From NCBI GenBank assembly GCA_947476295.1, contig CANJQC010000013.1:1-64000 (forward strand): DNA of 64,000 nucleotides. The letters are read 5' to 3'. A program made the position numbers and the translations under genes. Below the pieces are notes generated by a model, which saw nothing but the letters and a program-made list of their open reading frames with translations, searched no databases and had not been told where the DNA came from. Numbering within the stretch: position 1 is the first letter of the stretch; every line of letters starts with the position of its first letter. Shown piece by piece: positions 1 to 64,000 of the stretch. This stretch comes from Planctomycetaceae bacterium. Lineage in GTDB: Bacteria; Planctomycetota; Planctomycetia; Planctomycetales; Planctomycetaceae.

Positions 1-155
1 CCCAATTGCAGTGTGGGCTTTCCTCTTTCAAATTCAGACAAGAACCGCACGCCGACACCCGCGAGGGCCGCCGCATCTTTCAGTGTCATGCCGGCCGCTT
101 TTCTACGCTGGCGAACCAGTTGGCCGATCTGAATTGCGTCGTCAACTTTAACCAT
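1..155 (-). CDS. HipB-type XRE antitoxin/repressor, N-terminal part (cut by window edge)
   Basis: The minus strand from ATG at 155-153 reads MVKVDDAIQIGQLVRQRRK and then a helix-turn-helix ending in LSEFERGKPTLQLG. This is the pattern of the short HipB-type regulators (y4mF/couple_hipB family), which bind their own promoter and neutralise a HipA-like kinase toxin. The gene continues left of the window, where a hipA-like partner would be expected. This start is preferred because the family usually begins close to the first helix and because the first operator palindrome lies just upstream (163-176), as expected for autorepression. The family call is strong; toxin-antitoxin function is inferred because the partner is not in view. 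Confidence 0.85.
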   Translation of the reverse strand, partial: MVKVDDAIQIGQLVRQRRKAAGMTLKDAAALAGVGVRFLSEFERGKPTLQL

Positions 156-162
156 AGGTGTG

Positions 163-274
163 TTCCCGATCGGGAATAGTTTTGACATTCAGCCCGCAGA
201 TGACAGTAAATATCCCGATCGGGAACAATATATCAGGCTGGCTAGTTTGTCAAGCTATTTTTCCCGAGCGGGAT
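163..274. promoter_or_regulatory. Three palindromic operators at 49-bp intervals upstream of the hipB-like gene
   Basis: Three near-identical palindromes are visible: TTCCCGATCGGGAA (163-176), ATCCCGATCGGGAA (212-225) and TTCCCGAGCGGGAT (261-274). Their centres are exactly 49 bp apart. The first lies 8 bp upstream of the start codon of the divergently oriented hipB-like gene, so occupancy should block its transcription. HipB dimers are known to bind several inverted repeats in their promoter, so these are best read as autoregulatory operators. This is inference from position and symmetry. The exact -35 and -10 of the minus-strand promoter are not clear. Confidence 0.75.
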
Positions 275-351
275 TTTCATCTGACTGTTGTTACGAAGCA
301 CAGCTGCAGGCCAAACCCAAACGGTCGGCAGAAAGCAGACTAACCGGACAG

Positions 352-380
352 TTTCCCTCAATCATGGGGTGTCATATAAT
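352..380 (+). promoter_or_regulatory. Possible tilS promoter
   Basis: A perfect TATAAT lies at 375-380. The hexamer 17 bp upstream is TTTCCC (352-357), a poor -35. It would give a leader of about 130 nt before tilS. It is supported by the -10 match only. Confidence 0.35.
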
Positions 381-518
381 TCCATCGCCAGTTCGAGTGC
401 TGCGAATTTGCGAATTATTGGTGAGATTTCGGCGTGCAGTCCGCTCTGCAGCAGACTCTGGTCACATCTCCTGATTGAATCTCTCATTGAATACCTTACG
501 GAGTCTGATCAACAATAA

Positions 519-1541
519 ATGTCTCACCCCGTATCTGCCGATCGTTCCGGTTTCGAAAATCAGCTGGAACAGAATCTGAAACGCCTGATCGTGGCAGGGC
601 AGGGCGTGTTGTTGGCGGTTTCCGGTGGCCGCGACAGCATGGCGCTGCTGCACGGAATGGCTAGGCTTCGCGGCATCTTGAAAATTCCTCAGATCATCGT
701 CGCGCATCTGGATCACGGCCTGCGTGGCGATGCAGGTCGGCACGATGCAGAACTTGTCCGATCGGTCTGTAAGTCGCTCGACGTGCCGATAGTCATTGCT
801 GAATGTGGGGCAGGGCAGCTTGCAAGAGCATCACGCGGCAGTCTCGAAGAAGCGGCACGAATCGCACGCTACGAATTTCTGCAAACGACCGCGAAGCAGC
901 ACGGAACGCCATTGGTTGTGACCGCTCATCATGCTGCCGACCAGGCGGAAACGGTCCTGCACAATATCCTCCGCGGCACCGGCCTCCGCGGTTTGCGAGG
1001 TATTCCTGAACGCCGACGGTTGGCTGACAATGTTGAACTCATTCGCCCGATGCTGACGATTAAGTACGACACAATTACCGAGTACATTCGACAGCACACG
1101 ATCGCGTATGCGGCTGATGCCACCAACGACGACAACGGGTTCACCCGCAATCGCATTCGGCATGAATTGTTGCCGCAATTGCAATCGGAATTCAATGCAC
1201 AGGTTCCCGATGCACTCCTGCGGCTTGCCGCGCAGACACAGGAACTTCTGCAGAGCCTTGATGCTATTGCGGAATCACTGCTGGCCGAAGCAGTGCTTGA
1301 ACAGACACCGGAACATTGCCGTTTGGACGTGCGAAGATTGACCGAACACCCAGAACCTATCGTCCGCCACACTTTGACGGTGTTGTGGATTCAGCAAAGC
1401 TGGTCTCGCAAAGACATGAGTCGCGAACACTGGAATCGCCTGGCCTCGATGTTGTTTGATCCTCCACCAGCATCGATCGATCTTCCGGGCAGCATCCGTG
1501 CAGAAATACGCGGCAACCTGCTGGCACTGGAACGGACATGA
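519..1541 (+). CDS. tilS: tRNA(Ile)-lysidine synthetase TilS
   Basis: The 340-residue protein modifies C34 of the CAU-anticodon isoleucine tRNA to lysidine, using ATP and lysine, so that AUA is read as isoleucine. The N-terminal PP-loop ATPase motif SGGRDS (residues 35-40) is the family signature SGGxDS. Downstream are LDHGLRGDA, the metal/ATP segment TAHHAADQAET and the conserved FTRNRIRHELLPQL. The remaining C-terminal part matches a short TilS with a reduced substrate-binding domain; E. coli TilS is about 430 residues, and shorter forms exist. It is transcribed alone, divergent from the hipB-like gene and convergent with the MFS gene. It is an essential housekeeping function in most bacteria. 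Confidence 0.95.
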   Translation: MSHPVSADRSGFENQLEQNLKRLIVAGQGVLLAVSGGRDSMALLHGMARLRGILKIPQIIVAHLDHGLRGDAGRHDAELVRSVCKSLDVPIVIAECGAGQLARASRGSLEEAARIARYEFLQTTAKQHGTPLVVTAHHAADQAETVLHNILRGTGLRGLRGIPERRRLADNVELIRPMLTIKYDTITEYIRQHTIAYAADATNDDNGFTRNRIRHELLPQLQSEFNAQVPDALLRLAAQTQELLQSLDAIAESLLAEAVLEQTPEHCRLDVRRLTEHPEPIVRHTLTVLWIQQSWSRKDMSREHWNRLASMLFDPPPASIDLPGSIRAEIRGNLLALERT

Positions 1542-1568
1542 GTGTCGATCTTGCGCAGCCATATGCAA

Positions 1569-1597
1569 CGAGGCCGGTCAGAATCTGACCGGCCTCG
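1569..1597. terminator. Palindromic hairpin between convergent tilS and MFS genes
   Basis: A perfect 13-bp stem, GAGGCCGGTCAGA (1570-1582) with TCTGACCGGCCTC (1584-1596), is extended by an outer C-G pair. It sits between two convergent stop codons, where a bidirectional terminator is expected. No U-tract follows on either strand, so intrinsic termination is uncertain. Confidence 0.5.
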
Positions 1598-1631
1598 AAT
1601 GTCGAAAACAATTTGCTGCAGCAAATACTCT

Positions 1632-3203
1632 TTATGGAGACGTAGCCGCAGGCTCCTCATCGGAAACGTGGACCACCTTGTAGCCACCCGTTGACTTGAA
1701 ATACATCATCATCAGGAGATAACAAACTGCCATAGTGGCTGGCACATACGCCGTCAGCCTCAGGGCCTGTTTACCACCGTAGATCCCGGCGTCTTTTACC
1801 GGTTGGGCATCTACATTTTCAAATGTCTTCGCAGACTCCCACCAGGCTGCCTGTAACTCGTAGTTTTCATCCTTCTGGCTGGAATCGTCCAAGAGCTTCC
1901 CGACGCGAGCAAGTTCCTTGCCTTTGTCTTCGAGGGCACCAACTTTGGCTCCATCCAAGCCCACTGTCTTGAAGCCCAGAAAGCTCTCTTCCTTGCCTGC
2001 TTTGTATCGCTCATATGCTTCAGGGGATTTCTCCTTGAGGTTCGCCGATGCATTGTAATCCTGCTTGAAACCGATTGCAGGACCGCCGAGCAATCCGGCC
2101 GAGAGCATTCCGGCACCCCCCAGCATTCCGATTGCAATCGCGCCGCCCTTCGGGAACTGCTCGGAAACGACCGCCAGCATTGTCGGCCACAGGAATGTTT
2201 TTCCAAGGGCATACACTGTCGCGGCAATGACACAGGTTGCGACTGTCGTTGCGCCTCCGAGCAATGTCAGGCCAATCGCACCCAGAACGGCGCTAAAGAA
2301 CAAGAGACCAAGTGGAGAAATTCGATGGACGATCGGGCCTGCAAAAAAACGAAGTGCAAACATCAGCATTGATGTGTAGGAAAATAGGATGAGTCCCTTT
2401 GTAGGACTCCCCATGATTGCGCCTGTAATCTTGGCGATCCACGAGTCGGTTCCCAGTTCGACATAACCCACCATTGCATGAATCGCGAGCAGACACAGCA
2501 TCAACGGAGCGAACACGGTAGCAACCATACTTCCCGTGGACACTCCAGCGTCCGCTGCCTCCGACTTTGGAAACTTTTGTCCAAAGAGCATCACCCCGTA
2601 GGCAATGACTGGAATCAGAAACAGCGACATCTGAATTTTCCAGTCGACAGCAGCGCTGACGACATTACCTGCATCATCTGTCGTGGCTGCCATCAGTGCC
2701 GATGCAACGCTTCCCAGCACCAGGCCGGCAGGCCATCCGGCATGGAGAATATTCAGATAGTGCGTCTTGTTTTTAGGGAATAATGCTGCAGTCAGCGGAT
2801 TGACAACTGCCTCACAAAGACCGTTGCCAACAGCGAAAATAAACATTCCCCAAAACAGACATGTAAATGCTGCCGCTTTGCCGCCGGAAGCAAATGCCAT
2901 AGGAGCACCCAGAGTTAATCCGGCTGAAACCAAGTGTAGCAGGAAGGCGAGGATCATCAGCTTGCCATAGCCAACCTTGTCCGCGATGAGCGAACTCAGG
3001 ATAATGACAATGCCAAAGCCCGTCAGCCCCCCCCCTGTGATCGTACCCAGCTCCGTCATTGTAAAACCAAACTGATTGGCCCACTGTCCGAGGATTCCAC
3101 CTCGCACAGAATAGCCGACGCCTGCGGCCAGAATGGCCATAAAACCAGCCAACAACAAACGCTGGGCGTTTGGAGCAGTAGTTTGAGTGTTACCTGAACT
3201 CAT
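1632..3203 (-). CDS. MFS transporter with a soluble insert before the last membrane segments
   Basis: This 523-residue protein has about twelve hydrophobic segments in two bundles, as in major facilitator superfamily permeases. It opens with a short polar tail and then a glycine-rich first helix pair. Between the penultimate hydrophobic region (near GGPAIGFKQDY) and the final membrane helix (PATMAVCYLLMMMYF) is a hydrophilic stretch of roughly 100 residues rich in Lys, Glu and Asp, absent from typical MFS proteins. Such inserts occur in planctomycete MFS members annotated as sugar transporters; the substrate here is not readable. The start ATG is supported by AGGAGA 8 nt upstream. The gene converges on tilS and has no operon partner. 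Confidence 0.8.
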   Translation of the reverse strand: MSSGNTQTTAPNAQRLLLAGFMAILAAGVGYSVRGGILGQWANQFGFTMTELGTITGGGLTGFGIVIILSSLIADKVGYGKLMILAFLLHLVSAGLTLGAPMAFASGGKAAAFTCLFWGMFIFAVGNGLCEAVVNPLTAALFPKNKTHYLNILHAGWPAGLVLGSVASALMAATTDDAGNVVSAAVDWKIQMSLFLIPVIAYGVMLFGQKFPKSEAADAGVSTGSMVATVFAPLMLCLLAIHAMVGYVELGTDSWIAKITGAIMGSPTKGLILFSYTSMLMFALRFFAGPIVHRISPLGLLFFSAVLGAIGLTLLGGATTVATCVIAATVYALGKTFLWPTMLAVVSEQFPKGGAIAIGMLGGAGMLSAGLLGGPAIGFKQDYNASANLKEKSPEAYERYKAGKEESFLGFKTVGLDGAKVGALEDKGKELARVGKLLDDSSQKDENYELQAAWWESAKTFENVDAQPVKDAGIYGGKQALRLTAYVPATMAVCYLLMMMYFKSTGGYKVVHVSDEEPAATSP

Positions 3204-3742
3204 TCAGAAAGTCTCCTGTGCAAGTCTCGCTCGATGGATGGGAATGCGACACAAACCATGAACAGAGTTCGGAAACGGCTTCGTTCGCATAAAAGCGAGG
3301 CCCGACCATCACCCTGACAGGCCGCGTAGTCTAGTGTCGCCGTGAGTCGGTTTCCATGAACAAAGCTGCGAATCGGCTCGCGATTCCCCAGTGGAATCGT
3401 CAAAGTCAAAATCTGCTGGCCGCAGTAACCTGCCGACGCAAAGTCGTCCGGCAACTTCGCCGGAGTCCGGCGAGCCCTTCACCTCGACGTGAGCCCCGGA
3501 GTTTGACGTCTGGGAAGACTTGGGTAATTAACGACAACTCGGCTGAAGAACGACAATCAAACGGTCCTGCGGCACGCCCCCGAATCGTTGGCAGATCCGG
3601 AAGGAAAACTTAGTGCGTGTGTTGAAAATGGATTTCGTTCAAACATTATCACGACCGCGTTTGTAGCTACCGTGTAGGCTTGAGGTCTCGGGAGTCGCAC
3701 AATGTTTCAGCGACTCCGCTTCTCTCGCGAAAGGTTTTATTT
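3204..3742. other. Divergent intergenic region upstream of the MFS gene
   Basis: No convincing gene is seen in the first ~480 bases. A small perfect hairpin, TCGCCGGAGTCCGGCGA, lies at 3457-3473. The last part is the leader of the small secreted protein gene. Confidence 0.5.
3691..3717 (+). promoter_or_regulatory. Stem-loop in the 5' leader of the small secreted protein gene
   Basis: GGAGTCGC (3691-3698) pairs with GCGACTCC (3710-3717) across an 11-nt loop, ending 25 nt before the start codon. It could affect mRNA stability or be a leftover terminator. It is seen directly; the role is unknown. Confidence 0.45.
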
Positions 3743-4000
3743 ATGCGTTTGATTATTGCATTCTCAACTGTGGCGATGATTGGACTGTCGTCATCCGCGA
3801 TGGGATTTGAATCAGCCCCATCACTGATTTCTTCCGGCAATCTGACTCAGTCGCTCCAGTCCCTCGAAGTTCGCCAGTCAGCAAAGCTGGCTGATAGCGG
3901 ATGCTCGGTTGCTGCCGGCGGACGAGCTGGCGGCTTTTTTGGTCGACTGATGGAAATGGAACGTCGCAAGAACGCCTGGCTGCGTGGTATGGTTCGTTAA
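3743..4000 (+). CDS. Small secreted protein of unknown function
   Basis: The 85-residue product starts MRLIIAFSTVAMIGLSSSAM, a classic Sec signal peptide with probable cleavage after SSAMG or nearby. The mature part is about 60 residues, Ser/Leu rich, and ends in a basic segment, ERRKNAWLRGMVR. The start at 3743 is chosen over the in-frame ATG at 3680 because it begins the signal peptide directly and is preceded by GAAAGG. It contains one cysteine. No family is recognised. Small secreted proteins like this are common and poorly characterised in planctomycetes. It is a single-gene unit with a strong terminator about 330 bp downstream. Confidence 0.6.
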   Translation: MRLIIAFSTVAMIGLSSSAMGFESAPSLISSGNLTQSLQSLEVRQSAKLADSGCSVAAGGRAGGFFGRLMEMERRKNAWLRGMVR

Positions 4001-4327
4001 GAATCTCTGGTGCTGGCCCTATCGACCAGCTGAGTTCCGCCGTTTGTCAGAGCTTCCCCCAAAACACCTGACTTCGGGCGGGCTATTTTGCAGAGTTTTC
4101 TGACTTGGCGCCGGTTCCGAAAAAGCTGCAGATTTCTGGTGGCAAAGCGTGTTTCGTTTTGTAGTGTTGTGTTCGTTCCTGGTGGTTTCGTCAGCCAGTG
4201 TGAATTGCTGGGGCAAACGCTTCAGCATTGATCCTGAACTCTGAAAGGCCGTTTGATACTCAGGCAAGGGATTCAAGACAAAATTGAGAGTCCCACCTGA
4301 CAACAGCGTCTAAAACCCGGATCGATT
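4001..4327. other. No gene seen between the small secreted protein and the terminator
   Basis: Short open frames on both strands overlap each other and show no recognisable protein pattern, so none is called. Confidence 0.5.
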
Positions 4328-4370
4328 AAACGCGGCAAACTCGAAATGAGGTTGCCGCGTTTTTTGTTTT
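4328..4370 (+). terminator. Rho-independent terminator
   Basis: AAACGCGGCAA (4328-4338) pairs with TTGCCGCGTTT (4352-4362) and is followed by a T-rich run through 4370. This is a textbook intrinsic terminator for plus-strand transcription, most likely ending the transcript of the small secreted protein. Confidence 0.8.
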
Positions 4371-4430
4371 GTTTGATGGTGAAGGTTTCTGGCAGGACGA
4401 ATGGTTCGATCACCCGTCGCCGTCCCGCGA
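4369..4430 (+). pseudogene. Fossil of a second RAYT transposase copy
   Basis: The plus strand encodes GFWQDEWFDH (about 4384-4413). This is the same peptide as RFWQDEWFDH in the minus-strand RAYT remnant, and the DNA matches at 26 of 28 bases over the core. Only this block and about 19 nt separate it from the adjacent REP-like hairpin. In the other copy roughly 125 nt intervene, so this copy has an internal deletion. It shows that two oppositely oriented copies once existed here. Confidence 0.6.
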
Positions 4431-4462
4431 AGGTAGGTCTTTTCTGCTGGAAAAGACTTTCG
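4431..4462 (+). repeat. REP-like hairpin, copy a
   Basis: GTCTTTTC (4437-4444) pairs with GAAAAGAC (4450-4457) around the loop TGCTG. The whole block from GGTAGGTC to ACTTTCG closely matches the reverse complement of copy b. It lies beside the fossil RAYT fragment. Confidence 0.7.
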
Positions 4463-4557
4463 AGCGAAGCTCGAACCGCCGTGAGGCGCACGTCCGCTCC
4501 ACGGCACCGCGTTGCCGTTTCTTCGACCTCATTTGGTCGCTGGTCGCAGCAGGCCGC

Positions 4558-4588
4558 GAAGTCCTTTCCGGCAGAAAGGACCTACTTT
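4558..4588 (-). repeat. REP-like hairpin, copy b, overlapping the RAYT stop codon
   Basis: GTCCTTTC (4561-4568) pairs with GAAAGGAC (4574-4581) around CGGCA. On the minus strand it begins AAAGTAGGTCC, and the TAG stop of the RAYT remnant lies inside this conserved start. It is oriented inversely to copy a, as in paired REP (BIME) arrangements that RAYT proteins mobilise. Confidence 0.7.
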
Positions 4589-4980
4589 AATGAACGCGAC
4601 CAGCCACCGTATTTCCATTCTCGAAACACCCTGACAAGATTGGCTGCCACTGGATTATTCTGGATGTATTTCATGATGCGTTCGTCCTGTTCATCGCTGC
4701 GTGACCAGTGATCAAACCATTCGTCCTGCCAGAAGCGGTTGCGGGGCAACTTGATCCGCGTCGATGCCTGATGGCCGGTCCAGCGTTTGAAGTCTTCGAT
4801 CGATTCCTTCAAAGTTCCCTGCAGGACACTCAAGAACAGGTGGACGTGATTCGGCATAATGACAAATTCGAAAACCTGCCAACGATTGATCTGGACTCGA
4901 TGCTGAATCGCTTCCATGACCGTGTCTGCGACTTGAGGAGTACTAAGCAGCGTGTTCTCGTTGGCTCGATCCAGCCTCGG
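4582..4980 (-). pseudogene. REP-associated tyrosine transposase (RAYT, Y1/IS200-like), 5'-truncated
   Basis: The minus strand shows the Y1-transposase hallmarks: the HUH motif in FVIMPNHVHLFL, then DFKRWTGHQAS, RFWQDEWFDH and the catalytic-tyrosine segment MKYIQNNPVAANLV. This is the TnpA_REP family, which acts on REP hairpins by single-strand cleavage. Homology begins near RLDRANENTLLSTPQV (about 4974). The usual N-terminal strand (about 40 or more residues) is missing, and the upstream sequence reads instead as a BlaR1-like start in another frame. An alternative GTG start at 5031 would add unrelated residues. Most likely it is an inactive remnant, although the catalytic residues survive. 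Confidence 0.75.
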
Positions 4981-5087
4981 GCGGCGGTTGTTGCCATCAG
5001 GACAATCACAATGCGCAGGCTGCCTTGCCACGACATGCGAAAGATTTCAGTGACGACGGATTGCAGAAGTTCCGGTATCGAGTTCAT
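4981..5087 (-). pseudogene. N-terminal remnant of a BlaR1/M56-family sensor
   Basis: From ATG at 5087 the minus strand reads MNSIPELLQSVVTEIFRMSW and then a hydrophobic stretch, LRIVIVLMATTAARG. This resembles the first membrane helix of M56/BlaR1 antirepressors. The ATG overlaps the TGA of the BlaI-like remnant in an ATGA, the usual coupling of blaI and blaR1. The resemblance ends near 4985, where RAYT sequence begins, so the gene was probably truncated by that element. The peptide is short, so the family call rests partly on context. Confidence 0.5.
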
Positions 5088-5272
5088 CGGTCACCTCCGT
5101 TGGCCATCTCATCAGAGTTCTTTTCACTAGTCTGATTCAGAATTGCTCGCAGCACCTCCAGATCTTCAGGACGAACGCTGGCGTCTTTGGCAAAGTGAAC
5201 GAGCAGGGCACCTACGTCGCCGCCGAAGACTTCTTCCACAAACGACGGGCGACACTGTTGCATCATTCGCAT
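5084..5272 (-). pseudogene. C-terminal remnant of a BlaI/MecI-family repressor
   Basis: The minus-strand frame ending at 5084 reads SFVEEVFGGDVGALLVHFAK and later SVRPEDLEVLRAILNQ. This matches the dimerisation tail of BlaI/MecI repressors, which typically has FGGS..ALV and LSPEDLEELR. The winged-helix DNA-binding half is absent: upstream the strand is occupied by the 3' end of the dioxygenase gene in another frame. Its overlap with a BlaR1-like start supports the identification. It is non-functional as a repressor. Confidence 0.6.
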
Positions 5273-6018
5273 GGAATTCGGAATCGCCATTTCAGGGGCG
5301 ATGGAAGTTCGAATGCTGCGAACTCGAAGTGAATAACTCGGCGATGACCAGATTGTTCCATTGGGGACGACGCATGCAGCAGAAGCGGGCACATGAGCAC
5401 TGCACCGCCCGCTGAGACTTCGCAGATGGTTGCACCACCTGAAGCTGCCCGCTGTTCAATTCGATCCGAAGTCAGACGTTGCAACAGATGAGTTCCTGGC
5501 AGAATTTTCAGCGCTCCGTTGTCCGCTCGGCAATCATCAAGATGCAGCCGCATTGTAAGGATTCTCGCCATCAACTCGACCGGGGGTTGTACGCACTGGA
5601 CGCCCGCTTTCCGCGTCCACGCATGAAATCCGTCCACATCATGTCGTTGTTCCACGGCGATCGACAAATCCTGATGCCAGAACACTCCCCAGTTCGCTCC
5701 CTCGGTTTTGTCGAACAGGGTCGATCGAATCAGGAACGCACCAGATCCCAAAATCGCCTCAACGATCTCTCGCACTGCTGGACACCGTACCAGCTCAGTC
5801 GTCTCCGGCACAACATCTGTCAGATTTCGCAACGCATACACGCCGGTCGAATTCGCAACCGCAGATTCTGAATCGCGACTCTCTCTTGCTGATTCGGTCA
5901 GTTCCACATACCGAGCCACGGTTTCAGCCGAAAGGCATTCTTCCAGAACGGCAAATCCATGTTTCTGGAAGTGATCGGGCAGGCTCAGAGTTGATTCGAA
6001 TGTGCTCATGACACGCAT
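5263..6018 (-). CDS. Phytanoyl-CoA dioxygenase (PhyH) family protein
   Basis: This is a 251-residue Fe(II)/2-oxoglutarate oxygenase of the PhyH family. The iron-binding facial triad is visible as WHQDLS (His115, Asp117) and the distal His in CPLLLHASSP (His215). The 2-oxoglutarate-anchoring Arg is in GHRRVIHFEF (226/227). The substrate is unknown; planctomycetes have many PhyH paralogues. It starts 2 bp after the stop of the DUF1501 gene, so the two are co-transcribed. A second possible start (MSTFES) lies 9 bp downstream. The last residues run into the BlaI remnant zone, so the native C-terminus may have been altered by rearrangement. Confidence 0.85.
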   Translation of the reverse strand: MRVMSTFESTLSLPDHFQKHGFAVLEECLSAETVARYVELTESARESRDSESAVANSTGVYALRNLTDVVPETTELVRCPAVREIVEAILGSGAFLIRSTLFDKTEGANWGVFWHQDLSIAVEQRHDVDGFHAWTRKAGVQCVQPPVELMARILTMRLHLDDCRADNGALKILPGTHLLQRLTSDRIEQRAASGGATICEVSAGGAVLMCPLLLHASSPMEQSGHRRVIHFEFAAFELPSPLKWRFRIPCE

Positions 6019-6020
6019 TT

Positions 6021-7439
6021 TCAGGCCCGGATCAACTCGCTGATCGGATCGCCGAAGGGCAGGATCGGCATCGGGCGACCCCCGTAATCTAGGAAAGAAT
6101 CGGACGTGTTGATTCCCAAGTGTCGATAGACCGTGGCCCAGAGATCGTTCGGCGTGAGCGGTCGATCTGCGGGATGTTCCCCTTTGGAATTGGTGGAGCC
6201 GACAATTTGACCGGTGCGAATGCCGCCGCCGGCCATGATGAGCGACATGGCCTGCGGCCAGTGATCGCGACCTGGCTGCATGACACCTGTCTGGGAGCCG
6301 ATCGAGTTTTCAATTCGCGGTGTGCGACCGAACTCGCCGGTCACTACGATCAATGTCTTCTGGTCGAGCCCGCGTTGATAGACGTCTTCGATCAGCGCAG
6401 TCACGGCCTGATCGTAGATCGGCAATCTCACTTTGAGGTCATCCCAGATGTGGCAGTTCACGGCATGAGAGTCCCAGTTGTAGACTCCCCGCTTCAGCGA
6501 CGGAACACCCGATTGATAAGGGTTCTCCATAATGACGGTGACGAAGCTGACGCCAGCTTCCACTAGGCGCCGGGCCATCAGAGCTCGCTGACCCCAGCAG
6601 TGGCGGCCATATCGATCCCGCAATTCATCCGGCTCGCGCGTGAGATCGAATGCCTTCTTCGCGGCATCGCCCATCAACATGCTGACCGCCCGCTGCTGAT
6701 AGCGATCGATAGACTCCATCATCTTCGAAGCGTCGATCTTTCGTTCCATCCGGTCAAGACTGCCAAGCAATTTCATGCGATGATCCACCCGGCCGGCAAT
6801 CGCAGCATTCAGTTCGATGTTCGGAATGGCAAAGTTGGGCTGAGTCGGATCGCCTTCGACATTGAACGGCAGATAAGCCTGACTCAAATAGGCCGGGCCC
6901 TGAGCGAAGACGTCATTGACGCGGCCACCGGGATTCAGTGAGACGTAGTTCGGCACACCGCTATTAACACGCTCGCGACACTTTGCGACAATCGACCCGG
7001 TCGCTGGGGCGTCGTTCACCGTGTTGACAGGGGTCGCCGGAACGCGGCCCGTCATCATCCGCTTGTGACCGCCGCCATGGTCTGCGAATTCATGAGAGAT
7101 TGAGCGAACCACTGCATACTTGTCGGCAATCGTGGCGTGGCGTGGCATCAGCTCGCAAACATCCAGCCCGGAAACGTTGGTCGGGATTGGTCGAAACGCT
7201 CCACGATAGTCAGATGAAGCCTCGGGCTTCATGTCGTACATATCCATGTGCGGCGGGCCACCTGGCAACCAGACGAAGATGACCGATGTCTGCCGATCAA
7301 TCGACCGACCGGCTTCCTCGGCGCGAGCCTGCATCCGGAACAAATCAGGCAACGTTAACCCGCCGACTCCCAGCACTCCGGCCGTCAAAACTTCACGCCG
7401 ACCCACTGGTCCCGAGCAGGCACGTTTCTTGTACTGCAT
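6021..7439 (-). CDS. DUF1501 family protein with Tat signal
   Basis: The 472-residue protein begins with a twin-arginine signal (GRREVLTAGVLGVGG), so it is exported folded. The body has the sulfatase/alkaline-phosphatase-like pattern of DUF1501: VIFVWLPGGPPHMDMYDMKP at the start, SHEFADHGGGHKRMMTGR, TGEFGRTPRIE near the end, then a C-terminal segment with LTPNDLWATVYRHLGI. DUF1501 proteins are abundant in planctomycetes, usually paired with a cytochrome-type DUF1553/PSCyt protein, and their function is unproven. Here the partner is a PhyH protein instead. Its length is typical of the family. Confidence 0.9.
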   Translation of the reverse strand: MQYKKRACSGPVGRREVLTAGVLGVGGLTLPDLFRMQARAEEAGRSIDRQTSVIFVWLPGGPPHMDMYDMKPEASSDYRGAFRPIPTNVSGLDVCELMPRHATIADKYAVVRSISHEFADHGGGHKRMMTGRVPATPVNTVNDAPATGSIVAKCRERVNSGVPNYVSLNPGGRVNDVFAQGPAYLSQAYLPFNVEGDPTQPNFAIPNIELNAAIAGRVDHRMKLLGSLDRMERKIDASKMMESIDRYQQRAVSMLMGDAAKKAFDLTREPDELRDRYGRHCWGQRALMARRLVEAGVSFVTVIMENPYQSGVPSLKRGVYNWDSHAVNCHIWDDLKVRLPIYDQAVTALIEDVYQRGLDQKTLIVVTGEFGRTPRIENSIGSQTGVMQPGRDHWPQAMSLIMAGGGIRTGQIVGSTNSKGEHPADRPLTPNDLWATVYRHLGINTSDSFLDYGGRPMPILPFGDPISELIRA

Positions 7440-7657
7440 GACATGGCTCCAGATTAACAGCCCATTCCAAGGATCTGGTCAGCACCAAATCCGCCAGTAT
7501 TCAGCGAACCTGCGAGCGTAACTGAACCTTGGGGAGTTGTACCACAGTTATTATCGGCTGGAGCTGACATTCAGGACGAATATCCAGTGTTGACTCGCCA
7601 CAAAGCAATCACGGTCGGCCAGCTTTGAGGGTGTGAGTCAGTTAGCCGCATAGGTTC

Positions 7658-8674
7658 TCAGCACTTGAGCATGCCCATTCGCTGATCCAGTCCCAGCATC
7701 AGGTTCATGTTCTGAATCGCCACGCCGCTGGCGCCTTTGATCAGATTGTCGATGGCGGCGAAGACGACGAGCTGGTCGCGGTTGAAGCGGACCGTGATGT
7801 CGCAGAAATTGGTGAAGGAGACGTCTTTCGTCGTCGGGATCTGATCGACGACTCGAATGAACGGCTGGCCTGCGTAGAACTGGCGGTAGACTTCCAGCAG
7901 TTGAGCCTGCGTGTGCTGGCCCTCCAGACGCGGGTAGATGGAACAGAAGATGCCTCGATCCATGGGCATCAGATGGGGATTGAAGGCAACCTGCACGCTG
8001 ACGCCGCCGATGTCGCTGAGGATCTGCTCGATCTCCGGAGTGTGGCGATGCTTGCCGATACTGTAGGCCGTGACAGATTCGTTGCATTCGGAAAACAGGT
8101 TGGACAGCTTCAGTGTTCGGCCAGCACCACTGATCCCGCTCTTGGCGTCTATGATGATGCCTGTTGGTTCGATCAGCTTTTCTGCCAGCAACGGGGCAAG
8201 GGCCAGAATGCATGTGCTGGTGTAGCAGCCGGGGTTGGCAACTAGGTCGGCGGTTCGAATCCTGTCGGCGTAGATTTCCGGGAGGCCATAGACCGTGGTG
8301 CTCAGTCGAGTAGGATCGGTATGAATGTGCTCGTACCATTTTTCGTAGACACCGGGATCTTTCAGACGATAGTCAGCGCTGAGATCGACGACTCGGCAGC
8401 CAGCATCAAGCAATTGTGGCACGGCTTCCATGCTGGCCGTGTGCGGCAGGCAGCAAAACGCGATGTCGCACAGATGTCCGGTTTGTTCAGGTGTGAGTGC
8501 AGTGCAGCGCAGGTCGAAGAGCCCGGTGAGCGAGGGATGAATTTCGCTGATGTGCGGCTTGGAGTCCTGGCGAGTTGTCGCGGCCACAACTTCCGCCTGC
8601 GGATGACGAGCCAAGATTTTCAACAGTTCCAGCGCCGTGTAACCAGTCGCGCCAAGAATCGCAATGCGTGCCAT
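7658..8674 (-). CDS. argC: N-acetyl-gamma-glutamyl-phosphate reductase
   Basis: The 338-residue enzyme reduces N-acetylglutamyl 5-phosphate to the semialdehyde with NADPH in arginine biosynthesis. The Rossmann glycine motif [11 protein letters not shown] is at residues 8-18, and the catalytic cysteine is Cys150 in ANPGCYTS. The conserved [10 protein letters not shown] and the active-site His in [10 protein letters not shown] follow. Length and motif order fit ArgC well. Other arg genes are not nearby, so it is transcribed alone, divergent from the cupin gene. A large overlapping frame on the same strand is a shadow. Confidence 0.95.
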
Positions 8675-9044
8675 GAGGATCGCCGGTGGAGATTAATTCA
8701 GTAGAATACTCACCAAGTATAGAACGTCCGGCCAACGGCTCAATAAATCGTCGTTTCATGAAACATGCTTTCCACCAATTCGGACTTTGCCCGCGAATCA
8801 CGCAAATGGGCGCGAATCTGAATCGCGGTCGGGATCGTAATTAAACTTCAGGTTTCGCGCTCATTCGCGCCATTCGGGGGCAAGCCTGTTTTCGAAACAG
8901 AATGGCCACGCAGTGTTTCCTGCGGATTCAGTCGGTGCAAGAATTTTTGCGTTCGCTTTTCAAATCGAAAAAAGGGCGTCATCATGCCGCAATCAACTGA
9001 ATTCACACCAAATATTCAAATCTTCAGGATCTGGCAATCAAATC
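8675..9044. other. Divergent intergenic region between argC and the cupin gene
   Basis: No gene is seen. It holds the imperfect inverted-repeat element at 8785-8884 and presumably both promoters. Confidence 0.5.
8785..8884. repeat. Imperfect inverted-repeat intergenic element
   Basis: The left arm contains CTTTGCCCGCGAAT and ATGGGCGCGAAT (8785-8817). The right arm contains ATTCGCGCC and ATTCGGGGGCAAG (8863-8884), an inverted and slightly diverged copy. It looks like a small non-coding repeat of the kind scattered in planctomycete intergenic regions. Confidence 0.5.
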
Positions 9045-10268
9045 ATGGCAAATGTCGCTTCACTCGCATCCGCTGCGCTGACCGCTGGCAATGGAATTCT
9101 TCGACTGGCACCGACTTGGGTTCCGCGTTCGTTTCTGCAGCCGGGGCGTCGTCTGAAGCTGCATCCGGATGATTACTACGCTCTGGGGATGCATCGAGGC
9201 GGGATTGATGAACGCTGGTTCGGGTCCACAACGGAAGCGGCCAACGACAATCGCAACGCCGACGAAGGTCTGTCGTATGTGGTTCACGACGGCCAGCGAT
9301 TTCTTTTGCGCGATGTCGTGGCGGAACTGAAGGGCGAAATCATCGGTGACCACATCTGGAATGCGTTCAAAAAGTGGCCGGTGTATTCGAAGTTTTTCGA
9401 CAACATGGGCCCGATCCCTCATCACATGCACCAGAACGCCGAGCAGGCTGCAAAAGTCGGCCAAGAAGGCAAGCCGGAGAGCTATTACTTCCCGCCGCAG
9501 ATGAACGCGATCGGGAACAACTTTCCTTACACGTTTATGGGACTTGAGCCCGGCACCACAAAGCAGGATGTTATTGACTGCCTTGACCGCTGGAACAAGG
9601 GTGAGAATGGGCTGCTGGATCTTTCCAAGGCCTACAGGCTCAAGCCAGGTACAGGCTGGCTGATTCCGCCATGCGTGTTGCATGCTCCAGGTTCACTGGT
9701 GACCTTTGAGCCACAATGGGGCAGCGACGTGTTTGCCATGTACCAGAACCTAGTCGAAGGCCGAGCGGTTCCACGAGCGCTGCTGACCAAGGACTTCCCA
9801 CCAGAGTTCCACAATGACAACAAGTACATCGTCGATGCGCTTGACTGGGAAAAGAACGTTGATCCGAATTTCATGGCCAGCAACTACCTTGAACCGATCG
9901 TCAGTGAAAAAGGGCAGGGCTGGGTCGATAAATGGATCGTCTACGGTAAAGTCGAAGGCAAGCAGTTGTTCACCGCCAAGGAGCTGACTCTTGAGCCGGG
10001 TGCGAAGTGCAAAGTCAAAGACGGCGGCGCTTACGGTCTGATCACGGTTCAGGGCTATGGTCGCATCTGCAAGCTGACATTACAGTCCCCAAGCATGATT
10101 CGATTCGGTGCGATGACCGAGGATGAAGTGTTTGTCACGGCGAAAGCTGCAGCGGATGGTATTGAATTCGAAAACACGGGAACTGAACCATTGGTGACGC
10201 TGCGATACTTCGGGCCTGATGCTCAGCCGAAGGCCCCGAATGCGGGTGATCATAAGAAAAAGAAATGA
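9045..10268 (+). CDS. Cupin protein related to type I mannose-6-phosphate isomerase
   Basis: From MANVASLAS the protein has 407 residues. It contains a cupin-type metal site pattern, IPHHMHQNAEQA, followed by ESYYFPPQMN and PYTFMGLEPG. This recalls the zinc site and sugar-binding loop of phosphomannose isomerase-like enzymes. A second beta-rich half follows (WVDKWIVYGKVEGKQLFTAKE) and a basic C-terminal tail. The start at 9045 is preferred because the 44 upstream in-frame residues have no family character. It heads a run of three plus-strand genes with a TIM-barrel isomerase/epimerase and a Gfo/Idh/MocA dehydrogenase, suggesting sugar isomerisation. The exact substrate is unknown. Confidence 0.65.
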   Translation: MANVASLASAALTAGNGILRLAPTWVPRSFLQPGRRLKLHPDDYYALGMHRGGIDERWFGSTTEAANDNRNADEGLSYVVHDGQRFLLRDVVAELKGEIIGDHIWNAFKKWPVYSKFFDNMGPIPHHMHQNAEQAAKVGQEGKPESYYFPPQMNAIGNNFPYTFMGLEPGTTKQDVIDCLDRWNKGENGLLDLSKAYRLKPGTGWLIPPCVLHAPGSLVTFEPQWGSDVFAMYQNLVEGRAVPRALLTKDFPPEFHNDNKYIVDALDWEKNVDPNFMASNYLEPIVSEKGQGWVDKWIVYGKVEGKQLFTAKELTLEPGAKCKVKDGGAYGLITVQGYGRICKLTLQSPSMIRFGAMTEDEVFVTAKAAADGIEFENTGTEPLVTLRYFGPDAQPKAPNAGDHKKKK

Positions 10269-10299
10269 CCAATAGATAAGCCTCAATGACCAGATTTCA

Positions 10300-10702
10300 A
10301 TGACCAATGAATCGCAGGGGCGTGAGCCGGAGAGACCAGTTTTTGACCTGGCGGAGCGAACGGCTCGGTTCGGAGAGGCTATTATTGAGTTCTGTTTGAA
10401 TTGAGTTCTGTTTGAATATAGAACGGAATGGAGTCACGAAGCCGATTATGAGTCAGCTTGTGCGATCTGACACGAGCATCGGTGCCAATTATGGCGACGC
10501 CGATGAAGCTGGTTCTTCGAAGGAATTTCGTTACCGCATTAGTTTGTGCCAACGGGAATCGCGAGAAACAAAGCACTGGCTTCGAATGCTGGTCGCGGCG
10601 TTTCCCAACGTCAGAGAACCTGCTCCCGGATTTTGGAAAGAAGCCGACGAACTTACCCGCATCTTTGCATCCATCTACCGGTCCAGCAACAAACCATCCT
10701 GA
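10300..10702 (+). pseudogene. Four-helix-bundle (S23/IVS family) protein, frameshifted by a 16-bp tandem duplication
   Basis: ATG at 10300 opens MTNESQGREPERPVFDLAER and continues TARFGEAIIEFCLN to a TGA at 10402. The +1 frame then reads IERNGVTKPIMSQLVRSDT, SIGANYGDADEAGSSKEF and RETKHWLRMLVAAFP. Together they form a complete S23-type four-helix-bundle protein of the family first found in 23S rRNA intervening sequences. The break is an exact 16-bp tandem duplication (10385-10416); removing one copy restores one uninterrupted frame of about 128 residues. The function of this family is not established. As it stands the gene cannot make the full protein without slippage or loss of a repeat. Confidence 0.8.
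10385..10416 (+). repeat. 16-bp exact tandem duplication
   Basis: TTGAGTTCTGTTTGAA occurs at 10385-10400 and again at 10401-10416. The unit length is not a multiple of three, so it shifts the reading frame of the four-helix-bundle gene. Confidence 0.95.
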
Positions 10703-10790
10703 TCATTGGTCATTGTGGTTTGGACATTGGTCCTTCTGCGATGCATTGGTCATCTTACATTAGACATTGGTCATTCCTGAAAGGACTATC

Positions 10791-11822
<1,032 letters not shown>

Positions 11823-11827
11823 AATTT

Positions 11828-11902
11828 CAATGATCAAATCCCAATGACCAATGAGTCCACAAATCATTGGTCATTTTTCATTAGTCATTGATCATTCATT
11901 TT
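11828..11902. repeat. Nearly empty copy of the inverted-repeat element
   Basis: AATGACCAATGA (11843-11854) and TCATTGGTCATT (11864-11875) form a perfect inverted repeat around 9 nt. Outer arms AATGATCAA (11829-11837) and TTGATCATT (11888-11896) are also inverted. The arms are identical to the inner arms of the gene-carrying element at 10264-10790, and no gene is enclosed. Confidence 0.7.
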
Positions 11903-11933
11903 AATCACAATTCTGCGGAATCAGGAATCCACC

Positions 11934-13070
11934 ATGAAACCCCTCAACATTGGTCTCGTCGGTTATGGCTTTATGGGCCGGACGCATACGAACGGCTATA
12001 AACGAGTTAACGACTTCTTTCCCGAGCTGAAACATCGCCCTGTGCTCAAAGCCATCTGTGGGCGCAACGAAGAACAGGTCAAAGCGTTCGCCGATCAATG
12101 GCAGTACGAATCGACCGAAACTGACTGGCGCAAGCTGATCGCTCGGCCGGATATTGATGCGATCGACATCTGCACGCCGAACAATTCACATGCGGAAATC
12201 GCGATCGCTGCCGCACTGGCAGGCAAGATGGTCCTGTGCGAAAAGCCGCTAGCGATGAATCCGGTCGAGGGCCAGAAGATGGTGGATGCCATCGAAAAGG
12301 CCGGGGTTGCCAACACGGTGTGGTACAACTACCGGCGAGTTCCCGCAGTGTCACTCGCGAAGCAATTGATTGATGAAGGTCGCCTCGGCCGAATCTTCCA
12401 TTATCGAGCCAACTTCCTTCAGGACTGGACCATTAACGCCGACCTGCCTCAGGGCGGAGCTGGCCTGTGGCGCCTTGATGCCGCCTCGGCGGGTTCCGGT
12501 GTGACAGGGGATCTTCTGGCGCATTGCATCGACACGGCCATCTGGCTCAACGGTTCGATCAGCAACGTCACGGCGATGACAGAAACCTTCGTCAAAGAAC
12601 GCAAGCATAACCTGACCGGCAAGGTGGAAAAGGTGACCATCGACGACGCTTGTGCGTTCCTATGCCATTTCGCAAATGGTTCCCTAGGACTGTTTGAATC
12701 GACCCGCTATGCTCGGGGTCACAAAGCGTTGTACACGTTCGAGATCAATGGCGAAAAGGCATCGATCAAGTGGGATCTCCACGACCTGCATCGTCTCGAA
12801 TACTTCGACTATGCAGACGACTCGCTGATCAGAGGCTGGCATCAGGTTCACTGTACGGACGGCGACATGCCGTACATGAGCAAGTGGTGGGTTCCCGGGC
12901 TGCAGATCGGCTACGAGCATACCTTCGTGCATCAGGTGGCGGACTTCATTGCCAGTGTCGAATCTGGCAAGCCATGCAGTCCGACATTCCGAGAGGCTCT
13001 GGAAACCCAGAAGATCTGCGAAGCCGTCCTGGACAGCGCGAAATGCGGCCTGTGGAAGGAAATTGCATAG
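11934..13070 (+). CDS. Gfo/Idh/MocA family NAD(P)-dependent oxidoreductase
   Basis: The 378-residue enzyme has an N-terminal Rossmann fold with the dinucleotide motif [10 protein letters not shown] (residues 7-16) and the family signature CEKPLA with Glu-Lys-Pro at 103-105. The C-terminal alpha/beta domain follows with [23 protein letters not shown] (the catalytic-region GxxxDxxxH-like segment) and [14 protein letters not shown]. Members oxidise sugars or cyclitols, or act in sugar rearrangements. AGGAA 7 nt upstream supports the start. It closes the cupin / TIM-barrel / oxidoreductase group and is followed by a hairpin. Confidence 0.85.
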
Positions 13071-13111
13071 CCTGACGCAAGTTGTCCGACTATACTGCCC
13101 GAATCAATATA

Positions 13112-13157
13112 AACGGCGGTTGAAGGGGAACTCTTTCAGCCGCCGTTCCGTTTGTTG
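13112..13157 (+). terminator. Hairpin after the oxidoreductase gene, upstream of greA
   Basis: AACGGCGGTTGAA (13112-13124) pairs with TTCAGCCGCCGTT (13135-13147) with one G-U, followed by CCGTTTGTTG. It probably terminates the sugar operon. It could instead be a leader hairpin of greA if the promoter lies further upstream. Confidence 0.55.
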
Positions 13158-13314
13158 TCCCTGAAACAACTTCTGATCGCAGGGGACTCAGATTTTTCTG
13201 TGGCGAGCGTCGTCCGGAGAATAGGAGTTTTCGGGCGTGTTTTTGCGCTTTTTGCAATCAATAACGGCTTCTCTTCACCGGGTCGCCATGAATGATCTGT
13301 CCTGAGGTCCCGCT

Positions 13315-13788
13315 ATGGAACGCCAACCAATTTCCCGCGAAGGTTACGAAAAAATCCGTGAAGAAATCCGCGTGATGGAATTTGTCGAGATGCCGGCGAT
13401 CGCCGAACGTATCAAGACTGCGCGCGAGGAAGGCGATCTGAAAGAGAACGCCGAATACCACGCCGCGCGTGAGACGCAGGGGTACACGCAGGCTAAGATC
13501 AACCAGTTGAAGACCAAATTGTCACACTGCCACATTGTAGAAAGAACCGATGGGCCGAAAGATACGGTGGCTTTCGGGGCGATTGTCAAAGTCAAGGACT
13601 TGTCGGACGATATGGAAGAAACGTACGAACTTGTCGGCCCTGGCGAGGAAGACTACGATGGCGACGTCATGAAGATCCTCACTACTAGCCCGATCGCGTC
13701 CGCCTTGATCGGCAGGAAAGTCGGCGACAAAGTCGAAGTTGAAATCCCCCGCGGTGTGCTTCGCATGGAGATTCTCGGAATCGAATAG
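13315..13788 (+). CDS. greA: Transcription elongation factor GreA
   Basis: The 157-residue protein has the GreA architecture: an N-terminal antiparallel coiled coil with the acidic tip [14 protein letters not shown] (about 38-51), which enters the polymerase secondary channel and stimulates cleavage of backtracked RNA, then an FKBP-like C-terminal domain (VAFGAIVKV to [11 protein letters not shown]). Length matches the family. GAGG 8 nt upstream supports the start. It is convergent with the NusG-like gene, 23 bp apart, so two RNA-polymerase-associated factors are neighbours here. Confidence 0.95.
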
Positions 13789-13811
13789 TTCGGTCACACG
13801 CGACGGGTGAA

Positions 13812-14372
13812 TTACAGCAGTTCAATGTCCGCTTCATCGACGATGACGGATGCGCCTTGCTGCATAAAGTTGACAAGGACAGTCAGCCGGTGATGAGAGA
13901 GCGTCTTCGTGATTGTGCCTTTCAGCCCTTTCATAGCACCGTTCTTGACGACCGCCATGCGTCCAACGAGCGGTTTAGGTTCGGGGCGGACTTCAGATCC
14001 AGCGACAATCATCTGACGAATGCATCTCAGGTCTCCCACCAGTTCTTCGTATTCCGTGACCGACAGGCATCGCGAAATGCAACCGGTCGATACCGCATTA
14101 TGACGAGCCACCTCATCGCCGCGCACGAACACATACCCCGTGAACAACGGCATGTAGCTGGTTCGGATTCTTCCCTGCGGTGACCGCTTGCGCTGTTGGA
14201 TCATCGGGCCGTAATGCGAGATGTTCAGCCGTCGCAGTTTGCGCATCAGTTCCTTTTCCTGCCTCGCCAGTGTGTACATGGCAAACCACAAATCGTCTGG
14301 CCCCCCGGCTGGCTTATCCAGCAGCGATTCGGGGAACATGTCCGGTTCTTGGGCCAGAATGGGCATGGGCAA
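13812..14372 (-). CDS. NusG/RfaH-like transcription antitermination protein
   Basis: The 186-residue protein has the NusG N-terminal domain (WFAMYTLARQEKELMRKLRR at about 29-48, and SYMPLFTGYVFVRG) and a C-terminal KOW segment (VGRMAVVKNGAMKGLKGTI). NusG-family proteins bind RNA polymerase and modulate pausing. This one is probably a specialised paralogue (RfaH/NusG_SP type), because housekeeping NusG usually sits with secE and rplK. It has several possible starts (residues 1, 3 and 12); the first 25 residues are unlike the family and the true start may be internal. No target operon is evident in the window. Confidence 0.8.
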   Translation of the reverse strand: MPMPILAQEPDMFPESLLDKPAGGPDDLWFAMYTLARQEKELMRKLRRLNISHYGPMIQQRKRSPQGRIRTSYMPLFTGYVFVRGDEVARHNAVSTGCISRCLSVTEYEELVGDLRCIRQMIVAGSEVRPEPKPLVGRMAVVKNGAMKGLKGTITKTLSHHRLTVLVNFMQQGASVIVDEADIELL

Positions 14373-14731
14373 ATGTCGTCAGTTTATAGTTTTCAGCTGG
14401 CAGAGGGAGAGCGGGAATACGAGTTGGCAGTGATCAGGAACAATGAAGATGCCTTGACCGTCAACTAACAACCCCTGCGTTCATCGGCACGTCGGCAAAA
14501 GTTGCTGAAGGTGAATGGTTCCAGCCATGCTGGTTCACGTTCTGTGCGGACAGATTGTTCGTGTCATACGAATTTGCCTGACGAATTCTGAAGCCAAGTT
14601 CCCGATATTTCCGGACAACTCAGGCTGGGCTGAGTTTTCTGAATGTTACGATCAGTGCACACGGACGCAATTGCCTCTGTTGCTTTAGAAAATTCGGCGT
14701 TTGTCAGGGGGGGCCTGGCATTCAGCAGCAG
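14373..14731. other. Intergenic region with no feature recognised
   Basis: No gene, RNA or strong hairpin was seen between the NusG-like gene and the putative metalloprotease gene. Confidence 0.4.
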
Positions 14732-15430
14732 TCACCGGTGGCTGGCGCCGTTCCGCGCCGGCCGTGACGCTCTGTAGCCATATTCAATCGCGAACCAGTC
14801 GGCGAATTGTTCGCGTTTGCGGAAGCTGGTATTTCGGTTATCGTTGATGTGGCCAATTTCATGAATGAGTACGTTGTTCAGATAGAAGTCACGAATCGTG
14901 GTTTCCGTCCAGATCAATCGCCACAGGTCACCATCCTGCACCCAGCGACCACCGTACATTTCGGTTTCGATTCGTTGAGCCGGTCGGGGGGCACGAACGT
15001 AAAATTCTTCCAGAGATTGTTCGATTGGATACAGATAAACGGCGGTGCCCCATTGCAGACCATAGCAGGGAAACAAGCGTCGTTTCTTCGTCATGCGACT
15101 GAACTGCACGACATCCAGCTTTTCCTGGAATCTGGCTGGCAGCCGCAGGACTCGTTCACGCACATCATCTGCTGATACCGGATGCACGTATCCGCGTCCG
15201 GCGGGCTGAGTGACAATGTCCAGATCGTGATTATCGCTTTCGTCGCTGCAGACTGGATCGTGCCAGACTTCAGGTGCATCAAATGCATGACCATGAGCCA
15301 GACCGTCACCTCGATGCTGATGCGCAGACGCCGGCCGGGCACTGCCACGGGGTGAGGAAACACGACCACGCCGCGCACCACGGAGATTGGAGCGAGTTGT
15401 CGTTCGGTGAGATGAATTGTGACGTGACAT
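14732..15430 (-). CDS. Putative zinc metalloprotease (HEIGH motif), conserved hypothetical
   Basis: The 232-residue protein has a low-complexity, Arg/Ser/His-rich N-terminus (about 70 residues) and a compact C-terminal domain. It ends with LIHEIGHINDNRNTSFRKRE and FADWFAIEYG, a HExxH zinc site with a downstream Glu/Asp helix as in gluzincin-like peptidases. No signal peptide is evident at the called start, and the disordered head makes the start uncertain. Context gives no function. Metal binding is likely; peptidase activity is an inference from the motif. Confidence 0.6.
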   Translation of the reverse strand: MSRHNSSHRTTTRSNLRGARRGRVSSPRGSARPASAHQHRGDGLAHGHAFDAPEVWHDPVCSDESDNHDLDIVTQPAGRGYVHPVSADDVRERVLRLPARFQEKLDVVQFSRMTKKRRLFPCYGLQWGTAVYLYPIEQSLEEFYVRAPRPAQRIETEMYGGRWVQDGDLWRLIWTETTIRDFYLNNVLIHEIGHINDNRNTSFRKREQFADWFAIEYGYRASRPARNGASHR

Positions 15431-16141
15431 AGCGGGACCCGTAAATCAGTGGACGTTGATACTTTGGTGCCGGAGAAAGCACCGGTTGTTTGACGCCAAC
15501 TGCCTGAGTCGAACTGAAACGTTGTGTTGCAGGCCGAGGGGCCGGGCATCCATTCGGGGGAGGATTCGTTGCCCGTCGAACTCCTCTGGACAACTTCTAC
15601 GACTCACTAGTTCCAGTGAGTACGCACGATCCTAGCGGCCAGAAACGTGGAATCTAGCTGAACAGCGTAAGTGGCTGTGGGATAACACTTTGTGATCAAA
15701 AAAATGAAGCCATGATGTTCGAAGGAGAGAGTGTCGCGGCTGTAACCTGTTGCTGGCTAGCGGCTTGGGATCGGCGGCAACTGCGTATCTGAATATGAGG
15801 GCATGTACAGTAGTGCGACTCCCGCGAACGGAATCCCTGGGATGATCAATGGGTAATGTCAGCCATTCTTCTTAATAGGATCCGGGTTTTCGATATTCAC
15901 ATGGGCCGATCTGACGGTTGTGGGGGTTTTGTGGCTGCAAAATGGCAAGATGCAGTCGCAGAATCTGCCGAAGTCGGCTGGGCGCAGTCATCCCGGTTTT
16001 CCTTCAATGCTCGTTTCTCGCGAATTGAGGTAAAGCACGGCATGGAGAACCAATAAACTTCGAGTTCTGCGGGAGAGGTTCCGCCAGAAGAGCAACGGGT
16101 ATACCGTTCGCCTGCATTTCCGAAGGTGGGAAACAGAATTC
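15431..16141. other. Long intergenic region without a supported gene
   Basis: About 700 bases separate the divergent metalloprotease and lipoprotein genes. A small hairpin (ACTCACT 15602-15608 with AGTGAGT 15615-15621) is visible. An open frame at 15856-16056 has no family resemblance and is not called. Confidence 0.4.
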
Positions 16142-16984
16142 GTGCCGGTATTAATCCTTCGACAACTCTATCTCGTCATGTGCTGTCTGCTGCTTGCCAG
16201 CGGATGTGGTGCGGCAATTCAGCGCAATGGAACGGAGCAATTACTGTTGTCGGATTCCGTCGATCAAGCGATAGATCAGCTCGATCTTTCTCCGCTGGCG
16301 GGGCGTAAGGTCTATCTCGATACCGAGTACATGAAGACGTTCAAAGGTGCCAATGTCTTCATCAATTCAGACTACATCATTAGCGCGTTGCGACAAAAGT
16401 TGACAACCACCGGGTGTTTCATTCAAGCGACTCGTTTGGACGCTGATTATATCCTTGAGGCGCGTGTTGGTGCGTTAGGCACAGATTCGATGGAAGTCAC
16501 GTATGGAATCCCGTCGAGCAATGGGCTCGGTGTGGCCGCTACCGCCCTGAGTGGGGTTCCTGCAGTTCCGGCCATTCCGGAGATCTCCGTCGGTAAACGC
16601 AATGGCGTGAAAGGAATTTCGAAGATCGTTGTATTTGCGTATCACCGTGAGACGAGCATTCCGGTTTGGCAGTCGGGAAGTGCAATCGCGCGCAGCGACG
16701 CGCGGGATTCGTGGTTCATGGGCGTAGGCCCGCTCACACGCGGAAGTGTTTACAACGGCACACTGCTGGCTGGAAATCGTATCAATTCGCCTTTCGAAAA
16801 GAAAAGTAAGACACACAAAGTGAAGCCACTCACAATGGCCGACAAACACAGCTATGTGCATCCGGCAGTGCTTGAACAACAACTGGCCGATGCCCAGGCA
16901 AATTCACAGCCCGCAGTCGAACAGGCCTCGCACGAACAACCCCAAACGCCAGCCGCGGTGCCGCCCGCCGCACCGACTCCGTAA
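16142..16984 (+). CDS. Probable outer-membrane or periplasmic lipoprotein
   Basis: The 280-residue product begins with a hydrophobic signal and the lipobox LLASGC, so the mature protein should be lipidated at that Cys. The middle (about residues 30-200) includes VYLDTEYMKTFKGANVF, FINSDYIISALRQKL and ADYILEARVGALGTDSMEV, resembling planctomycete lipoproteins with a DUF6655-like domain; I am not certain of the family number. The C-terminus is Pro/Gln/Ala rich and likely disordered. The start codon is GTG. The gene stands alone upstream of the GntR operon. Confidence 0.65.
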   Translation: MPVLILRQLYLVMCCLLLASGCGAAIQRNGTEQLLLSDSVDQAIDQLDLSPLAGRKVYLDTEYMKTFKGANVFINSDYIISALRQKLTTTGCFIQATRLDADYILEARVGALGTDSMEVTYGIPSSNGLGVAATALSGVPAVPAIPEISVGKRNGVKGISKIVVFAYHRETSIPVWQSGSAIARSDARDSWFMGVGPLTRGSVYNGTLLAGNRINSPFEKKSKTHKVKPLTMADKHSYVHPAVLEQQLADAQANSQPAVEQASHEQPQTPAAVPPAAPTP

Positions 16985-17050
16985 CGAATCGCTCTGCTCC
17001 TTCTGCCCACCGCTTTCGCAGACATTATTCAGAAGCCGCTTGACGCCGCT

Positions 17051-17087
17051 TTGCTTTTCGCCATGCTGTACTATATAGTGTAGTACA
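17051..17087 (+). promoter_or_regulatory. Promoter and GntR operator of the YtrA-type ABC operon
   Basis: TTGCTT (17051-17056), a 17-bp spacer and TATAGT (17074-17079) form a good sigma-70 promoter. The inverted repeat TGTACTA (17067-17073) / TAGTACA (17081-17087) with a 7-bp spacer straddles the -10. YtrA-subfamily GntR proteins bind such palindromes and repress their own operon, so this is the likely autoregulatory operator. Confidence 0.75.
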
Positions 17088-17105
17088 AATAGCGAGGTTA
17101 AGGTC

Positions 17106-17495
17106 ATGCGAATTCAGGTGACAACCGGGTCCAGTATTCCGATCTATCGGCAGGTCGTTGATCAGATCCGGCATGGCGTTGCGACCGGGAGCATGCCTGT
17201 CGGGGAACAGATGCCAAGCGTTCGGGCCTTGGCGGGTGAACTTGTTCTGAACGCCAACACGATCGCGAAGGCCTATGCCGCTCTGGTGCGCGACGGCGTC
17301 CTGGAAAGTCAGCAGGGGCGAGGCTACTTCGTGGCGGCGCGGCGAGAGATTTTCACACGCAAGGAACGGCAGCGGCGGCTTGACGAAGTTATGGACCCAT
17401 TTCTGTCCGAGGCGCTGACTCTGGGGTTCGACGCAGAACAGATTGTGGTCGAAGTGCAGAAGCGACTGGAGAAACTGGCTCAAGTGACGGATTGA
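17106..17495 (+). CDS. GntR family (YtrA subfamily) transcriptional regulator
   Basis: The 129-residue protein has an N-terminal winged helix (IPIYRQVVDQIRHGVATGSM, then MPSVRALAGELVLNANTIAK) and only a short helical C-terminal part. That is the definition of the YtrA subgroup, which lacks a large ligand domain. YtrA-type regulators are encoded at the head of ABC transporter operons responding to cell-envelope stress. GAGG 8 nt upstream supports the start. The operator overlapping its own promoter indicates autorepression. It precedes the ATPase gene by 44 bp. Confidence 0.9.
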   Translation: MRIQVTTGSSIPIYRQVVDQIRHGVATGSMPVGEQMPSVRALAGELVLNANTIAKAYAALVRDGVLESQQGRGYFVAARREIFTRKERQRRLDEVMDPFLSEALTLGFDAEQIVVEVQKRLEKLAQVTD

Positions 17496-17539
17496 GTTTT
17501 TTTCAGTGACGCAATTTTCCTTCTGGTGAGGTAACAGCA

Positions 17540-18475
17540 ATGTTGGATCCCGTGATTCGAACGGACAGACTGACCCGGTACTTCAATCGACGTGCTGTTG
17601 TTCGTGATTTGAGCTTAGGAGTCCCACGCGGACAGGTCACGGCGTTGCTGGGACTGAATGGTGCGGGCAAGACAACCACCATTCGCATCATCATGGGTTT
17701 GCTGCGACCCACGCGAGGACGCTGCGAAGTGCTGGGACAAAACAGCAGTGGCCTTTCGCCGGAAGCCCGGATGCGGATCGGATACATGGTGGAAGGCCAC
17801 TATCTGTATCCAGGCATGCGTGTCAGCGAGTGTGCCAAGTTTCAGCGTGCCGGATATTCCCGTTGGAACGATGCGCAGTTTGATCAAATCGTCAGTCACT
17901 TTGGCATTTCACAATCGACTCATGTGGCGCACCTGAGTCGCGGGCAGCGGGCTGGAGTCTGTTTGGCGCTTGTGCTGGCACCGGACCCGGAACTGCTGGT
18001 ACTCGACGATCCGGCATTGGGACTCGACCCTGTCTCGCGTCGTGCGTTGAATGAAACACTGGTCGAATTCGCAGCGGACGGTCAGCGCACGGTGCTGTTG
18101 AGTTCCCATCTGCTGGATGACGTTGAACGTATTGCGGATCGTGTCATGCTGATGATCGATGGACGACTGCAGGTGGACACCACGCTGGACGATTTTCGTG
18201 ACCGTGTCACAGGCTATGTACTGGAAGCCGACGTGGTTGACCCTGATCGCGTTGCCGCGATTCCCGGTTTGATTGAAGCGCGCCGCCTAGGCTGTCGACT
18301 GCATCTGACCGTCGCTGATGCCGATGAAGAAACATCGGCCGCTGTTGAACGGTTGCAAGGGTCGTCAGTGGAGTCGATCGATCTGCCTTTTACAGATTCG
18401 GTACTGGCATGGTTGTCGCGCAGTCGGCAGCAGCAGTCGTTTTTGGGTCGCAAACGTACGGGAGAACACGCATGA
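17540..18475 (+). CDS. ABC transporter ATP-binding protein (YtrB-like)
   Basis: The 311-residue ATPase shows Walker A GLNGAGKTT (residues 38-46), a signature LSRGQRA (132-138) that differs from the usual LSGGQ, Walker B ELLVLDDPALGLDP (151-164), a D-loop, and the switch His in LLSSHLLDD. The Glu that normally follows the Walker B Asp is Asp157, which may reduce hydrolysis. About 90 residues after the core form an accessory domain. Its stop overlaps the permease ATG (ATGA), so the two are translationally coupled. Export of an envelope-related compound is likely but unproven. Confidence 0.9.
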   Translation: MLDPVIRTDRLTRYFNRRAVVRDLSLGVPRGQVTALLGLNGAGKTTTIRIIMGLLRPTRGRCEVLGQNSSGLSPEARMRIGYMVEGHYLYPGMRVSECAKFQRAGYSRWNDAQFDQIVSHFGISQSTHVAHLSRGQRAGVCLALVLAPDPELLVLDDPALGLDPVSRRALNETLVEFAADGQRTVLLSSHLLDDVERIADRVMLMIDGRLQVDTTLDDFRDRVTGYVLEADVVDPDRVAAIPGLIEARRLGCRLHLTVADADEETSAAVERLQGSSVESIDLPFTDSVLAWLSRSRQQQSFLGRKRTGEHA

Positions 18476-20607
18476 CAACCATCTTTTGCAAGGAACTCAA
18501 GGATGTTCTGCGCTGGACGCCACTGGGTGTGATTGTGATCGGCCTGTTGTGTTGGCAGAAGATTCCTGGCTATGTCCATGGGTGCGCCAACGTTCCGTCC
18601 GCGATTGCAACCGGTGTGATCATTGGCAGCGGTTTGTTTGCTCTGGCGTTGGGTTTGTTGCAATCGCTGTTTGATCTTCGCACGGACGCTCGGGCGTTCC
18701 TGCTGCATCGTCCGATTGCAGACCGCGATATTTTCCGGGGAAAGCTGGCGGCCGGGTTTGTGGCGCATACGCTGGCGTGGGCGATCCCGTTGTTTCTGGC
18801 GGCGATTTATTTGGAATCCATCGGGCCGGAGCGTCTTCCCGTCACATGGTCGAACGTCATTCTGCCAGCCGTGTGTTGCGTGGTGTCGTTTCTGTTTCAT
18901 CCGGCGGGAATGTGGATGGCCTGTCGTGAAGCGCGGTGGCTCGGTACAAAATGTCTGCCACTGGTATTGCCGGTTATCGCCTGCGTTGCTGCCCTAGCAT
19001 TTCCGGAGTTCCAGTTTTTGCCGTGGGAGTGGGCTGTTCCCGCAGTCGCGATCGCTGTGCTGGCATGGATCATCGTTGCTGCTTCGAAACATGCACTGAC
19101 GCATCAGACGTTTCTACCAGCTCCGGCGTCGGAAGAATCGTGGTCATGGTCGAACACGATCGGTCTCAGCACAGCAAGTACAGTGGCGATGGTGACGGTT
19201 GGCGCATTCCTGGGGTTGCTCACGATGTCACAGTCGTCGCTGAGTAGTTTGAAAGCTCGACGTCTGGCGACATCCGCCGATGGTCAGCTTTGGGAGATTG
19301 AGGAGACATGGAAGTCGCCCCGAGCCTACGACGACGCGCCTATTCACCGAACTGGTCGATCATTGACGGCTGATCGAGCTGACAATGCATCGTTCACAGA
19401 ACTGGATGCGACGTGGCAGGAACAGCCCGTTGTTGCGCTGGCGATATCAACGCCGCAGATCACAGGAGGATTCGTCGGATATAGGTATCGATCGTCCAGC
19501 GCCTCGAAAGAGAATCAAGGTTCAATCTCTATCTATGAACGAGATGACAAGCTGTACCTTTATGGCCAGGTGAAAGGGTTGATTGGCACCGTCACACCGC
19601 AGGGGATTTTCAAGCCCAACGAAACGCCTCAGGGGGCATTCAGCAATCTGATTACTCTCGACCACTTTATCTACGAGGGACAGCATAACTTCTACAGGTC
19701 GCTGGGCGGGCTGCGACTGTTGGCCGACGACAGTGGCATCTATCAGCTTGATGTGGACGCCCGTCAATTGCGACTACTTTCGGATGTGCCAGCAAAAGGG
19801 ATGGCGATCACGCTGCCATCGGATGAACGCCCGCCCGCTTTGTTGTGGACGCGCGACGAACAAACCGCTCATCGTTTTTCTATTCGCCCGCTGACGGAGA
19901 ATCAGACTCTGCCGTCGATCGATTCGGAACTGGTCAAAGCAACTCACTCCTATCCACTGGCAAACATCGAACTCACGCCGGATGGCGAATGGTCTCTCGA
20001 TTGGATCGACCGGCCGGACAAGACCGCCCTCTCCGTCGCGTCGGTGAGTGACAACGGCGCTGTCTTCATAGCGAACGATGCGTCACCCACATGGCGGTAT
20101 CGATTCGGGCAATCCGACGGTTCAACCACTGCGTCGGGCGAACTGCCGGATATTGTGAATGCAGCACCAAACCTCCCATATGAGCCATTCTTGCTTCCGC
20201 CCGCTCTGATCACAGGATCGTTAGTCGTGGCGAAAATAGTTGATCCGGATTCCTACCCTACTGCGCAGGCTCCAGATTGGTGGTGGCTACTGGTAGTTTT
20301 GCACGCGATCATCGGTGGCCTCGGCGCATTCCTGTTGGCACGGTCTCGTGTCAGCTCGAATCAGACGCAACTGATCTGGCTGGTCATCGGAGTGCTCCTG
20401 GGCATACCGACATGGCTGGCCGTCGTTGCAGTCTATCCTCGACTGGTGGTTGAACACTGCACAGCCTGCCAGCGTCGGCGTCGCGTCGATACAGACCGCT
20501 GCGAACACTGTCATGTGGAATGGGAAGTACCGGAAAGAGTAGGCATCGAACTGATCGGCCCTCGTGAATTTATCACGGCTACCACCCGACACGTCCCAGC
20601 AGGATAG
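18472..20607 (+). CDS. ABC permease with large soluble domain and C-terminal zinc-ribbon-like motif
   Basis: From MTTIFCKELKDVLRW the 711-residue protein has an N-terminal bundle of about six hydrophobic segments, then an ABC-2-like break and a long soluble region (roughly residues 260-590) with repeated beta-rich blocks such as LLADDSGIYQLDVDARQLRL. Two more hydrophobic segments follow, and a tail with CTACQRRRRVDTDRCEHCHV, two CxxC pairs that can bind zinc. The start overlaps the ATPase stop, which decides it over the longer frame. Together with the ATPase it should form an exporter or a mechanotransmission complex. The soluble domain may be extracytoplasmic, while the Cys pairs are probably cytoplasmic. 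Confidence 0.75.
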   Translation: MTTIFCKELKDVLRWTPLGVIVIGLLCWQKIPGYVHGCANVPSAIATGVIIGSGLFALALGLLQSLFDLRTDARAFLLHRPIADRDIFRGKLAAGFVAHTLAWAIPLFLAAIYLESIGPERLPVTWSNVILPAVCCVVSFLFHPAGMWMACREARWLGTKCLPLVLPVIACVAALAFPEFQFLPWEWAVPAVAIAVLAWIIVAASKHALTHQTFLPAPASEESWSWSNTIGLSTASTVAMVTVGAFLGLLTMSQSSLSSLKARRLATSADGQLWEIEETWKSPRAYDDAPIHRTGRSLTADRADNASFTELDATWQEQPVVALAISTPQITGGFVGYRYRSSSASKENQGSISIYERDDKLYLYGQVKGLIGTVTPQGIFKPNETPQGAFSNLITLDHFIYEGQHNFYRSLGGLRLLADDSGIYQLDVDARQLRLLSDVPAKGMAITLPSDERPPALLWTRDEQTAHRFSIRPLTENQTLPSIDSELVKATHSYPLANIELTPDGEWSLDWIDRPDKTALSVASVSDNGAVFIANDASPTWRYRFGQSDGSTTASGELPDIVNAAPNLPYEPFLLPPALITGSLVVAKIVDPDSYPTAQAPDWWWLLVVLHAIIGGLGAFLLARSRVSSNQTQLIWLVIGVLLGIPTWLAVVAVYPRLVVEHCTACQRRRRVDTDRCEHCHVEWEVPERVGIELIGPREFITATTRHVPAG

Positions 20608-20619
20608 ATGCGAACATCT

Positions 20620-21156
20620 TCACTTTGATTTTGGTCGGAATGCCACGATTTGTTCCGGGTTGGTTTCCAGCCGCGGACCACCGATGAGGTCAATGCAGTA
20701 AGGAATAGCGGGCATGACAGCGTCTAGGCATTCGCGGATCGCTTTCGGCTGGCCGGGCAGGTTTACGATCAGGCAGGATCCACGAATTCCGGCAGTCTGG
20801 CGGCTCAGGATGGCCGTGGGGACTTTCTCCAGAGACACTTTTCGCATGAGTTCCCCGAATCCGGGCATCATTTTTTTACAGACGTCCTCAGTCGCCTCCG
20901 GAGTCACATCGCGGAGTGCCGGGCCGGTTCCTCCGGTCGTGATAATCAGGCAGCAGTGCAATTCGTCGGCCATTTTTCGCAGGCTGGACGCGATCAACTG
21001 ACGGTCGTCGGAAACCACTTGGTACTCCCTGATCCACTCTGGTGCCAGTGTTTTTTGCAGGTATTCGCAGATCGTAGGGCCGCCGAGATCTTCGTATTCA
21101 CCTCGACTGGCTCGGTCTGATACGGTGAGTACACCAATTCGGGTTATTGCTTGCAT
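20620..21156 (-). CDS. mog: Molybdopterin adenylyltransferase
   Basis: The protein (178 residues from MQAITRIG) closely follows Mog: RIGVLTVSDRASRGEYED, TTGGTGPALRDVTPEAT (the molybdopterin-binding loop), MPGFGELMRKVSLEKVPTAI and LPGQPKAIRECLDAV. It adenylates molybdopterin before molybdenum insertion. The frame can start 8 codons earlier (21180), but the family begins at this methionine. It is convergent with the ABC permease gene with only 12 bp between them. No other moa/moe genes are in view. Confidence 0.9.
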   Translation of the reverse strand: MQAITRIGVLTVSDRASRGEYEDLGGPTICEYLQKTLAPEWIREYQVVSDDRQLIASSLRKMADELHCCLIITTGGTGPALRDVTPEATEDVCKKMMPGFGELMRKVSLEKVPTAILSRQTAGIRGSCLIVNLPGQPKAIRECLDAVMPAIPYCIDLIGGPRLETNPEQIVAFRPKSK

Positions 21157-21395
21157 CAGTGGGAACTCAAACGAACACATCTGGAGACTCAGCCTGCGGC
21201 AATGTTTGCAGCCTTGAAATTCCGGACGAGTCTCGCCCTGAAAAGCTTCCCAATCATGGCAGTCTGTCTATCATGCCGCAACAGCGTGCAGCAAATGATC
21301 CCGAAAACGGTCATGAGATTCCTGATGATTTTTTGCTACACTTCTGCCGCTCGTTCCAACCTTTTGCAAAGTTGCTCTCACCGAGCTGACTGACA

Positions 21396-24284
21396 ATGCC
21401 CAAAACAACTTCAATTCCGTCTTCGGCTCCTTCGTTTCTGGAGTCGTCGGATTCAGATGCCGAGCCTGCCCAGCCGTCTGAAACTCAATCCGTAAAAACC
21501 GGCATTCAGTTGGGTGCTCAGAACCTTGAGTTTGCCGAATCGCAACTGGAAAGTTATCTTCGAGATCGCAACTCCGTGTCACCGGACTGGCGCGATTATT
21601 TCGACGACCTGAAGGTTGTCGATTCCGGATTGACACCGGAGAGTCTGCATGTCCCGTTTCAGGCAAGCAGTATTTTTCGCCGAAGCACCGCTGTACGCAT
21701 TGATCCGTCAACGTCCGACGCAGTCATTCTTCAGGAGAGGCTGGATCAGCTTGTTCGCAGCTATCGTGTCCGCGGGCACATCATCGCGAAGATTGATCCG
21801 CTCAATGCCGAACGTCCGCAACCTGCCGAACTGGATCCGGCGTTCTACGGTTTTACCGAGGAACACGATAATCGCCAATTCTCGACTCAGTGGGCTGGCG
21901 GTCCGGACACGCGTACGTTGCGCGAGATGCTGACATGGCTGCAGACGACGTACTGCCGTTCCATCGGTGTGCAGTTCATGCATATCGACAGTATGCAGGT
22001 TCGGCAGTGGTTGCAGGATCGCATGGAACGCACGGCGAATCGATTGAAGTTGTCTCGATCTGAACAGATCCGGATTCTGGAACGACTCAGCGATGCCGTC
22101 GTGTTTGAAGAGTTCGTGCAGAAGAAATATGTCGGCGCGAAGAGTTTTTCACTCGAAGGTGCAGAAAGCCTGGTTCCACTTCTGGACATGGCGATTGAAC
22201 GAGCCGGAAGTCAGGGTACGGAACTGATTGTGCTTGGAATGGCCCATCGCGGGCGGCTCAACATTCTCGCCAACATCATGGGCAAGAAACCGTCAAAAAT
22301 CTTCCGCGAATTTGATGACGTGGATCCACAGTTGAAAATGGGTCGTGGTGACGTGAAGTATCATCTTGGATACAGCACGGATCGGATGACTTCGTCCGGA
22401 CAGAAGGTGCATCTTACTCTGTGCTTCAATCCCAGCCATCTGGAATTTGTCAATCCGGTCGCACTCGGGCGGCTGCGTGCGAAGCAGGATCGCAGTGGCG
22501 ACAGCGACCGTCGGAGAAGCTGCGTGATTTTGATTCACGGCGACGCCGCGTTTGCCGGTGAAGGCGTCAGTCAGGAAACGCTGAACCTGAGTGAACTTCC
22601 CGGCTATCAGACCGGCGGCACGGTTCACATCATCGTGAACAATCAGATTGGTTTTACGACTTCGCCTTCCGAGGCACGGTCCTGCACATATGCGACCGAT
22701 GTCGCGCGAATGCTGCAAATTCCAATCTTCCATGTGAATGGCGAAGATCCGGAAGCGGTCGCGCAGGTGGTGCAGCTGGCGATGGACTTCCGAGCGAAGT
22801 TTCAGCGCGACGTGATTATTGACATGTACTGTTTTCGTCGGCGAGGCCACAACGAAGGTGATGAGCCCGCGTTCACTCAGCCCGCGATGTATAAATTGAT
22901 TCGCAGTCGCCAGACAGTCTTCAACAGCTTCCTAGATTCGGTCGTCACACTTTGCGAGGTGACGAAAGAAGAGGGAGCAGAGATCGTAGCGCGTCGTGGC
23001 CAGATGCTCGATGCCGAATTGCTGGAAGCTCGAAAGGACGACTTCAAGTATCTTGAAGAGAGCGGCGGAGGTATGTGGAAAGGCTACTTCGGCGGAGACT
23101 GTCGCGAAGCAGATTCGCCGGCAACCGCCGTTTCCGGAGACGTAATTCAGCGAGTGATGAGCGCGCTCACCACGCCACCGGAAGGTTTTACACCGCACGT
23201 CAAGGTGGAAATGGTGCTGAAGTCGCGCCGTGAAATGGCAGCTGGTGACAAACCATTCGACTGGGGTGGTGCTGAGATCGCGGCGATGGGAACTCTTGTC
23301 GCCGAAGGAACTCGTTTGCGTTTTAGTGGTCAGGACGTCCGCCGCGGTACTTTCAGTCATCGCCACGCTGCACTCTACGATGCAAATGATGGTCGGGTCT
23401 GGATGGGATTGCAGGATCTGACAGCGTGTCCTGAGCGTGTCGAGATTTTCAACAGCCCCCTTTCAGAAGTTGGCGTACTTGGCTTTGAATATGGCTACAG
23501 CCTGGACTGTCCTGACGGCCTGGTGATGTGGGAGGCCCAGTTCGGCGACTTTGTTAACGTGGCTCAGGTCATCATTGATCAGTTTATCGCCAGTGGCGAA
23601 GACAAGTGGAAACGCCTGAGCGGCATTGTGCTGCTGCTGCCACATGGAATGGAAGGGCAGGGGCCTGAACATTCCAGTGCGAGACTGGAGCGTTTTCTGG
23701 CGATGGCCGCAGAGGATAATATTCAGGTTGTGAATCCAACCACGCCGGCTCAGTATTTTCACATGCTCCGGCGTCAGGCGCTTCGACGCTGGAAAAAGCC
23801 GCTGATTGTAATGACGCCGAAGAGTCTGCTGCGTCACAAGGATGCGGTCTCTTCGTTCTCCGAACTGTCACATGGGGAGTTTCACGAAGTACTGCCGGAT
23901 GTTGCGAAATCTCCGGAAGACGTGAAGCGAATCCTCCTGTGTTCGGGCAAGGTCTATTACGATCTGGTGGCCTATCGGGATGAAGCCAAACGTGATGACG
24001 TGGCCATCATCCGGATCGAACAACTTTATCCGTTTCCTGCAAAGGCATTGGAAGAAGCGTTATCGAAATATTCAAAGAAATCTTCTTTGTTCTGGGTTCA
24101 GGAAGAACCTCGCAACATGGGCGCGTGGGGTTACTTAAGAACTCGTTTCGGCGAACGTCTGCTGGAACAGTATCCTTATCGTGGAATCTGTCGTCCGGAA
24201 TCCGCCAGCCCGGCTACGGGTTCCGCGACAAGTCATAAGATCGAACAGCAAAACATTCTGAAACAGGCATTTGAACTGGTATGA
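21396..24284 (+). CDS. sucA: 2-oxoglutarate dehydrogenase E1 component
   Basis: The 962-residue thiamine-diphosphate enzyme decarboxylates 2-oxoglutarate and succinylates the E2 lipoyl arm. Visible family blocks are [16 protein letters not shown] near the N-terminus, [17 protein letters not shown] (about 281), [45 protein letters not shown] and [16 protein letters not shown] for cofactor and Mg binding, and [15 protein letters not shown] in the second half. Length is typical. No clear Shine-Dalgarno precedes the ATG. Its stop overlaps the sucB start, so E1 and E2 are coupled. Confidence 0.95.
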
Positions 24285-25471
24285 GCACGCAGGACATTGA
24301 AATCAAAGTTCCTCAACTGGGTGAGTCCATTTCCGAAGCCTTCGTCGGCGAATGGTATGTCAAAGAAGGCGCCTACGTTGCGCCGGATGCCAAAGTGGTG
24401 GGACTGGAAACCGACAAGGCAACGTTCGATATCCCTGCGCAGGCGGGCGGTATCGTCAGCAAAATTCTGAAGAACGCCGGCGAGACGGCTGCGATCGGCG
24501 AAGTTATCGGCTTCCTGCGCCGCGCCGAAGCACCAGCAGCCAATACGGCTTCCATTGCCGCTCCGGCCGCGTCACCTCCGGTTGCGGCCGCAGCGAAGTC
24601 GGCGGATGTTAAGGGCGGTGGGCATGTGATGCCAGCTGCGGAACGCATGATGGCTGACAACAAACTTGTGGCCGGTTCAGTACAAGGTACAGGGCCGAGC
24701 GGACGCATTCTTAAGGAAGACGTCATTCGGACGGTCCAGTCGGGATCGGCCCCGGTGCGTGTCGGCGGAATTCGTGAAACCCGCAAAATGCCTCTTAGTC
24801 CGATTCGTCAGACGATTGCCAAACGTCTTGTCGAAGCACAACAGACTGCTGCACTGCTGACGACGTTCAACGAAGTCGATATGTCAGCAATCAAGAAATT
24901 GCGAGAATCCTACAAAGACGTCTTCGAAAAAAAATATGGTGCAAAGCTGGGCTTCATGTCGTTTTTCGTCCGCGCTGTTGTTTCAGGATTGCAGCAGTTT
25001 CCACAGGTGAATGCGCAGATGCATGGTCGCGAACTAACCTACTTCAATTACTGTGATGTGGGTATCGCGATTGGCGGAGGCAAGGGACTTGTCGTCCCCG
25101 TGCTGCGTAACGCCGAAAATATGAGCTTTGCTGACATCGAACTGGCCATCATTGAACTGGCGGGCCGTGCAAAGAATAACCAGATTACTTTGGAAGAACT
25201 GGAAGGCGGCACGTTCACGATTACGAACGGTGGTGTGTACGGCTCGCTGCTGTCCACACCGATCGTTAATCCTCCCCAAAGCGGCGTACTGGGAATGCAT
25301 GGCATCTTCGATCGACCGGTCGCTGTGAATGGTGAGGTCGTGATTCGCCCGATGATGTATCTGGCGCTGACCTACGACCATCGCGTCGTCGATGGACGCG
25401 AAGCCGTATCGTTCCTGAAGCTCGTGAAGGATTTGATCGAAGATCCAACGCGACTGATTCTGGAAGTTTGA
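24281..25471 (+). CDS. sucB: Dihydrolipoyl succinyltransferase (E2)
   Basis: The 396-residue E2 has an N-terminal lipoyl domain with the target lysine in [11 protein letters not shown] (about Lys46). An Ala/Pro-rich linker follows, then an E3-binding domain ([11 protein letters not shown] to [11 protein letters not shown], about 112-150). The catalytic core carries the active-site His in [13 protein letters not shown] (about 364-376). It transfers succinyl groups from lipoate to CoA in the TCA cycle. The ATG overlaps the sucA TGA. A 22-bp inverted repeat separates it from lpd. Confidence 0.95.
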
Positions 25472-25495
25472 CGAAGATCAATGGTCCGCGTCTTT

Positions 25496-25575
25496 GTTTA
25501 ACGGCGAGCCGCAGGCGCAGGTGAGACGGATCTGAATTAATTCAGTGCGCTTACGCCTGCGGCTCGCCGTTAAAC
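25496..25575. repeat. Element with perfect 22-bp inverted arms between sucB and lpd
   Basis: The left arm (25496-25517) starts GTTTAACGGCGAGCC and ends GCAGGCG. The right arm (25554-25575) is its exact reverse complement. The centre holds the palindrome CTGAATTAATTCAG (25532-25545). GCGAGCCGCAGGCG-type repeats are a common intergenic element class in planctomycetes. As RNA the arms would form a long hairpin that could reduce lpd expression relative to sucAB. Confidence 0.85.
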
Positions 25576-25621
25576 GATTTTCTCAACCTCGTATGCTGTT
25601 ACTGACTCAGGTGTTTCCTCA

Positions 25622-27007
25622 ATGTCCGAAGCGTTTGATCTGGTTGTTGTTGGTGCCGGTCCAGGCGGCTATGTCGCTGCAATTCGTGCGGCGCAACTCG
25701 GGATGAAAGTCGCCGTTGTGGAACGCGAAAAACAGCTCGGCGGAACGTGTCTGCGTGTCGGTTGTATTCCCAGCAAGGCATTGTTGGAAACTAGCGAACT
25801 GTATGAACAGTCTCAGAAGCACTTTGCCGAACGCGGCTTGATAATGCAGGGCGTGTCGCTTGATATCGCTCAGATGATGAAGCACAAGGAAGGAGTTGTC
25901 AGCACTCTGGATGGTGGCATTCAGGGCCTGCTGAAGAAGAACAAGGTCGAACGCTTTTTTGGTCACGGAAAATTGAAAGGTAACGGCGTTGTTGAAGTGG
26001 CTGGCGATGCTCCGGTCACACTTACGGGGAAAAAGATTTTGATCGCCACCGGCAGCGTATCGACTTCACTTCCTGGTATCCAGCCGGACGGAGATCGGAT
26101 CGGGACCAGTACCGAAGCCATCGCATGGCCAGAAGTTCCGGAGCACCTTGTTGTCATCGGTGCAGGAGTGATCGGGCTGGAACTGGGCACGGTCTGGCGT
26201 CGGCTGGGATCGCAGGTCACGGTACTGGAATATCTGCCTCGCATACTGCCGGGCGTAGATGAACAGGTGGCAACGGAGGCAAAGAAGATCTTCGAAAAGC
26301 AGGGACTGATTTTTAGGCTCGGAACTAAAGTCACATCCGTCATGGCGTCCGGGAAAACCTGTACCGTTCAGATGGAAGGTGCAGAACCGATCACATGTGA
26401 TCGAGTCCTTATTTCCGTGGGCCGCAAGCCTTGTACTGATAATCTGGGACTTGAAGACGCAGGTGTTCAGAAGGACAATCGCGGTTTTATTCAGGTCAAC
26501 GCGGGCTACCAGACTACAGCATCGGGAGTCTATGCCGTTGGTGATGTGATCGGCGGGGCGATGCTGGCGCACAAGGCGGAAGAAGAAGGCATTGCGTGTA
26601 TTGAAAAGATGGTGACCGGTCACAGTCACATCAATTACGGCACAATTCCCGCTGTCATTTACACTCAACCGGAAATTGCGTCCACCGGTGCTAATGAAGA
26701 CGCTCTCAGGCAGGCAGGAGTCAAATACAAGTCCGGCCGCTTCAACTTCTCGGCGAACGGCCGCGCTCGTGCCGCCGGACACACAGACGGCTTCGTTAAG
26801 GTACTCGCGGACGAAGCCACAGATCGAGTCCTCGGAGTTCACATCATCGGAGCGCATGCTGGAGAACTCATCCACGAAGCCTCCGTCGCCATGGAGTTCG
26901 GCGCCAGTAGCGAAGACATTGCCCGCTGCTGCCATGCTCATCCCACGTTGTCCGAAGCCATCAAAGAAGCGGCAATGGCAGTAGATAAGAGGGCCATTCA
27001 TTCTTAA
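25622..27007 (+). CDS. lpd: Dihydrolipoyl dehydrogenase (E3)
   Basis: The 461-residue flavoprotein has the FAD motif [20 protein letters not shown] at the N-terminus and the redox disulfide [15 protein letters not shown] (Cys42/Cys47). The NAD motif [12 protein letters not shown], a second FAD motif YAVGDVIGG, and the C-terminal active-site His in [14 protein letters not shown] follow. It reoxidises dihydrolipoamide of the E2 arm. It is placed directly after sucB but is separated by the inverted-repeat element. A 432-codon antisense frame over this gene is a shadow. Confidence 0.95.
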
Positions 27008-27031
27008 AGATCTCGGCCTGTCAGCATCCGA

Positions 27032-27052
27032 GCCGACGCTGGCAGCGTCGGC
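27032..27052 (+). terminator. Hairpin after lpd
   Basis: GCCGACGCT (27032-27040) pairs with AGCGTCGGC (27044-27052) around GGC. It lies 25 bp after the lpd stop. No T-run follows, so it may be a repeat or a factor-dependent terminator. Confidence 0.45.
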
Positions 27053-27191
27053 CCACGATGTTAGATGTCCGCAAACAAAAGCCCGAAACTCACGACTGAC
27101 CACCTCGCCGCCAGCGGCAGCAACCCCCAAGAAATATGTGTCATCCTCCGATCTGCCGTTGAGAGTGTCATCTCTCAACCCGCCACGGAGA

Positions 27192-27551
27192 ATGTCGTTG
27201 CCAATCGCCATTCTCCCCGGCGTTTCTCGCGGCGGGAGTACTGTGGCTGCGGGACTTGTCTGCGGACTGAAGCGACCGGATGCCGCTCGATTTTCGTTCT
27301 TCATCGCAATCCCTGCGATTGGCGGAGCGAAGTTGCTGGAACTGCTCAAAATCCTGAGAGGCAAAGTTGCAGTGGATGTAGCATGGTAGCCAATGCTGCT
27401 CGGCGGGGTGATCAGTTTTGTAGTGGGTGTGATGTGTCTGCGCTGGCTGATTCGCCTGCTGGTGGCCGACCGCCTGCACTGGTTTGCGATTTACTGTCTG
27501 ATCGTTGGAAGTCTGACGATTGCGTGGCAATCTGAGTTGTTTGTTCGTTGA
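27192..27551 (+). pseudogene. 3' remnant of uppP (undecaprenyl-diphosphatase), with internal stop
   Basis: The plus-strand frame reads [20 protein letters not shown] and later [20 protein letters not shown]. After a TAG at 27387-27389 it continues in the same frame with MLLGGVISFVVGVMCLRWLI and DRLHWFAIYCLIVG to TGA at 27549. This is the C-terminal half of UppP/BacA, with the second phosphatase motif PGxSRSG altered to PGVSRGG. The first ~150 residues, including the Glu-rich catalytic motif, are absent. The reading frame is broken by a nonsense codon rather than an indel. Its end overlaps, antisense, the 3' end of the giant gene. Confidence 0.8.
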
Positions 27552-30500
27552 CAACTGATCGCATGGTTTGTCCGAACGCGGCACCGGCGATCGCCAGAAA
27601 TCCGGCGGCAATCGACACAACTGTGGACCACTGCAATCGTTTGCGGCTGAAAACTTCGATCCGGGAATTATCGACCGGACGACAACTGGCAATTGCGACA
27701 GTCGGCTGCGAGTGACCAATGAATCTCTGAATAAATTCAGTGCGTGACGAGCTAAGCTGCTTTCCAAGCGCGTCGGACGTGGGGAGTGGTTCAGTCGTCG
27801 TGGCAGCCGCCGAATCGTCTGGCTGTGATCGCGTCAAACCGACGGTCAGTTCTGCCTGCAGCACTGCATCGAGATCATCGACTGGAACGGCTCGCACATC
27901 CTGCAAAAACTGAGGTCGTTCGCCTTCGGAACTGGCCACCGTCACACTCCGGCGAGTCTCGCAGTCGGCAGGGAACGGAGCGGCAAACTGCAGTGTCGTA
28001 GAAGCAAAACCATTTTTTGCTCGTTCGCTCATCCAGCGAATCTGAATCACTGTAACTGGTTTCGTGAGTTCCACCGTCACTTTGTCGCGTGCGGCATCTT
28101 CCCAGCGAATCGCATCTTCCGTTTCCAGTTCGGTGACGACCGTACAGTTCGGAATGATCACCGAGCAGCGTCCTGGGGTGCGAGCTGTGAAAATCATCAG
28201 CGTCGTCTGACCAACGGCCGACTGGTTAGGATTGGACCACAGCGTGGAGTCCGACACTGCGAACAGCGAGCGCACGGCTTCTGTGTTTGGAACGTCCACA
28301 ACGATATTCCAGGGGACGATCAACTGCATTCCGGAGTCAGACAGCTCAACCGCCTGCCCGATCAAATGTGGCTTTATCGCGGCCAGATCCTTGCCAAATC
28401 CAAGCGAGCTGGAAGTCCTGAGCCATGCCGGAATTGTGGTGTTAGCTGGCACGCTGTTAATCGTGCCCGGCGCAGTGTCCAGCGGAATCAACAGTCGTTC
28501 GTTCCATTGAATGCGGTCGGAAATCTCGGGCCACGCAAAGGTCATTGATTCTTCACCGCGCTGAGATTCAGGAATTGGCATGCTCCACACGATCATGAAA
28601 TCCGGCTGGTCAAAGAGTTCCCGAATCACTTCCTGACCAGCGATGAATTCATTCGCTTCACGAATTAAAGGCAATTGGAGGCCATCGACGAGCACAGAAG
28701 GTTCTGTCAAAAACTCCACGTCATCTCCGAACTTCATTTCCAGTGGACCAAGGCTGCCGGACCACTGAGACAGGCGGATGACAAAGGCAACCTGATCGAT
28801 GGATCGCAGTACAGCGACTGAGCCGATTGGTTCGACGGGCCGCAGGCGTTGCAGGACAATCGGGTCTGATTCCTCCACGATCTGCATTCTGACTACAGTG
28901 CCTGGAGGCAGCAGATCGTTACTGACGATCCGCTCATTTGGCACCGCACCGCCTAGTTTTTCAAAGGCCAGCCCAAGGCCATCCTGATCGGTCAGTTCAA
29001 GGACCGATTCCAGAATCTCTGCGTCGTGTACATGAGGGCTGTGCAGCTCGATTCTCGTATCGTCCGGACGCAGAAGTTGTCTACCGGAGATCTTCAGAAT
29101 GTGAAGCCCAGTGGTTCCTTCTTTCAACTGTACCACCAGTCGATCACCGCGACGATGCCAGGACGAAAGTCGATTGGCTTCACCGGCATTCGCCTGCACG
29201 TCCGTAATTTCAATGTCGGAACTGACTGTCAGACGATGACGAAACACGGGCAGTACGGCTGTGTCGATATCGATCTGACATTTCCAGTCGATGCGTTGAT
29301 TCTGCAGCAAGAAATTCTGGGCGATCCGAACTTCGTTCAGGCTGTTGCGAGCTGTCAGGCGGACCACACATTCGGGAATTCCGCTGGGTACCATAAAGAC
29401 GCTGTCGGAACGACGCAGCCATTGTCCCCATGCGGTCTGGGCGTCTGCGAACGCCAGAGTGGTGACCTGATCATCATCGACAGGCAACACAGAGAAAACG
29501 GGATTGACTCGTACCGCCAGCAATAAATTTGGGGAGACCACACAGTCTACAAACTGATGAATCAGTTCGGCAATCGGAATTCTGCGCTGTTGCAGTGGTG
29601 ACGATGCAATCGACTTGAGTTGCAGCGACAGAACAAACTCATTTCCGATGGCGTTTGGCAGCAGGATTGTGGCGATACGACCCTGCGTGGACCACAACAG
29701 GTCTCCTCCGCTGACACTATCAACAGAAACCAGTTGATAGCCCTGAGGCACATTATAACGCACTTCAGGGGAGAGCGGATTCCAGCGGGAAAAGCGGCAG
29801 AAGCAGGAGAGCACAGGTTGTTCGGCTACTACTTCGGCGATGATCAGCATCTCGACTGTCGCCAGTTGGGGAGGGCTTTTTTCAATGTCCGACTGAAATA
29901 ATCGGACGTCGATACCTTCCGACATCGCCAGGCTGCTCAGTTGAATTGCACCATCGGTCGGTTTCCATTGCACGACGCCAGCTGGAGTCTGCGCGCGGAC
30001 GCCGGTAAACAGTCCGTCTGGTGTGGAGACTTTGATTTCAGCGATCGGGCAGGGCAGGGCGGGCAGGCGAAACTGCAAACCGGAAGCCTGACGTGTCGTG
30101 ACGGGCCGCAAGCGACATTCGATCTGGTGCATGGTGAAGGCGGCGAGTGGTCCCGCATCGACGGCAGCGGATGGAATTGTGTCGTCGCCACGATTGCCAT
30201 GTGTACTGTCTGCAAAATGTGCCAGCCTGCGAGTCGGCAGCAGTGATGAGGCAGGGACACGAATGAGAATCGCGTTTGGCCCATCGGGTTCCGGCAGTAC
30301 CTTAGCGCCGTCGATCGTACATTGCACCAGTCTGGAACCCTGCAATGGGATTCGCAGCAGGCACAGTTCGTCGCCGCTCACGGCAGCGACTTCCAGTTTG
30401 AGCAGCAATTCGACAGATTCGGCAGACTCAGCCAAAATCTCTGCCTGCAGTGACGTGACGACCGCAGCAGGCAAAGTTAATCGTTCGGCGGCGATTTTTT

Positions 30501-33500
30501 TTCGCCATTTTTCGAGGACTGTTGTTCGTACATACGCTACGTCGCTGTCCGGAAGCGGCGTTTCCGGCAACAGAACATCCGGCAAAGTCTCGGTGGGTTG
30601 CCAAACGTTGCCAGGGACTACAGATGCTTGTGAATTGGCAGCCTGTTGTCCGACAGAAAGATGCGCAGTGATGAGCCACAGAAACAGGGCCGCAGTCGAT
30701 CGAAGAAACGTTATTCTGCTGAATGATCGCAACCATTGCCAGCGCGTCACGGTTATGATGGTCAGACCGATGATAAGTCCCCAGAACATTCCTTTGAGGA
30801 TCGCTTCTGTAATCGAAATCGTCATCGTAAAGCTGATTCCCAGCAGGCCGAACGCTACGAGCGAAAACACCAGACGGTATTCCAGCACGGCATTTCGAAG
30901 AACAATGCTAAGTGCAACCAGCAGCATCGCCATGCCAGCCTCAATTGCCAGACGACGACGCAATTGTGTGACCTGGACGGCAATTGGCAGTTCAGAATGC
31001 ACTGTGTCGATGAGCGTACGTTGCTGCCAGCCCAGCGTTGTGGCCAGTTGCCAGTGCGAGATAAAATTTCGGATCTCTGCGGGCACATTCGCGCCCGGAA
31101 TCAGCTGCGAATTTCCGTCCCGTGATTCGGACGCAGTCATCAGTCGATCCAGAATGTGTAACACGTCTGTTGGATCGGATGCAGCAAAACTTGTCGCGGC
31201 AGCGCGGAGTTCGAGTTGACGACTCACGAGCAGATGATGCGTACATTGCGGCACGGAAAGTTCGCGCAGGAACAATCGAGGAAGTTCCCGAATGCCGGTG
31301 ATGCTGCCCGTTCGTTCCGCCGGTTCGGTCCAGGTCAGCAGAACCTGACAATCGACCGGCGACACGGGCAGCGGGATGGCAAACCCATCAGCTGTTTCGC
31401 GAAGCTGGACGCGATGGCCATTCACAAGAACCAGCGGACGAATGTCCGGAGGCAGCGCGAGTGGCAGAGAATTCTGTCCGGCACTGCGGCTGACGTTGGC
31501 GACGGCGAGGACCTGTTGATTCAGGCCGCCCCGGTGGTCATCAATCATGTGCAGCATGTGGACGTCGATTGTCTGGCCGAATTGAATTCCGGGATTGTGT
31601 CCCAACATCAGCGGCACGATGGTTGGTACGGTTGGAAGCTCCCAGCTTGTGGACTGATCGTCTGATCCGGTGACTCCTGAGATTTCAGATATTGACAGCT
31701 TCAGCCCCATCGCTGTGAGTTGTCCCTCATCGGAAGAAAACAGACGCAGTGTTCCCTGAATCGGAAGATTAGTGCTGGGCATCGGAATCGTGGCGACGAT
31801 CTCCTGCCCGGTAGGTTGTCTTGACTCACTGCGAAGCACGTTCGAGAGCCCCAACCGACGTCCGGCAAGATCCAGCGACCAACCCTGCCAATCCTGCGGT
31901 TCGCTGGCCGCATCGTTGCGTCGCACGGGTACCGGTTCACCGTCGAGAGACCATCGCAAATCACTTGCAGAGCGGGCCGGAGTCAGCAGCGTCAGGGACT
32001 CACCAAACTGCTGGTCGGCGGGTAGCACAATTCGAGAGGTTTCGACGATCTGGCCTTCCACAATCCGCACTGCATGTTCCAGTTCAATGACGTTTTTGTG
32101 TGGCGTGTCGGCAGCGATCGCAGCAGCCAGTTGGGTCGATTGTGAAGCACCGACCGCATAGAACTGCCCGCCGCCACTCAGTATCGATTTTGATAGCCAT
32201 GCCATTGAGCTACGGACGTCATCCGGTGTGAGCGCCCGTCGTCCGGCACTCCAGCGACGCTGCAGTTCGGTGCTGAGCGTAAACGCGGGCGGAAATACGA
32301 CAATGGCATTGCTGCGTTCGATGTGGCGATTTTCTGCGAGCGGCAAATTGATCGTGCGCGTGTCTGAGGCGTCGGATTGCCGAAACTGAATCTCGACGAC
32401 TCGCGACGCGCCGGGTTCCAGAGATTCGGGCAAATGCAGCGTCAATGGTGACGTGGCCGCTTCGGGATCACGCTGCGGAAATTCAAAAAACAACGCGCGG
32501 GAATTGGATGCATAGCGAGCTGCGATCACCTGCCAGCCCTGCGAGATCGGCCACTGCAGTTCTACCACAGACGCTCCTTCGCATTGCACATTCACCAGAC
32601 AACGGACAGTGGCAAGTCGTCCGGCCGATTCGACCAGTGTGGCGACGGAATCGGCCAGACGCGATTCGCTCATGGAAGTCCGCGCGATGGCCGATGCTTC
32701 GGGCAGGAACTGAATGAGCTGATATTCACGGCCCTGATCCAGACCCGTCACGATGTCCCGTTCCTGAATTCCAACCAGTGTCCATTCTTCAAGGTGAACA
32801 GAACGCGGCAGCAACACACTGATCTGACCGATCGGTACGAGGATCGGTCCGTGCTGTTCGTCGTTGCGGCTGAACCACTGAACCGGCGACAGCATGGGCA
32901 GATCCCATGATTCTGTCTGAGGCATTACTGCGGCGGCAGAGACATTGAGGATAGCGGATTCGGACGCTTCCGGTAACAACATGTTCAGGATCTGTTGTCC
33001 GTTTTCTTCAGTCACCTTCCATTCGACCGGGCGTTTATCTTCCAGCATCACGTCGGCCACGCGTACGCGACTGGAAACTTTCGCGGTCAATCGAGCGCGG
33101 CTGTTGAGTTCCGTGGGCAAGCCAATTGTCCAGCGGGAATTCAGGATGTCCCCCGCCAGCACATGTGTGGCATTGAATGCTGTCAGCGGCATAGGATCCT
33201 GAGACAGAATCAAGCGTTGTTCGCGGCAACTAAAGGTCAGCCGGGCGGCGTCACTAGGTAAAATAGTCCACTTTTTCAACTCACCGGCGTCTGTCGCGGC
33301 GGCGACTGGATCCGGACCCAGCACAAGGCTGCCAGCGCTGGTAACCAGAATTTTTGGGTTCGTCAAAAGTTCAAATCGCGATGTCGTCGCGATGGGCAAT
33401 TCGAGGCGAAAAGTCACAACTTCGCCAGTCACAAGTCCGTCGGACGTCCATGATCCAGTGAGATTCTCCTGAAAACCGGGTTTGAGCAAAAACAGACGTC

Positions 33501-33966
33501 GCGCGGAATCAGAACCAAGTTCGACGGAACTTTGTTGATCCGAGATTCTCAACTGCTGCAGATTGGTCTGACCAATCAATAATGGTTCGGCATCGAAAGG
33601 GTGTGATTCGGGATAGATATCAAATTCCAGTTGCCCGTGATCCAGACGTGTTCCGTTCAGCCTGGCCGAATAGCGTGCTGCGCGAATCCGAGGCAGCCCT
33701 CCAGGCTCAGGTGCGGCGCTGCGATCATTTCGGAGCAGATCATGAAGCTGATCGCGGGGCACGGGAACGAAGGCATTGCCTGCAATGCGTTTTCGTAATT
33801 CATCGAGCGGCACTCGCTCCACCAACACGCCTGGCAGTTCAGCGTCGCGCGCAGGAACTGCTTCGCTCGCCACATCGGGCGGGCCTTGCAGTACTGCGAA
33901 CAGCAAAAGGAGCCAAAGTGTCATTATGTAATTCCGTAATGTTCTCAGCGGGCTGGCGCTAGCCAC
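27412..33966 (-). CDS. Giant 2184-residue exported/membrane protein with two related halves
   Basis: This product begins with a signal-like segment (MTLWLLLLFAVLQG at residue 15). The first half is long, beta-rich and extracytoplasmic, of about 1000 residues. A group of hydrophobic segments follows (about 1000-1075), then a second signal-like segment, STAALFLWLITAHLSVGQQA (about 1091). A second beta-rich half of about 1000 residues ends in a membrane helix (STVVSIAAGFLAIAGAAFG) and a polar tail. The start of the second half (SLQAEILAESAESVELLLKL) parallels the first (SARLNGTRLDHGQLEFDIYP), suggesting fusion of duplicated genes. The last ~46 codons are antisense to the uppP remnant. No known domain is recognised. 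It follows the 1144-residue gene in the same direction. Confidence 0.7.
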   Translation of the reverse strand: MASASPLRTLRNYIMTLWLLLLFAVLQGPPDVASEAVPARDAELPGVLVERVPLDELRKRIAGNAFVPVPRDQLHDLLRNDRSAAPEPGGLPRIRAARYSARLNGTRLDHGQLEFDIYPESHPFDAEPLLIGQTNLQQLRISDQQSSVELGSDSARRLFLLKPGFQENLTGSWTSDGLVTGEVVTFRLELPIATTSRFELLTNPKILVTSAGSLVLGPDPVAAATDAGELKKWTILPSDAARLTFSCREQRLILSQDPMPLTAFNATHVLAGDILNSRWTIGLPTELNSRARLTAKVSSRVRVADVMLEDKRPVEWKVTEENGQQILNMLLPEASESAILNVSAAAVMPQTESWDLPMLSPVQWFSRNDEQHGPILVPIGQISVLLPRSVHLEEWTLVGIQERDIVTGLDQGREYQLIQFLPEASAIARTSMSESRLADSVATLVESAGRLATVRCLVNVQCEGASVVELQWPISQGWQVIAARYASNSRALFFEFPQRDPEAATSPLTLHLPESLEPGASRVVEIQFRQSDASDTRTINLPLAENRHIERSNAIVVFPPAFTLSTELQRRWSAGRRALTPDDVRSSMAWLSKSILSGGGQFYAVGASQSTQLAAAIAADTPHKNVIELEHAVRIVEGQIVETSRIVLPADQQFGESLTLLTPARSASDLRWSLDGEPVPVRRNDAASEPQDWQGWSLDLAGRRLGLSNVLRSESRQPTGQEIVATIPMPSTNLPIQGTLRLFSSDEGQLTAMGLKLSISEISGVTGSDDQSTSWELPTVPTIVPLMLGHNPGIQFGQTIDVHMLHMIDDHRGGLNQQVLAVANVSRSAGQNSLPLALPPDIRPLVLVNGHRVQLRETADGFAIPLPVSPVDCQVLLTWTEPAERTGSITGIRELPRLFLRELSVPQCTHHLLVSRQLELRAAATSFAASDPTDVLHILDRLMTASESRDGNSQLIPGANVPAEIRNFISHWQLATTLGWQQRTLIDTVHSELPIAVQVTQLRRRLAIEAGMAMLLVALSIVLRNAVLEYRLVFSLVAFGLLGISFTMTISITEAILKGMFWGLIIGLTIITVTRWQWLRSFSRITFLRSTAALFLWLITAHLSVGQQAANSQASVVPGNVWQPTETLPDVLLPETPLPDSDVAYVRTTVLEKWRKKIAAERLTLPAAVVTSLQAEILAESAESVELLLKLEVAAVSGDELCLLRIPLQGSRLVQCTIDGAKVLPEPDGPNAILIRVPASSLLPTRRLAHFADSTHGNRGDDTIPSAAVDAGPLAAFTMHQIECRLRPVTTRQASGLQFRLPALPCPIAEIKVSTPDGLFTGVRAQTPAGVVQWKPTDGAIQLSSLAMSEGIDVRLFQSDIEKSPPQLATVEMLIIAEVVAEQPVLSCFCRFSRWNPLSPEVRYNVPQGYQLVSVDSVSGGDLLWSTQGRIATILLPNAIGNEFVLSLQLKSIASSPLQQRRIPIAELIHQFVDCVVSPNLLLAVRVNPVFSVLPVDDDQVTTLAFADAQTAWGQWLRRSDSVFMVPSGIPECVVRLTARNSLNEVRIAQNFLLQNQRIDWKCQIDIDTAVLPVFRHRLTVSSDIEITDVQANAGEANRLSSWHRRGDRLVVQLKEGTTGLHILKISGRQLLRPDDTRIELHSPHVHDAEILESVLELTDQDGLGLAFEKLGGAVPNERIVSNDLLPPGTVVRMQIVEESDPIVLQRLRPVEPIGSVAVLRSIDQVAFVIRLSQWSGSLGPLEMKFGDDVEFLTEPSVLVDGLQLPLIREANEFIAGQEVIRELFDQPDFMIVWSMPIPESQRGEESMTFAWPEISDRIQWNERLLIPLDTAPGTINSVPANTTIPAWLRTSSSLGFGKDLAAIKPHLIGQAVELSDSGMQLIVPWNIVVDVPNTEAVRSLFAVSDSTLWSNPNQSAVGQTTLMIFTARTPGRCSVIIPNCTVVTELETEDAIRWEDAARDKVTVELTKPVTVIQIRWMSERAKNGFASTTLQFAAPFPADCETRRSVTVASSEGERPQFLQDVRAVPVDDLDAVLQAELTVGLTRSQPDDSAAATTTEPLPTSDALGKQLSSSRTEFIQRFIGHSQPTVAIASCRPVDNSRIEVFSRKRLQWSTVVSIAAGFLAIAGAAFGQTMRSVVNEQTTQIATQSSDFQRSDSKSQTSAGGRPPAGESASADTSHPLQN

Positions 33967-34042
33967 CGGTAACTGTTAGTGCGATTCCTGGCTCGCCATA
34001 CGACGTCGACGGCTGGCGCCGTGCCGCTCACGCCGGACAACT

Positions 34043-37000
34043 TTACACGAACGAGCTGACATTAAAATCTGATCGAGTTCCGGATGGGGCCACTGCGGGT
34101 TCTGAACGTTCCACGTCTGAGTGAGACAGCATCCCAGAGTAACCAAAGACGGTTGGATACTCGCCCACCTGTGCCGCTTTCGGAAACCGCATACGCTTGT
34201 CGGAAATTATCCGCTGGAAGATCACCGATACCGCGCCGAACACGACACCCATTGCCACATACGGTGCCAGCAGCGAAGTCCATTCAGGAACGATCAGCCA
34301 CGCCACGGGTGCAATGCATCCCACCAGCAGCAATGGCACGATGATGGTAATTCGCCGCAACGCTGACAACGCCACGTAGAATATTACACAGACAACCGCG
34401 CTAATGAGCAGCAATGAAACGAAGGGAACCAGAATCAACGGCAATTCTCCGGATTCTGCAGAGCCGAAGAATAAGTCTTGGTGGTCGGACAGTGACATCC
34501 AGTCCTTCAGTTGCTCCATTGCGGTATTCTGCATCTCAGTCGGATACGGCGACAGAACGGCTTTCAATTGTCGTTCCGAAGTCAAGCGGGCACTCTCGCC
34601 CCACATCAGCAGAGCAACGCCACGATGTGTAAGCGAAATAAAGTCGGTTGAAGCGCTGGCCATCTGGAATTCGTCCTGCGATCCAGTGCACCAGACGACC
34701 GGAACCGCCGACGATTCACCGACAATGATCGCGCGTTCCAGCGCTGCATTCAGCCAGAGTGACGAATCCTGAGGCAGGCGGTCTCGGATTCGAATCTCAA
34801 CTATGTGTGGACCGACGTGTGTTGCGCCCGGTGTCGATCCGGTTGTATTGCTGTTTGTTGGCCCCGCTGCAGGCCCTGTGGTCCGCGTCGAAATTTGCCA
34901 GCGACAGATGTCGCGTTCGACAATGTTCTCCGGTTGAATGTTGCCGCGCAGCAGGGCTTCACGGGATGTCAACGACTGCTGGTCAATCAGAATTGCATCC
35001 AGACTGGCATTGAGCCGTGTTTCAACACTGATTACGCCGGGAAGCGTTTCGTAGATTGCCAGCGTTGTTGTGATCGCCTGATTTCCAAGGATCTGAGTCC
35101 GAGCGAGAATCAAATCGGGACTGTCGCCGGACTTCAGCGTCAGCCCTTGTTGCCAGCGCAGGGGAATTGTCGTTACCGGCTTGCTTGTATGCCAGGCCGC
35201 ATCGAATTTTTCGGAGTACACCGGTTGCCAGTTTGTTGCGTCCTGCACGGTCAATCCGGTGCCTGATCCGGTCCCAGCTTCGATGCTCAGCACTTCTGCA
35301 GATTCCGGCAGGATCAGCGGCAAGGGATCCGTTGGGGCCGTCGGTGGCCATAAATAATGGACATCGAACGTCAGACTTCCACGCCGGGCTTCCGGCAGGC
35401 GAAAACTCCAGTGTGTCTCAGAGTCTCTTGTGTGTCGCAGGACTTCGGACTGACCAGAGATGCGAACCGTCGGACGAATGCCGACTGGAACGCTGAGTGA
35501 TAAACTGGACAGATCTCGGTGCTCAATTTCAAGACCGATTGTTTCCAGCACTTCAATTGCGGTACCGCGAGGCTGCATTCCAAGACGAATGTTCGCGCGC
35601 ACCGAAGGTGCCTGTGCCGGAAGTTCCAGACGAATGGGAATCGACGCATCGTCGTGCAGCCAGCTTTCTGATTTGAGTCCTGATCCGGCGGAAACCGGGG
35701 ACGCAGGAGTCGGCAATGGAACAGTCGGCAACGGTTCCCCTGTTCCCATGCTGATGGGACGAATGGAGAATTCATCGGATTCGATTGTCGTCAGCACAAA
35801 CGGCTGACCGCGTCTCGCCTGAATTTCGGGACAACGCAGCTGTGTGGCTCCGGAACGCACGGCAGCTAGCGGAGCATACGCGCGGAACTCCACTGTGAAT
35901 TCCCCGGACTGCCGTTCGCGAAACGTCATCTGCAGCACATCTGTTTCACTTTCCGACTGCTGCGTTGAAAGTGGCACACTGGTCTTGCTGGAAATCAGCC
36001 GCGTTGTGCCGGGCAGAATCTGCCATTCGCCGCTCGAATAACCGGGCCAGTATATCGAAAGATCCAGCAGCGAACCCGTCAAAACACTGATCGGATAGCG
36101 TGCGGTCAGGATTACGTTTTGCAGGTCGGGTTGCAGCGTGATTTCGGGCGAAACGGCAAACTGAGCTTCGGTCTCTTCGACATGCAGCACGACATGAGAT
36201 TCGGTCGAACGCATCCGAAACGCTGTGGCGGCGACGCTGAGATCCGTCTCAGAAGTCACACGCTTTCGCTGGGCTCCTTCAACGACGGTCTGTTGCACAA
36301 GCAGACCTGTTGGAAACAAAATGTCCAGATCGCCCGACTGTACGTTGGCATCCTGAATCGAGGGAAGTGCAACGCGGATGTCCTGAGGGAACGAGCGATT
36401 TGTAAGCTCCAGATCGAACGACAGTGTCAGCGCTCCTTCTGTGGCAGTCGTAAGTCGCACTAACGCTGTCACGGCCTGAGACCCTGTCCCTGCCCCGGAA
36501 GCCATTTTTTCAAAGTTGTTGAGCACAGAGATGCCGCTCGAATTTCTGGCATCGATTTCCTGTGGTTGAAATCCTTCCGGAAATGTGATGCGCAGTTCGC
36601 TGATCGGACTTCCGCTCACCTGCAATTGCTGAGTCCCTGTCAGATTTACAGGAATGGTTGTCAGGTCCAGCTTCATGCGATTCTGAACCTGGATGACGGG
36701 CTTCTGGGCCACATGTTGCACGACGTCCGACCACGACAGGCTGAACACCTGCGCCAGCCCCCAGAATTCCACGGAGCGAACACCCTTGTCGTCGCGCATG
36801 GGTTTATCGACTGAACCTGTCGGCAGTGACTGCAATTCTACAGGCAACGCGAACGTGATGTCAGCGTGCGATACCGTCGCAGATGGAAGATTAAGATTCA
36901 GCTGACGCACGCCAGGTGCCAATGAACGCGCCTTGCCAACCAATTCTAAGTTGACCGTGTGCAGGCCTGACCCAAACAGGTGCCATTGCCGTGCGTTCTG

Positions 37001-37477
37001 TTCACCGGATGTCAGCACCGCCTGAGTATTCAGTTCGTCGGATTTGTGAACGAAATGCGTTACAAACACATCGCCAAACGAGATCGGGATTGTGACCCAT
37101 TCCTCGGCCGGACGAACCTGAATCTGTAATTCAATTTTCAAAGTCACGACATCGCGATCGACGACCGCTGAAAGTTCCTGCTGCGCAATCGTATACAGTG
37201 GCACAGCCAGCTGTTCCAAACCTCGCTGAAGCAGTTCATCGATGATTCGATCAATCGGCAGCAGTTCGCGGTAAGGAATGAGATCACCAGACTCTGTTCG
37301 CAGCAGCACATCGGCTTTAGGGGCCTGCGGATTTGATGCAGCAGGCCCCGTGTCCGGAGGCGCTACAGGCGTTGTCACGGGTGACACCGTTCCGGATTCC
37401 TGCGCGCGCAGCATCGAAAATCCGGTCAGGCCGGGAAGTGAAAACAGCATCAGCAGCAAAAGTCGGACAATTGCCAT
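34043..37477 (-). CDS. Large 1144-residue exported protein, paralogue of the downstream giant
   Basis: It has an N-terminal signal (VRLLLLMLFSLPGLTGFSML), a Pro-rich linker and a helix-forming block, DELLQRGLEQLAVPLYTIAQ. A long beta-rich ectodomain of about 950 residues follows, then four or more C-terminal hydrophobic segments (LPLILVPFVSLLLISAVVC, ITIIVPLLLVGCIAPVAWLI and others) and a short cytoplasmic tail. The pattern of signal, beta-rich body and membrane cluster equals the first half of the neighbouring giant, so the two are likely paralogues and may form one envelope complex. It lies 76 bp upstream of the giant and 50 bp after the IMPase gene. Function unknown. Confidence 0.7.
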   Translation of the reverse strand: MAIVRLLLLMLFSLPGLTGFSMLRAQESGTVSPVTTPVAPPDTGPAASNPQAPKADVLLRTESGDLIPYRELLPIDRIIDELLQRGLEQLAVPLYTIAQQELSAVVDRDVVTLKIELQIQVRPAEEWVTIPISFGDVFVTHFVHKSDELNTQAVLTSGEQNARQWHLFGSGLHTVNLELVGKARSLAPGVRQLNLNLPSATVSHADITFALPVELQSLPTGSVDKPMRDDKGVRSVEFWGLAQVFSLSWSDVVQHVAQKPVIQVQNRMKLDLTTIPVNLTGTQQLQVSGSPISELRITFPEGFQPQEIDARNSSGISVLNNFEKMASGAGTGSQAVTALVRLTTATEGALTLSFDLELTNRSFPQDIRVALPSIQDANVQSGDLDILFPTGLLVQQTVVEGAQRKRVTSETDLSVAATAFRMRSTESHVVLHVEETEAQFAVSPEITLQPDLQNVILTARYPISVLTGSLLDLSIYWPGYSSGEWQILPGTTRLISSKTSVPLSTQQSESETDVLQMTFRERQSGEFTVEFRAYAPLAAVRSGATQLRCPEIQARRGQPFVLTTIESDEFSIRPISMGTGEPLPTVPLPTPASPVSAGSGLKSESWLHDDASIPIRLELPAQAPSVRANIRLGMQPRGTAIEVLETIGLEIEHRDLSSLSLSVPVGIRPTVRISGQSEVLRHTRDSETHWSFRLPEARRGSLTFDVHYLWPPTAPTDPLPLILPESAEVLSIEAGTGSGTGLTVQDATNWQPVYSEKFDAAWHTSKPVTTIPLRWQQGLTLKSGDSPDLILARTQILGNQAITTTLAIYETLPGVISVETRLNASLDAILIDQQSLTSREALLRGNIQPENIVERDICRWQISTRTTGPAAGPTNSNTTGSTPGATHVGPHIVEIRIRDRLPQDSSLWLNAALERAIIVGESSAVPVVWCTGSQDEFQMASASTDFISLTHRGVALLMWGESARLTSERQLKAVLSPYPTEMQNTAMEQLKDWMSLSDHQDLFFGSAESGELPLILVPFVSLLLISAVVCVIFYVALSALRRITIIVPLLLVGCIAPVAWLIVPEWTSLLAPYVAMGVVFGAVSVIFQRIISDKRMRFPKAAQVGEYPTVFGYSGMLSHSDVERSEPAVAPSGTRSDFNVSSFV

Positions 37478-37527
37478 ACTGTATAGTCTACGCGGAATTC
37501 GGCGTCTGGAGAAGACGTCGAGGAAAT

Positions 37528-38325
37528 TCAGCCCAATGCGGTTACTAGTTTTTGACCGAGTAACGCAGTGCTGGCAGACAACAGGTCTGGGACGAAAACA
37601 TCGAATGTGCTGCCATCGAGCTTTGTGATGGTTCCACCGGTTTCCGCGACCAGCAGGGCTCCGGCAGCGACGTCCCAGGGATGCAGGCTGCTGGACCAGA
37701 AGCAGTCGATGCGGCCGCTGGCGACATACGCAAGATTCAGCGCCGCCGACCCAGATCGCTGTACGGTTTGCAGTTTTGTGAGCGCTTTCAGAAACCTTTT
37801 GACGGCCGGATTTTCCGGGTCTGTCGCCACCGGCAGACTGGCCATTCCCATGGCGAATTTGAGTTCACATTCCCCTGAAGACCGGATCGGCTGGCCGTTC
37901 AGCGTCGCTCCGTTTCCGTACGCCGCAGCAAATGTTTCGTTCCGTGTTGGATCATAAATGACGCCGACTTCGATGTGATCGCGAATCCAGAGTCCGATCG
38001 AAACGGCATAATACGGAAAGCCATGTACGTAGTTGGAAGTGCCGTCGAGCGGATCGATAATCCAGAAGGCTTCGGTGGCTGCGTCTCGATCGTTGAGGTT
38101 TTCTTCCCCCAGAAAGCCGTGCTGAGGAAACTGGTTTTTCAGAGTTTGCACAATCGCCGCCTGTGACGCCTCATCGGCTTCTGTCACCAGATTGGCGCGG
38201 CTCTTTTCGCGAACTGAAAAACGACCGATCCAGTCCTGAAGAAGGCGTCCTCCAACATGCGCCGCGTCGATGGCTGCTGAAAGGTATGTGTGCTGAGCCG
38301 GCGATCTCTGATCTGCGGAGTTCAT
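37528..38325 (-). CDS. Inositol monophosphatase family protein
   Basis: From MNSADQRSP the 265-residue protein has the metal-dependent IMPase signatures: GFLGEENLND, the central WIIDPLDGTSNYVHG with catalytic Asp residues and Thr, and the C-terminal WDVAAGALLVAETGG. It dephosphorylates inositol-1-phosphate or related sugar phosphates; SuhB-type roles are possible. The family starts near here, so the upstream in-frame ATG at 38382 is less likely. It is the first gene of the minus-strand group leading to the giant proteins, although the functional link is unclear. Confidence 0.9.
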   Translation of the reverse strand: MNSADQRSPAQHTYLSAAIDAAHVGGRLLQDWIGRFSVREKSRANLVTEADEASQAAIVQTLKNQFPQHGFLGEENLNDRDAATEAFWIIDPLDGTSNYVHGFPYYAVSIGLWIRDHIEVGVIYDPTRNETFAAAYGNGATLNGQPIRSSGECELKFAMGMASLPVATDPENPAVKRFLKALTKLQTVQRSGSAALNLAYVASGRIDCFWSSSLHPWDVAAGALLVAETGGTITKLDGSTFDVFVPDLLSASTALLGQKLVTALG

Positions 38326-38542
38326 AGTTAGGTCTTCAATGATTGTACGGATTGATTTGTTTCGCCCTGCTGTCCGAATCACAGCGAACGCAGCAATCGT
38401 CGTGACTGCGTCCCTGGTGTCAACAGATGCGCGAGTGGTTTAGGCAGAAAATGCGTCAGTCGGACGCATACGGATACAACAATTAGAAAAACATGGTGAC
38501 CAGTGAGTCACTGAATCCGGAATTCAACTGAGATGTCGTCCT

Positions 38543-39091
38543 ATGCCTGAACTTACCACTGCTCAAGTCGTGCTGCTGCTGTGTGTCGGCGTGTTTACGC
38601 TGGCGGCGGCAATTTGTGACCTGCGGTTTCGCAAGATTCCGAACAAGATGACAGCGCCGATGTGCGTGGCAGGCATCGTCTATCAGGTCGCATTCTTTCA
38701 GATGGATGGTCTGTGGACCTCGCTGCTGGGATTCGCTGCAGGGTTTGGGATTTTGTTCGTGTTGTGGATGATCGCGACTGCGGGCGGCGGCGACGTGAAG
38801 CTCATGGCCGCACTCGGAACATGGCTGGGCTGGCTGACGACGCTCAAGGTGCTGTTCTGCAGTCTGATCTTTGTGACCACGGGTACCATTGGCATTGTAT
38901 TAGTCGGTCTGCTGTCAAGGGGGCTCCGCCGCACGAAGGATCAGTATCTGACAAAGAATAAAAATGACAACGGCAAAGGAGAATCCACCGAACAACGTCA
39001 GAAGCGTCGAGTCATGGCGTTTGCTGTTCCCGTTGCATTGGCGACATGGTCTATCCTGGCGTTGCAGTTATTCGGAAATAGAGGGTGGTAA
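38543..39091 (+). CDS. Prepilin peptidase, A24 family (TadV/CpaA)
   Basis: The 182-residue membrane protein has the two catalytic Asp residues of type IV prepilin peptidases: Asp26 in CDLRFRKIPN and Asp84 in GGGDVKLMAALG. About five hydrophobic segments and a charged cytoplasmic loop (residues 130-155) are visible. It lacks the N-methyltransferase domain, as in TadV/CpaA, and would cleave Flp pilin and TadE-type pseudopilin leaders. It begins the plus-strand Tad locus, divergent from the IMPase gene. Confidence 0.9.
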   Translation: MPELTTAQVVLLLCVGVFTLAAAICDLRFRKIPNKMTAPMCVAGIVYQVAFFQMDGLWTSLLGFAAGFGILFVLWMIATAGGGDVKLMAALGTWLGWLTTLKVLFCSLIFVTTGTIGIVLVGLLSRGLRRTKDQYLTKNKNDNGKGESTEQRQKRRVMAFAVPVALATWSILALQLFGNRGW

Positions 39092-39206
39092 CGTCGATTG
39101 GCAAATCGCTCAAATTGAGCGGCAGATTCTGCCGATTCAGGAAAAAGATAAATCGCGTCATCCGGTACGTTTTTTGACCCGCATTTTCTTGTAGTGAGTT
39201 CGGCCC

Positions 39207-39659
39207 ATGAATGTTTACCGCTCCAAATCATCAGATCGCAGAGGTGCGATCTTATCGATGGAGCTGGTTCTCGTTCTGCCGATTTTTCTGCTCCTCATTT
39301 TTTCCATCGTTGAGTTTTCTATGCTCATGTCGGCGCAGACGCGAGTGGCAAATGCGGCTCAGAACGGAGCTCGCATGCTGAGCATCTGCGGGATGCCGTC
39401 CGTATCGGCCGAAGCCGAAGTCCGAACCCGAGTCGAGCAATTGCTCGGGCCATCGCTGGCTCAGCAATGCGTGATCACCGTTGATCCGGGAACCTATGCG
39501 TCGGATCTGGGGCATGTACATGTTCAGGTGCCGATGCGAAATGCGTGTCCGGATCTGTTGTGGATGACTGGATTCAGCGTTGCCAACCGTTCAATCAACT
39601 GCGACGCCGCAATGGCAATGGAACGAACCGCTTCAGCAGTCGATGTCGAGCGTCAATAG
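39207..39659 (+). CDS. TadE-like pseudopilin
   Basis: The 150-residue protein starts with a short basic leader, RRGAILSMELVLVLPIFLL, and one hydrophobic helix. This is the TadE pattern, in which the prepilin-peptidase site precedes a conserved Glu (ME in this case). The rest is a small periplasmic domain with Cys residues (SICGMPS, QQCVITVDP, NACPDLL). Such minor pilins help assemble the Flp fibre. It follows the peptidase that should process it by 115 bp. Confidence 0.85.
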   Translation: MNVYRSKSSDRRGAILSMELVLVLPIFLLLIFSIVEFSMLMSAQTRVANAAQNGARMLSICGMPSVSAEAEVRTRVEQLLGPSLAQQCVITVDPGTYASDLGHVHVQVPMRNACPDLLWMTGFSVANRSINCDAAMAMERTASAVDVERQ

Positions 39660-39838
39660 GTTCTGTTGGTTCATGGCTTGTGAATTACAACGCTAAGTTA
39701 CAGTCGGAATTCTGTAATCGTCACTGTGCAGGGAAAGTGCAGGGATTCGCGCTCGGACAGGACCTTACCTGAGCCGACAACCAATCTCATCACAATTGAA
39801 CTTCCCTGTGTTGGACTGACTTTGACTGGAGAATTGTC

Positions 39839-40840
39839 GTGAAGCTGACTCCGTGGATACTCACCCTGGCTGCCTTTGCCGTCATCTGCCTCCTAGCAGT
39901 GACCTTCTTCTTTAAGCAGCTCTGGGCGAAAGAATTCGTTCAGGCTCCTCCAACTCCTGCTCGAACGATGCCAATGGCAATCACTGAGATTGAGCCAGGC
40001 ACGGTTATTACCATGAAGCACATTGGCAACGGTCCTGTGGGCTCGGATGTCAGGCTGGCTCCGGATACAATCAAGAACGCGGACTTTATCGTGGGCCGTA
40101 TCGCTAGAGAGCGAATTCCATCGGCGATCCCGTTGCAAGGCTCAATGTTCTACTCGATCGGCGACTATCCGACTCTGCAGATCGAAGACGGCAAGCGGGG
40201 CGTCACGGTCAATGTCGATGACGCCACGGCAATCCTGAGTGGCATGATTAAGACGGGTCAGTATGTCGATGTCCATATGACGACCGATGCTGGCACGGGC
40301 GATCGATTGCAATCGACTGGCGGATCAGTTGTGAGCGGACGAACGGGTATGACTGCGACGCTGTTCAAAGGCGTCAAAGTCGTGGCCATGAATCGCGGAG
40401 CTGCGACCTCGGCATTGCAAGGCAGCGGATCGTCGCACAATGTGACTCTTGAGCTGGACGAAAACCAGACGCTGATCATGCTGCTGGCTCAGGAGAAGGG
40501 GCAGATTGCTCTGACGTACAATCCCACCGGTGCCGGAACTGGTGGTATCAATGTGAAGACTGAAAATGACCGGATCACCATGGAACAACTGCTGGGTATG
40601 ACCGATGAGCCTGCCGAGAAGAAGCCGTTCAAGACCGAACATTATCGTGGGGGCGGACGTTCTTCTTCTTCTTATTGGCGTGACGGCGAACGCATCGAAT
40701 ATCAGGGCAGCGGTGATAGCAATGACGGCTCACGTCTTCAGAGCACAGGTGATTCGGCGGGCGGCTTTCAAACCAACGCAGATCCTGCGAACAACAACAA
40801 TCTGACCCAGAAACAGCCTGCAGTTTCTGGAACTCTGTAA
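39839..40840 (+). CDS. Flp pilus assembly protein CpaB/RcpC
   Basis: The 333-residue protein has one N-terminal membrane helix. A SAF-like domain follows (MAITEIEPGTVITMKHIG, VGRIARERIPSAIPLQGSMF), then the RcpC/CpaB domain (GKRGVTVNVDDATAILSGMI, VTLELDENQTLIMLLAQEKG). The C-terminus is Ser/Gly/Asn rich and probably disordered. CpaB sits in the periplasm and supports the secretin channel. The start codon is GTG at 39839, the only one giving the membrane helix at the very N-terminus. No secretin gene accompanies it here. Confidence 0.85.
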   Translation: MKLTPWILTLAAFAVICLLAVTFFFKQLWAKEFVQAPPTPARTMPMAITEIEPGTVITMKHIGNGPVGSDVRLAPDTIKNADFIVGRIARERIPSAIPLQGSMFYSIGDYPTLQIEDGKRGVTVNVDDATAILSGMIKTGQYVDVHMTTDAGTGDRLQSTGGSVVSGRTGMTATLFKGVKVVAMNRGAATSALQGSGSSHNVTLELDENQTLIMLLAQEKGQIALTYNPTGAGTGGINVKTENDRITMEQLLGMTDEPAEKKPFKTEHYRGGGRSSSSYWRDGERIEYQGSGDSNDGSRLQSTGDSAGGFQTNADPANNNNLTQKQPAVSGTL

Positions 40841-40876
40841 CAGCATCAGCGGCGCGCCGCTCATACAGGCACTGAA

Positions 40877-42148
40877 ATGAAAAGCACATCGTTACAAAAA
40901 TCGCAAGGGCGATTTCATCAGGGACATTCCGAACAGCGGTGTTCCCGTCGTGGAACGATGATGATCTGGAGCATCTGGGTGTTCGTGGCGATGCTGATGA
41001 TCGTTGCGTGTTTCTTCAATGTTATGTGGCTGTCGTGTGTTCGAGCCGAAGCGAGGCGTCATGCGGAATCAGCCGTGATTGTTGGGGGCCATGCGTTCCT
41101 GTCCGATGATCTGCTGCGGCCATGGCAACAGCCTTTTGAGAATGAAGGCCGAGCCGTACGGTCTCGTAATGCAGCAGTGGACTATATTCGTCAGTCGGGC
41201 GATCGTACTCTGAGCCCGATGATTAGCGAGAACGATGTTGAACTCATTCAACCTGTGCCAGCGACTCAGCCCGGCAACACTGGACTCACGCAGCTAACGT
41301 CCACCGTGCCGGAACAGATTCGAGTCACATTCGGTAAAGGTCAGTCGAACGATCAACTGCGGATGTTTTTCAGTGGTTTGACCGGCGTTCGAAATGCTCG
41401 GTTGGGTGTTTCGGCAGCTGCAACGATCGAACATGCTCCTGTTGGATTTCTTCCGGGCGGAAATCTCACGATCCCGGTTCTGCCGTTTGCGATTACCGAC
41501 CAAAGTCATGAAGGCGCTGCGATGATGAGTGCCGGGGGGTTATGGTCACGGCAGATTGAAACCGGAAATGGGTCCGACAATCTTAGCTGGAATCCGGAAC
41601 AGCACACGGTGGAAAACGGAGCGGACGGATTGCCCGAGATTACGCTTACGCTTTCGCCGAACTCCGCTGGCAACAGGCCTGACGGCTTTGTACCGCTGAG
41701 ATTTGCCGCTGCATCCGCGACCGACGATTCGTCACAGACTGTGAACTGGATGCAGAACGGCGTCACGGCCGACGATCTCAAAACACTGGGACTGAACGAA
41801 CTGGCGTTTCCGTCCACGATCTCGGCATCAATGCTGTCCAACACGGAATGTGCTGAGATTGGAGCATGGTTACAGTCACACTCAGGGCAATCTTTTATCG
41901 TGTGTTTGTGTACTCCGACAGTCGTTGCTGAAAATTCAGAGCACCAATCAGCGGTAGGCACTGCGCTATCGACTGTCCGGCTGAATCGCCCGGTCGCCGC
42001 AAGGATCATGGCTTCCGGAATTTCTGCGAGTGGTGATGTTCGTATCTGTCTGCAGCCTTGTGTACTGATTACTTCGACGGCGGTCATGTCTTCGTCACCC
42101 GGGACGACGTTGAATCGCTATATCTACAGCGTTCAACTGAGTGACTGA
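40877..42148 (+). CDS. TadG-like pilus assembly protein
   Basis: The 423-residue protein has a short polar head and then RRGTMMIWSIWVFVAMLMIV, a single N-terminal membrane helix of the TadE/TadG type. This is followed by AEARRHAESAVIVGGHAFLSD, as in TadG where Ala/Glu-rich helices follow the anchor. The remaining 330 residues form a periplasmic domain with no family recognised. Its position between cpaB and cpaF fits a Tad accessory pseudopilin. The family call is moderate. Confidence 0.65.
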   Translation: MKSTSLQKSQGRFHQGHSEQRCSRRGTMMIWSIWVFVAMLMIVACFFNVMWLSCVRAEARRHAESAVIVGGHAFLSDDLLRPWQQPFENEGRAVRSRNAAVDYIRQSGDRTLSPMISENDVELIQPVPATQPGNTGLTQLTSTVPEQIRVTFGKGQSNDQLRMFFSGLTGVRNARLGVSAAATIEHAPVGFLPGGNLTIPVLPFAITDQSHEGAAMMSAGGLWSRQIETGNGSDNLSWNPEQHTVENGADGLPEITLTLSPNSAGNRPDGFVPLRFAAASATDDSSQTVNWMQNGVTADDLKTLGLNELAFPSTISASMLSNTECAEIGAWLQSHSGQSFIVCLCTPTVVAENSEHQSAVGTALSTVRLNRPVAARIMASGISASGDVRICLQPCVLITSTAVMSSSPGTTLNRYIYSVQLSD

Positions 42149-42328
42149 TCGTCATGCAGATTTTGTCATTTCTGACTGTTTCTCGGAACAGGCTGCCTTC
42201 AATGGCAGCCGTGGACATTATGGATTTGCCTGTGCTGAGCACTCGATAAGTGATTTTGGTCCATTGCGCTCGGCCTGCAGGCTGGCTTGTGGCATCGCAG
42301 ACATCAATTATGAACTGGAGGACATTTC

Positions 42329-43651
42329 ATGGTCGCTGCATCCGAAACAATGGACAACACAGTTCGCGATTTTCAAAAACTGAAAACATCACTGCATCGG
42401 CAGATGGTTGATGCGATCGACTTCAACAAGGCCGAAGATCTGTCCGAAATCGAATTGCGCGGACAGTTGCGGTCACTTGCTGATTATTTGTGTACTCGCC
42501 AGTCGTTAAGCCTGGACAATCAGCAGCGCGAAACGATGGTGTCTGAGATCATGGATGAGATTTACGGCTTCGGGCCGATCGAATCTCTGATGGTCGATCC
42601 GCAGGTCACGGATATTCTTATCAATGGACCTGACCGAATTCTGGTGGAACGTAAAGGCTTGCTGGAATCGACGAACATTCGGTTTGCGGATTCAAACCAT
42701 CTGATGCAGTTTATTCATCGTCTGGTTGGTCGCGCTGGCCGTCGCATTGATGAATCCAGTCCGATTGTTGACGCTCGTCTGCCGGACGGTTCGCGTTTCA
42801 ACGCCGTAATTCCTCCACTCGCACTGTGCGGGCCGACCGTATCCATTCGCCGGTTCGGCAATCGTCGCCTACAGATGGAAGACATGATCAACTACGGCTC
42901 GCTGGCACCGGCGATGGCCGACTTTCTGATTCTGGCGATCCGCGGTCGCATGAATGTGATCGTCAGCGGAGGCACGGGTGCCGGCAAAACGACGTTGTTG
43001 AACTGCATGAGCCGGTTTATTCCCGATTCTCAACGTGTGGTGACAATCGAGGAAACAGCGGAACTCAGCCTTCAGCAGACGGATGTCATTCCACTGGAAA
43101 CCCGCCTGCCGAATCTGGAAGGCAAAGGTGCCGTGACACAGCGTGACCTGCTGCGAAATGCTTTGCGGATGCGACCGGACCGCATAATCGTCGGCGAATC
43201 CCGAGGCGGTGAAGTCCTCGACATGCTGCAGGCAATGAACACGGGTCATGACGGTTCCATGAGCACCGTTCATGCCAATGACACGCGCGAAACGCTCGAC
43301 CGTCTGGAGCTGATGATCGCACTTGCGGGTGTTGATCTGCCATCCCGAATCGCACGGCAGTACATCGCGAATGCAATCGATATCGTGATTCATATTACAC
43401 GTTTGCACACCGGCGAACGCCGTATCACGCGGATCTCAGAAGTGTCCGGACTGAAAGATGGCGAGTACCGTATGGATGACCTTTTTGTTTATCGGATTAA
43501 CGGCGAAGATAAAGACGGTCGCCCTGTCGGCAGCTTTTTTGCCACCGGTTATCAGCCCGTCGCCTTGCGACGCCTGGCACTGACTGGTGCGAATATCGAA
43601 CAGTATCGCCCGCTGTTCGAAGCCCGCGAACTGAAGATGACCAAGGACTAA
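42329..43651 (+). CDS. Tad/Flp secretion ATPase CpaF (TadA)
   Basis: The 440-residue cytoplasmic hexameric ATPase powers pilus assembly. An N-terminal helical domain is followed by [20 protein letters not shown], the Walker [14 protein letters not shown] (about 214), the Asp box [14 protein letters not shown], Walker B-like [20 protein letters not shown] and the His box [19 protein letters not shown] 7 nt before the ATG supports the start. It precedes the two inner-membrane platform genes, the usual Tad order. Confidence 0.95.
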
Positions 43652-43719
43652 TCGACGCAGCCTGATCACAGGAGCTGCGATGCTGAACATAGTTTTTTGA
43701 CACCTCGGACACTGACGTC

Positions 43720-44583
43720 ATGATCGCTCCCAATCATCCCTTGCCGATTCTGGAACGCCGCTATGAGTTCTCAGGTCTGCTGCGCGAGAATCAGCAGTTC
43801 GCGACCGGTGCCGGACATGGGATCAGCGAATCTGTCAATGGCTGGTTCGACCGTCTGATGATTCAGTCGGGCATTCGAACGTCGCCGATGGTCTGGCTTG
43901 GCCTGTGTCTACTGTCCGCGCTGACATTCGGTGGCATGGCATTTGTCCTTTCGGAGCGCGATGCGCCGACGGTGTTCTTTGCTGTTCTGGGCCTGCTGCT
44001 GCCGGTCGGCATCGCGATCGTTCTTCGAAACCGACGTCAAAATGCCATTATGGCCCAGTTGCCCGGCATGGCCGACGAGCTGGCACGCAGCGCACGGGCG
44101 GGGCGTAACCTGGAACAGTCTTTAATGCTTGTCGCAGGCGACACACCGGCTCCCCTGGGAGACGAACTCAAGGTCAGCGCGCGACGCATGGAAATGGGTT
44201 TGGATGTTGCGAGTTCCGTGCGTGACCTTGCTGACCGCACCGGTGTTTCAACCTTGACGATATTCGCATCAGCGTTGTCACTGCATCAGGATACCGGCGG
44301 TGACCTGATCATGGTTCTGGAGCGCCTTGCCACAGCGGTGCGGGATCGACTGCACTTTGTCGCTCGGCAGCGAGCCGCAACGATAGCCAGCCGCTGGGGC
44401 GCGGCCTTGATGGTGGTAATTCCATTTATTGTGATGATGATTTATACGGTGTGGTATCCCGATTATCTGACGCGGCTGACGGATTCATCTGCAGGCCGGA
44501 TTTCGTTGTGGCTCGGTCTCACGGGACTCATCGTGGGCAGCTTCTCCGTGTATCGGATTCTGGCGAGAAGTGCTCGGTTCTGA
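43720..44583 (+). CDS. Tad pilus platform protein TadB (T2SS F domain)
   Basis: The 287-residue membrane protein has two early helices (PMVWLGLCLLSALTFGGMAF and a following segment). The cytoplasmic T2SSF domain follows (QLPGMADELARSARAGRNLE, TGVSTLTIFASALSLHQDTG), then two C-terminal helices. It forms half of the inner-membrane platform that CpaF acts upon. It is immediately downstream of cpaF and upstream of tadC. Confidence 0.9.
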   Translation: MIAPNHPLPILERRYEFSGLLRENQQFATGAGHGISESVNGWFDRLMIQSGIRTSPMVWLGLCLLSALTFGGMAFVLSERDAPTVFFAVLGLLLPVGIAIVLRNRRQNAIMAQLPGMADELARSARAGRNLEQSLMLVAGDTPAPLGDELKVSARRMEMGLDVASSVRDLADRTGVSTLTIFASALSLHQDTGGDLIMVLERLATAVRDRLHFVARQRAATIASRWGAALMVVIPFIVMMIYTVWYPDYLTRLTDSSAGRISLWLGLTGLIVGSFSVYRILARSARF

Positions 44584-44719
44584 TGCGGCAGAAGACGCAG
44601 TCAGGCTTTTAGCAGACATCAATAGATTTTCGGTCGGACGTGCGTCCATTCATCGATAGAGATTTCAGACCTGACCGCATCGGAATGACCGACGCAGCAG
44701 CGACCGTGGAGCAAATTCT

Positions 44720-46030
44720 ATGTATTACATCTGGTTTCTTACAGCAGCAGGCGTGCTGGCGGTTGGTCTTGCTCTCAAGAAGCTGTTCTTCCCATCCGAG
44801 AAGCGGATGCTCAGCCCGTTTCAGCAGTCACGTCCTGTTCCCGATCTGACCTCTGCGCCGGATCTTGCCATGCGGGAAAAAATGCAGTCAGGAGTTCTGA
44901 AACTGGCAATGACACCCGACGGAGAAATCCTCCCGTTGGCGGGACGTAATTTTGGTCCACCGGCACATGCCTTTCTTCCGCATCGAACTGTCGAACCCGT
45001 GGCATCAGCCTCTGGTGTGGCCATAAACTCCGCCAGAAGTTTCGCAGAGCAGGGCGTAAGCCGAATTTCCACATGGGGCGATCGACGCCTGTTTTCTGAA
45101 TTTCGTGGAATTCTATCTGACGACACCGACCAATTGAATCCGATCGTGCCGGAAGATCTTCCGATGCGGGACGACGAAATGCTGTTCGGACGAATCACAT
45201 CGGCGGTTGCTCAACTGCTTCCCGAGACAGCTTCGCGGCGTGAAGTGCAGAGGAAAAACCTGGTCGGCGCAGGCTATATGTCCCGCGCCTCGTGGATCAA
45301 TCTGACCGCGGTCCGATTCGTGCTGGCTTTTTTTTCAATCGTGATCGTCGGCTATGCGCTGATCATTGCTCCGCCGGCTCTGGAGCCGTGGCTCGTCGCG
45401 CTGTTGGTCATTGCACCGCTGCTGGCATGGTCGATTCCGCCACTGGTCGTGTCCCACAGGGCCTCAGAACGCAAAATCGATATCGAACGCGGTCTGCCCG
45501 ACGTGCTGGACATGATGAACATGGGCGTCAGCCAGGGGCTGACCGTCCCGCAGTCGCTCAAACGCATCAGCCGTGAAATCAGCAGCGTCCATCCGGCTCT
45601 GGCCGCAGAACTGCGACTGGTCAATCAGCAGGCTGAAGTGGGGAGTATGCCTCGAGCTCTCCGTAACTTCAGCCAGCGCGTGGATTCACCGGAAGTGAAT
45701 TCGTTTACATCGTTACTCATTCAGTCAGAAGTCACCGGCACCAGTATTTCGCGATCACTGACAGAATACAGTGACGGAATTCGCAGCTCGTTGAAGGAGC
45801 GTGCGGACTCCCGAGCCAATCTGGCGTCGTTCAAGTTGCTGTTTCCGGTCGCGTTATGCCTTATGCCGTCGGTGTTTCTGTTCCTGCTGGGACCAGCCAT
45901 TGTCCAGTTCTCTGACTTCTACAACAACCAGGCTCAACAGCTTCAGCAAAGTCGCCAGGACGCCATCCGCAGCCTCGACCAAGCCCCGACACTTGACAAC
46001 AGTCGCTTCGCTGGCCAGTTGAATCAGTAA
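44720..46030 (+). CDS. Tad pilus platform protein TadC (T2SS F domain)
   Basis: The 436-residue protein begins with a membrane helix (MYYIWFLTAAGVLAVGLALK) and an extra ~150-residue cytoplasmic segment not found in short TadC proteins. Two helices and the T2SSF domain follow (ERGLPDVLDMMNMGVSQGLT, VNSFTSLLIQSEVTGTSISR), then a final helix, LLFPVALCLMPSVFLFLLG. It pairs with TadB in the platform. It is the last gene of the locus before an inverted-repeat element. Secretin, CpaE and pilin genes are not found here. Confidence 0.9.
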   Translation: MYYIWFLTAAGVLAVGLALKKLFFPSEKRMLSPFQQSRPVPDLTSAPDLAMREKMQSGVLKLAMTPDGEILPLAGRNFGPPAHAFLPHRTVEPVASASGVAINSARSFAEQGVSRISTWGDRRLFSEFRGILSDDTDQLNPIVPEDLPMRDDEMLFGRITSAVAQLLPETASRREVQRKNLVGAGYMSRASWINLTAVRFVLAFFSIVIVGYALIIAPPALEPWLVALLVIAPLLAWSIPPLVVSHRASERKIDIERGLPDVLDMMNMGVSQGLTVPQSLKRISREISSVHPALAAELRLVNQQAEVGSMPRALRNFSQRVDSPEVNSFTSLLIQSEVTGTSISRSLTEYSDGIRSSLKERADSRANLASFKLLFPVALCLMPSVFLFLLGPAIVQFSDFYNNQAQQLQQSRQDAIRSLDQAPTLDNSRFAGQLNQ

Positions 46031-46088
46031 TAATATACTCCACGCGGTCGAGGCGGTCGAGAATGACACATTTGCGACCTTGGCATAT

Positions 46089-46147
46089 TAACCAGAAGCG
46101 TCAGCGAGGAATGGGGAGTTCCGGCCCTCGCTGACGCTTTGGGTTAC
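46089..46147. repeat. Inverted-repeat element after tadC
   Basis: AAGCGTCAGCGAGG (46096-46109) and CCTCGCTGACGCTT (46126-46139) are perfect inverted arms. The outer flanks TAACC and GGGTTA extend the similarity to about 21 bp with two mismatches. AGCGTCAGCGAGG-type palindromes are frequent between planctomycete genes. It may also terminate the Tad transcript. Confidence 0.75.
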
Positions 46148-46180
46148 TGTCAATGCCAACCGCGTGCGGTATGAGGCTCA

Positions 46181-46690
46181 TTAAGACAGGGCGGGACGGC
46201 GCTTGTGGCCTGTCTAAACGCCAACTTCGGCAACTTTTTTGGCAACACGTTTTCGAATGGCAGCGGTGGCGACAATGCCATCGAAGTGGCCCGCTTCTAC
46301 AAGAACGAGTTCTTCAATCAGAAGCTCAAGGGCACTCCTAAAGTTGACGCTCAGTTCATGGCGACGGCTCTGGCGACATTCTTCACCAGCAGTAACCTGT
46401 CGGGCGGCAATGTGGCGGCCAGCTACGGTTTCAACGTGACTCAGATCGGTGTGGGAACAAAGGTCGTGAACATTGGCTCCAGCGGAGCGGCTTTCGGCGT
46501 CTCGAACAACACAAACATGACGATCATGTCGTTGCTCCTGGCGACAAACGATCGAACGGGTGCCCATGCTAGCGGTTACAGCAACGTTTATGACACGGAC
46601 GGCATTGGTGTGCTGGACGACAACGAAAAGGCCCTGCGAGTCCTGGCCAATACGATCTATTCCGCGATCAATGAAGCGGGGCACATTTGA
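46181..46690 (+). pseudogene. C-terminal remnant of a large planctomycete surface protein
   Basis: The frame carries ALATFFTSSNLSGGNVAASY, GFNVTQIGVGTKVVNIGSSG, ATNDRTGAHASGYSNVYDTD and a final VLANTIYSAINEAGHI. This closely resembles the conserved tail ending giant planctomycete surface proteins that carry Ig-like, SdrD-like or cadherin-like repeats. Only about 165 residues remain; the upstream frame hits a stop at 46172 and the inverted-repeat element. No signal peptide or good start exists (only a GTG at 46205), so it is probably a 5'-truncated fossil. Confidence 0.6.
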
Positions 46691-46698
46691 CGTCATTG

Positions 46699-46782
46699 GG
46701 CTCAGAAAAGGGGTCAGGAACCAATAGTGCGAAGCACCCTTCGGGCCATTTGGCTATTGGTTCCTGACCCCTTTTCTGAGCC
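46699..46782. repeat. Palindromic element with perfect 29-bp arms
   Basis: The arms at 46699-46727 and 46754-46782 are exact reverse complements, starting GGCTCAGAAAAGGGGTCAGG. The loop holds a smaller hairpin-like stretch. GGGGTCAGGAACC-type palindromes are known as dispersed elements near RAYT or IS200-like transposases. It also separates the convergent remnant and helical-protein genes. Confidence 0.85.
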
Positions 46783-46793
46783 TTGACAGAGCG

Positions 46794-47894
46794 CTAGCTT
46801 TTCTTTCTCACCGTCCGGTCGATATTTGTTCCTCCGAGCGGTTCACGATTCCGAGCTCGCATTTCGCGGATCTTTCCGGCGATCTTCCCAAGAATTCGCT
46901 GTGCGCGCTGAGTCCCGTTCAGGGATGCTGCCTGCAGCGCGGTGCCCATGGCTCTCTGTAGCGATACCATGTCCTTGCGAAACTGCTCAAACTCCGCACG
47001 ATACCCCTCCAGCTGGACGCCAGCGGCTCGCGGTTCGATCTTGGTCAGGAACACGTCTTCAAGATGTCTGCGGCCCCCGGCACCGCTGGTCATGCCGATA
47101 TCGAAAGCTTTGATCTCTCGATGGCATTTTGCCTGAAGATCCCGGAGCCAGCGGCGAACATCGGCCCAGTCATCGCGATCTTCGCGATCCGCGGCAAGTC
47201 GTTCGTCCGGCGACAGATCCCGGTCAAGTTTTCCAAGAACTGCCTGCATTGAACCAAGTTTCTGACGCAGGCCCGTCGTTTGACGCTCAATCTGACGGGC
47301 ACCTTTCCACGCCGCTTCGATCCGAAGATACATCATGTCCTCAGTCAAAGGAGCACCGTTGTCTTCGAATTCGGCATCATCCGCGAAGCTCTGGTTCACG
47401 TCGTCCGACAGCAAACCCGGATAGACAGCCTGTCCAGTGAAGGAATTCGCTTCCGCCAGCATGGCGGCTGTTTCTGTTCCGAACACGGTAGTACCAGGTT
47501 GATGCATCGACACAACAGGCATCATCGGCATCATGACCTGTTGTTCGCCCACCGCGATCAAGATTTCTGCCCGACCTCCTGCCGGAACTACGGGGAGCGG
47601 GTGATTCACAAATGGCGCAAAAACTGAAGCCGACTGCCATTCACATCCAAACAACGAGACCCCTTGAAACTGCTGCGGCGGAACACCCGTTGCCGTCAGC
47701 ACGTCACCCAGAGTCATCGGAAATCCGCCAGGACACGCCGTCAATAATTCTGCGGGTATTGAGACGACAACACCCGATGGCAAGTGCGCCGGGCGATACC
47801 ATGCCCAAAGGACAATGCCCTGCAACCGGGCCATTGGAAGTGGCTCCCATTGGCACGACGGCGGTCGCTGAAAAAATAAGACAGGAAAGAGCAT
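46794..47894 (-). CDS. Helical protein of unknown function, last gene of the kinase-SPFH-FHA group
   Basis: From MLFPVLFFQRPP the protein has 366 residues; the frame extends to 48071, but those codons lie in a repeat and look non-coding. The first ~150 residues are beta-rich and hydrophobic (ARLQGIVLWAWYRPAHLPSG, GGRAEILIAVGEQQVMMPMM). The rest is charged and helical (GARQIERQTTGLRQKLGSMQ, DRDLSPDERLAADREDRDDW) with likely coiled coils and a basic C-terminus. No known domain is recognised. Its orientation and closeness to the FHA gene suggest a structural or adaptor role in the same module. Confidence 0.55.
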   Translation of the reverse strand: MLFPVLFFQRPPSCQWEPLPMARLQGIVLWAWYRPAHLPSGVVVSIPAELLTACPGGFPMTLGDVLTATGVPPQQFQGVSLFGCEWQSASVFAPFVNHPLPVVPAGGRAEILIAVGEQQVMMPMMPVVSMHQPGTTVFGTETAAMLAEANSFTGQAVYPGLLSDDVNQSFADDAEFEDNGAPLTEDMMYLRIEAAWKGARQIERQTTGLRQKLGSMQAVLGKLDRDLSPDERLAADREDRDDWADVRRWLRDLQAKCHREIKAFDIGMTSGAGGRRHLEDVFLTKIEPRAAGVQLEGYRAEFEQFRKDMVSLQRAMGTALQAASLNGTQRAQRILGKIAGKIREMRARNREPLGGTNIDRTVRKKS

Positions 47895-47982
47895 TCCACG
47901 GCTCTCGACAAGCTTAAATCCGGGTTTGGTTTTCGAACCGAGAGATCCTGAGGACCGTTCGAGAAATAATTGACCGCATTCT

Positions 47983-48019
47983 CCTCGCCCCTGCGAAGGG
48001 GAGAGGCCAGGGTGAGGGG
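47983..48019. repeat. Dispersed C-rich intergenic repeat
   Basis: The block CCTCGCCCCTGCGAAGGGG then GAGAGGCCAGGGTGAGGGG matches a widely dispersed bacterial intergenic repeat type (CCTCACCCTGGCC...). It sits between the FHA gene and the helical-protein gene. Confidence 0.5.
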
Positions 48020-48246
48020 TAGAAAAGAGACAGTTATGTCTCAAACAGTCCTTGTTCGAGCCTCCACTCATCGTATGGTATGAGTCGGCTGAGTGGACTT
48101 TCTGTTTGTTGTTTTTAACATTTTCTTAAATTGCTGAGTCACCTTTCATGAAGCGATGCCCTGCCGCCTTTGGACGATGTCCGCGGTTGGCCTCCAAAAT
48201 CCCCGAGCTCTCAGACGACCGAGTTGCTGTCACTTCAATGGTCTAC

Positions 48247-49902
48247 TCAATCCAAATACAACTGCGTTGGGCGGTCGAATCGCACGACCTCGGTTCCAAG
48301 CTGGATCTGCATACCGGGACTCAGCGGTGTCAGGGAGCGGGGGCTGAGTGGCTGACTGTCGATGCTGATCGGGCCGCCGCCAGGCAGAGGTTCCAGCCAG
48401 AAGGATCGGTCCATATGAAGCAGTCGGGCTCGACTTTGTGGGCCGCTTTCTTTGAGAACAACTGCCGACTGTGCTGGTGAACCGCCAATCAGCGCTTCCC
48501 GCAGCAGCAGCACGTACGATTCTTCACCTGCCAGATTCTCTGCCCGGTCAAAGCGAATCGCGTTGAGCCGCAGGTCCAGTGCTTCCCGGGCGATCCGTGA
48601 CAATCGCCCACCCACCAACTCGCAATACAGTTCGTCCCAGTATTCGAGTTCGTCACGATCCTCCCTGCGATCAGGAGCCAGCATCAGCATTTCCAGCTTA
48701 AACTGTTTGGGGACAATTCCGGTCACTCCGAGATCAATATGCGTCACATCTCCGGCACGCAGGGTCGGCAAAACATGTCGTTCGCGAACCACCGAATAAT
48801 TCACCTCAATGCCGCTTTGGGAGACATCCTGAATTTCGATACCATCGGGGATCAACTCGACCAGGAAGTGCGTCCGGGAAATGTTGCGGGAATGGTCGTC
48901 ATTCTCCTCGCTGCGTGGAAGGAACCGCAGCACAACGTCGTTATCACGACTGCGTCCGAAAGTGATGCGCGGACGTGTCATTACCAGCGTGCGTCGGCCA
49001 TCATCAAAAAAGAAACCCGCCGCATCCAGATAGGTTCGTTGTGTCAACGTGGACGAGACGGTGGGCAAACGGGATTGCTTTTCTGTGTTGACCTTAAGCT
49101 GGTACTCAAACGTCGTCGTGGGCTTCTCTGGTGTTTTTGTTTCCGTATCACACGGACCTGCGATTCCATTCTGCAGATTGATGACGCTGTCCTGACCGCC
49201 TTTCAGAATGACCTTCGAAAACTGTTTCAGGTTATATCCCTGAAGATTGACCATGGATTGGCCGTCGCCGTCAATCTCCAGCACTCCGCCCTCCTCCGCA
49301 CCGGCATGTGGTACATTGAGGCGGATTCGGCAACGATAAAACCGTGGCAGTTCCGGGGGCACGTCACGAAACGCAAGTTCCACATTAATAAGATACTGTC
49401 CGGGCCTGCAGTCCAGCCCGTCTGATGTCATGCGGAAAGGGACGTGAAATGTCCAAAGTCCGGGCTCATCTTCCTGAGGGCGTCGCAGAGGATCCTGAGG
49501 GTTATGGTCGAGGTCGCGATCGACGCTGATATGCAGTTCCGGCTTTGACGCGTATTTGGGACACAACAAGCTGAATTCCGGACGGACCTGATTTCCCACG
49601 CGGGGAAGTTCGCCCCAGTCCACCAGCAAGCGAGGAGCCACATCCTGGCCGCTGCCGGATGACTGAAGCTCAGCACGGAATCGCGTCAGGACCTCGTCGG
49701 CAACGGTGCCAGGAATACCGGCCGACTCAGCCACCGCCTGGACCTGCGTTTCAATCTCGATCAGCGACGCAGAAGCTCCCAGCTGTGACTTCACGATGTT
49801 GTACAGAATTCCTGCGGGGCCCTGAGTGTCCAAGTTGATCCTCCGAATCTGACAACCACAACTCAACAGTGTGAATGATTCAACAGCGAGAGATTGCGAC
49901 AC
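48247..49902 (-). CDS. FHA-domain protein with a possible second degenerate FHA domain
   Basis: The 551-residue protein contains a clear FHA domain near residues 300-390: ITFGRSRDNDVVLRFLP, then SRNISRTHFLVELIPDG and QDVSQSGIEVNYS, which holds the Arg, Ser-Arg-x-His and Asn features that bind phosphothreonine. The last ~90 residues (LLHMDRSFWLEPLPGGGPIS, SPGMQIQLGTEVVRFD) look like a second, degenerate FHA fold. The first ~290 residues are beta-rich and unassigned. The start codon is GTG. It is downstream of the SPFH gene and the giant kinase, so it probably reads phosphorylation made by that kinase. Confidence 0.8.
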   Translation of the reverse strand: MSQSLAVESFTLLSCGCQIRRINLDTQGPAGILYNIVKSQLGASASLIEIETQVQAVAESAGIPGTVADEVLTRFRAELQSSGSGQDVAPRLLVDWGELPRVGNQVRPEFSLLCPKYASKPELHISVDRDLDHNPQDPLRRPQEDEPGLWTFHVPFRMTSDGLDCRPGQYLINVELAFRDVPPELPRFYRCRIRLNVPHAGAEEGGVLEIDGDGQSMVNLQGYNLKQFSKVILKGGQDSVINLQNGIAGPCDTETKTPEKPTTTFEYQLKVNTEKQSRLPTVSSTLTQRTYLDAAGFFFDDGRRTLVMTRPRITFGRSRDNDVVLRFLPRSEENDDHSRNISRTHFLVELIPDGIEIQDVSQSGIEVNYSVVRERHVLPTLRAGDVTHIDLGVTGIVPKQFKLEMLMLAPDRREDRDELEYWDELYCELVGGRLSRIAREALDLRLNAIRFDRAENLAGEESYVLLLREALIGGSPAQSAVVLKESGPQSRARLLHMDRSFWLEPLPGGGPISIDSQPLSPRSLTPLSPGMQIQLGTEVVRFDRPTQLYLD

Positions 49903-50024
49903 ATCTTAGTGTCCTACCCTTTAAAATGAATGCGATGTATGCACATGTTCGCGAGCGACCAACGGAAGCGGACCACAATCTTCCGAGCGGTAGCTCGAAT
50001 CGGGTCAAGGGCGTTCCGCCCTTG

Positions 50025-52118
50025 CTATGCCGGTGGACGACCAGGAGGGCCTCCATTGAAAAAGGCCGTCAACTGTGGCACCTGACCCGCCTGTACCCAA
50101 CTCGGCAGCCCCGTCTTCCAGACCATTGTTGCTGCATTCACTTGCCCGTTCTGAATGTACTGCTGGACCTGAGCGATCTGCAGTGGGGGCGATTGTTGGC
50201 CATTCAGCGAAACATGCCACGTTTCAGAGACTGGCATCGGAGGAAGAGTACCCCACGGCTGGGCAGCCATCGGTGGCGGAAATGCCCCTGCTATCGGTGC
50301 CGGAGGTGTGGCGGCGTGAGACAGTCCGCCGATCATCTGATTGACGCTGGAATGCTGAGCCTGCATGGCCATCTTGTAGGCCTCAGCGATCGCATCGGCC
50401 TTGGTCCGCTCCGTCTCGTTCATCCGTTCATACATCCGTAGTCGCTCTTCATTCAACTGAGCCGTGGGGTTGGCCGTTGCCTGAACCTTGGCGGCTTCCT
50501 GGGACGCTTCATGCTTTTTGAGATCCGCCAGCAACGCCGCGTTCTGTGTTCCGGCCGTCGCGATCAGGGCTTCGGTGCTCAGGCTGCTCATCACCTGAAT
50601 GCGATCTAGTTCTCGCTTACTGGCACCGTCGGCCTTCAAGTTCTCCATCTCCGTCTGCATGCGATGCTGGCGTTCCGCAAACTGTGCGTTCATCTCCTGG
50701 ACTCGCTGCAAACGATCCAGCTGACTGCCGGACTGTTTCTGTTTGAATTCCAGATCCCATTCCTGCTGACGCTTCTGCATCTCCAGTTTGTCGCTCTGAA
50801 GGCGAGAATTCAGCTCCGACTGCATCAGCACGATGCGCGTCTTGCGTTCGGCCCGAGTCAGCTCCAGATCACCCCGCACGTCTTCCAGCTTTTGTTCATG
50901 CAGGACCGCCTCCCACTTATCGTCCCGTGATTGTCGGCGAACTTCGCGAGCCCGTTCAATGGCGGCTTTGACGCTACCCAGCTTCTGCTCACGCCGGTGA
51001 GTGGCTTCGTCTTTTTCCCGCTGAATTTCATGCTGCCATTTCTCGTTGTCCTGGTTCCGCGACAGGCGGGACAGTTCCAGTTCCTTTTCCAGAGACCGCA
51101 TTTGAACGGCATAATCCAGATCGACGCGCAGTTCGCCCAGTTCCTGTTCACGCTGGATATCAATTGTTGCCAGCAGATGTTCACGCAATTGCTGGCGATC
51201 GCCCTTTCGTTCTTCGTAAGCGGTGATCAGCGATTCGCGTTCTTCCTTTCGCAGCAGCTTCCCTTTGTCGATCTCCGCGATGGAGTTCGCAAAGTTTTCA
51301 GCAGTCTGAATCTTGTTCAGCTGATCGGAAGTCACCGCATCTCGCAGAGCCTTCCTGACAGGCACCTTGCTGCGGATGTCATCGAGCTTTGCCGACAGCT
51401 GTTCGCTTTCGACCTGCGTGGCCGCGCGCAGCAGTTGAGTTTCCCGAGTCTGCAGCCACAGTTCACCTGTGCGTTCGGCAATGCCGCCATCGTCGCAGCC
51501 AAAGTTCGCCGTCTGCAGATCAATAAACAAGAGTCCATAGCGCTGAATCTTGAGGCCTGCTGTTTCCTGAAGCTGTTGGGCCAACTTGTCCACGAAGTCG
51601 GGCTTTCGGACTTCGTCAAAACTGGTTCGGCCAATTGCACTGTACAGTGCCTGACTCATCAATGGTGTCAGAAGTTGTTCGAGTTCCTGCAGTGTGAGTA
51701 CATCACGGGCGCCCATCAGATTGTGCATGAACGACACGATGTCGCTGACCTGAATCGTCCAGCGGTAAGACACATCAAATGAGACATTATCCAGACACGG
51801 AACACCGCCCAGGTAACTTTCGATCGGCACCTCTTCGCAGCGAGTCAGGAAGATTGTGGTCTGCTTGTTCCGGCAGAACTGCAGGCGTTCGACGAACGAT
51901 TCCATGGTGTACGAACCAGCGGGAACCTCCCCGACCAGTACACCTTCATCGATCACCAGAGCCCGCGTGCCCGGCTCAATCACCAGCGAGCGTCCCTTGG
52001 TAACACCGCCAATCAGAGGCAGGTTGCCGAAGAACCCTTTCAGGTCAGGAACCATGATGCGAACGGCAAAGTCCGAGTCTGAAACGGACCAGCGATCATG
52101 TTGCAAATTGACGGCCAT
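50025..52118 (-). CDS. SPFH/band-7-like protein with C-terminal GYF_2 domain
   Basis: The protein (697 residues from MAVNLQHDRW) has an N-terminal SPFH-like domain (SLVIEPGTRALVIDEGVLVG to LLFIDLQTANFG, about 40-215). A long charged coiled coil follows (about 230-560, e.g. EKELELSRLSRNQDNEKWQH), then a Gln/Pro/Ala-rich part and a terminal GYF_2-type domain (WHVSLNGQQSPPLQIAQVQQ, ATMVWKTGLPSWVQAGQVP). SPFH proteins form large oligomers and scaffold membrane domains; bacterial YdjI-type members act without a classic membrane helix. GGAG 6 nt upstream supports the start at 52118 over 52124. It follows the kinase gene by about 100 bp. Confidence 0.8.
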   Translation of the reverse strand: MAVNLQHDRWSVSDSDFAVRIMVPDLKGFFGNLPLIGGVTKGRSLVIEPGTRALVIDEGVLVGEVPAGSYTMESFVERLQFCRNKQTTIFLTRCEEVPIESYLGGVPCLDNVSFDVSYRWTIQVSDIVSFMHNLMGARDVLTLQELEQLLTPLMSQALYSAIGRTSFDEVRKPDFVDKLAQQLQETAGLKIQRYGLLFIDLQTANFGCDDGGIAERTGELWLQTRETQLLRAATQVESEQLSAKLDDIRSKVPVRKALRDAVTSDQLNKIQTAENFANSIAEIDKGKLLRKEERESLITAYEERKGDRQQLREHLLATIDIQREQELGELRVDLDYAVQMRSLEKELELSRLSRNQDNEKWQHEIQREKDEATHRREQKLGSVKAAIERAREVRRQSRDDKWEAVLHEQKLEDVRGDLELTRAERKTRIVLMQSELNSRLQSDKLEMQKRQQEWDLEFKQKQSGSQLDRLQRVQEMNAQFAERQHRMQTEMENLKADGASKRELDRIQVMSSLSTEALIATAGTQNAALLADLKKHEASQEAAKVQATANPTAQLNEERLRMYERMNETERTKADAIAEAYKMAMQAQHSSVNQMIGGLSHAATPPAPIAGAFPPPMAAQPWGTLPPMPVSETWHVSLNGQQSPPLQIAQVQQYIQNGQVNAATMVWKTGLPSWVQAGQVPQLTAFFNGGPPGRPPA

Positions 52119-52226
52119 AAACATCTCCGCGTTTCATCTGTTCTTGAAATTGACTCAGTAGTGATTGGACGAGGCGGCTGTTACACCAGTCCCTTGCCGG
52201 AAGACAGTTGGGCATATTCAGACAGT

Positions 52227-55200
52227 TCAATTCAGAATCCACCGCTCTACGAGGACACGAAAACCGATGTCGTCACGTCGGTCACCGACGGACGGCTTAG
52301 TACCCGCGGAAATGCATTGGTCTGAACCGCCTCGAATACTACCGCCTCGAACCGGGCCGTCAGAGGTCCATTCCCACACATTTCCATAAACATCAAACAA
52401 ACCCCAGGGATTACTTTGCTTCAAGCCCACTTCATGCGTTGTCTTCAGCGACGAATTTTGGCCATACCAACCGAATGAAGTCAGGCCTGCCGCGTTGTCA
52501 CCAAAGAAATATGTTGACGCGGTTCCGGCACGCACGGAGTATTCCCATTCCTCGCTGGTTGGCAGTCGATAAATACACCCTGCAGTCTGCTCTGCCGGCA
52601 GTGCAGTGAGTTTCTTGCAGAATGCACGGGCATCTTCACGCTTCACCAATTCAACGGGAAACCGTCCTCCAGGATTCTCGGACGGGTTGTCACCCATCAC
52701 CTGTTGGTATGCGGACTGCGTCGTTTCGTAAGATTCGAGGTAGACTGGCTGGCGTTGAGTACGCCATCGCGCGGCCGATTGCTCGTCTGCTGGTGGAATC
52801 AGCGAGAACTTCATCCCCAAAGAGTTTGAGTACTCAATCGGTACGCCAAGATGATCAGCCCACGCCTGTTGGTGGGCCTTGGCTTGTCCTGCATCGAACG
52901 GGGCGATGGCCGCCGGTGGAGCCTGTCCGGACTTCGGTGATGCCGCGTTTTCAGCCTTGGCCACCGGCGCAGAAGGGGAACTCAGAACCACGCGGAAGCC
53001 GAAGTAGCTGAGGCGGGTTGTGGGGGCAAACGGGATACGGGAAGCCAGCCGACAATGCGGTGCGGCGTTGTTCCAACAGCCGCCACGGTACACGCGGTCC
53101 GATCCTACTTTATCTTCACACCACTCCCACACATTCCCGTGCAAGTCGTACAGCCCCCAGCAGTTCGGCAGTTTCTCACCCACAGCATGCGTTGTACTAC
53201 GGCTGTTATCAACAAACCACGCATACTCACCGAGGTCCTTTGCGTCATCTCCAAAACTGTACGCAGTTGTTGTTCCCGCACGACAAGCGTATTCCCACTC
53301 GGCTTCCGTGGGCAGACGGTAGACTCTTCCCGCGGCTTTTTCCGCAGGCAAATCAGACAGCTTGTGACAGAACGCAACGGCGTCATCCCAGCTAATCGTC
53401 TCAACAGGGTTGTTCGCACCTTTGAAAGAGCTTGGGTTACTGCCCATCACCGACTCATACTGCGACTGCGTGACCTCATGTACGCCGATCGAATAAGACG
53501 CCGCGAGTATCACGCTGTGTTGCGTTTCATCAAGTCCTCCCTGCGATTGCCTGCCGGGTTCAGCGGCCGGGCTGCCCATCGTGTACTCTCCAGCCGGAAT
53601 AACGACCAGCTTCATACCGATGCTATTCGTTGTTTCTACCGATACGCCAAGATGATCGGCCCATGCTTTCTGGTGCGCTTTGGCTTGAGTGGTGTCAAAC
53701 GGTGCAACGGCAGGTGGAGGAGCTTGATTTGTTCGCTCGTTAGTGAGCAACGGATTGACCCAGACAGATGTCACCCGATTTTCATCGACTCCGCCTGAAA
53801 TATGCACCTGCAGTGTCAGAAGGCTCACGTGTGAGACATCAACGCTCACGGGAAAGGAAGAGGTACGGTCTCGTGTCTTCGGAGAACTCCATAGTAGTTC
53901 TCCATCGCCGAGGACTTTGAAAACCACGTCGCTGTTGAGTGGAGGATCGCCTGATTCTTCGCGACTGCTGAATGCCGCAACGGTGCTAAAGCGAGAGAAC
54001 TGTCTTCCGAGCAGCCAACTGGCATCTGCCGGGTGCCCCTGGTCCGGCTGGCATGCGTGCATCGAGATACAATGCAAAGGTGTTTTCCCTTGAACGATCA
54101 CTGCCGATGACTCTTTTGCGATTCCAGTTTTTATTTTGACGCTCTGGTCTCCGTATCCATTAACTCCGTGTTTGCCCAGTGTAAACGATCGTCTCACTCG
54201 ATACTGGACTTCCTGCAGGTCATCGAGATAAACCCGATTTTGTGATTGCGGAACCGCGTAATACAGCTTTGGATCAAGCCACATAGTCGTCATGTCATTG
54301 GTCACGCCGACCGGGTCCACAAACAACATAAGTTGCGTAGCACCACTAATATCCAGGTCAACGTCAAACACATCATTCTTCGATGAAGCTACTGGCGATT
54401 CCCACAACTGTTTTCCGCCGTGGGGAACATTGTCGCTTAGTTGTTCATCGTTCCAAGCCGCGAACACTCGGAAGCTCGTCTTATCACGCAGCCGAAGATC
54501 CGCCGGACCGCCGTTGAAGCACGCTTTCGCAGTGAATCGCGTAAACTGTCCGCCCAGATTAAAGACGGCTACTGAGCCGAAGGGCTTCGGAGCGTGCGCA
54601 TGCATCGACACGGCATGTTCAACAGGCTTTCCATTAAACGTGACCCGATTTCCGGGTGAGTAACCGGATTCACCACGCAGTCCAACGGTGAATCCTCGCA
54701 GGCATCGGGATCGTCCTAATGGCAGGTCGTCGAGGAATGCGGTGCCGAGTTGTGCCCGCGGTGATTCGTACTCATACAGGGTCTTCACTTCAGTCGGGGA
54801 CAGTGCGCGTTTGTAGAGGCGAATGTCGTCCAGGAAGCCTTTAACCCAGCCTCCGTTTTCCGCTTGGCCGATCGTGAGCGGCGCTTTATTTGAAGCGTCA
54901 AGACTGGCAGGACAGTCGCCCTCAGAGGCTAAGGTTCCATCGATATAAATCGAGCATCGACCGCCAGTTTTTGTGACCACATATTGATGCCATGCAGGGT
55001 CACTGAAGTCGAATTTGACAGGAGCACAAAACATGGGCTCAGGGGTTGAACTGCCGGGACGATGAATAAGAAAATTCAGATCATTTTCTGTAGGTGAACC
55101 GACATTAAGAATCCACTTTGTCCCCTGTCCCTTCTGAACGGTGTCCGTTTCATCTTTGCCAAGAATATGAATGGGTGCAGATGCGTTGGTGACTGACGCC

Positions 55201-58200
55201 CAGATGCTGATCGAAAAATCTCCGGGTGATAAATTCAACGCTGGGTCATGCGGTACGGCGATAAAGTCATCATTGCCATCAAACGCATAGGATGCGCTGG
55301 ACTTGCCATGGCGATCGTTGCTCAGACTCGCTCCCTTGACATCTCCATTATGTCCATTCCCGCTCTCATCTTTGGCGTCGCCATTGAACGGGTAATACGC
55401 TACAAGGCCTGCCGAGAGCGATGCTGAGGGTGCGTTACCAATTTGAGAAATGGCCACGTTAGGTCTCGGAATGTCACACACGACGCGAAAGCCCAAATTG
55501 TGCCCCCGATGTCGCGATATAGTAGACCCTCGGTATGCAGACCGGCAGTCCAATGGTCGATTGAAGCAACATCCAGCGCGGTAAACCCGGCCTTTTGATT
55601 CTGATGCGCCGGATGGGTCAATGGCTCTGTTTGACGGGTAACTTCCATATTTGTCTTCACACCATTCACACACATTTCCGTGCATGTCGTACAATCCCCA
55701 TCCATTGGGTTTCTTCAGGCCCACATTGCGAGTGCGAACATCGTTTGCGGAGATCCTTTTTTCAAAGTTTGCCCCATCGGTTTTGAAGATTGCCCCACTG
55801 TCAATGATCTTGTCGCCTGAATTATCAGCAGACCAGGCATATTCACCGAGTTGTAATGGTTCATCCCCAAAACTATACGCAGAACTCGTACCAGCCCGGC
55901 ACGCATACTCCCACTCTGCTTCAGTCGGTAAACGATAAACACGGCCGGCTGTTCGCTCCGCTGGTAAAGCCGAGAGTTTCGCCACGAACGCAACGGCGTC
56001 GTCCCAGGTGACTTGCTCCACGGGGTTATCCGCTCCCTTAAATTTACTCGGATTACTACCCATTACCTGCTCGTACTGGTGCTGCGTGACCTCGTGCATA
56101 CCCATCTGAAATGACTGTGTCAGGGTCACCTTGTGCAGTGTTTCATCTGGATTTCGCCCCGGCTCAGTTTCCGGACTTCCCATCATGAACTCGCTAGGTG
56201 GAACCACGACGAGCTTCATACCGATGAAATTTGTGGATTCAACCGGCAAGCCCAAGTAGTCGGCCCATGTTTTTTGATGCACCTTGGCTTGTGTTGCCTC
56301 GAATGGGGCAATGGCAGGTGCAGGGGCAGCCTGCGCCATCGCAGATTCCGCGTTCCTGTCAGTCGATATGAGTGATGATTTCTTCTTCCCAAACCCGCGA
56401 CGAAACAGCCGTAAAGCAGCGCCGGTTTCAAGTTCGTCGCGAACAACAACCAGGTCAACGAAAGCCCAAACGTGAGTACCGTGGTTTTTGACATTTGCAG
56501 CAGACGAGCGTGGTAGTTTTTCCGCCAACTGTCCCTTCTGCAAAAGATTCAAGACCCGGATCTCACCCTCCACCACGCCAGGCTCAGAAACTCGCGTCGT
56601 GAGGAAGAGAAACCCGTCGGACACAGAATGCGATGTACCAGCATACTCAGTTCTATTAAGAAGTGTCTCATAGGCTCCGTCACTGCGGCGCGAAAATACC
56701 ACCAGCACCTGTTCTTTCCCTTCGACTGTAGGAATCAGCGCCGCGAGATAGCCTGCACTGGCGAACAGGGGGCTACCCTGAATGGCCGCTCCGGGCAGTT
56801 CAATCTTCTGAATCTCCTTACGAGTGACAACCTGCCCGCCAATAGCATACTCCGCAAGGTACGCAGCACCGTCTTTGTCGCGTTCAAGACAGGCCACGAC
56901 ATTATCTTGAACGGCAGCCGGCCACTGGATGGCGTAAGGAAACTCAAGAGTTCCCACATGCGACGCCTTCCCAGCCTCGTCAAACTGCATGATGTCTGTG
57001 GCTATGTTTGGTCCCGAGCCATGTCCGATAAAAAAAAGTGCCATTGTTTTATTCAGGGCCACAATTTGGCTCCCAAAATACAAACCGTTGTTGGGTCCGC
57101 GTCCTCCGCGATCGCTGCCCGGATCATAAAACCGGTGAATCTCCTTTGGGGTTTCAGATCCAATATCTGAGTAGACAAATCCCGTACCGTCGTGCGGAGC
57201 ACGTGTCGTGGTTTTATGCTCACCAATCAACAAAAGTTGATCTAAAAATGCCATCCCATATCCGAATGATCGAGCACCAAGTGAACGCACAGGGGCGTTA
57301 ATTCTTACGGGCTGACGATCCAAGTGATCAAGGTCAACGATCAGCACCGCGCCGCTTTCTCCGGATTCCTCATACAAAGCCAGAAGTGACCCACTTCGGT
57401 CAATTGTTGCACCAATCGGCAGCCCTTCGCCAATCGTTGCAAAGAGTTCAAAAGACTCGAAGAACCGTTCCGGCAACCGTTGCTTTATGCCTTCGGGGAC
57501 TGTCTTTAGCTGTTCCAAAAATGCTGTGCTGAAATTTATGCTGCTGCTGGCGACGGTCTGCAGAGCTTCCAGAGTTGCTTCCGGCGACTGTGACTGAAGC
57601 CCGTTCAAATACTGCGGCTCAAGCAGTGACAACAACTTGGTGATCGCCTGTTGCTTCTTTTCCGTATCGGCAGCTGTAATTGCGTCAGCACTTACCAGAG
57701 TTGATGCCGACGCTTTCAAATCACCATCAGTGATCTGTTTCTGACACAACTCATAGTATTGCCCCGCAAGATCATTCCATAATCGTGTTTGTTCCTCAGG
57801 CTGAGTGCCCAGAGTTGTGAGTGACTCAATCATCAGAGCCACTCGGTCGGTTTCCTTCGCCTGCAATCCTTTGTCCGCTTCGGTAACAAGTACTTTGCTG
57901 AGCCTCTCCCTGAGCGGCTTGAGTGTCACCGATTGAGGGTCAATTTCTGAGACGGTCTCCAGCGCCGCCGTCGCTTCCTGAAGTGCAGCATCGCTGAAAG
58001 ATGCTTCACATCGCTGTACCAACCCATCCGCCAGTGACGCGGCTAGGGCTCCAAGTCCGTCGGCACTTGAATTCAGGTTTTTGGCCGCCAGAAAGTCGGC
58101 ACTCGCCTTGTCCCGATCGCCCGCCTGCAGGGCTTGCTGGGCTCGGATAACCAGTGCCGCGGCCTGCAGCTCTGAAATTCGTGGCAAATTCGGCTGAATC

Positions 58201-61200
58201 GCCCGTGCCGCCTCAATGTCGGCCAACGCCGGTTCTACCTCAGACTGCTGCACCGAGGCGTCCGCCCGATCGAGAAATGCTTCAGCGATCATCTGACTGA
58301 CGCGAGGCAACTGGTCCGACTGAGGACTGATTGTGCGTGCTTCCATCAGTTCCTTGAATGCTGCTTCCGGGGTCTTTGCCACAACCGCCGCTTCGGCAAG
58401 TGTCAGGTAGGCGGAACTCACCGCTGATTTTGCAGAGGCGATATCCTCAGCCGGTGCAGCCAGTTCCGCTGCTTCCCCGATATCCTGCAGTGCTTCCGTT
58501 ACTGAACCGGCATTCGCTCGCTCAATTGCACGCTGCACATGTGCCAACCGGAGAGCCTGCTGAGTCTTCTCTCCGTCAGGTGACAACGCTACGCATTTCT
58601 CCAGATCGCCAAATGCGCCGGTGACATCCGGTGGAGTTTCCTGAAGCTTTGCCAGCGCCAATCCGGCCCAGGCGTCAGCGACCGTGTCGTCCAGACGAAC
58701 GACCTCGCTGTAGGCTTCGATCGCTGCTTCGAAATCCGCCGCCTGCAGTGCATCGTCGCCACGTTGCTGAGCGTCCGCGATGGCCGTCAGACGCTGTTGC
58801 CGGAGCATGATAAGTCCCGCAACTGCTACCAGGAGCAACAGACTCACCACACTGCTGATGAGGATCCGTTTCTTCTGCCGCTGCCGCCGCCGTATTGCAA
58901 CAAGCTCCGCCTGCTGTAATTCTTCGAGCCGCTGGCGACACTCTTTCATGGCGGACTCGAACGCTGTGTCGGCGATGATGGCCGAGGTGAGCATGCCCCG
59001 ATATTCGTCTGCGAGTGCCAGTGCCTGTTCGATCTGCCGCTGATCATGTGCCTGCGTCAGGCCTTCAATGGTCTCCGATCGCTGGTCCGCAAAGAACTGC
59101 AGATCTTCAACGGCTGTCATGATTGCATCGTTCTGCAGCTCATCGGGTACACGCCGCAAAAGCTCCAGTGCTTCGTCGAATCGGACTTCTTTGCGAAGTT
59201 GCTGCACTTTCTGCAGCAGCGCCTTGATCTGCGACTTCTGCTTTTGATCTCGATTCAGCAGTTGCCCCCGCAGTTGACTGTCTGCAACGGTCACTTCACT
59301 CTTGAGTGACAGGAGTTCATCCAGCTTTGCCAGCAATCCCTGCAGTTGATTATTCTTTACACCCTGATCGATGCTCTTCTGCAGATTCTGAACCCGTGAC
59401 AGCTTTGAAGCAGCATCTTTTTGCAGCGTCTCAATGTCGGGCGTTCGCAGTTTGCCATCCAGTCGCTGAAGTACGGCCACACATTCGGCGTATTTGCGAG
59501 CATCCAATAGCTGCTGGGCTTCTGCCTTTGCCGTATTTTTGGCGGCCAGCCGCTGCTGTTCCCGTTGCTCCAGCGTATCTCGCAGTTCCCGGAGATCCAC
59601 TCGATCGGGAAGCAGCTGAAGCAACTCGTGTACGCGTGGCATCAACCCATCCAGTTGACGCCGTTCAACACAGACACGAATTTCCTCGTCCAGGTCTTTG
59701 GATCGTTGCTCCTGAGTCTGTAGGTTTTTCAGTAAAGCATTGATATCTGCCGACCGGAGACCCGCTGGGATCTGCTCAAGAGCATGAATGGCAGACGCGT
59801 AGTCATAAGCCTGTTGATGAGCTCTGGCTTCCTTGTGAAGGACTCCGGCTCGTTCCTGCTGTTGCCGTTGTTCTCGTTTGCTGCCTTCGGAAAAATCAAC
59901 CGCCCATTTTTTCAAATGCTGAAAACGTGGATCGTCCTCGCGGTGTATCTCCGCAGCAATCTGTTCCGCCTCACGAAACTGTCCTTCCCGAACGAATTGT
60001 TCCGCCTGCTCCTGACGTTGCTGCATCTGTTCTTTTCGAGCAGTGATCAGCGGCGACTGTTTGGTTCCGCAACTGCCACAGACCTCATCCCAGACAGGCA
60101 TTCCCTTGCTGCAGGACAGGCAATTCATTTCCAGTGAAACGGCACATTTTCGGCAGAACTTTCGCGAAAGCTCGTTCTTTGTGCCGCAGGATGGACACTG
60201 CCCTTCACTAAGGTGGGTCAGAGTTGTCTGGCCTTCGTTCAATGCTTCGCGAAGCGCATTGCGAAACTCAACCACTGAGGAATATCGATCTGCGGGCTTA
60301 TCCTCCAACGCTCTACCCAACGCTGACTGCAGAGACGTGGGTACCTCATTCAAGCGGATCACTTTCGGACTCTTGCCAGTCACCATCTGATACAGCGTGG
60401 CCGCCAGACTCCACAGGTCACTGCGAGCATCGGCCTGCGTTGCGTCCCGCCGCTGTTCCGGTGGCATGAAGTCCAGTGTGCCCAGCACTGCCCCGGACAT
60501 CGTGTGACCGGTGTCTCCGGTCTCAACGCGAGCCAAGCCAAAATCTGTCAGCTTTGGGACACCGTCTTTCGTCAGCAGCACGTTGGCTGGCTTGAGATCC
60601 CGGTGGACGATGCCCAATTCATGGGCTCGACTCAGTCCGTCGCAGAGATAACATGTCAGGGTGATCGCTTCTTCCAGCGGCATCGCTCCCTGCTGGCAGC
60701 GATCCAGCAGGCTTTTCCCCTCTACATATTCCAGAATCAGAAATGGACCGTTCTTGTCTCGACCATAGTCATACACTTGCACGATGTTCGGATGGTTCAG
60801 AGCGGCAATCGACTGAGCTTCCGTCATGAACCGTCGGACGGCTGTCTGGTTTTTCGCCATGTCGCCCAGCACACGCTTGATGGCGACTTTGCGTTTCAGG
60901 CGATTATCAGTCGCCAGTTGCACTTCCCCCATGCCACCTTTGCCCAGCACGCCTTCGATGGTGTAGCGGGCTGACAGATCGACAATCTCCATGTCGTCAT
61001 CGACCACGGCATCATCAACGCTGCGTCTCCCGCCAAACGTGGCCTCATCACCCAGACTTTCCGGGGCGGTATTCTTCTTTGCTGGCCCGGTAAATGTGTT
61101 TTCAGCACCAAGGCTGACTTCTGGACGTTTTGGCGACTCGGCAGGAGTTGCAGGAGTGGCGGCAGCAGGAGCGGCGGAATTACGGTCAGGGGGCGTCGGT

Positions 61201-61352
61201 GGCTTTACGCTGACCATTTCTTCGGTGATCGCTACCACCGTCTGACATTTTGGACAACGAATCTTTTTGCCAACCGCCGTCGCAGGCACCGCCAGCTTTG
61301 CCTTGCAGGACGGGCATACCGCGATCACTTTGTCCGGCTGGCTCATCAGCAT
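52227..61352 (-). CDS. Giant Ser/Thr kinase with zinc ribbons, TM helix, LamG, two NPCBM and three FGE-type domains
   Basis: In the 3041-residue protein the order is: zinc ribbon (CPSCKAKLAVPATAVGKKI, CPKC); PknB-type kinase (about 127-370) with GKGGMGEVQLA, catalytic HRDLKPANVL, DFGLA and MPPEQR; a second ribbon with several CxxC (385-440); helical repeats; one membrane helix (ISSVVSLLLLVAVAGLIML, about 830-850); extracytoplasmic TPR-like helices; a beta-rich region (about 1350-1690) of propeller type; an FGE/sulfatase-modifying-like domain (1702-1957); LamG (1984-2192); two NPCBM domains (2200-2364, 2372-2535); and two more FGE-type domains (2567-2784, 2834-3037). It is exceptionally long. 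An alternative start is two codons in. It is the first gene of the minus-strand module. Confidence 0.85.
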   Translation of the reverse strand: MLMSQPDKVIAVCPSCKAKLAVPATAVGKKIRCPKCQTVVAITEEMVSVKPPTPPDRNSAAPAAATPATPAESPKRPEVSLGAENTFTGPAKKNTAPESLGDEATFGGRRSVDDAVVDDDMEIVDLSARYTIEGVLGKGGMGEVQLATDNRLKRKVAIKRVLGDMAKNQTAVRRFMTEAQSIAALNHPNIVQVYDYGRDKNGPFLILEYVEGKSLLDRCQQGAMPLEEAITLTCYLCDGLSRAHELGIVHRDLKPANVLLTKDGVPKLTDFGLARVETGDTGHTMSGAVLGTLDFMPPEQRRDATQADARSDLWSLAATLYQMVTGKSPKVIRLNEVPTSLQSALGRALEDKPADRYSSVVEFRNALREALNEGQTTLTHLSEGQCPSCGTKNELSRKFCRKCAVSLEMNCLSCSKGMPVWDEVCGSCGTKQSPLITARKEQMQQRQEQAEQFVREGQFREAEQIAAEIHREDDPRFQHLKKWAVDFSEGSKREQRQQQERAGVLHKEARAHQQAYDYASAIHALEQIPAGLRSADINALLKNLQTQEQRSKDLDEEIRVCVERRQLDGLMPRVHELLQLLPDRVDLRELRDTLEQREQQRLAAKNTAKAEAQQLLDARKYAECVAVLQRLDGKLRTPDIETLQKDAASKLSRVQNLQKSIDQGVKNNQLQGLLAKLDELLSLKSEVTVADSQLRGQLLNRDQKQKSQIKALLQKVQQLRKEVRFDEALELLRRVPDELQNDAIMTAVEDLQFFADQRSETIEGLTQAHDQRQIEQALALADEYRGMLTSAIIADTAFESAMKECRQRLEELQQAELVAIRRRQRQKKRILISSVVSLLLLVAVAGLIMLRQQRLTAIADAQQRGDDALQAADFEAAIEAYSEVVRLDDTVADAWAGLALAKLQETPPDVTGAFGDLEKCVALSPDGEKTQQALRLAHVQRAIERANAGSVTEALQDIGEAAELAAPAEDIASAKSAVSSAYLTLAEAAVVAKTPEAAFKELMEARTISPQSDQLPRVSQMIAEAFLDRADASVQQSEVEPALADIEAARAIQPNLPRISELQAAALVIRAQQALQAGDRDKASADFLAAKNLNSSADGLGALAASLADGLVQRCEASFSDAALQEATAALETVSEIDPQSVTLKPLRERLSKVLVTEADKGLQAKETDRVALMIESLTTLGTQPEEQTRLWNDLAGQYYELCQKQITDGDLKASASTLVSADAITAADTEKKQQAITKLLSLLEPQYLNGLQSQSPEATLEALQTVASSSINFSTAFLEQLKTVPEGIKQRLPERFFESFELFATIGEGLPIGATIDRSGSLLALYEESGESGAVLIVDLDHLDRQPVRINAPVRSLGARSFGYGMAFLDQLLLIGEHKTTTRAPHDGTGFVYSDIGSETPKEIHRFYDPGSDRGGRGPNNGLYFGSQIVALNKTMALFFIGHGSGPNIATDIMQFDEAGKASHVGTLEFPYAIQWPAAVQDNVVACLERDKDGAAYLAEYAIGGQVVTRKEIQKIELPGAAIQGSPLFASAGYLAALIPTVEGKEQVLVVFSRRSDGAYETLLNRTEYAGTSHSVSDGFLFLTTRVSEPGVVEGEIRVLNLLQKGQLAEKLPRSSAANVKNHGTHVWAFVDLVVVRDELETGAALRLFRRGFGKKKSSLISTDRNAESAMAQAAPAPAIAPFEATQAKVHQKTWADYLGLPVESTNFIGMKLVVVPPSEFMMGSPETEPGRNPDETLHKVTLTQSFQMGMHEVTQHQYEQVMGSNPSKFKGADNPVEQVTWDDAVAFVAKLSALPAERTAGRVYRLPTEAEWEYACRAGTSSAYSFGDEPLQLGEYAWSADNSGDKIIDSGAIFKTDGANFEKRISANDVRTRNVGLKKPNGWGLYDMHGNVCEWCEDKYGSYPSNRAIDPSGASESKGRVYRAGCCFNRPLDCRSAYRGSTISRHRGHNLGFRVVCDIPRPNVAISQIGNAPSASLSAGLVAYYPFNGDAKDESGNGHNGDVKGASLSNDRHGKSSASYAFDGNDDFIAVPHDPALNLSPGDFSISIWASVTNASAPIHILGKDETDTVQKGQGTKWILNVGSPTENDLNFLIHRPGSSTPEPMFCAPVKFDFSDPAWHQYVVTKTGGRCSIYIDGTLASEGDCPASLDASNKAPLTIGQAENGGWVKGFLDDIRLYKRALSPTEVKTLYEYESPRAQLGTAFLDDLPLGRSRCLRGFTVGLRGESGYSPGNRVTFNGKPVEHAVSMHAHAPKPFGSVAVFNLGGQFTRFTAKACFNGGPADLRLRDKTSFRVFAAWNDEQLSDNVPHGGKQLWESPVASSKNDVFDVDLDISGATQLMLFVDPVGVTNDMTTMWLDPKLYYAVPQSQNRVYLDDLQEVQYRVRRSFTLGKHGVNGYGDQSVKIKTGIAKESSAVIVQGKTPLHCISMHACQPDQGHPADASWLLGRQFSRFSTVAAFSSREESGDPPLNSDVVFKVLGDGELLWSSPKTRDRTSSFPVSVDVSHVSLLTLQVHISGGVDENRVTSVWVNPLLTNERTNQAPPPAVAPFDTTQAKAHQKAWADHLGVSVETTNSIGMKLVVIPAGEYTMGSPAAEPGRQSQGGLDETQHSVILAASYSIGVHEVTQSQYESVMGSNPSSFKGANNPVETISWDDAVAFCHKLSDLPAEKAAGRVYRLPTEAEWEYACRAGTTTAYSFGDDAKDLGEYAWFVDNSRSTTHAVGEKLPNCWGLYDLHGNVWEWCEDKVGSDRVYRGGCWNNAAPHCRLASRIPFAPTTRLSYFGFRVVLSSPSAPVAKAENAASPKSGQAPPAAIAPFDAGQAKAHQQAWADHLGVPIEYSNSLGMKFSLIPPADEQSAARWRTQRQPVYLESYETTQSAYQQVMGDNPSENPGGRFPVELVKREDARAFCKKLTALPAEQTAGCIYRLPTSEEWEYSVRAGTASTYFFGDNAAGLTSFGWYGQNSSLKTTHEVGLKQSNPWGLFDVYGNVWEWTSDGPVRGGSIRGGSDQCISAGTKPSVGDRRDDIGFRVLVERWILN

Positions 61353-61450
61353 CTTTCACGACAGGAATGGAAATGCCAGGGTGGAGCGTACTCTAGTAAG
61401 AAGGGTGTACTGCTTCCGCAGTCTATGAACGGAACCGCAATCCAGCAACT

Positions 61451-61921
61451 GTGCCGGATGAGTATGGCAAATGGTCCTTCCAGGGTGAATCGGGACGTTT
61501 CCTCCTGGCAAGCGATGGTCGCGATAAATTTAAGGGAAGTTGGCAAGGAAGTATCGGGGAAGGTAAATGGAACGGGTCATCCATGTATGGCCAATGGCAA
61601 AAAGATCCAGACCGCGATCGCATTTTTTGCGAGTACCGATACCCTGCAAAGGATGACCCCACCAAAATCAACATTCAGATAATGATCTGGTATTCGAACG
61701 ACGCGAAGCGGTCCGGCTATTGCTACTTCGCTAACAAAGAGAACAAAATCTGGGGCCGCTGTGTGTGCCCAAAGAATCCAGGTTATAACCCGGGCGTGAT
61801 GCAATGGTCAAAACTCATGGACGACAACTGGAGTGATTTGCCAAAAGGCGACTGTCCAGCACCCAAAGACGGCGATCCCGGGCGGGCTCTGATTGACAAG
61901 ATTCCTGATCCGCCAGCCTGA
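61451..61921 (+). CDS. Hypothetical protein or 5'-truncated remnant
   Basis: The frame encodes about 156 residues with protein-like character: EYGKWSFQGESGRFLLASDG, SWQGSIGEGKWNGSSMYGQW, IMIWYSNDAKRSGYCYFANK and VCPKNPGYNPGVMQWSKLMD. Repeated W-x-G patterns suggest a small beta structure, and Cys residues suggest an exported protein. No ATG or signal peptide exists: the only start is GTG at 61451, after in-frame stops at 61394-61399. It is probably a C-terminal fragment of a lost gene, or a short secreted protein with a mis-set start. No family is recognised. Confidence 0.4.
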   Translation: MPDEYGKWSFQGESGRFLLASDGRDKFKGSWQGSIGEGKWNGSSMYGQWQKDPDRDRIFCEYRYPAKDDPTKINIQIMIWYSNDAKRSGYCYFANKENKIWGRCVCPKNPGYNPGVMQWSKLMDDNWSDLPKGDCPAPKDGDPGRALIDKIPDPPA

Positions 61922-62061
61922 CACCTGGCCGAACAAGGATCGAGATAGATGATTGGTATGAGCGATCAAGCCGCAAGAGGTACCCATCACTCTGACCGAA
62001 GGTCAGACGGAACAATCTGTCCAGAAAAAACACGGATCCATTCATGGACGGGTGATTAGCA

Positions 62062-64000
62062 TCACCGCGTCCTGAAGGCTATCCCGATTTCCAGTTCGGC
62101 GGCCAGGCTGTGAAACAGTGATTCCCTGGTTGACGCCCAAGTGGACCGCTTGATGGCCGCACCATCACTCAGAGGTCCCAGTCCAATTTCGCGCAGGCGG
62201 CTATTGCTTCGAATCAAAGCGGCCAGTGCTGACGGATTCTCGTAACCAAGTTCAACAGCCACTTCTTCAATTTCAAGATCTTTCTGATAATACCTCGCTG
62301 AAGTTCCAATGGGCTCCTCAGTGAAGTCCAGCATTGTTTTGTCTGCGTCTTCACCGACTTTCAGAAAGATTCCACACGCCTTGTCCAGTGCAGCAATGTA
62401 CCGTGACCTGTCGTGATCGATGATTTCATCCATCTCTGCCACAGTGGGAAAGAGACTCTCAACCTTCAGTCGCACGTCGCCAAAAGGCACGGCACGGCTA
62501 TCACGAACGGTATCTTTGAGGCGAACCATGCCGTGCTGGTGGCACGCCATGCAGGAAATCGCGTTGACGACGGCGGGTGTACCGGATGTCTCTTTGTTGT
62601 CTCGCACGACCTCGACAGGCCCTTCAGAAATGCGTTGCCCTGCAGCCGTCGCAAGAAAGTACGCCTGCAGGCCATTTGGAAGACTAAAAATCATCTCACC
62701 GCCGTCTGCTTCGAACGCGTATTCGTGATACTGATTTTCCACGAAGCGTGGCCCGAGTGGATACTTGAAAAGGTTGCCGCGGTCTTCGCTCTTTCCAAAG
62801 TCATAGCTCTTCCAGTAATAATCATCCGTGCCAAATGCATGGCGATCGACCAGCCGATTACTGCGCGACACCCCACTCTCGGAAAATCCAGCCCTGCGAA
62901 GACGATTCTCCATAAAATCATGCTCTGTATTGACTCCCAGCATTTTCTCAAGCTCGGAGACGTGCTGCGGGAGATTAAGGATTGCGTAATACAGCTCGCC
63001 GCGCGGCATGGTATCGAGAAACCAATCCCCACGAATGATCGGCAATTGCGAACGGACCAGACCGTAAACATCAGCGGCAACGTGGCGAAGATCTTCATTC
63101 GAACTGACCGTAAGGTCGAGGCCGTATGGGTACGCGGTCTGAATTCTTTGCCAGACCTGTGGTTCACCCCAGCCAAGTTTCCGCAGGTCGATGCGAAGAA
63201 TCAACTGATTACTGTCGATCGGTGTCGGCACGAAAATATCCGGCTGCCAACTCAGACTGTTGAGAAGTTTGGAAAATGCGGCTCGAGCCAGGCGGATGTT
63301 CTTCTCCGCGTAGTTCGTATTGTTGCGGCCAACGCGACCAGCAAATGAATTGTTGTGCAGATTCGTAAAGCTGAAATAACGGACGTAGGGGCGATCAGTC
63401 TGCGAAAGCCGAAGAACATCAGCAAGGACGGCTTTCCAGACGTCGGCGTCGGTGATAAATGGTCGAGCGGCCTCAGAAGGAAAAGGTGCCGCACCCTCTT
63501 CAATCCAACGACTGATCGTGGCGATTTCTTCGGCCGTGGCGGCCTCGGCTCCTTCGGGCGGCATATCCCTCTCAACGCCGATGCGTTTCCACAGGATTGA
63601 ATCATCCACATTATGAGCAATGACGTACCCAGCATTCTCGTTGATTAACGTGTCGTGTTTCAGAACGTTAAGACCCTCGGCAACCATCTTGACAGAGTGA
63701 CACTGTGAACATCGCTTTTCCAGGACCGCGTAGGCCTTACCAGATAGCTCGGTTGCCTCTGTCACAGTTTCAGGCGCTATGACCTTAGCGGAAACCTCAG
63801 CCGTATCGGACGCAACTGCAGTCTCCGCAAGCGCGGACGCCGCGGGAGCTGCAATCGTCACAGACTCAGAGTCAGACTCAGTTGCAGAGTCAGACTCAGT
63901 TGCAGACTCAAACCTCGGTTCAGTTGCATTTGCGTTTGCACCCGCAATGGCTGGCTCGCTGCTGGCCGAGATTTCGCCCAAAGGGCGCAAGGTCGTCGCA
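62062..64000 (-). CDS. Planctomycete cytochrome-like protein with two CxxCH sites (N-terminus outside window)
   Basis: The minus strand holds a long open frame that continues beyond the right edge; TTG at 63990 is not a likely start. An Ala/Glu/Ser-rich linker with an 18-bp repeat precedes a PSCyt-like domain with KRCSQCHSVKMVAEGLNVLK and MPPEGAEAATAEEIATISRW. Next comes a middle domain (RPYVRYFSFTNLHNNSFAGR), then a second heme site, CMACHQHGMVRLKD, and a C-terminal helical part. Two CxxCH motifs predict a c-type, probably diheme, periplasmic protein. Such proteins are common in planctomycetes and their redox partners are unknown. Confidence 0.8.
   Translation of the reverse strand, partial: ATTLRPLGEISASSEPAIAGANANATEPRFESATESDSATESDSESVTIAAPAASALAETAVASDTAEVSAKVIAPETVTEATELSGKAYAVLEKRCSQCHSVKMVAEGLNVLKHDTLINENAGYVIAHNVDDSILWKRIGVERDMPPEGAEAATAEEIATISRWIEEGAAPFPSEAARPFITDADVWKAVLADVLRLSQTDRPYVRYFSFTNLHNNSFAGRVGRNNTNYAEKNIRLARAAFSKLLNSLSWQPDIFVPTPIDSNQLILRIDLRKLGWGEPQVWQRIQTAYPYGLDLTVSSNEDLRHVAADVYGLVRSQLPIIRGDWFLDTMPRGELYYAILNLPQHVSELEKMLGVNTEHDFMENRLRRAGFSESGVSRSNRLVDRHAFGTDDYYWKSYDFGKSEDRGNLFKYPLGPRFVENQYHEYAFEADGGEMIFSLPNGLQAYFLATAAGQRISEGPVEVVRDNKETSGTPAVVNAISCMACHQHGMVRLKDTVRDSRAVPFGDVRLKVESLFPTVAEMDEIIDHDRSRYIAALDKACGIFLKVGEDADKTMLDFTEEPIGTSARYYQKDLEIEEVAVELGYENPSALAALIRSNSRLREIGLGPLSDGAAIKRSTWASTRESLFHSLAAELEIGIAFRTR
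63868..63903. repeat. 18-bp coding tandem repeat
   Basis: AGAGTCAGACTCAGTTGC occurs at 63868-63885 and 63886-63903, with a partial third copy. It encodes repeated Glu/Ser/Asp residues (TESDSA) in the linker before the cytochrome domain and could vary in copy number without a frameshift. Confidence 0.85.

Follow-up and report, generated by a model that had tools for sequence, protein, structure and literature searches.

The receptor kinase, SPFH and FHA genes described here form a real conserved module of known parts, in a combination that is apparently undescribed. They lie next to one another on the minus strand of the window, the whole stretch of 64,000 nucleotides of planctomycete DNA that was analysed. 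The first-pass annotation had proposed a signalling module of four consecutive minus-strand genes without known precedent. Four such open reading frames were present, with the claimed domains found by Pfam and NCBIfam and the helical protein P1 belonging to no family. Their coordinates were confirmed except for the start of P1, which probably lies at 47894, the Met at which its homologs begin, and not at 48071. As to precedent, no account of an SPFH-FHA-kinase module was found in the literature searched, which took in few subscription papers, and the combination was not described in the accessible portions of the conflict-systems literature that name both SPFH and GYF. The four genes were assigned as follows.

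52227-61352, minus strand: receptor kinase P4, 3041 aa (Pfam and NCBIfam domains, active-site motifs, dedicated clade)
50025-52124, minus strand: SPFH-coiled coil-GYF_2 protein P3, 699 aa (Pfam; Foldseek)
48247-49902, minus strand: FHA protein P2, 551 aa (Pfam; ortholog starts)
46794-47894, minus strand: helical protein P1, a bystander outside the module (homolog distribution, homolog starts)

Linkage and distribution of the genes

SPFH relatives came from public genomes and from a set of 170 genomes within the order, and the genes around them were inspected. In 15/15 close loci with sufficient contig, the FHA gene was the next gene after SPFH, in the same orientation, and a kinase of the dedicated clade adjoined these two genes in 11 of the 12 informative loci, these being hand counts that include close relatives (such as L004, L005, and L007) and are not all independent. 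The SPFH-then-FHA order held over SPFH identities ranging from 87% to about 30 to 36%, while the kinase could lie upstream, downstream, on both sides, or divergent. The one exception, L047, showed no kinase within the 3.6 kb available past FHA; L045 was left out of the kinase count because only an FGE-bearing C terminus was visible before the contig end. Among distant loci, SPFH, FHA, and kinase genes occurred together in L048 and L050, with a Zn ribbon replacing GYF_2 and SPFH preceded by an additional helical gene, and the arrangement was looser in L049, L051, and L052.

Across the 170 genomes of the order, full-length SPFH orthologs (E < 1e-50) were detected in 10 and the kinase clade (E < 1e-75) in 9, with 8 genomes common to both (Fisher p 2.7e-11); genome G023 carried clade kinases without an SPFH match. 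A close copy of the module was present in 2 of 18 same-genus genomes, the window's own included. In an even sample of 392 genomes of the phylum, the FHA profile identified only one further genome, a distant one, in which an SPFH gene was on the same contig too. The module therefore has a rare and patchy occurrence, consistent with gain and loss or with transfer. Plasmid spread was considered and rejected, P2 having no plasmid match.

The proposed conservation of gene order was thus observed for SPFH, FHA, and clade kinase, which are neighbours in nearly every checkable locus, but not for P1, whose homologs are common in the order (82/170 genomes) and located elsewhere, in varying neighbourhoods. 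No module SPFH or FHA gene stood beside a P1 homolog in the nine loci read, and in the same-genus genome G132 the P1 homolog and the module were on different contigs. P1 was accordingly dropped as a fourth member. It gave no significant Pfam match and represents an unnamed family found in about half of the order's genomes. No relation was detectable between P1 and the helical gene that precedes SPFH in distant loci (L048 6272-7708, L049 5638-6819, L050 11614-12633), one of which was weakly like CATRA-C (E 0.018, under the cut-off). A PSCyt1-type gene at 62062-63999 was also rejected as a member, being absent from the module-bearing G132 and matched in module-free genomes; a similar gene comes after FHA in L045.

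Several other neighbouring genes were recorded. Plus-strand genes of Tad/Flp pilus type (RcpC/CpaB, T2SSE, and two T2SSF) adjoin the module at 39839-46030 of the window, and very large open reading frames without a Pfam match occupy 27412-33966 and 34043-37477 (2184 and 1144 aa). In Pirellula loci, a conserved gene of ∼267 aa without a Pfam match lies between FHA and kinase (L004 13746-14549, L005 4191-4994, L007 2506-3543) and holds the sequence RHATAH, which by eye only resembles the R-X4-H motif of HEPN nucleases. Five short repeated related open reading frames are found downstream of the module kinase in L006 (17228-19520).

Domains of the SPFH, FHA and kinase proteins

The following domains were identified in P3 and P2.

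51513-51983, minus strand: SPFH/Band_7 domain of P3 (PF01145, 1.5e-7, above the cut-off; Foldseek)
50070-50219, minus strand: GYF_2 domain of P3 (PF14237, 2.8e-14; Foldseek match to the GltJ GYF domain, 7z3c)
48766-48966, minus strand: FHA domain of P2 (PF00498, 6.8e-9; Arg317 and Ser342 invariant in the core family)

P3 falls within the SPFH/Band 7 superfamily by its SPFH domain, and the confident part of its structure model gave Foldseek matches to the SPFH domains of stomatin, prohibitin, flotillin, and HflK/C. A long coiled coil connects this domain to GYF_2. No transmembrane segment was evident in P3, so attachment to the membrane is predicted from the superfamily. Most core SPFH proteins have a Pro-rich tail (PPGPPP-like) after GYF_2, such as that at window 50028-50069, a possible self-ligand for the GYF domain.

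P2 has the features expected of a phosphothreonine reader, an FHA domain with the Arg and Ser that contact phosphothreonine. The usual Asn varies. In a 14-row core alignment of the FHA proteins, Gly316, Arg317, Ser342, and His345 were invariant and the canonical Asn, at about position 363, was not conserved. P2 scored 13.5 bits against TIGR03354 (cut-off 120) and is not a member of the TagH/Fha family. Its start may lie ∼25 to 30 codons further in, judging by ortholog starts, and its AlphaFold model (pLDDT 47) was too poor to interpret. A second FHA-like domain, suspected by eye at the C terminus, was unsupported by profile comparison.

In P4, the annotated features were as follows.

61236-61322, minus strand: N-terminal zinc ribbon, residues 11-39 (PF13717, E 6.8e-4, under the Pfam cut-off)
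61095-61115, minus strand: tail motif copy 1, SLGAENT, residues 80-86 (Thr86), candidate FHA docking site (motif analysis)
61038-61058, minus strand: tail motif copy 2, SLGDEAT, residues 99-105 (Thr105), candidate FHA docking site (motif analysis)
60366-60965, minus strand: protein kinase domain, catalytic residues intact (PF00069, 1.9e-43; VAIK/HRD/DFG)
60066-60197, minus strand: double zinc ribbon, residues 386-429 (PF12773, 1.1e-8)
58803-58865, minus strand: single transmembrane helix, about residues 830-850 (hydropathy 2.84; sequence)
55479-56216, minus strand: FGE/SUMF1 (C-type-lectin fold) domain 1 (PF03781; one catalytic Cys position replaced)
54783-55280, minus strand: laminin-G-like domain, Laminin_G_3 (PF13385, 3.7e-20)
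53745-54107, minus strand: NPCBM domain, best of two (PF08305, 1.5e-19)
52968-53585, minus strand: FGE/SUMF1 domain 2, bounds approximate (nearest solved relative, Treponema variable protein 1)
52230-52805, minus strand: FGE/SUMF1 domain 3, bounds approximate (PF03781, three stretches)

The protein thus runs from zinc ribbon, kinase domain, and double zinc ribbon through the membrane helix and a TPR-like region to a C-terminal array of three FGE-sulfatase domains, Laminin_G_3, and two NPCBM domains. With the Lys, HRD, and DFG of active Ser/Thr kinases all in place, the kinase is active-looking by its motifs. That P4 spans the membrane, as had been claimed, was borne out by hydropathy in the form of a single hydrophobic helix at ∼830 to 850, which is predicted to place the C-terminal two thirds of the protein across the membrane. 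An intact catalytic Cys pair, as in formylglycine-generating enzymes, was not found in the three FGE domains; where human FGE has its first catalytic Cys, domains 1 to 3 have Asn, Asn, and Gly (domains 1 and 3 aligned by eye), and they are therefore unlikely to be such enzymes. Treponema variable protein 1 is a diversified ligand binder of the C-type-lectin fold, and the FGE domains of P4 are probably lectin-like ligand binders.

No transmembrane helix was detectable by hydropathy in several sister kinases, some of these open reading frames being cut by contig ends, so the compartment of the sensor may differ between copies. Where two kinases came from one locus or genome, their kinase domains were 77 to 87% identical, with the downstream regions 34 to 66% identical or not alignable. 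Judged by these sequences, the paralogs appear to combine a conserved output with diverging sensors, a pattern that fits repeated duplication with sensor exchange or divergence on a conserved kinase. A diversity-generating retroelement target was considered and rejected: the three RVT_1 matches in the genome were all on other contigs, and the two that were read looked retron-like and unlike such a retroelement.

In a kinase-domain tree, the kinases of the module formed one clade to the exclusion of all other sampled kinases of the same genome. The short N-terminal tails of the clade kinases carry one to three copies of a motif, SLGDxxT[F/L], represented in P4 by SLGAENTFTG at residues 80-89 and SLGDEATFGG at 99-108. 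The pattern SLxxxxT occurred in 19/21 clade kinase tails versus 0/35 other kinases, and in 35 copies in the clade tails versus a shuffled mean of 0.67, with the caveats that the tails, being homologous, are not fully independent and that the pattern was picked after they were seen. The clade kinases lacking it were L049 and L096, the tail of the latter appearing broken. Asp at motif position +3, which the search pattern did not require, was conserved at 88% in the proximal copy, with flanks mostly at 20 to 40%. The proximal copy lies ∼17 to 29 residues ahead of the kinase domain and the distal copy mostly 37 to 57. A whole-genome DNA scan for LGDxxTF gave 8 matches (one being the P4 tail motif) versus 4 for a reversed-pattern control, and hence no indication that many other proteins bear the motif. 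These properties make the SLGDxxT threonines candidate docking sites for the FHA protein, although the motif could serve another role, in kinase autoregulation or with another partner.

A proposed phospho-relay and its alternatives

The conserved module has a kinase clade of its own, a motif in the kinase tails, intact residues in the kinase and FHA domains, and diverging sensors; its best explanation is a three-protein phospho-relay, to which a probability of about 0.55 is given. In the relay as we infer it, from ligand through motif phosphorylation, FHA binding, and SPFH clustering to output, the C-terminal sensor of P4 (FGE/lectin-like, laminin-G, and NPCBM domains, across the membrane in this copy) would bind an envelope or external ligand and so activate the cytoplasmic kinase. 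The kinase would then phosphorylate the SLGDxxT threonines in its own N-terminal tail, and the FHA protein would bind the resulting phosphothreonines. By oligomerising, the SPFH-coiled coil-GYF_2 protein would bring the kinases and the FHA protein together in a cluster that probably lies beneath the membrane, with one SPFH-FHA hub common to several kinases with different sensors. The motif in the kinase tails lends weight to the logic first suggested, in which the kinase would phosphorylate, the FHA protein read, and the SPFH protein gather.

Two alternatives were each judged unlikely. The SLGDxxT tails may dock elsewhere, with the FHA protein reading phosphorylated sites in the SPFH coiled coil or in targets outside the module. 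Sequence preference varies among FHA domains, and the Asn position of this one is atypical, both of which would accommodate such a reading; against it, no copies of S[LV][GSD]xxxT were found in the SPFH and FHA proteins, and the motif is limited to the clade of kinases that travel with this FHA protein.

Equally improbable is a reversal of roles, in which sensing falls to the hub and the kinases act as effectors: membrane damage would be detected by SPFH-FHA, which would recruit and activate the kinases to modify cellular targets, with toxicity or dormancy as in kinase-based phage defence. The SPFH-Zn-ribbon protein YdjL of B. subtilis does partner PspA in envelope stress (PMC11237479), and phage-defence kinase profiles match the P4 kinase domain. 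Some loci are also flanked by AbiGi, CHAT, or recombinase genes: L006 has an AbiGi-domain gene between kinase and SPFH, the distant locus L052 a CHAT gene, and the L043 copy a serine recombinase immediately upstream as well as a tyrosine integrase several kilobases off. These neighbours are hints of a conflict function. However, the kinase C termini resemble ligand binders and diversify, the PADLOC anti-phage models left P2 and P3 unmatched and met P4 mostly through generic kinase similarity, and no recognised defence genes were seen among the window genes scanned. Conflict signalling is a possible, weakly supported purpose of the module. By far the least probable reading is that common descent or a mobile island holds the three genes together without joint function, as the patchy distribution, the integrase and recombinase near L043, and a genome with ∼47 kinase loci and 21 FHA domains might allow, for the linkage survives where the proteins are 35 to 50% identical and the kinases lie upstream of, downstream of, or divergent from the hub, and the kinase clade is nearly confined to hub-bearing genomes.

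Planctomycetes have many receptor-like kinases with few known partners, and a conserved tail motif with a dedicated FHA reader would provide a defined, testable link from receptor to scaffold. An SPFH hub serving a number of diverging receptors would be a bacterial counterpart of membrane signalling platforms. A more tentative extension, doubtful at present, is a bacterial receptor signalosome in which rapidly diversifying receptor kinases plug into the SPFH-FHA hub via a phosphorylated SLGDxxT tail code for self/non-self or phage sensing.

Comparison with known systems

Planctomycete single-span kinases with periplasmic SUMF1, TPR, or WD40 domains have been surveyed (PMC11032199), and their architecture is like that of P4. 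The accessible part of that survey describes kinases and no conserved SPFH-FHA partnership or tail motif, and P4 belongs to a small separate clade. The NTPase-centred and FGS/NPCBM conflict systems (PMC7159879, PMC8195603) have FGS, NPCBM, FHA, kinase, and GYF parts and a sporadic distribution in common with the module. In contrast to those systems, no MoxR/vWA, STAND, or GTPase core was found in the core loci scanned, nor the NTPase/vWA core of the ternary conflict system (VMAP, MoxR-vWA); an AAA ATPase adjoins only the L044 and G470 copies. The KKP phage-defence module (PMC11341870) likewise has two kinases with a common kinase domain and divergent C termini, and involves FHA, but there the FHA domain is fused to the kinase, a phosphatase is present, and SPFH is lacking.

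The SPFH-Zn-ribbon proteins of the PspA-linked ydjFGHL system (PMC11237479) pair SPFH with a small C-terminal domain, as here, and the distant relatives L048 to L052 end in a Zn ribbon. The core family, however, ends in GYF_2 and has an FHA protein and kinases as partners instead of PspA/TPM.

In the threonine phosphorylation pathway of the T6SS, the PpkA kinase acts with Fha and PppA under periplasmic input by TagR or RtkS (PMC6082577, PMC3953482). A membrane Ser/Thr kinase with periplasmic input, autophosphorylation, and a foci-forming FHA scaffold are all described there (PMC6082577, PMC3953482), and a transmembrane Ser/Thr kinase and an FHA protein were both found in the module. No T6SS core or PP2C phosphatase genes were found among the window genes or neighbours scanned, and no phosphatase of any kind was seen among the neighbours. 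TagR may itself be FGE-like. The T6SS pathway is the closest working analogy, but the module does not belong to it: an SPFH protein stands in place of the T6SS core, the sensor is fused to the kinase, and the candidate docking motif is on the kinase tail itself.
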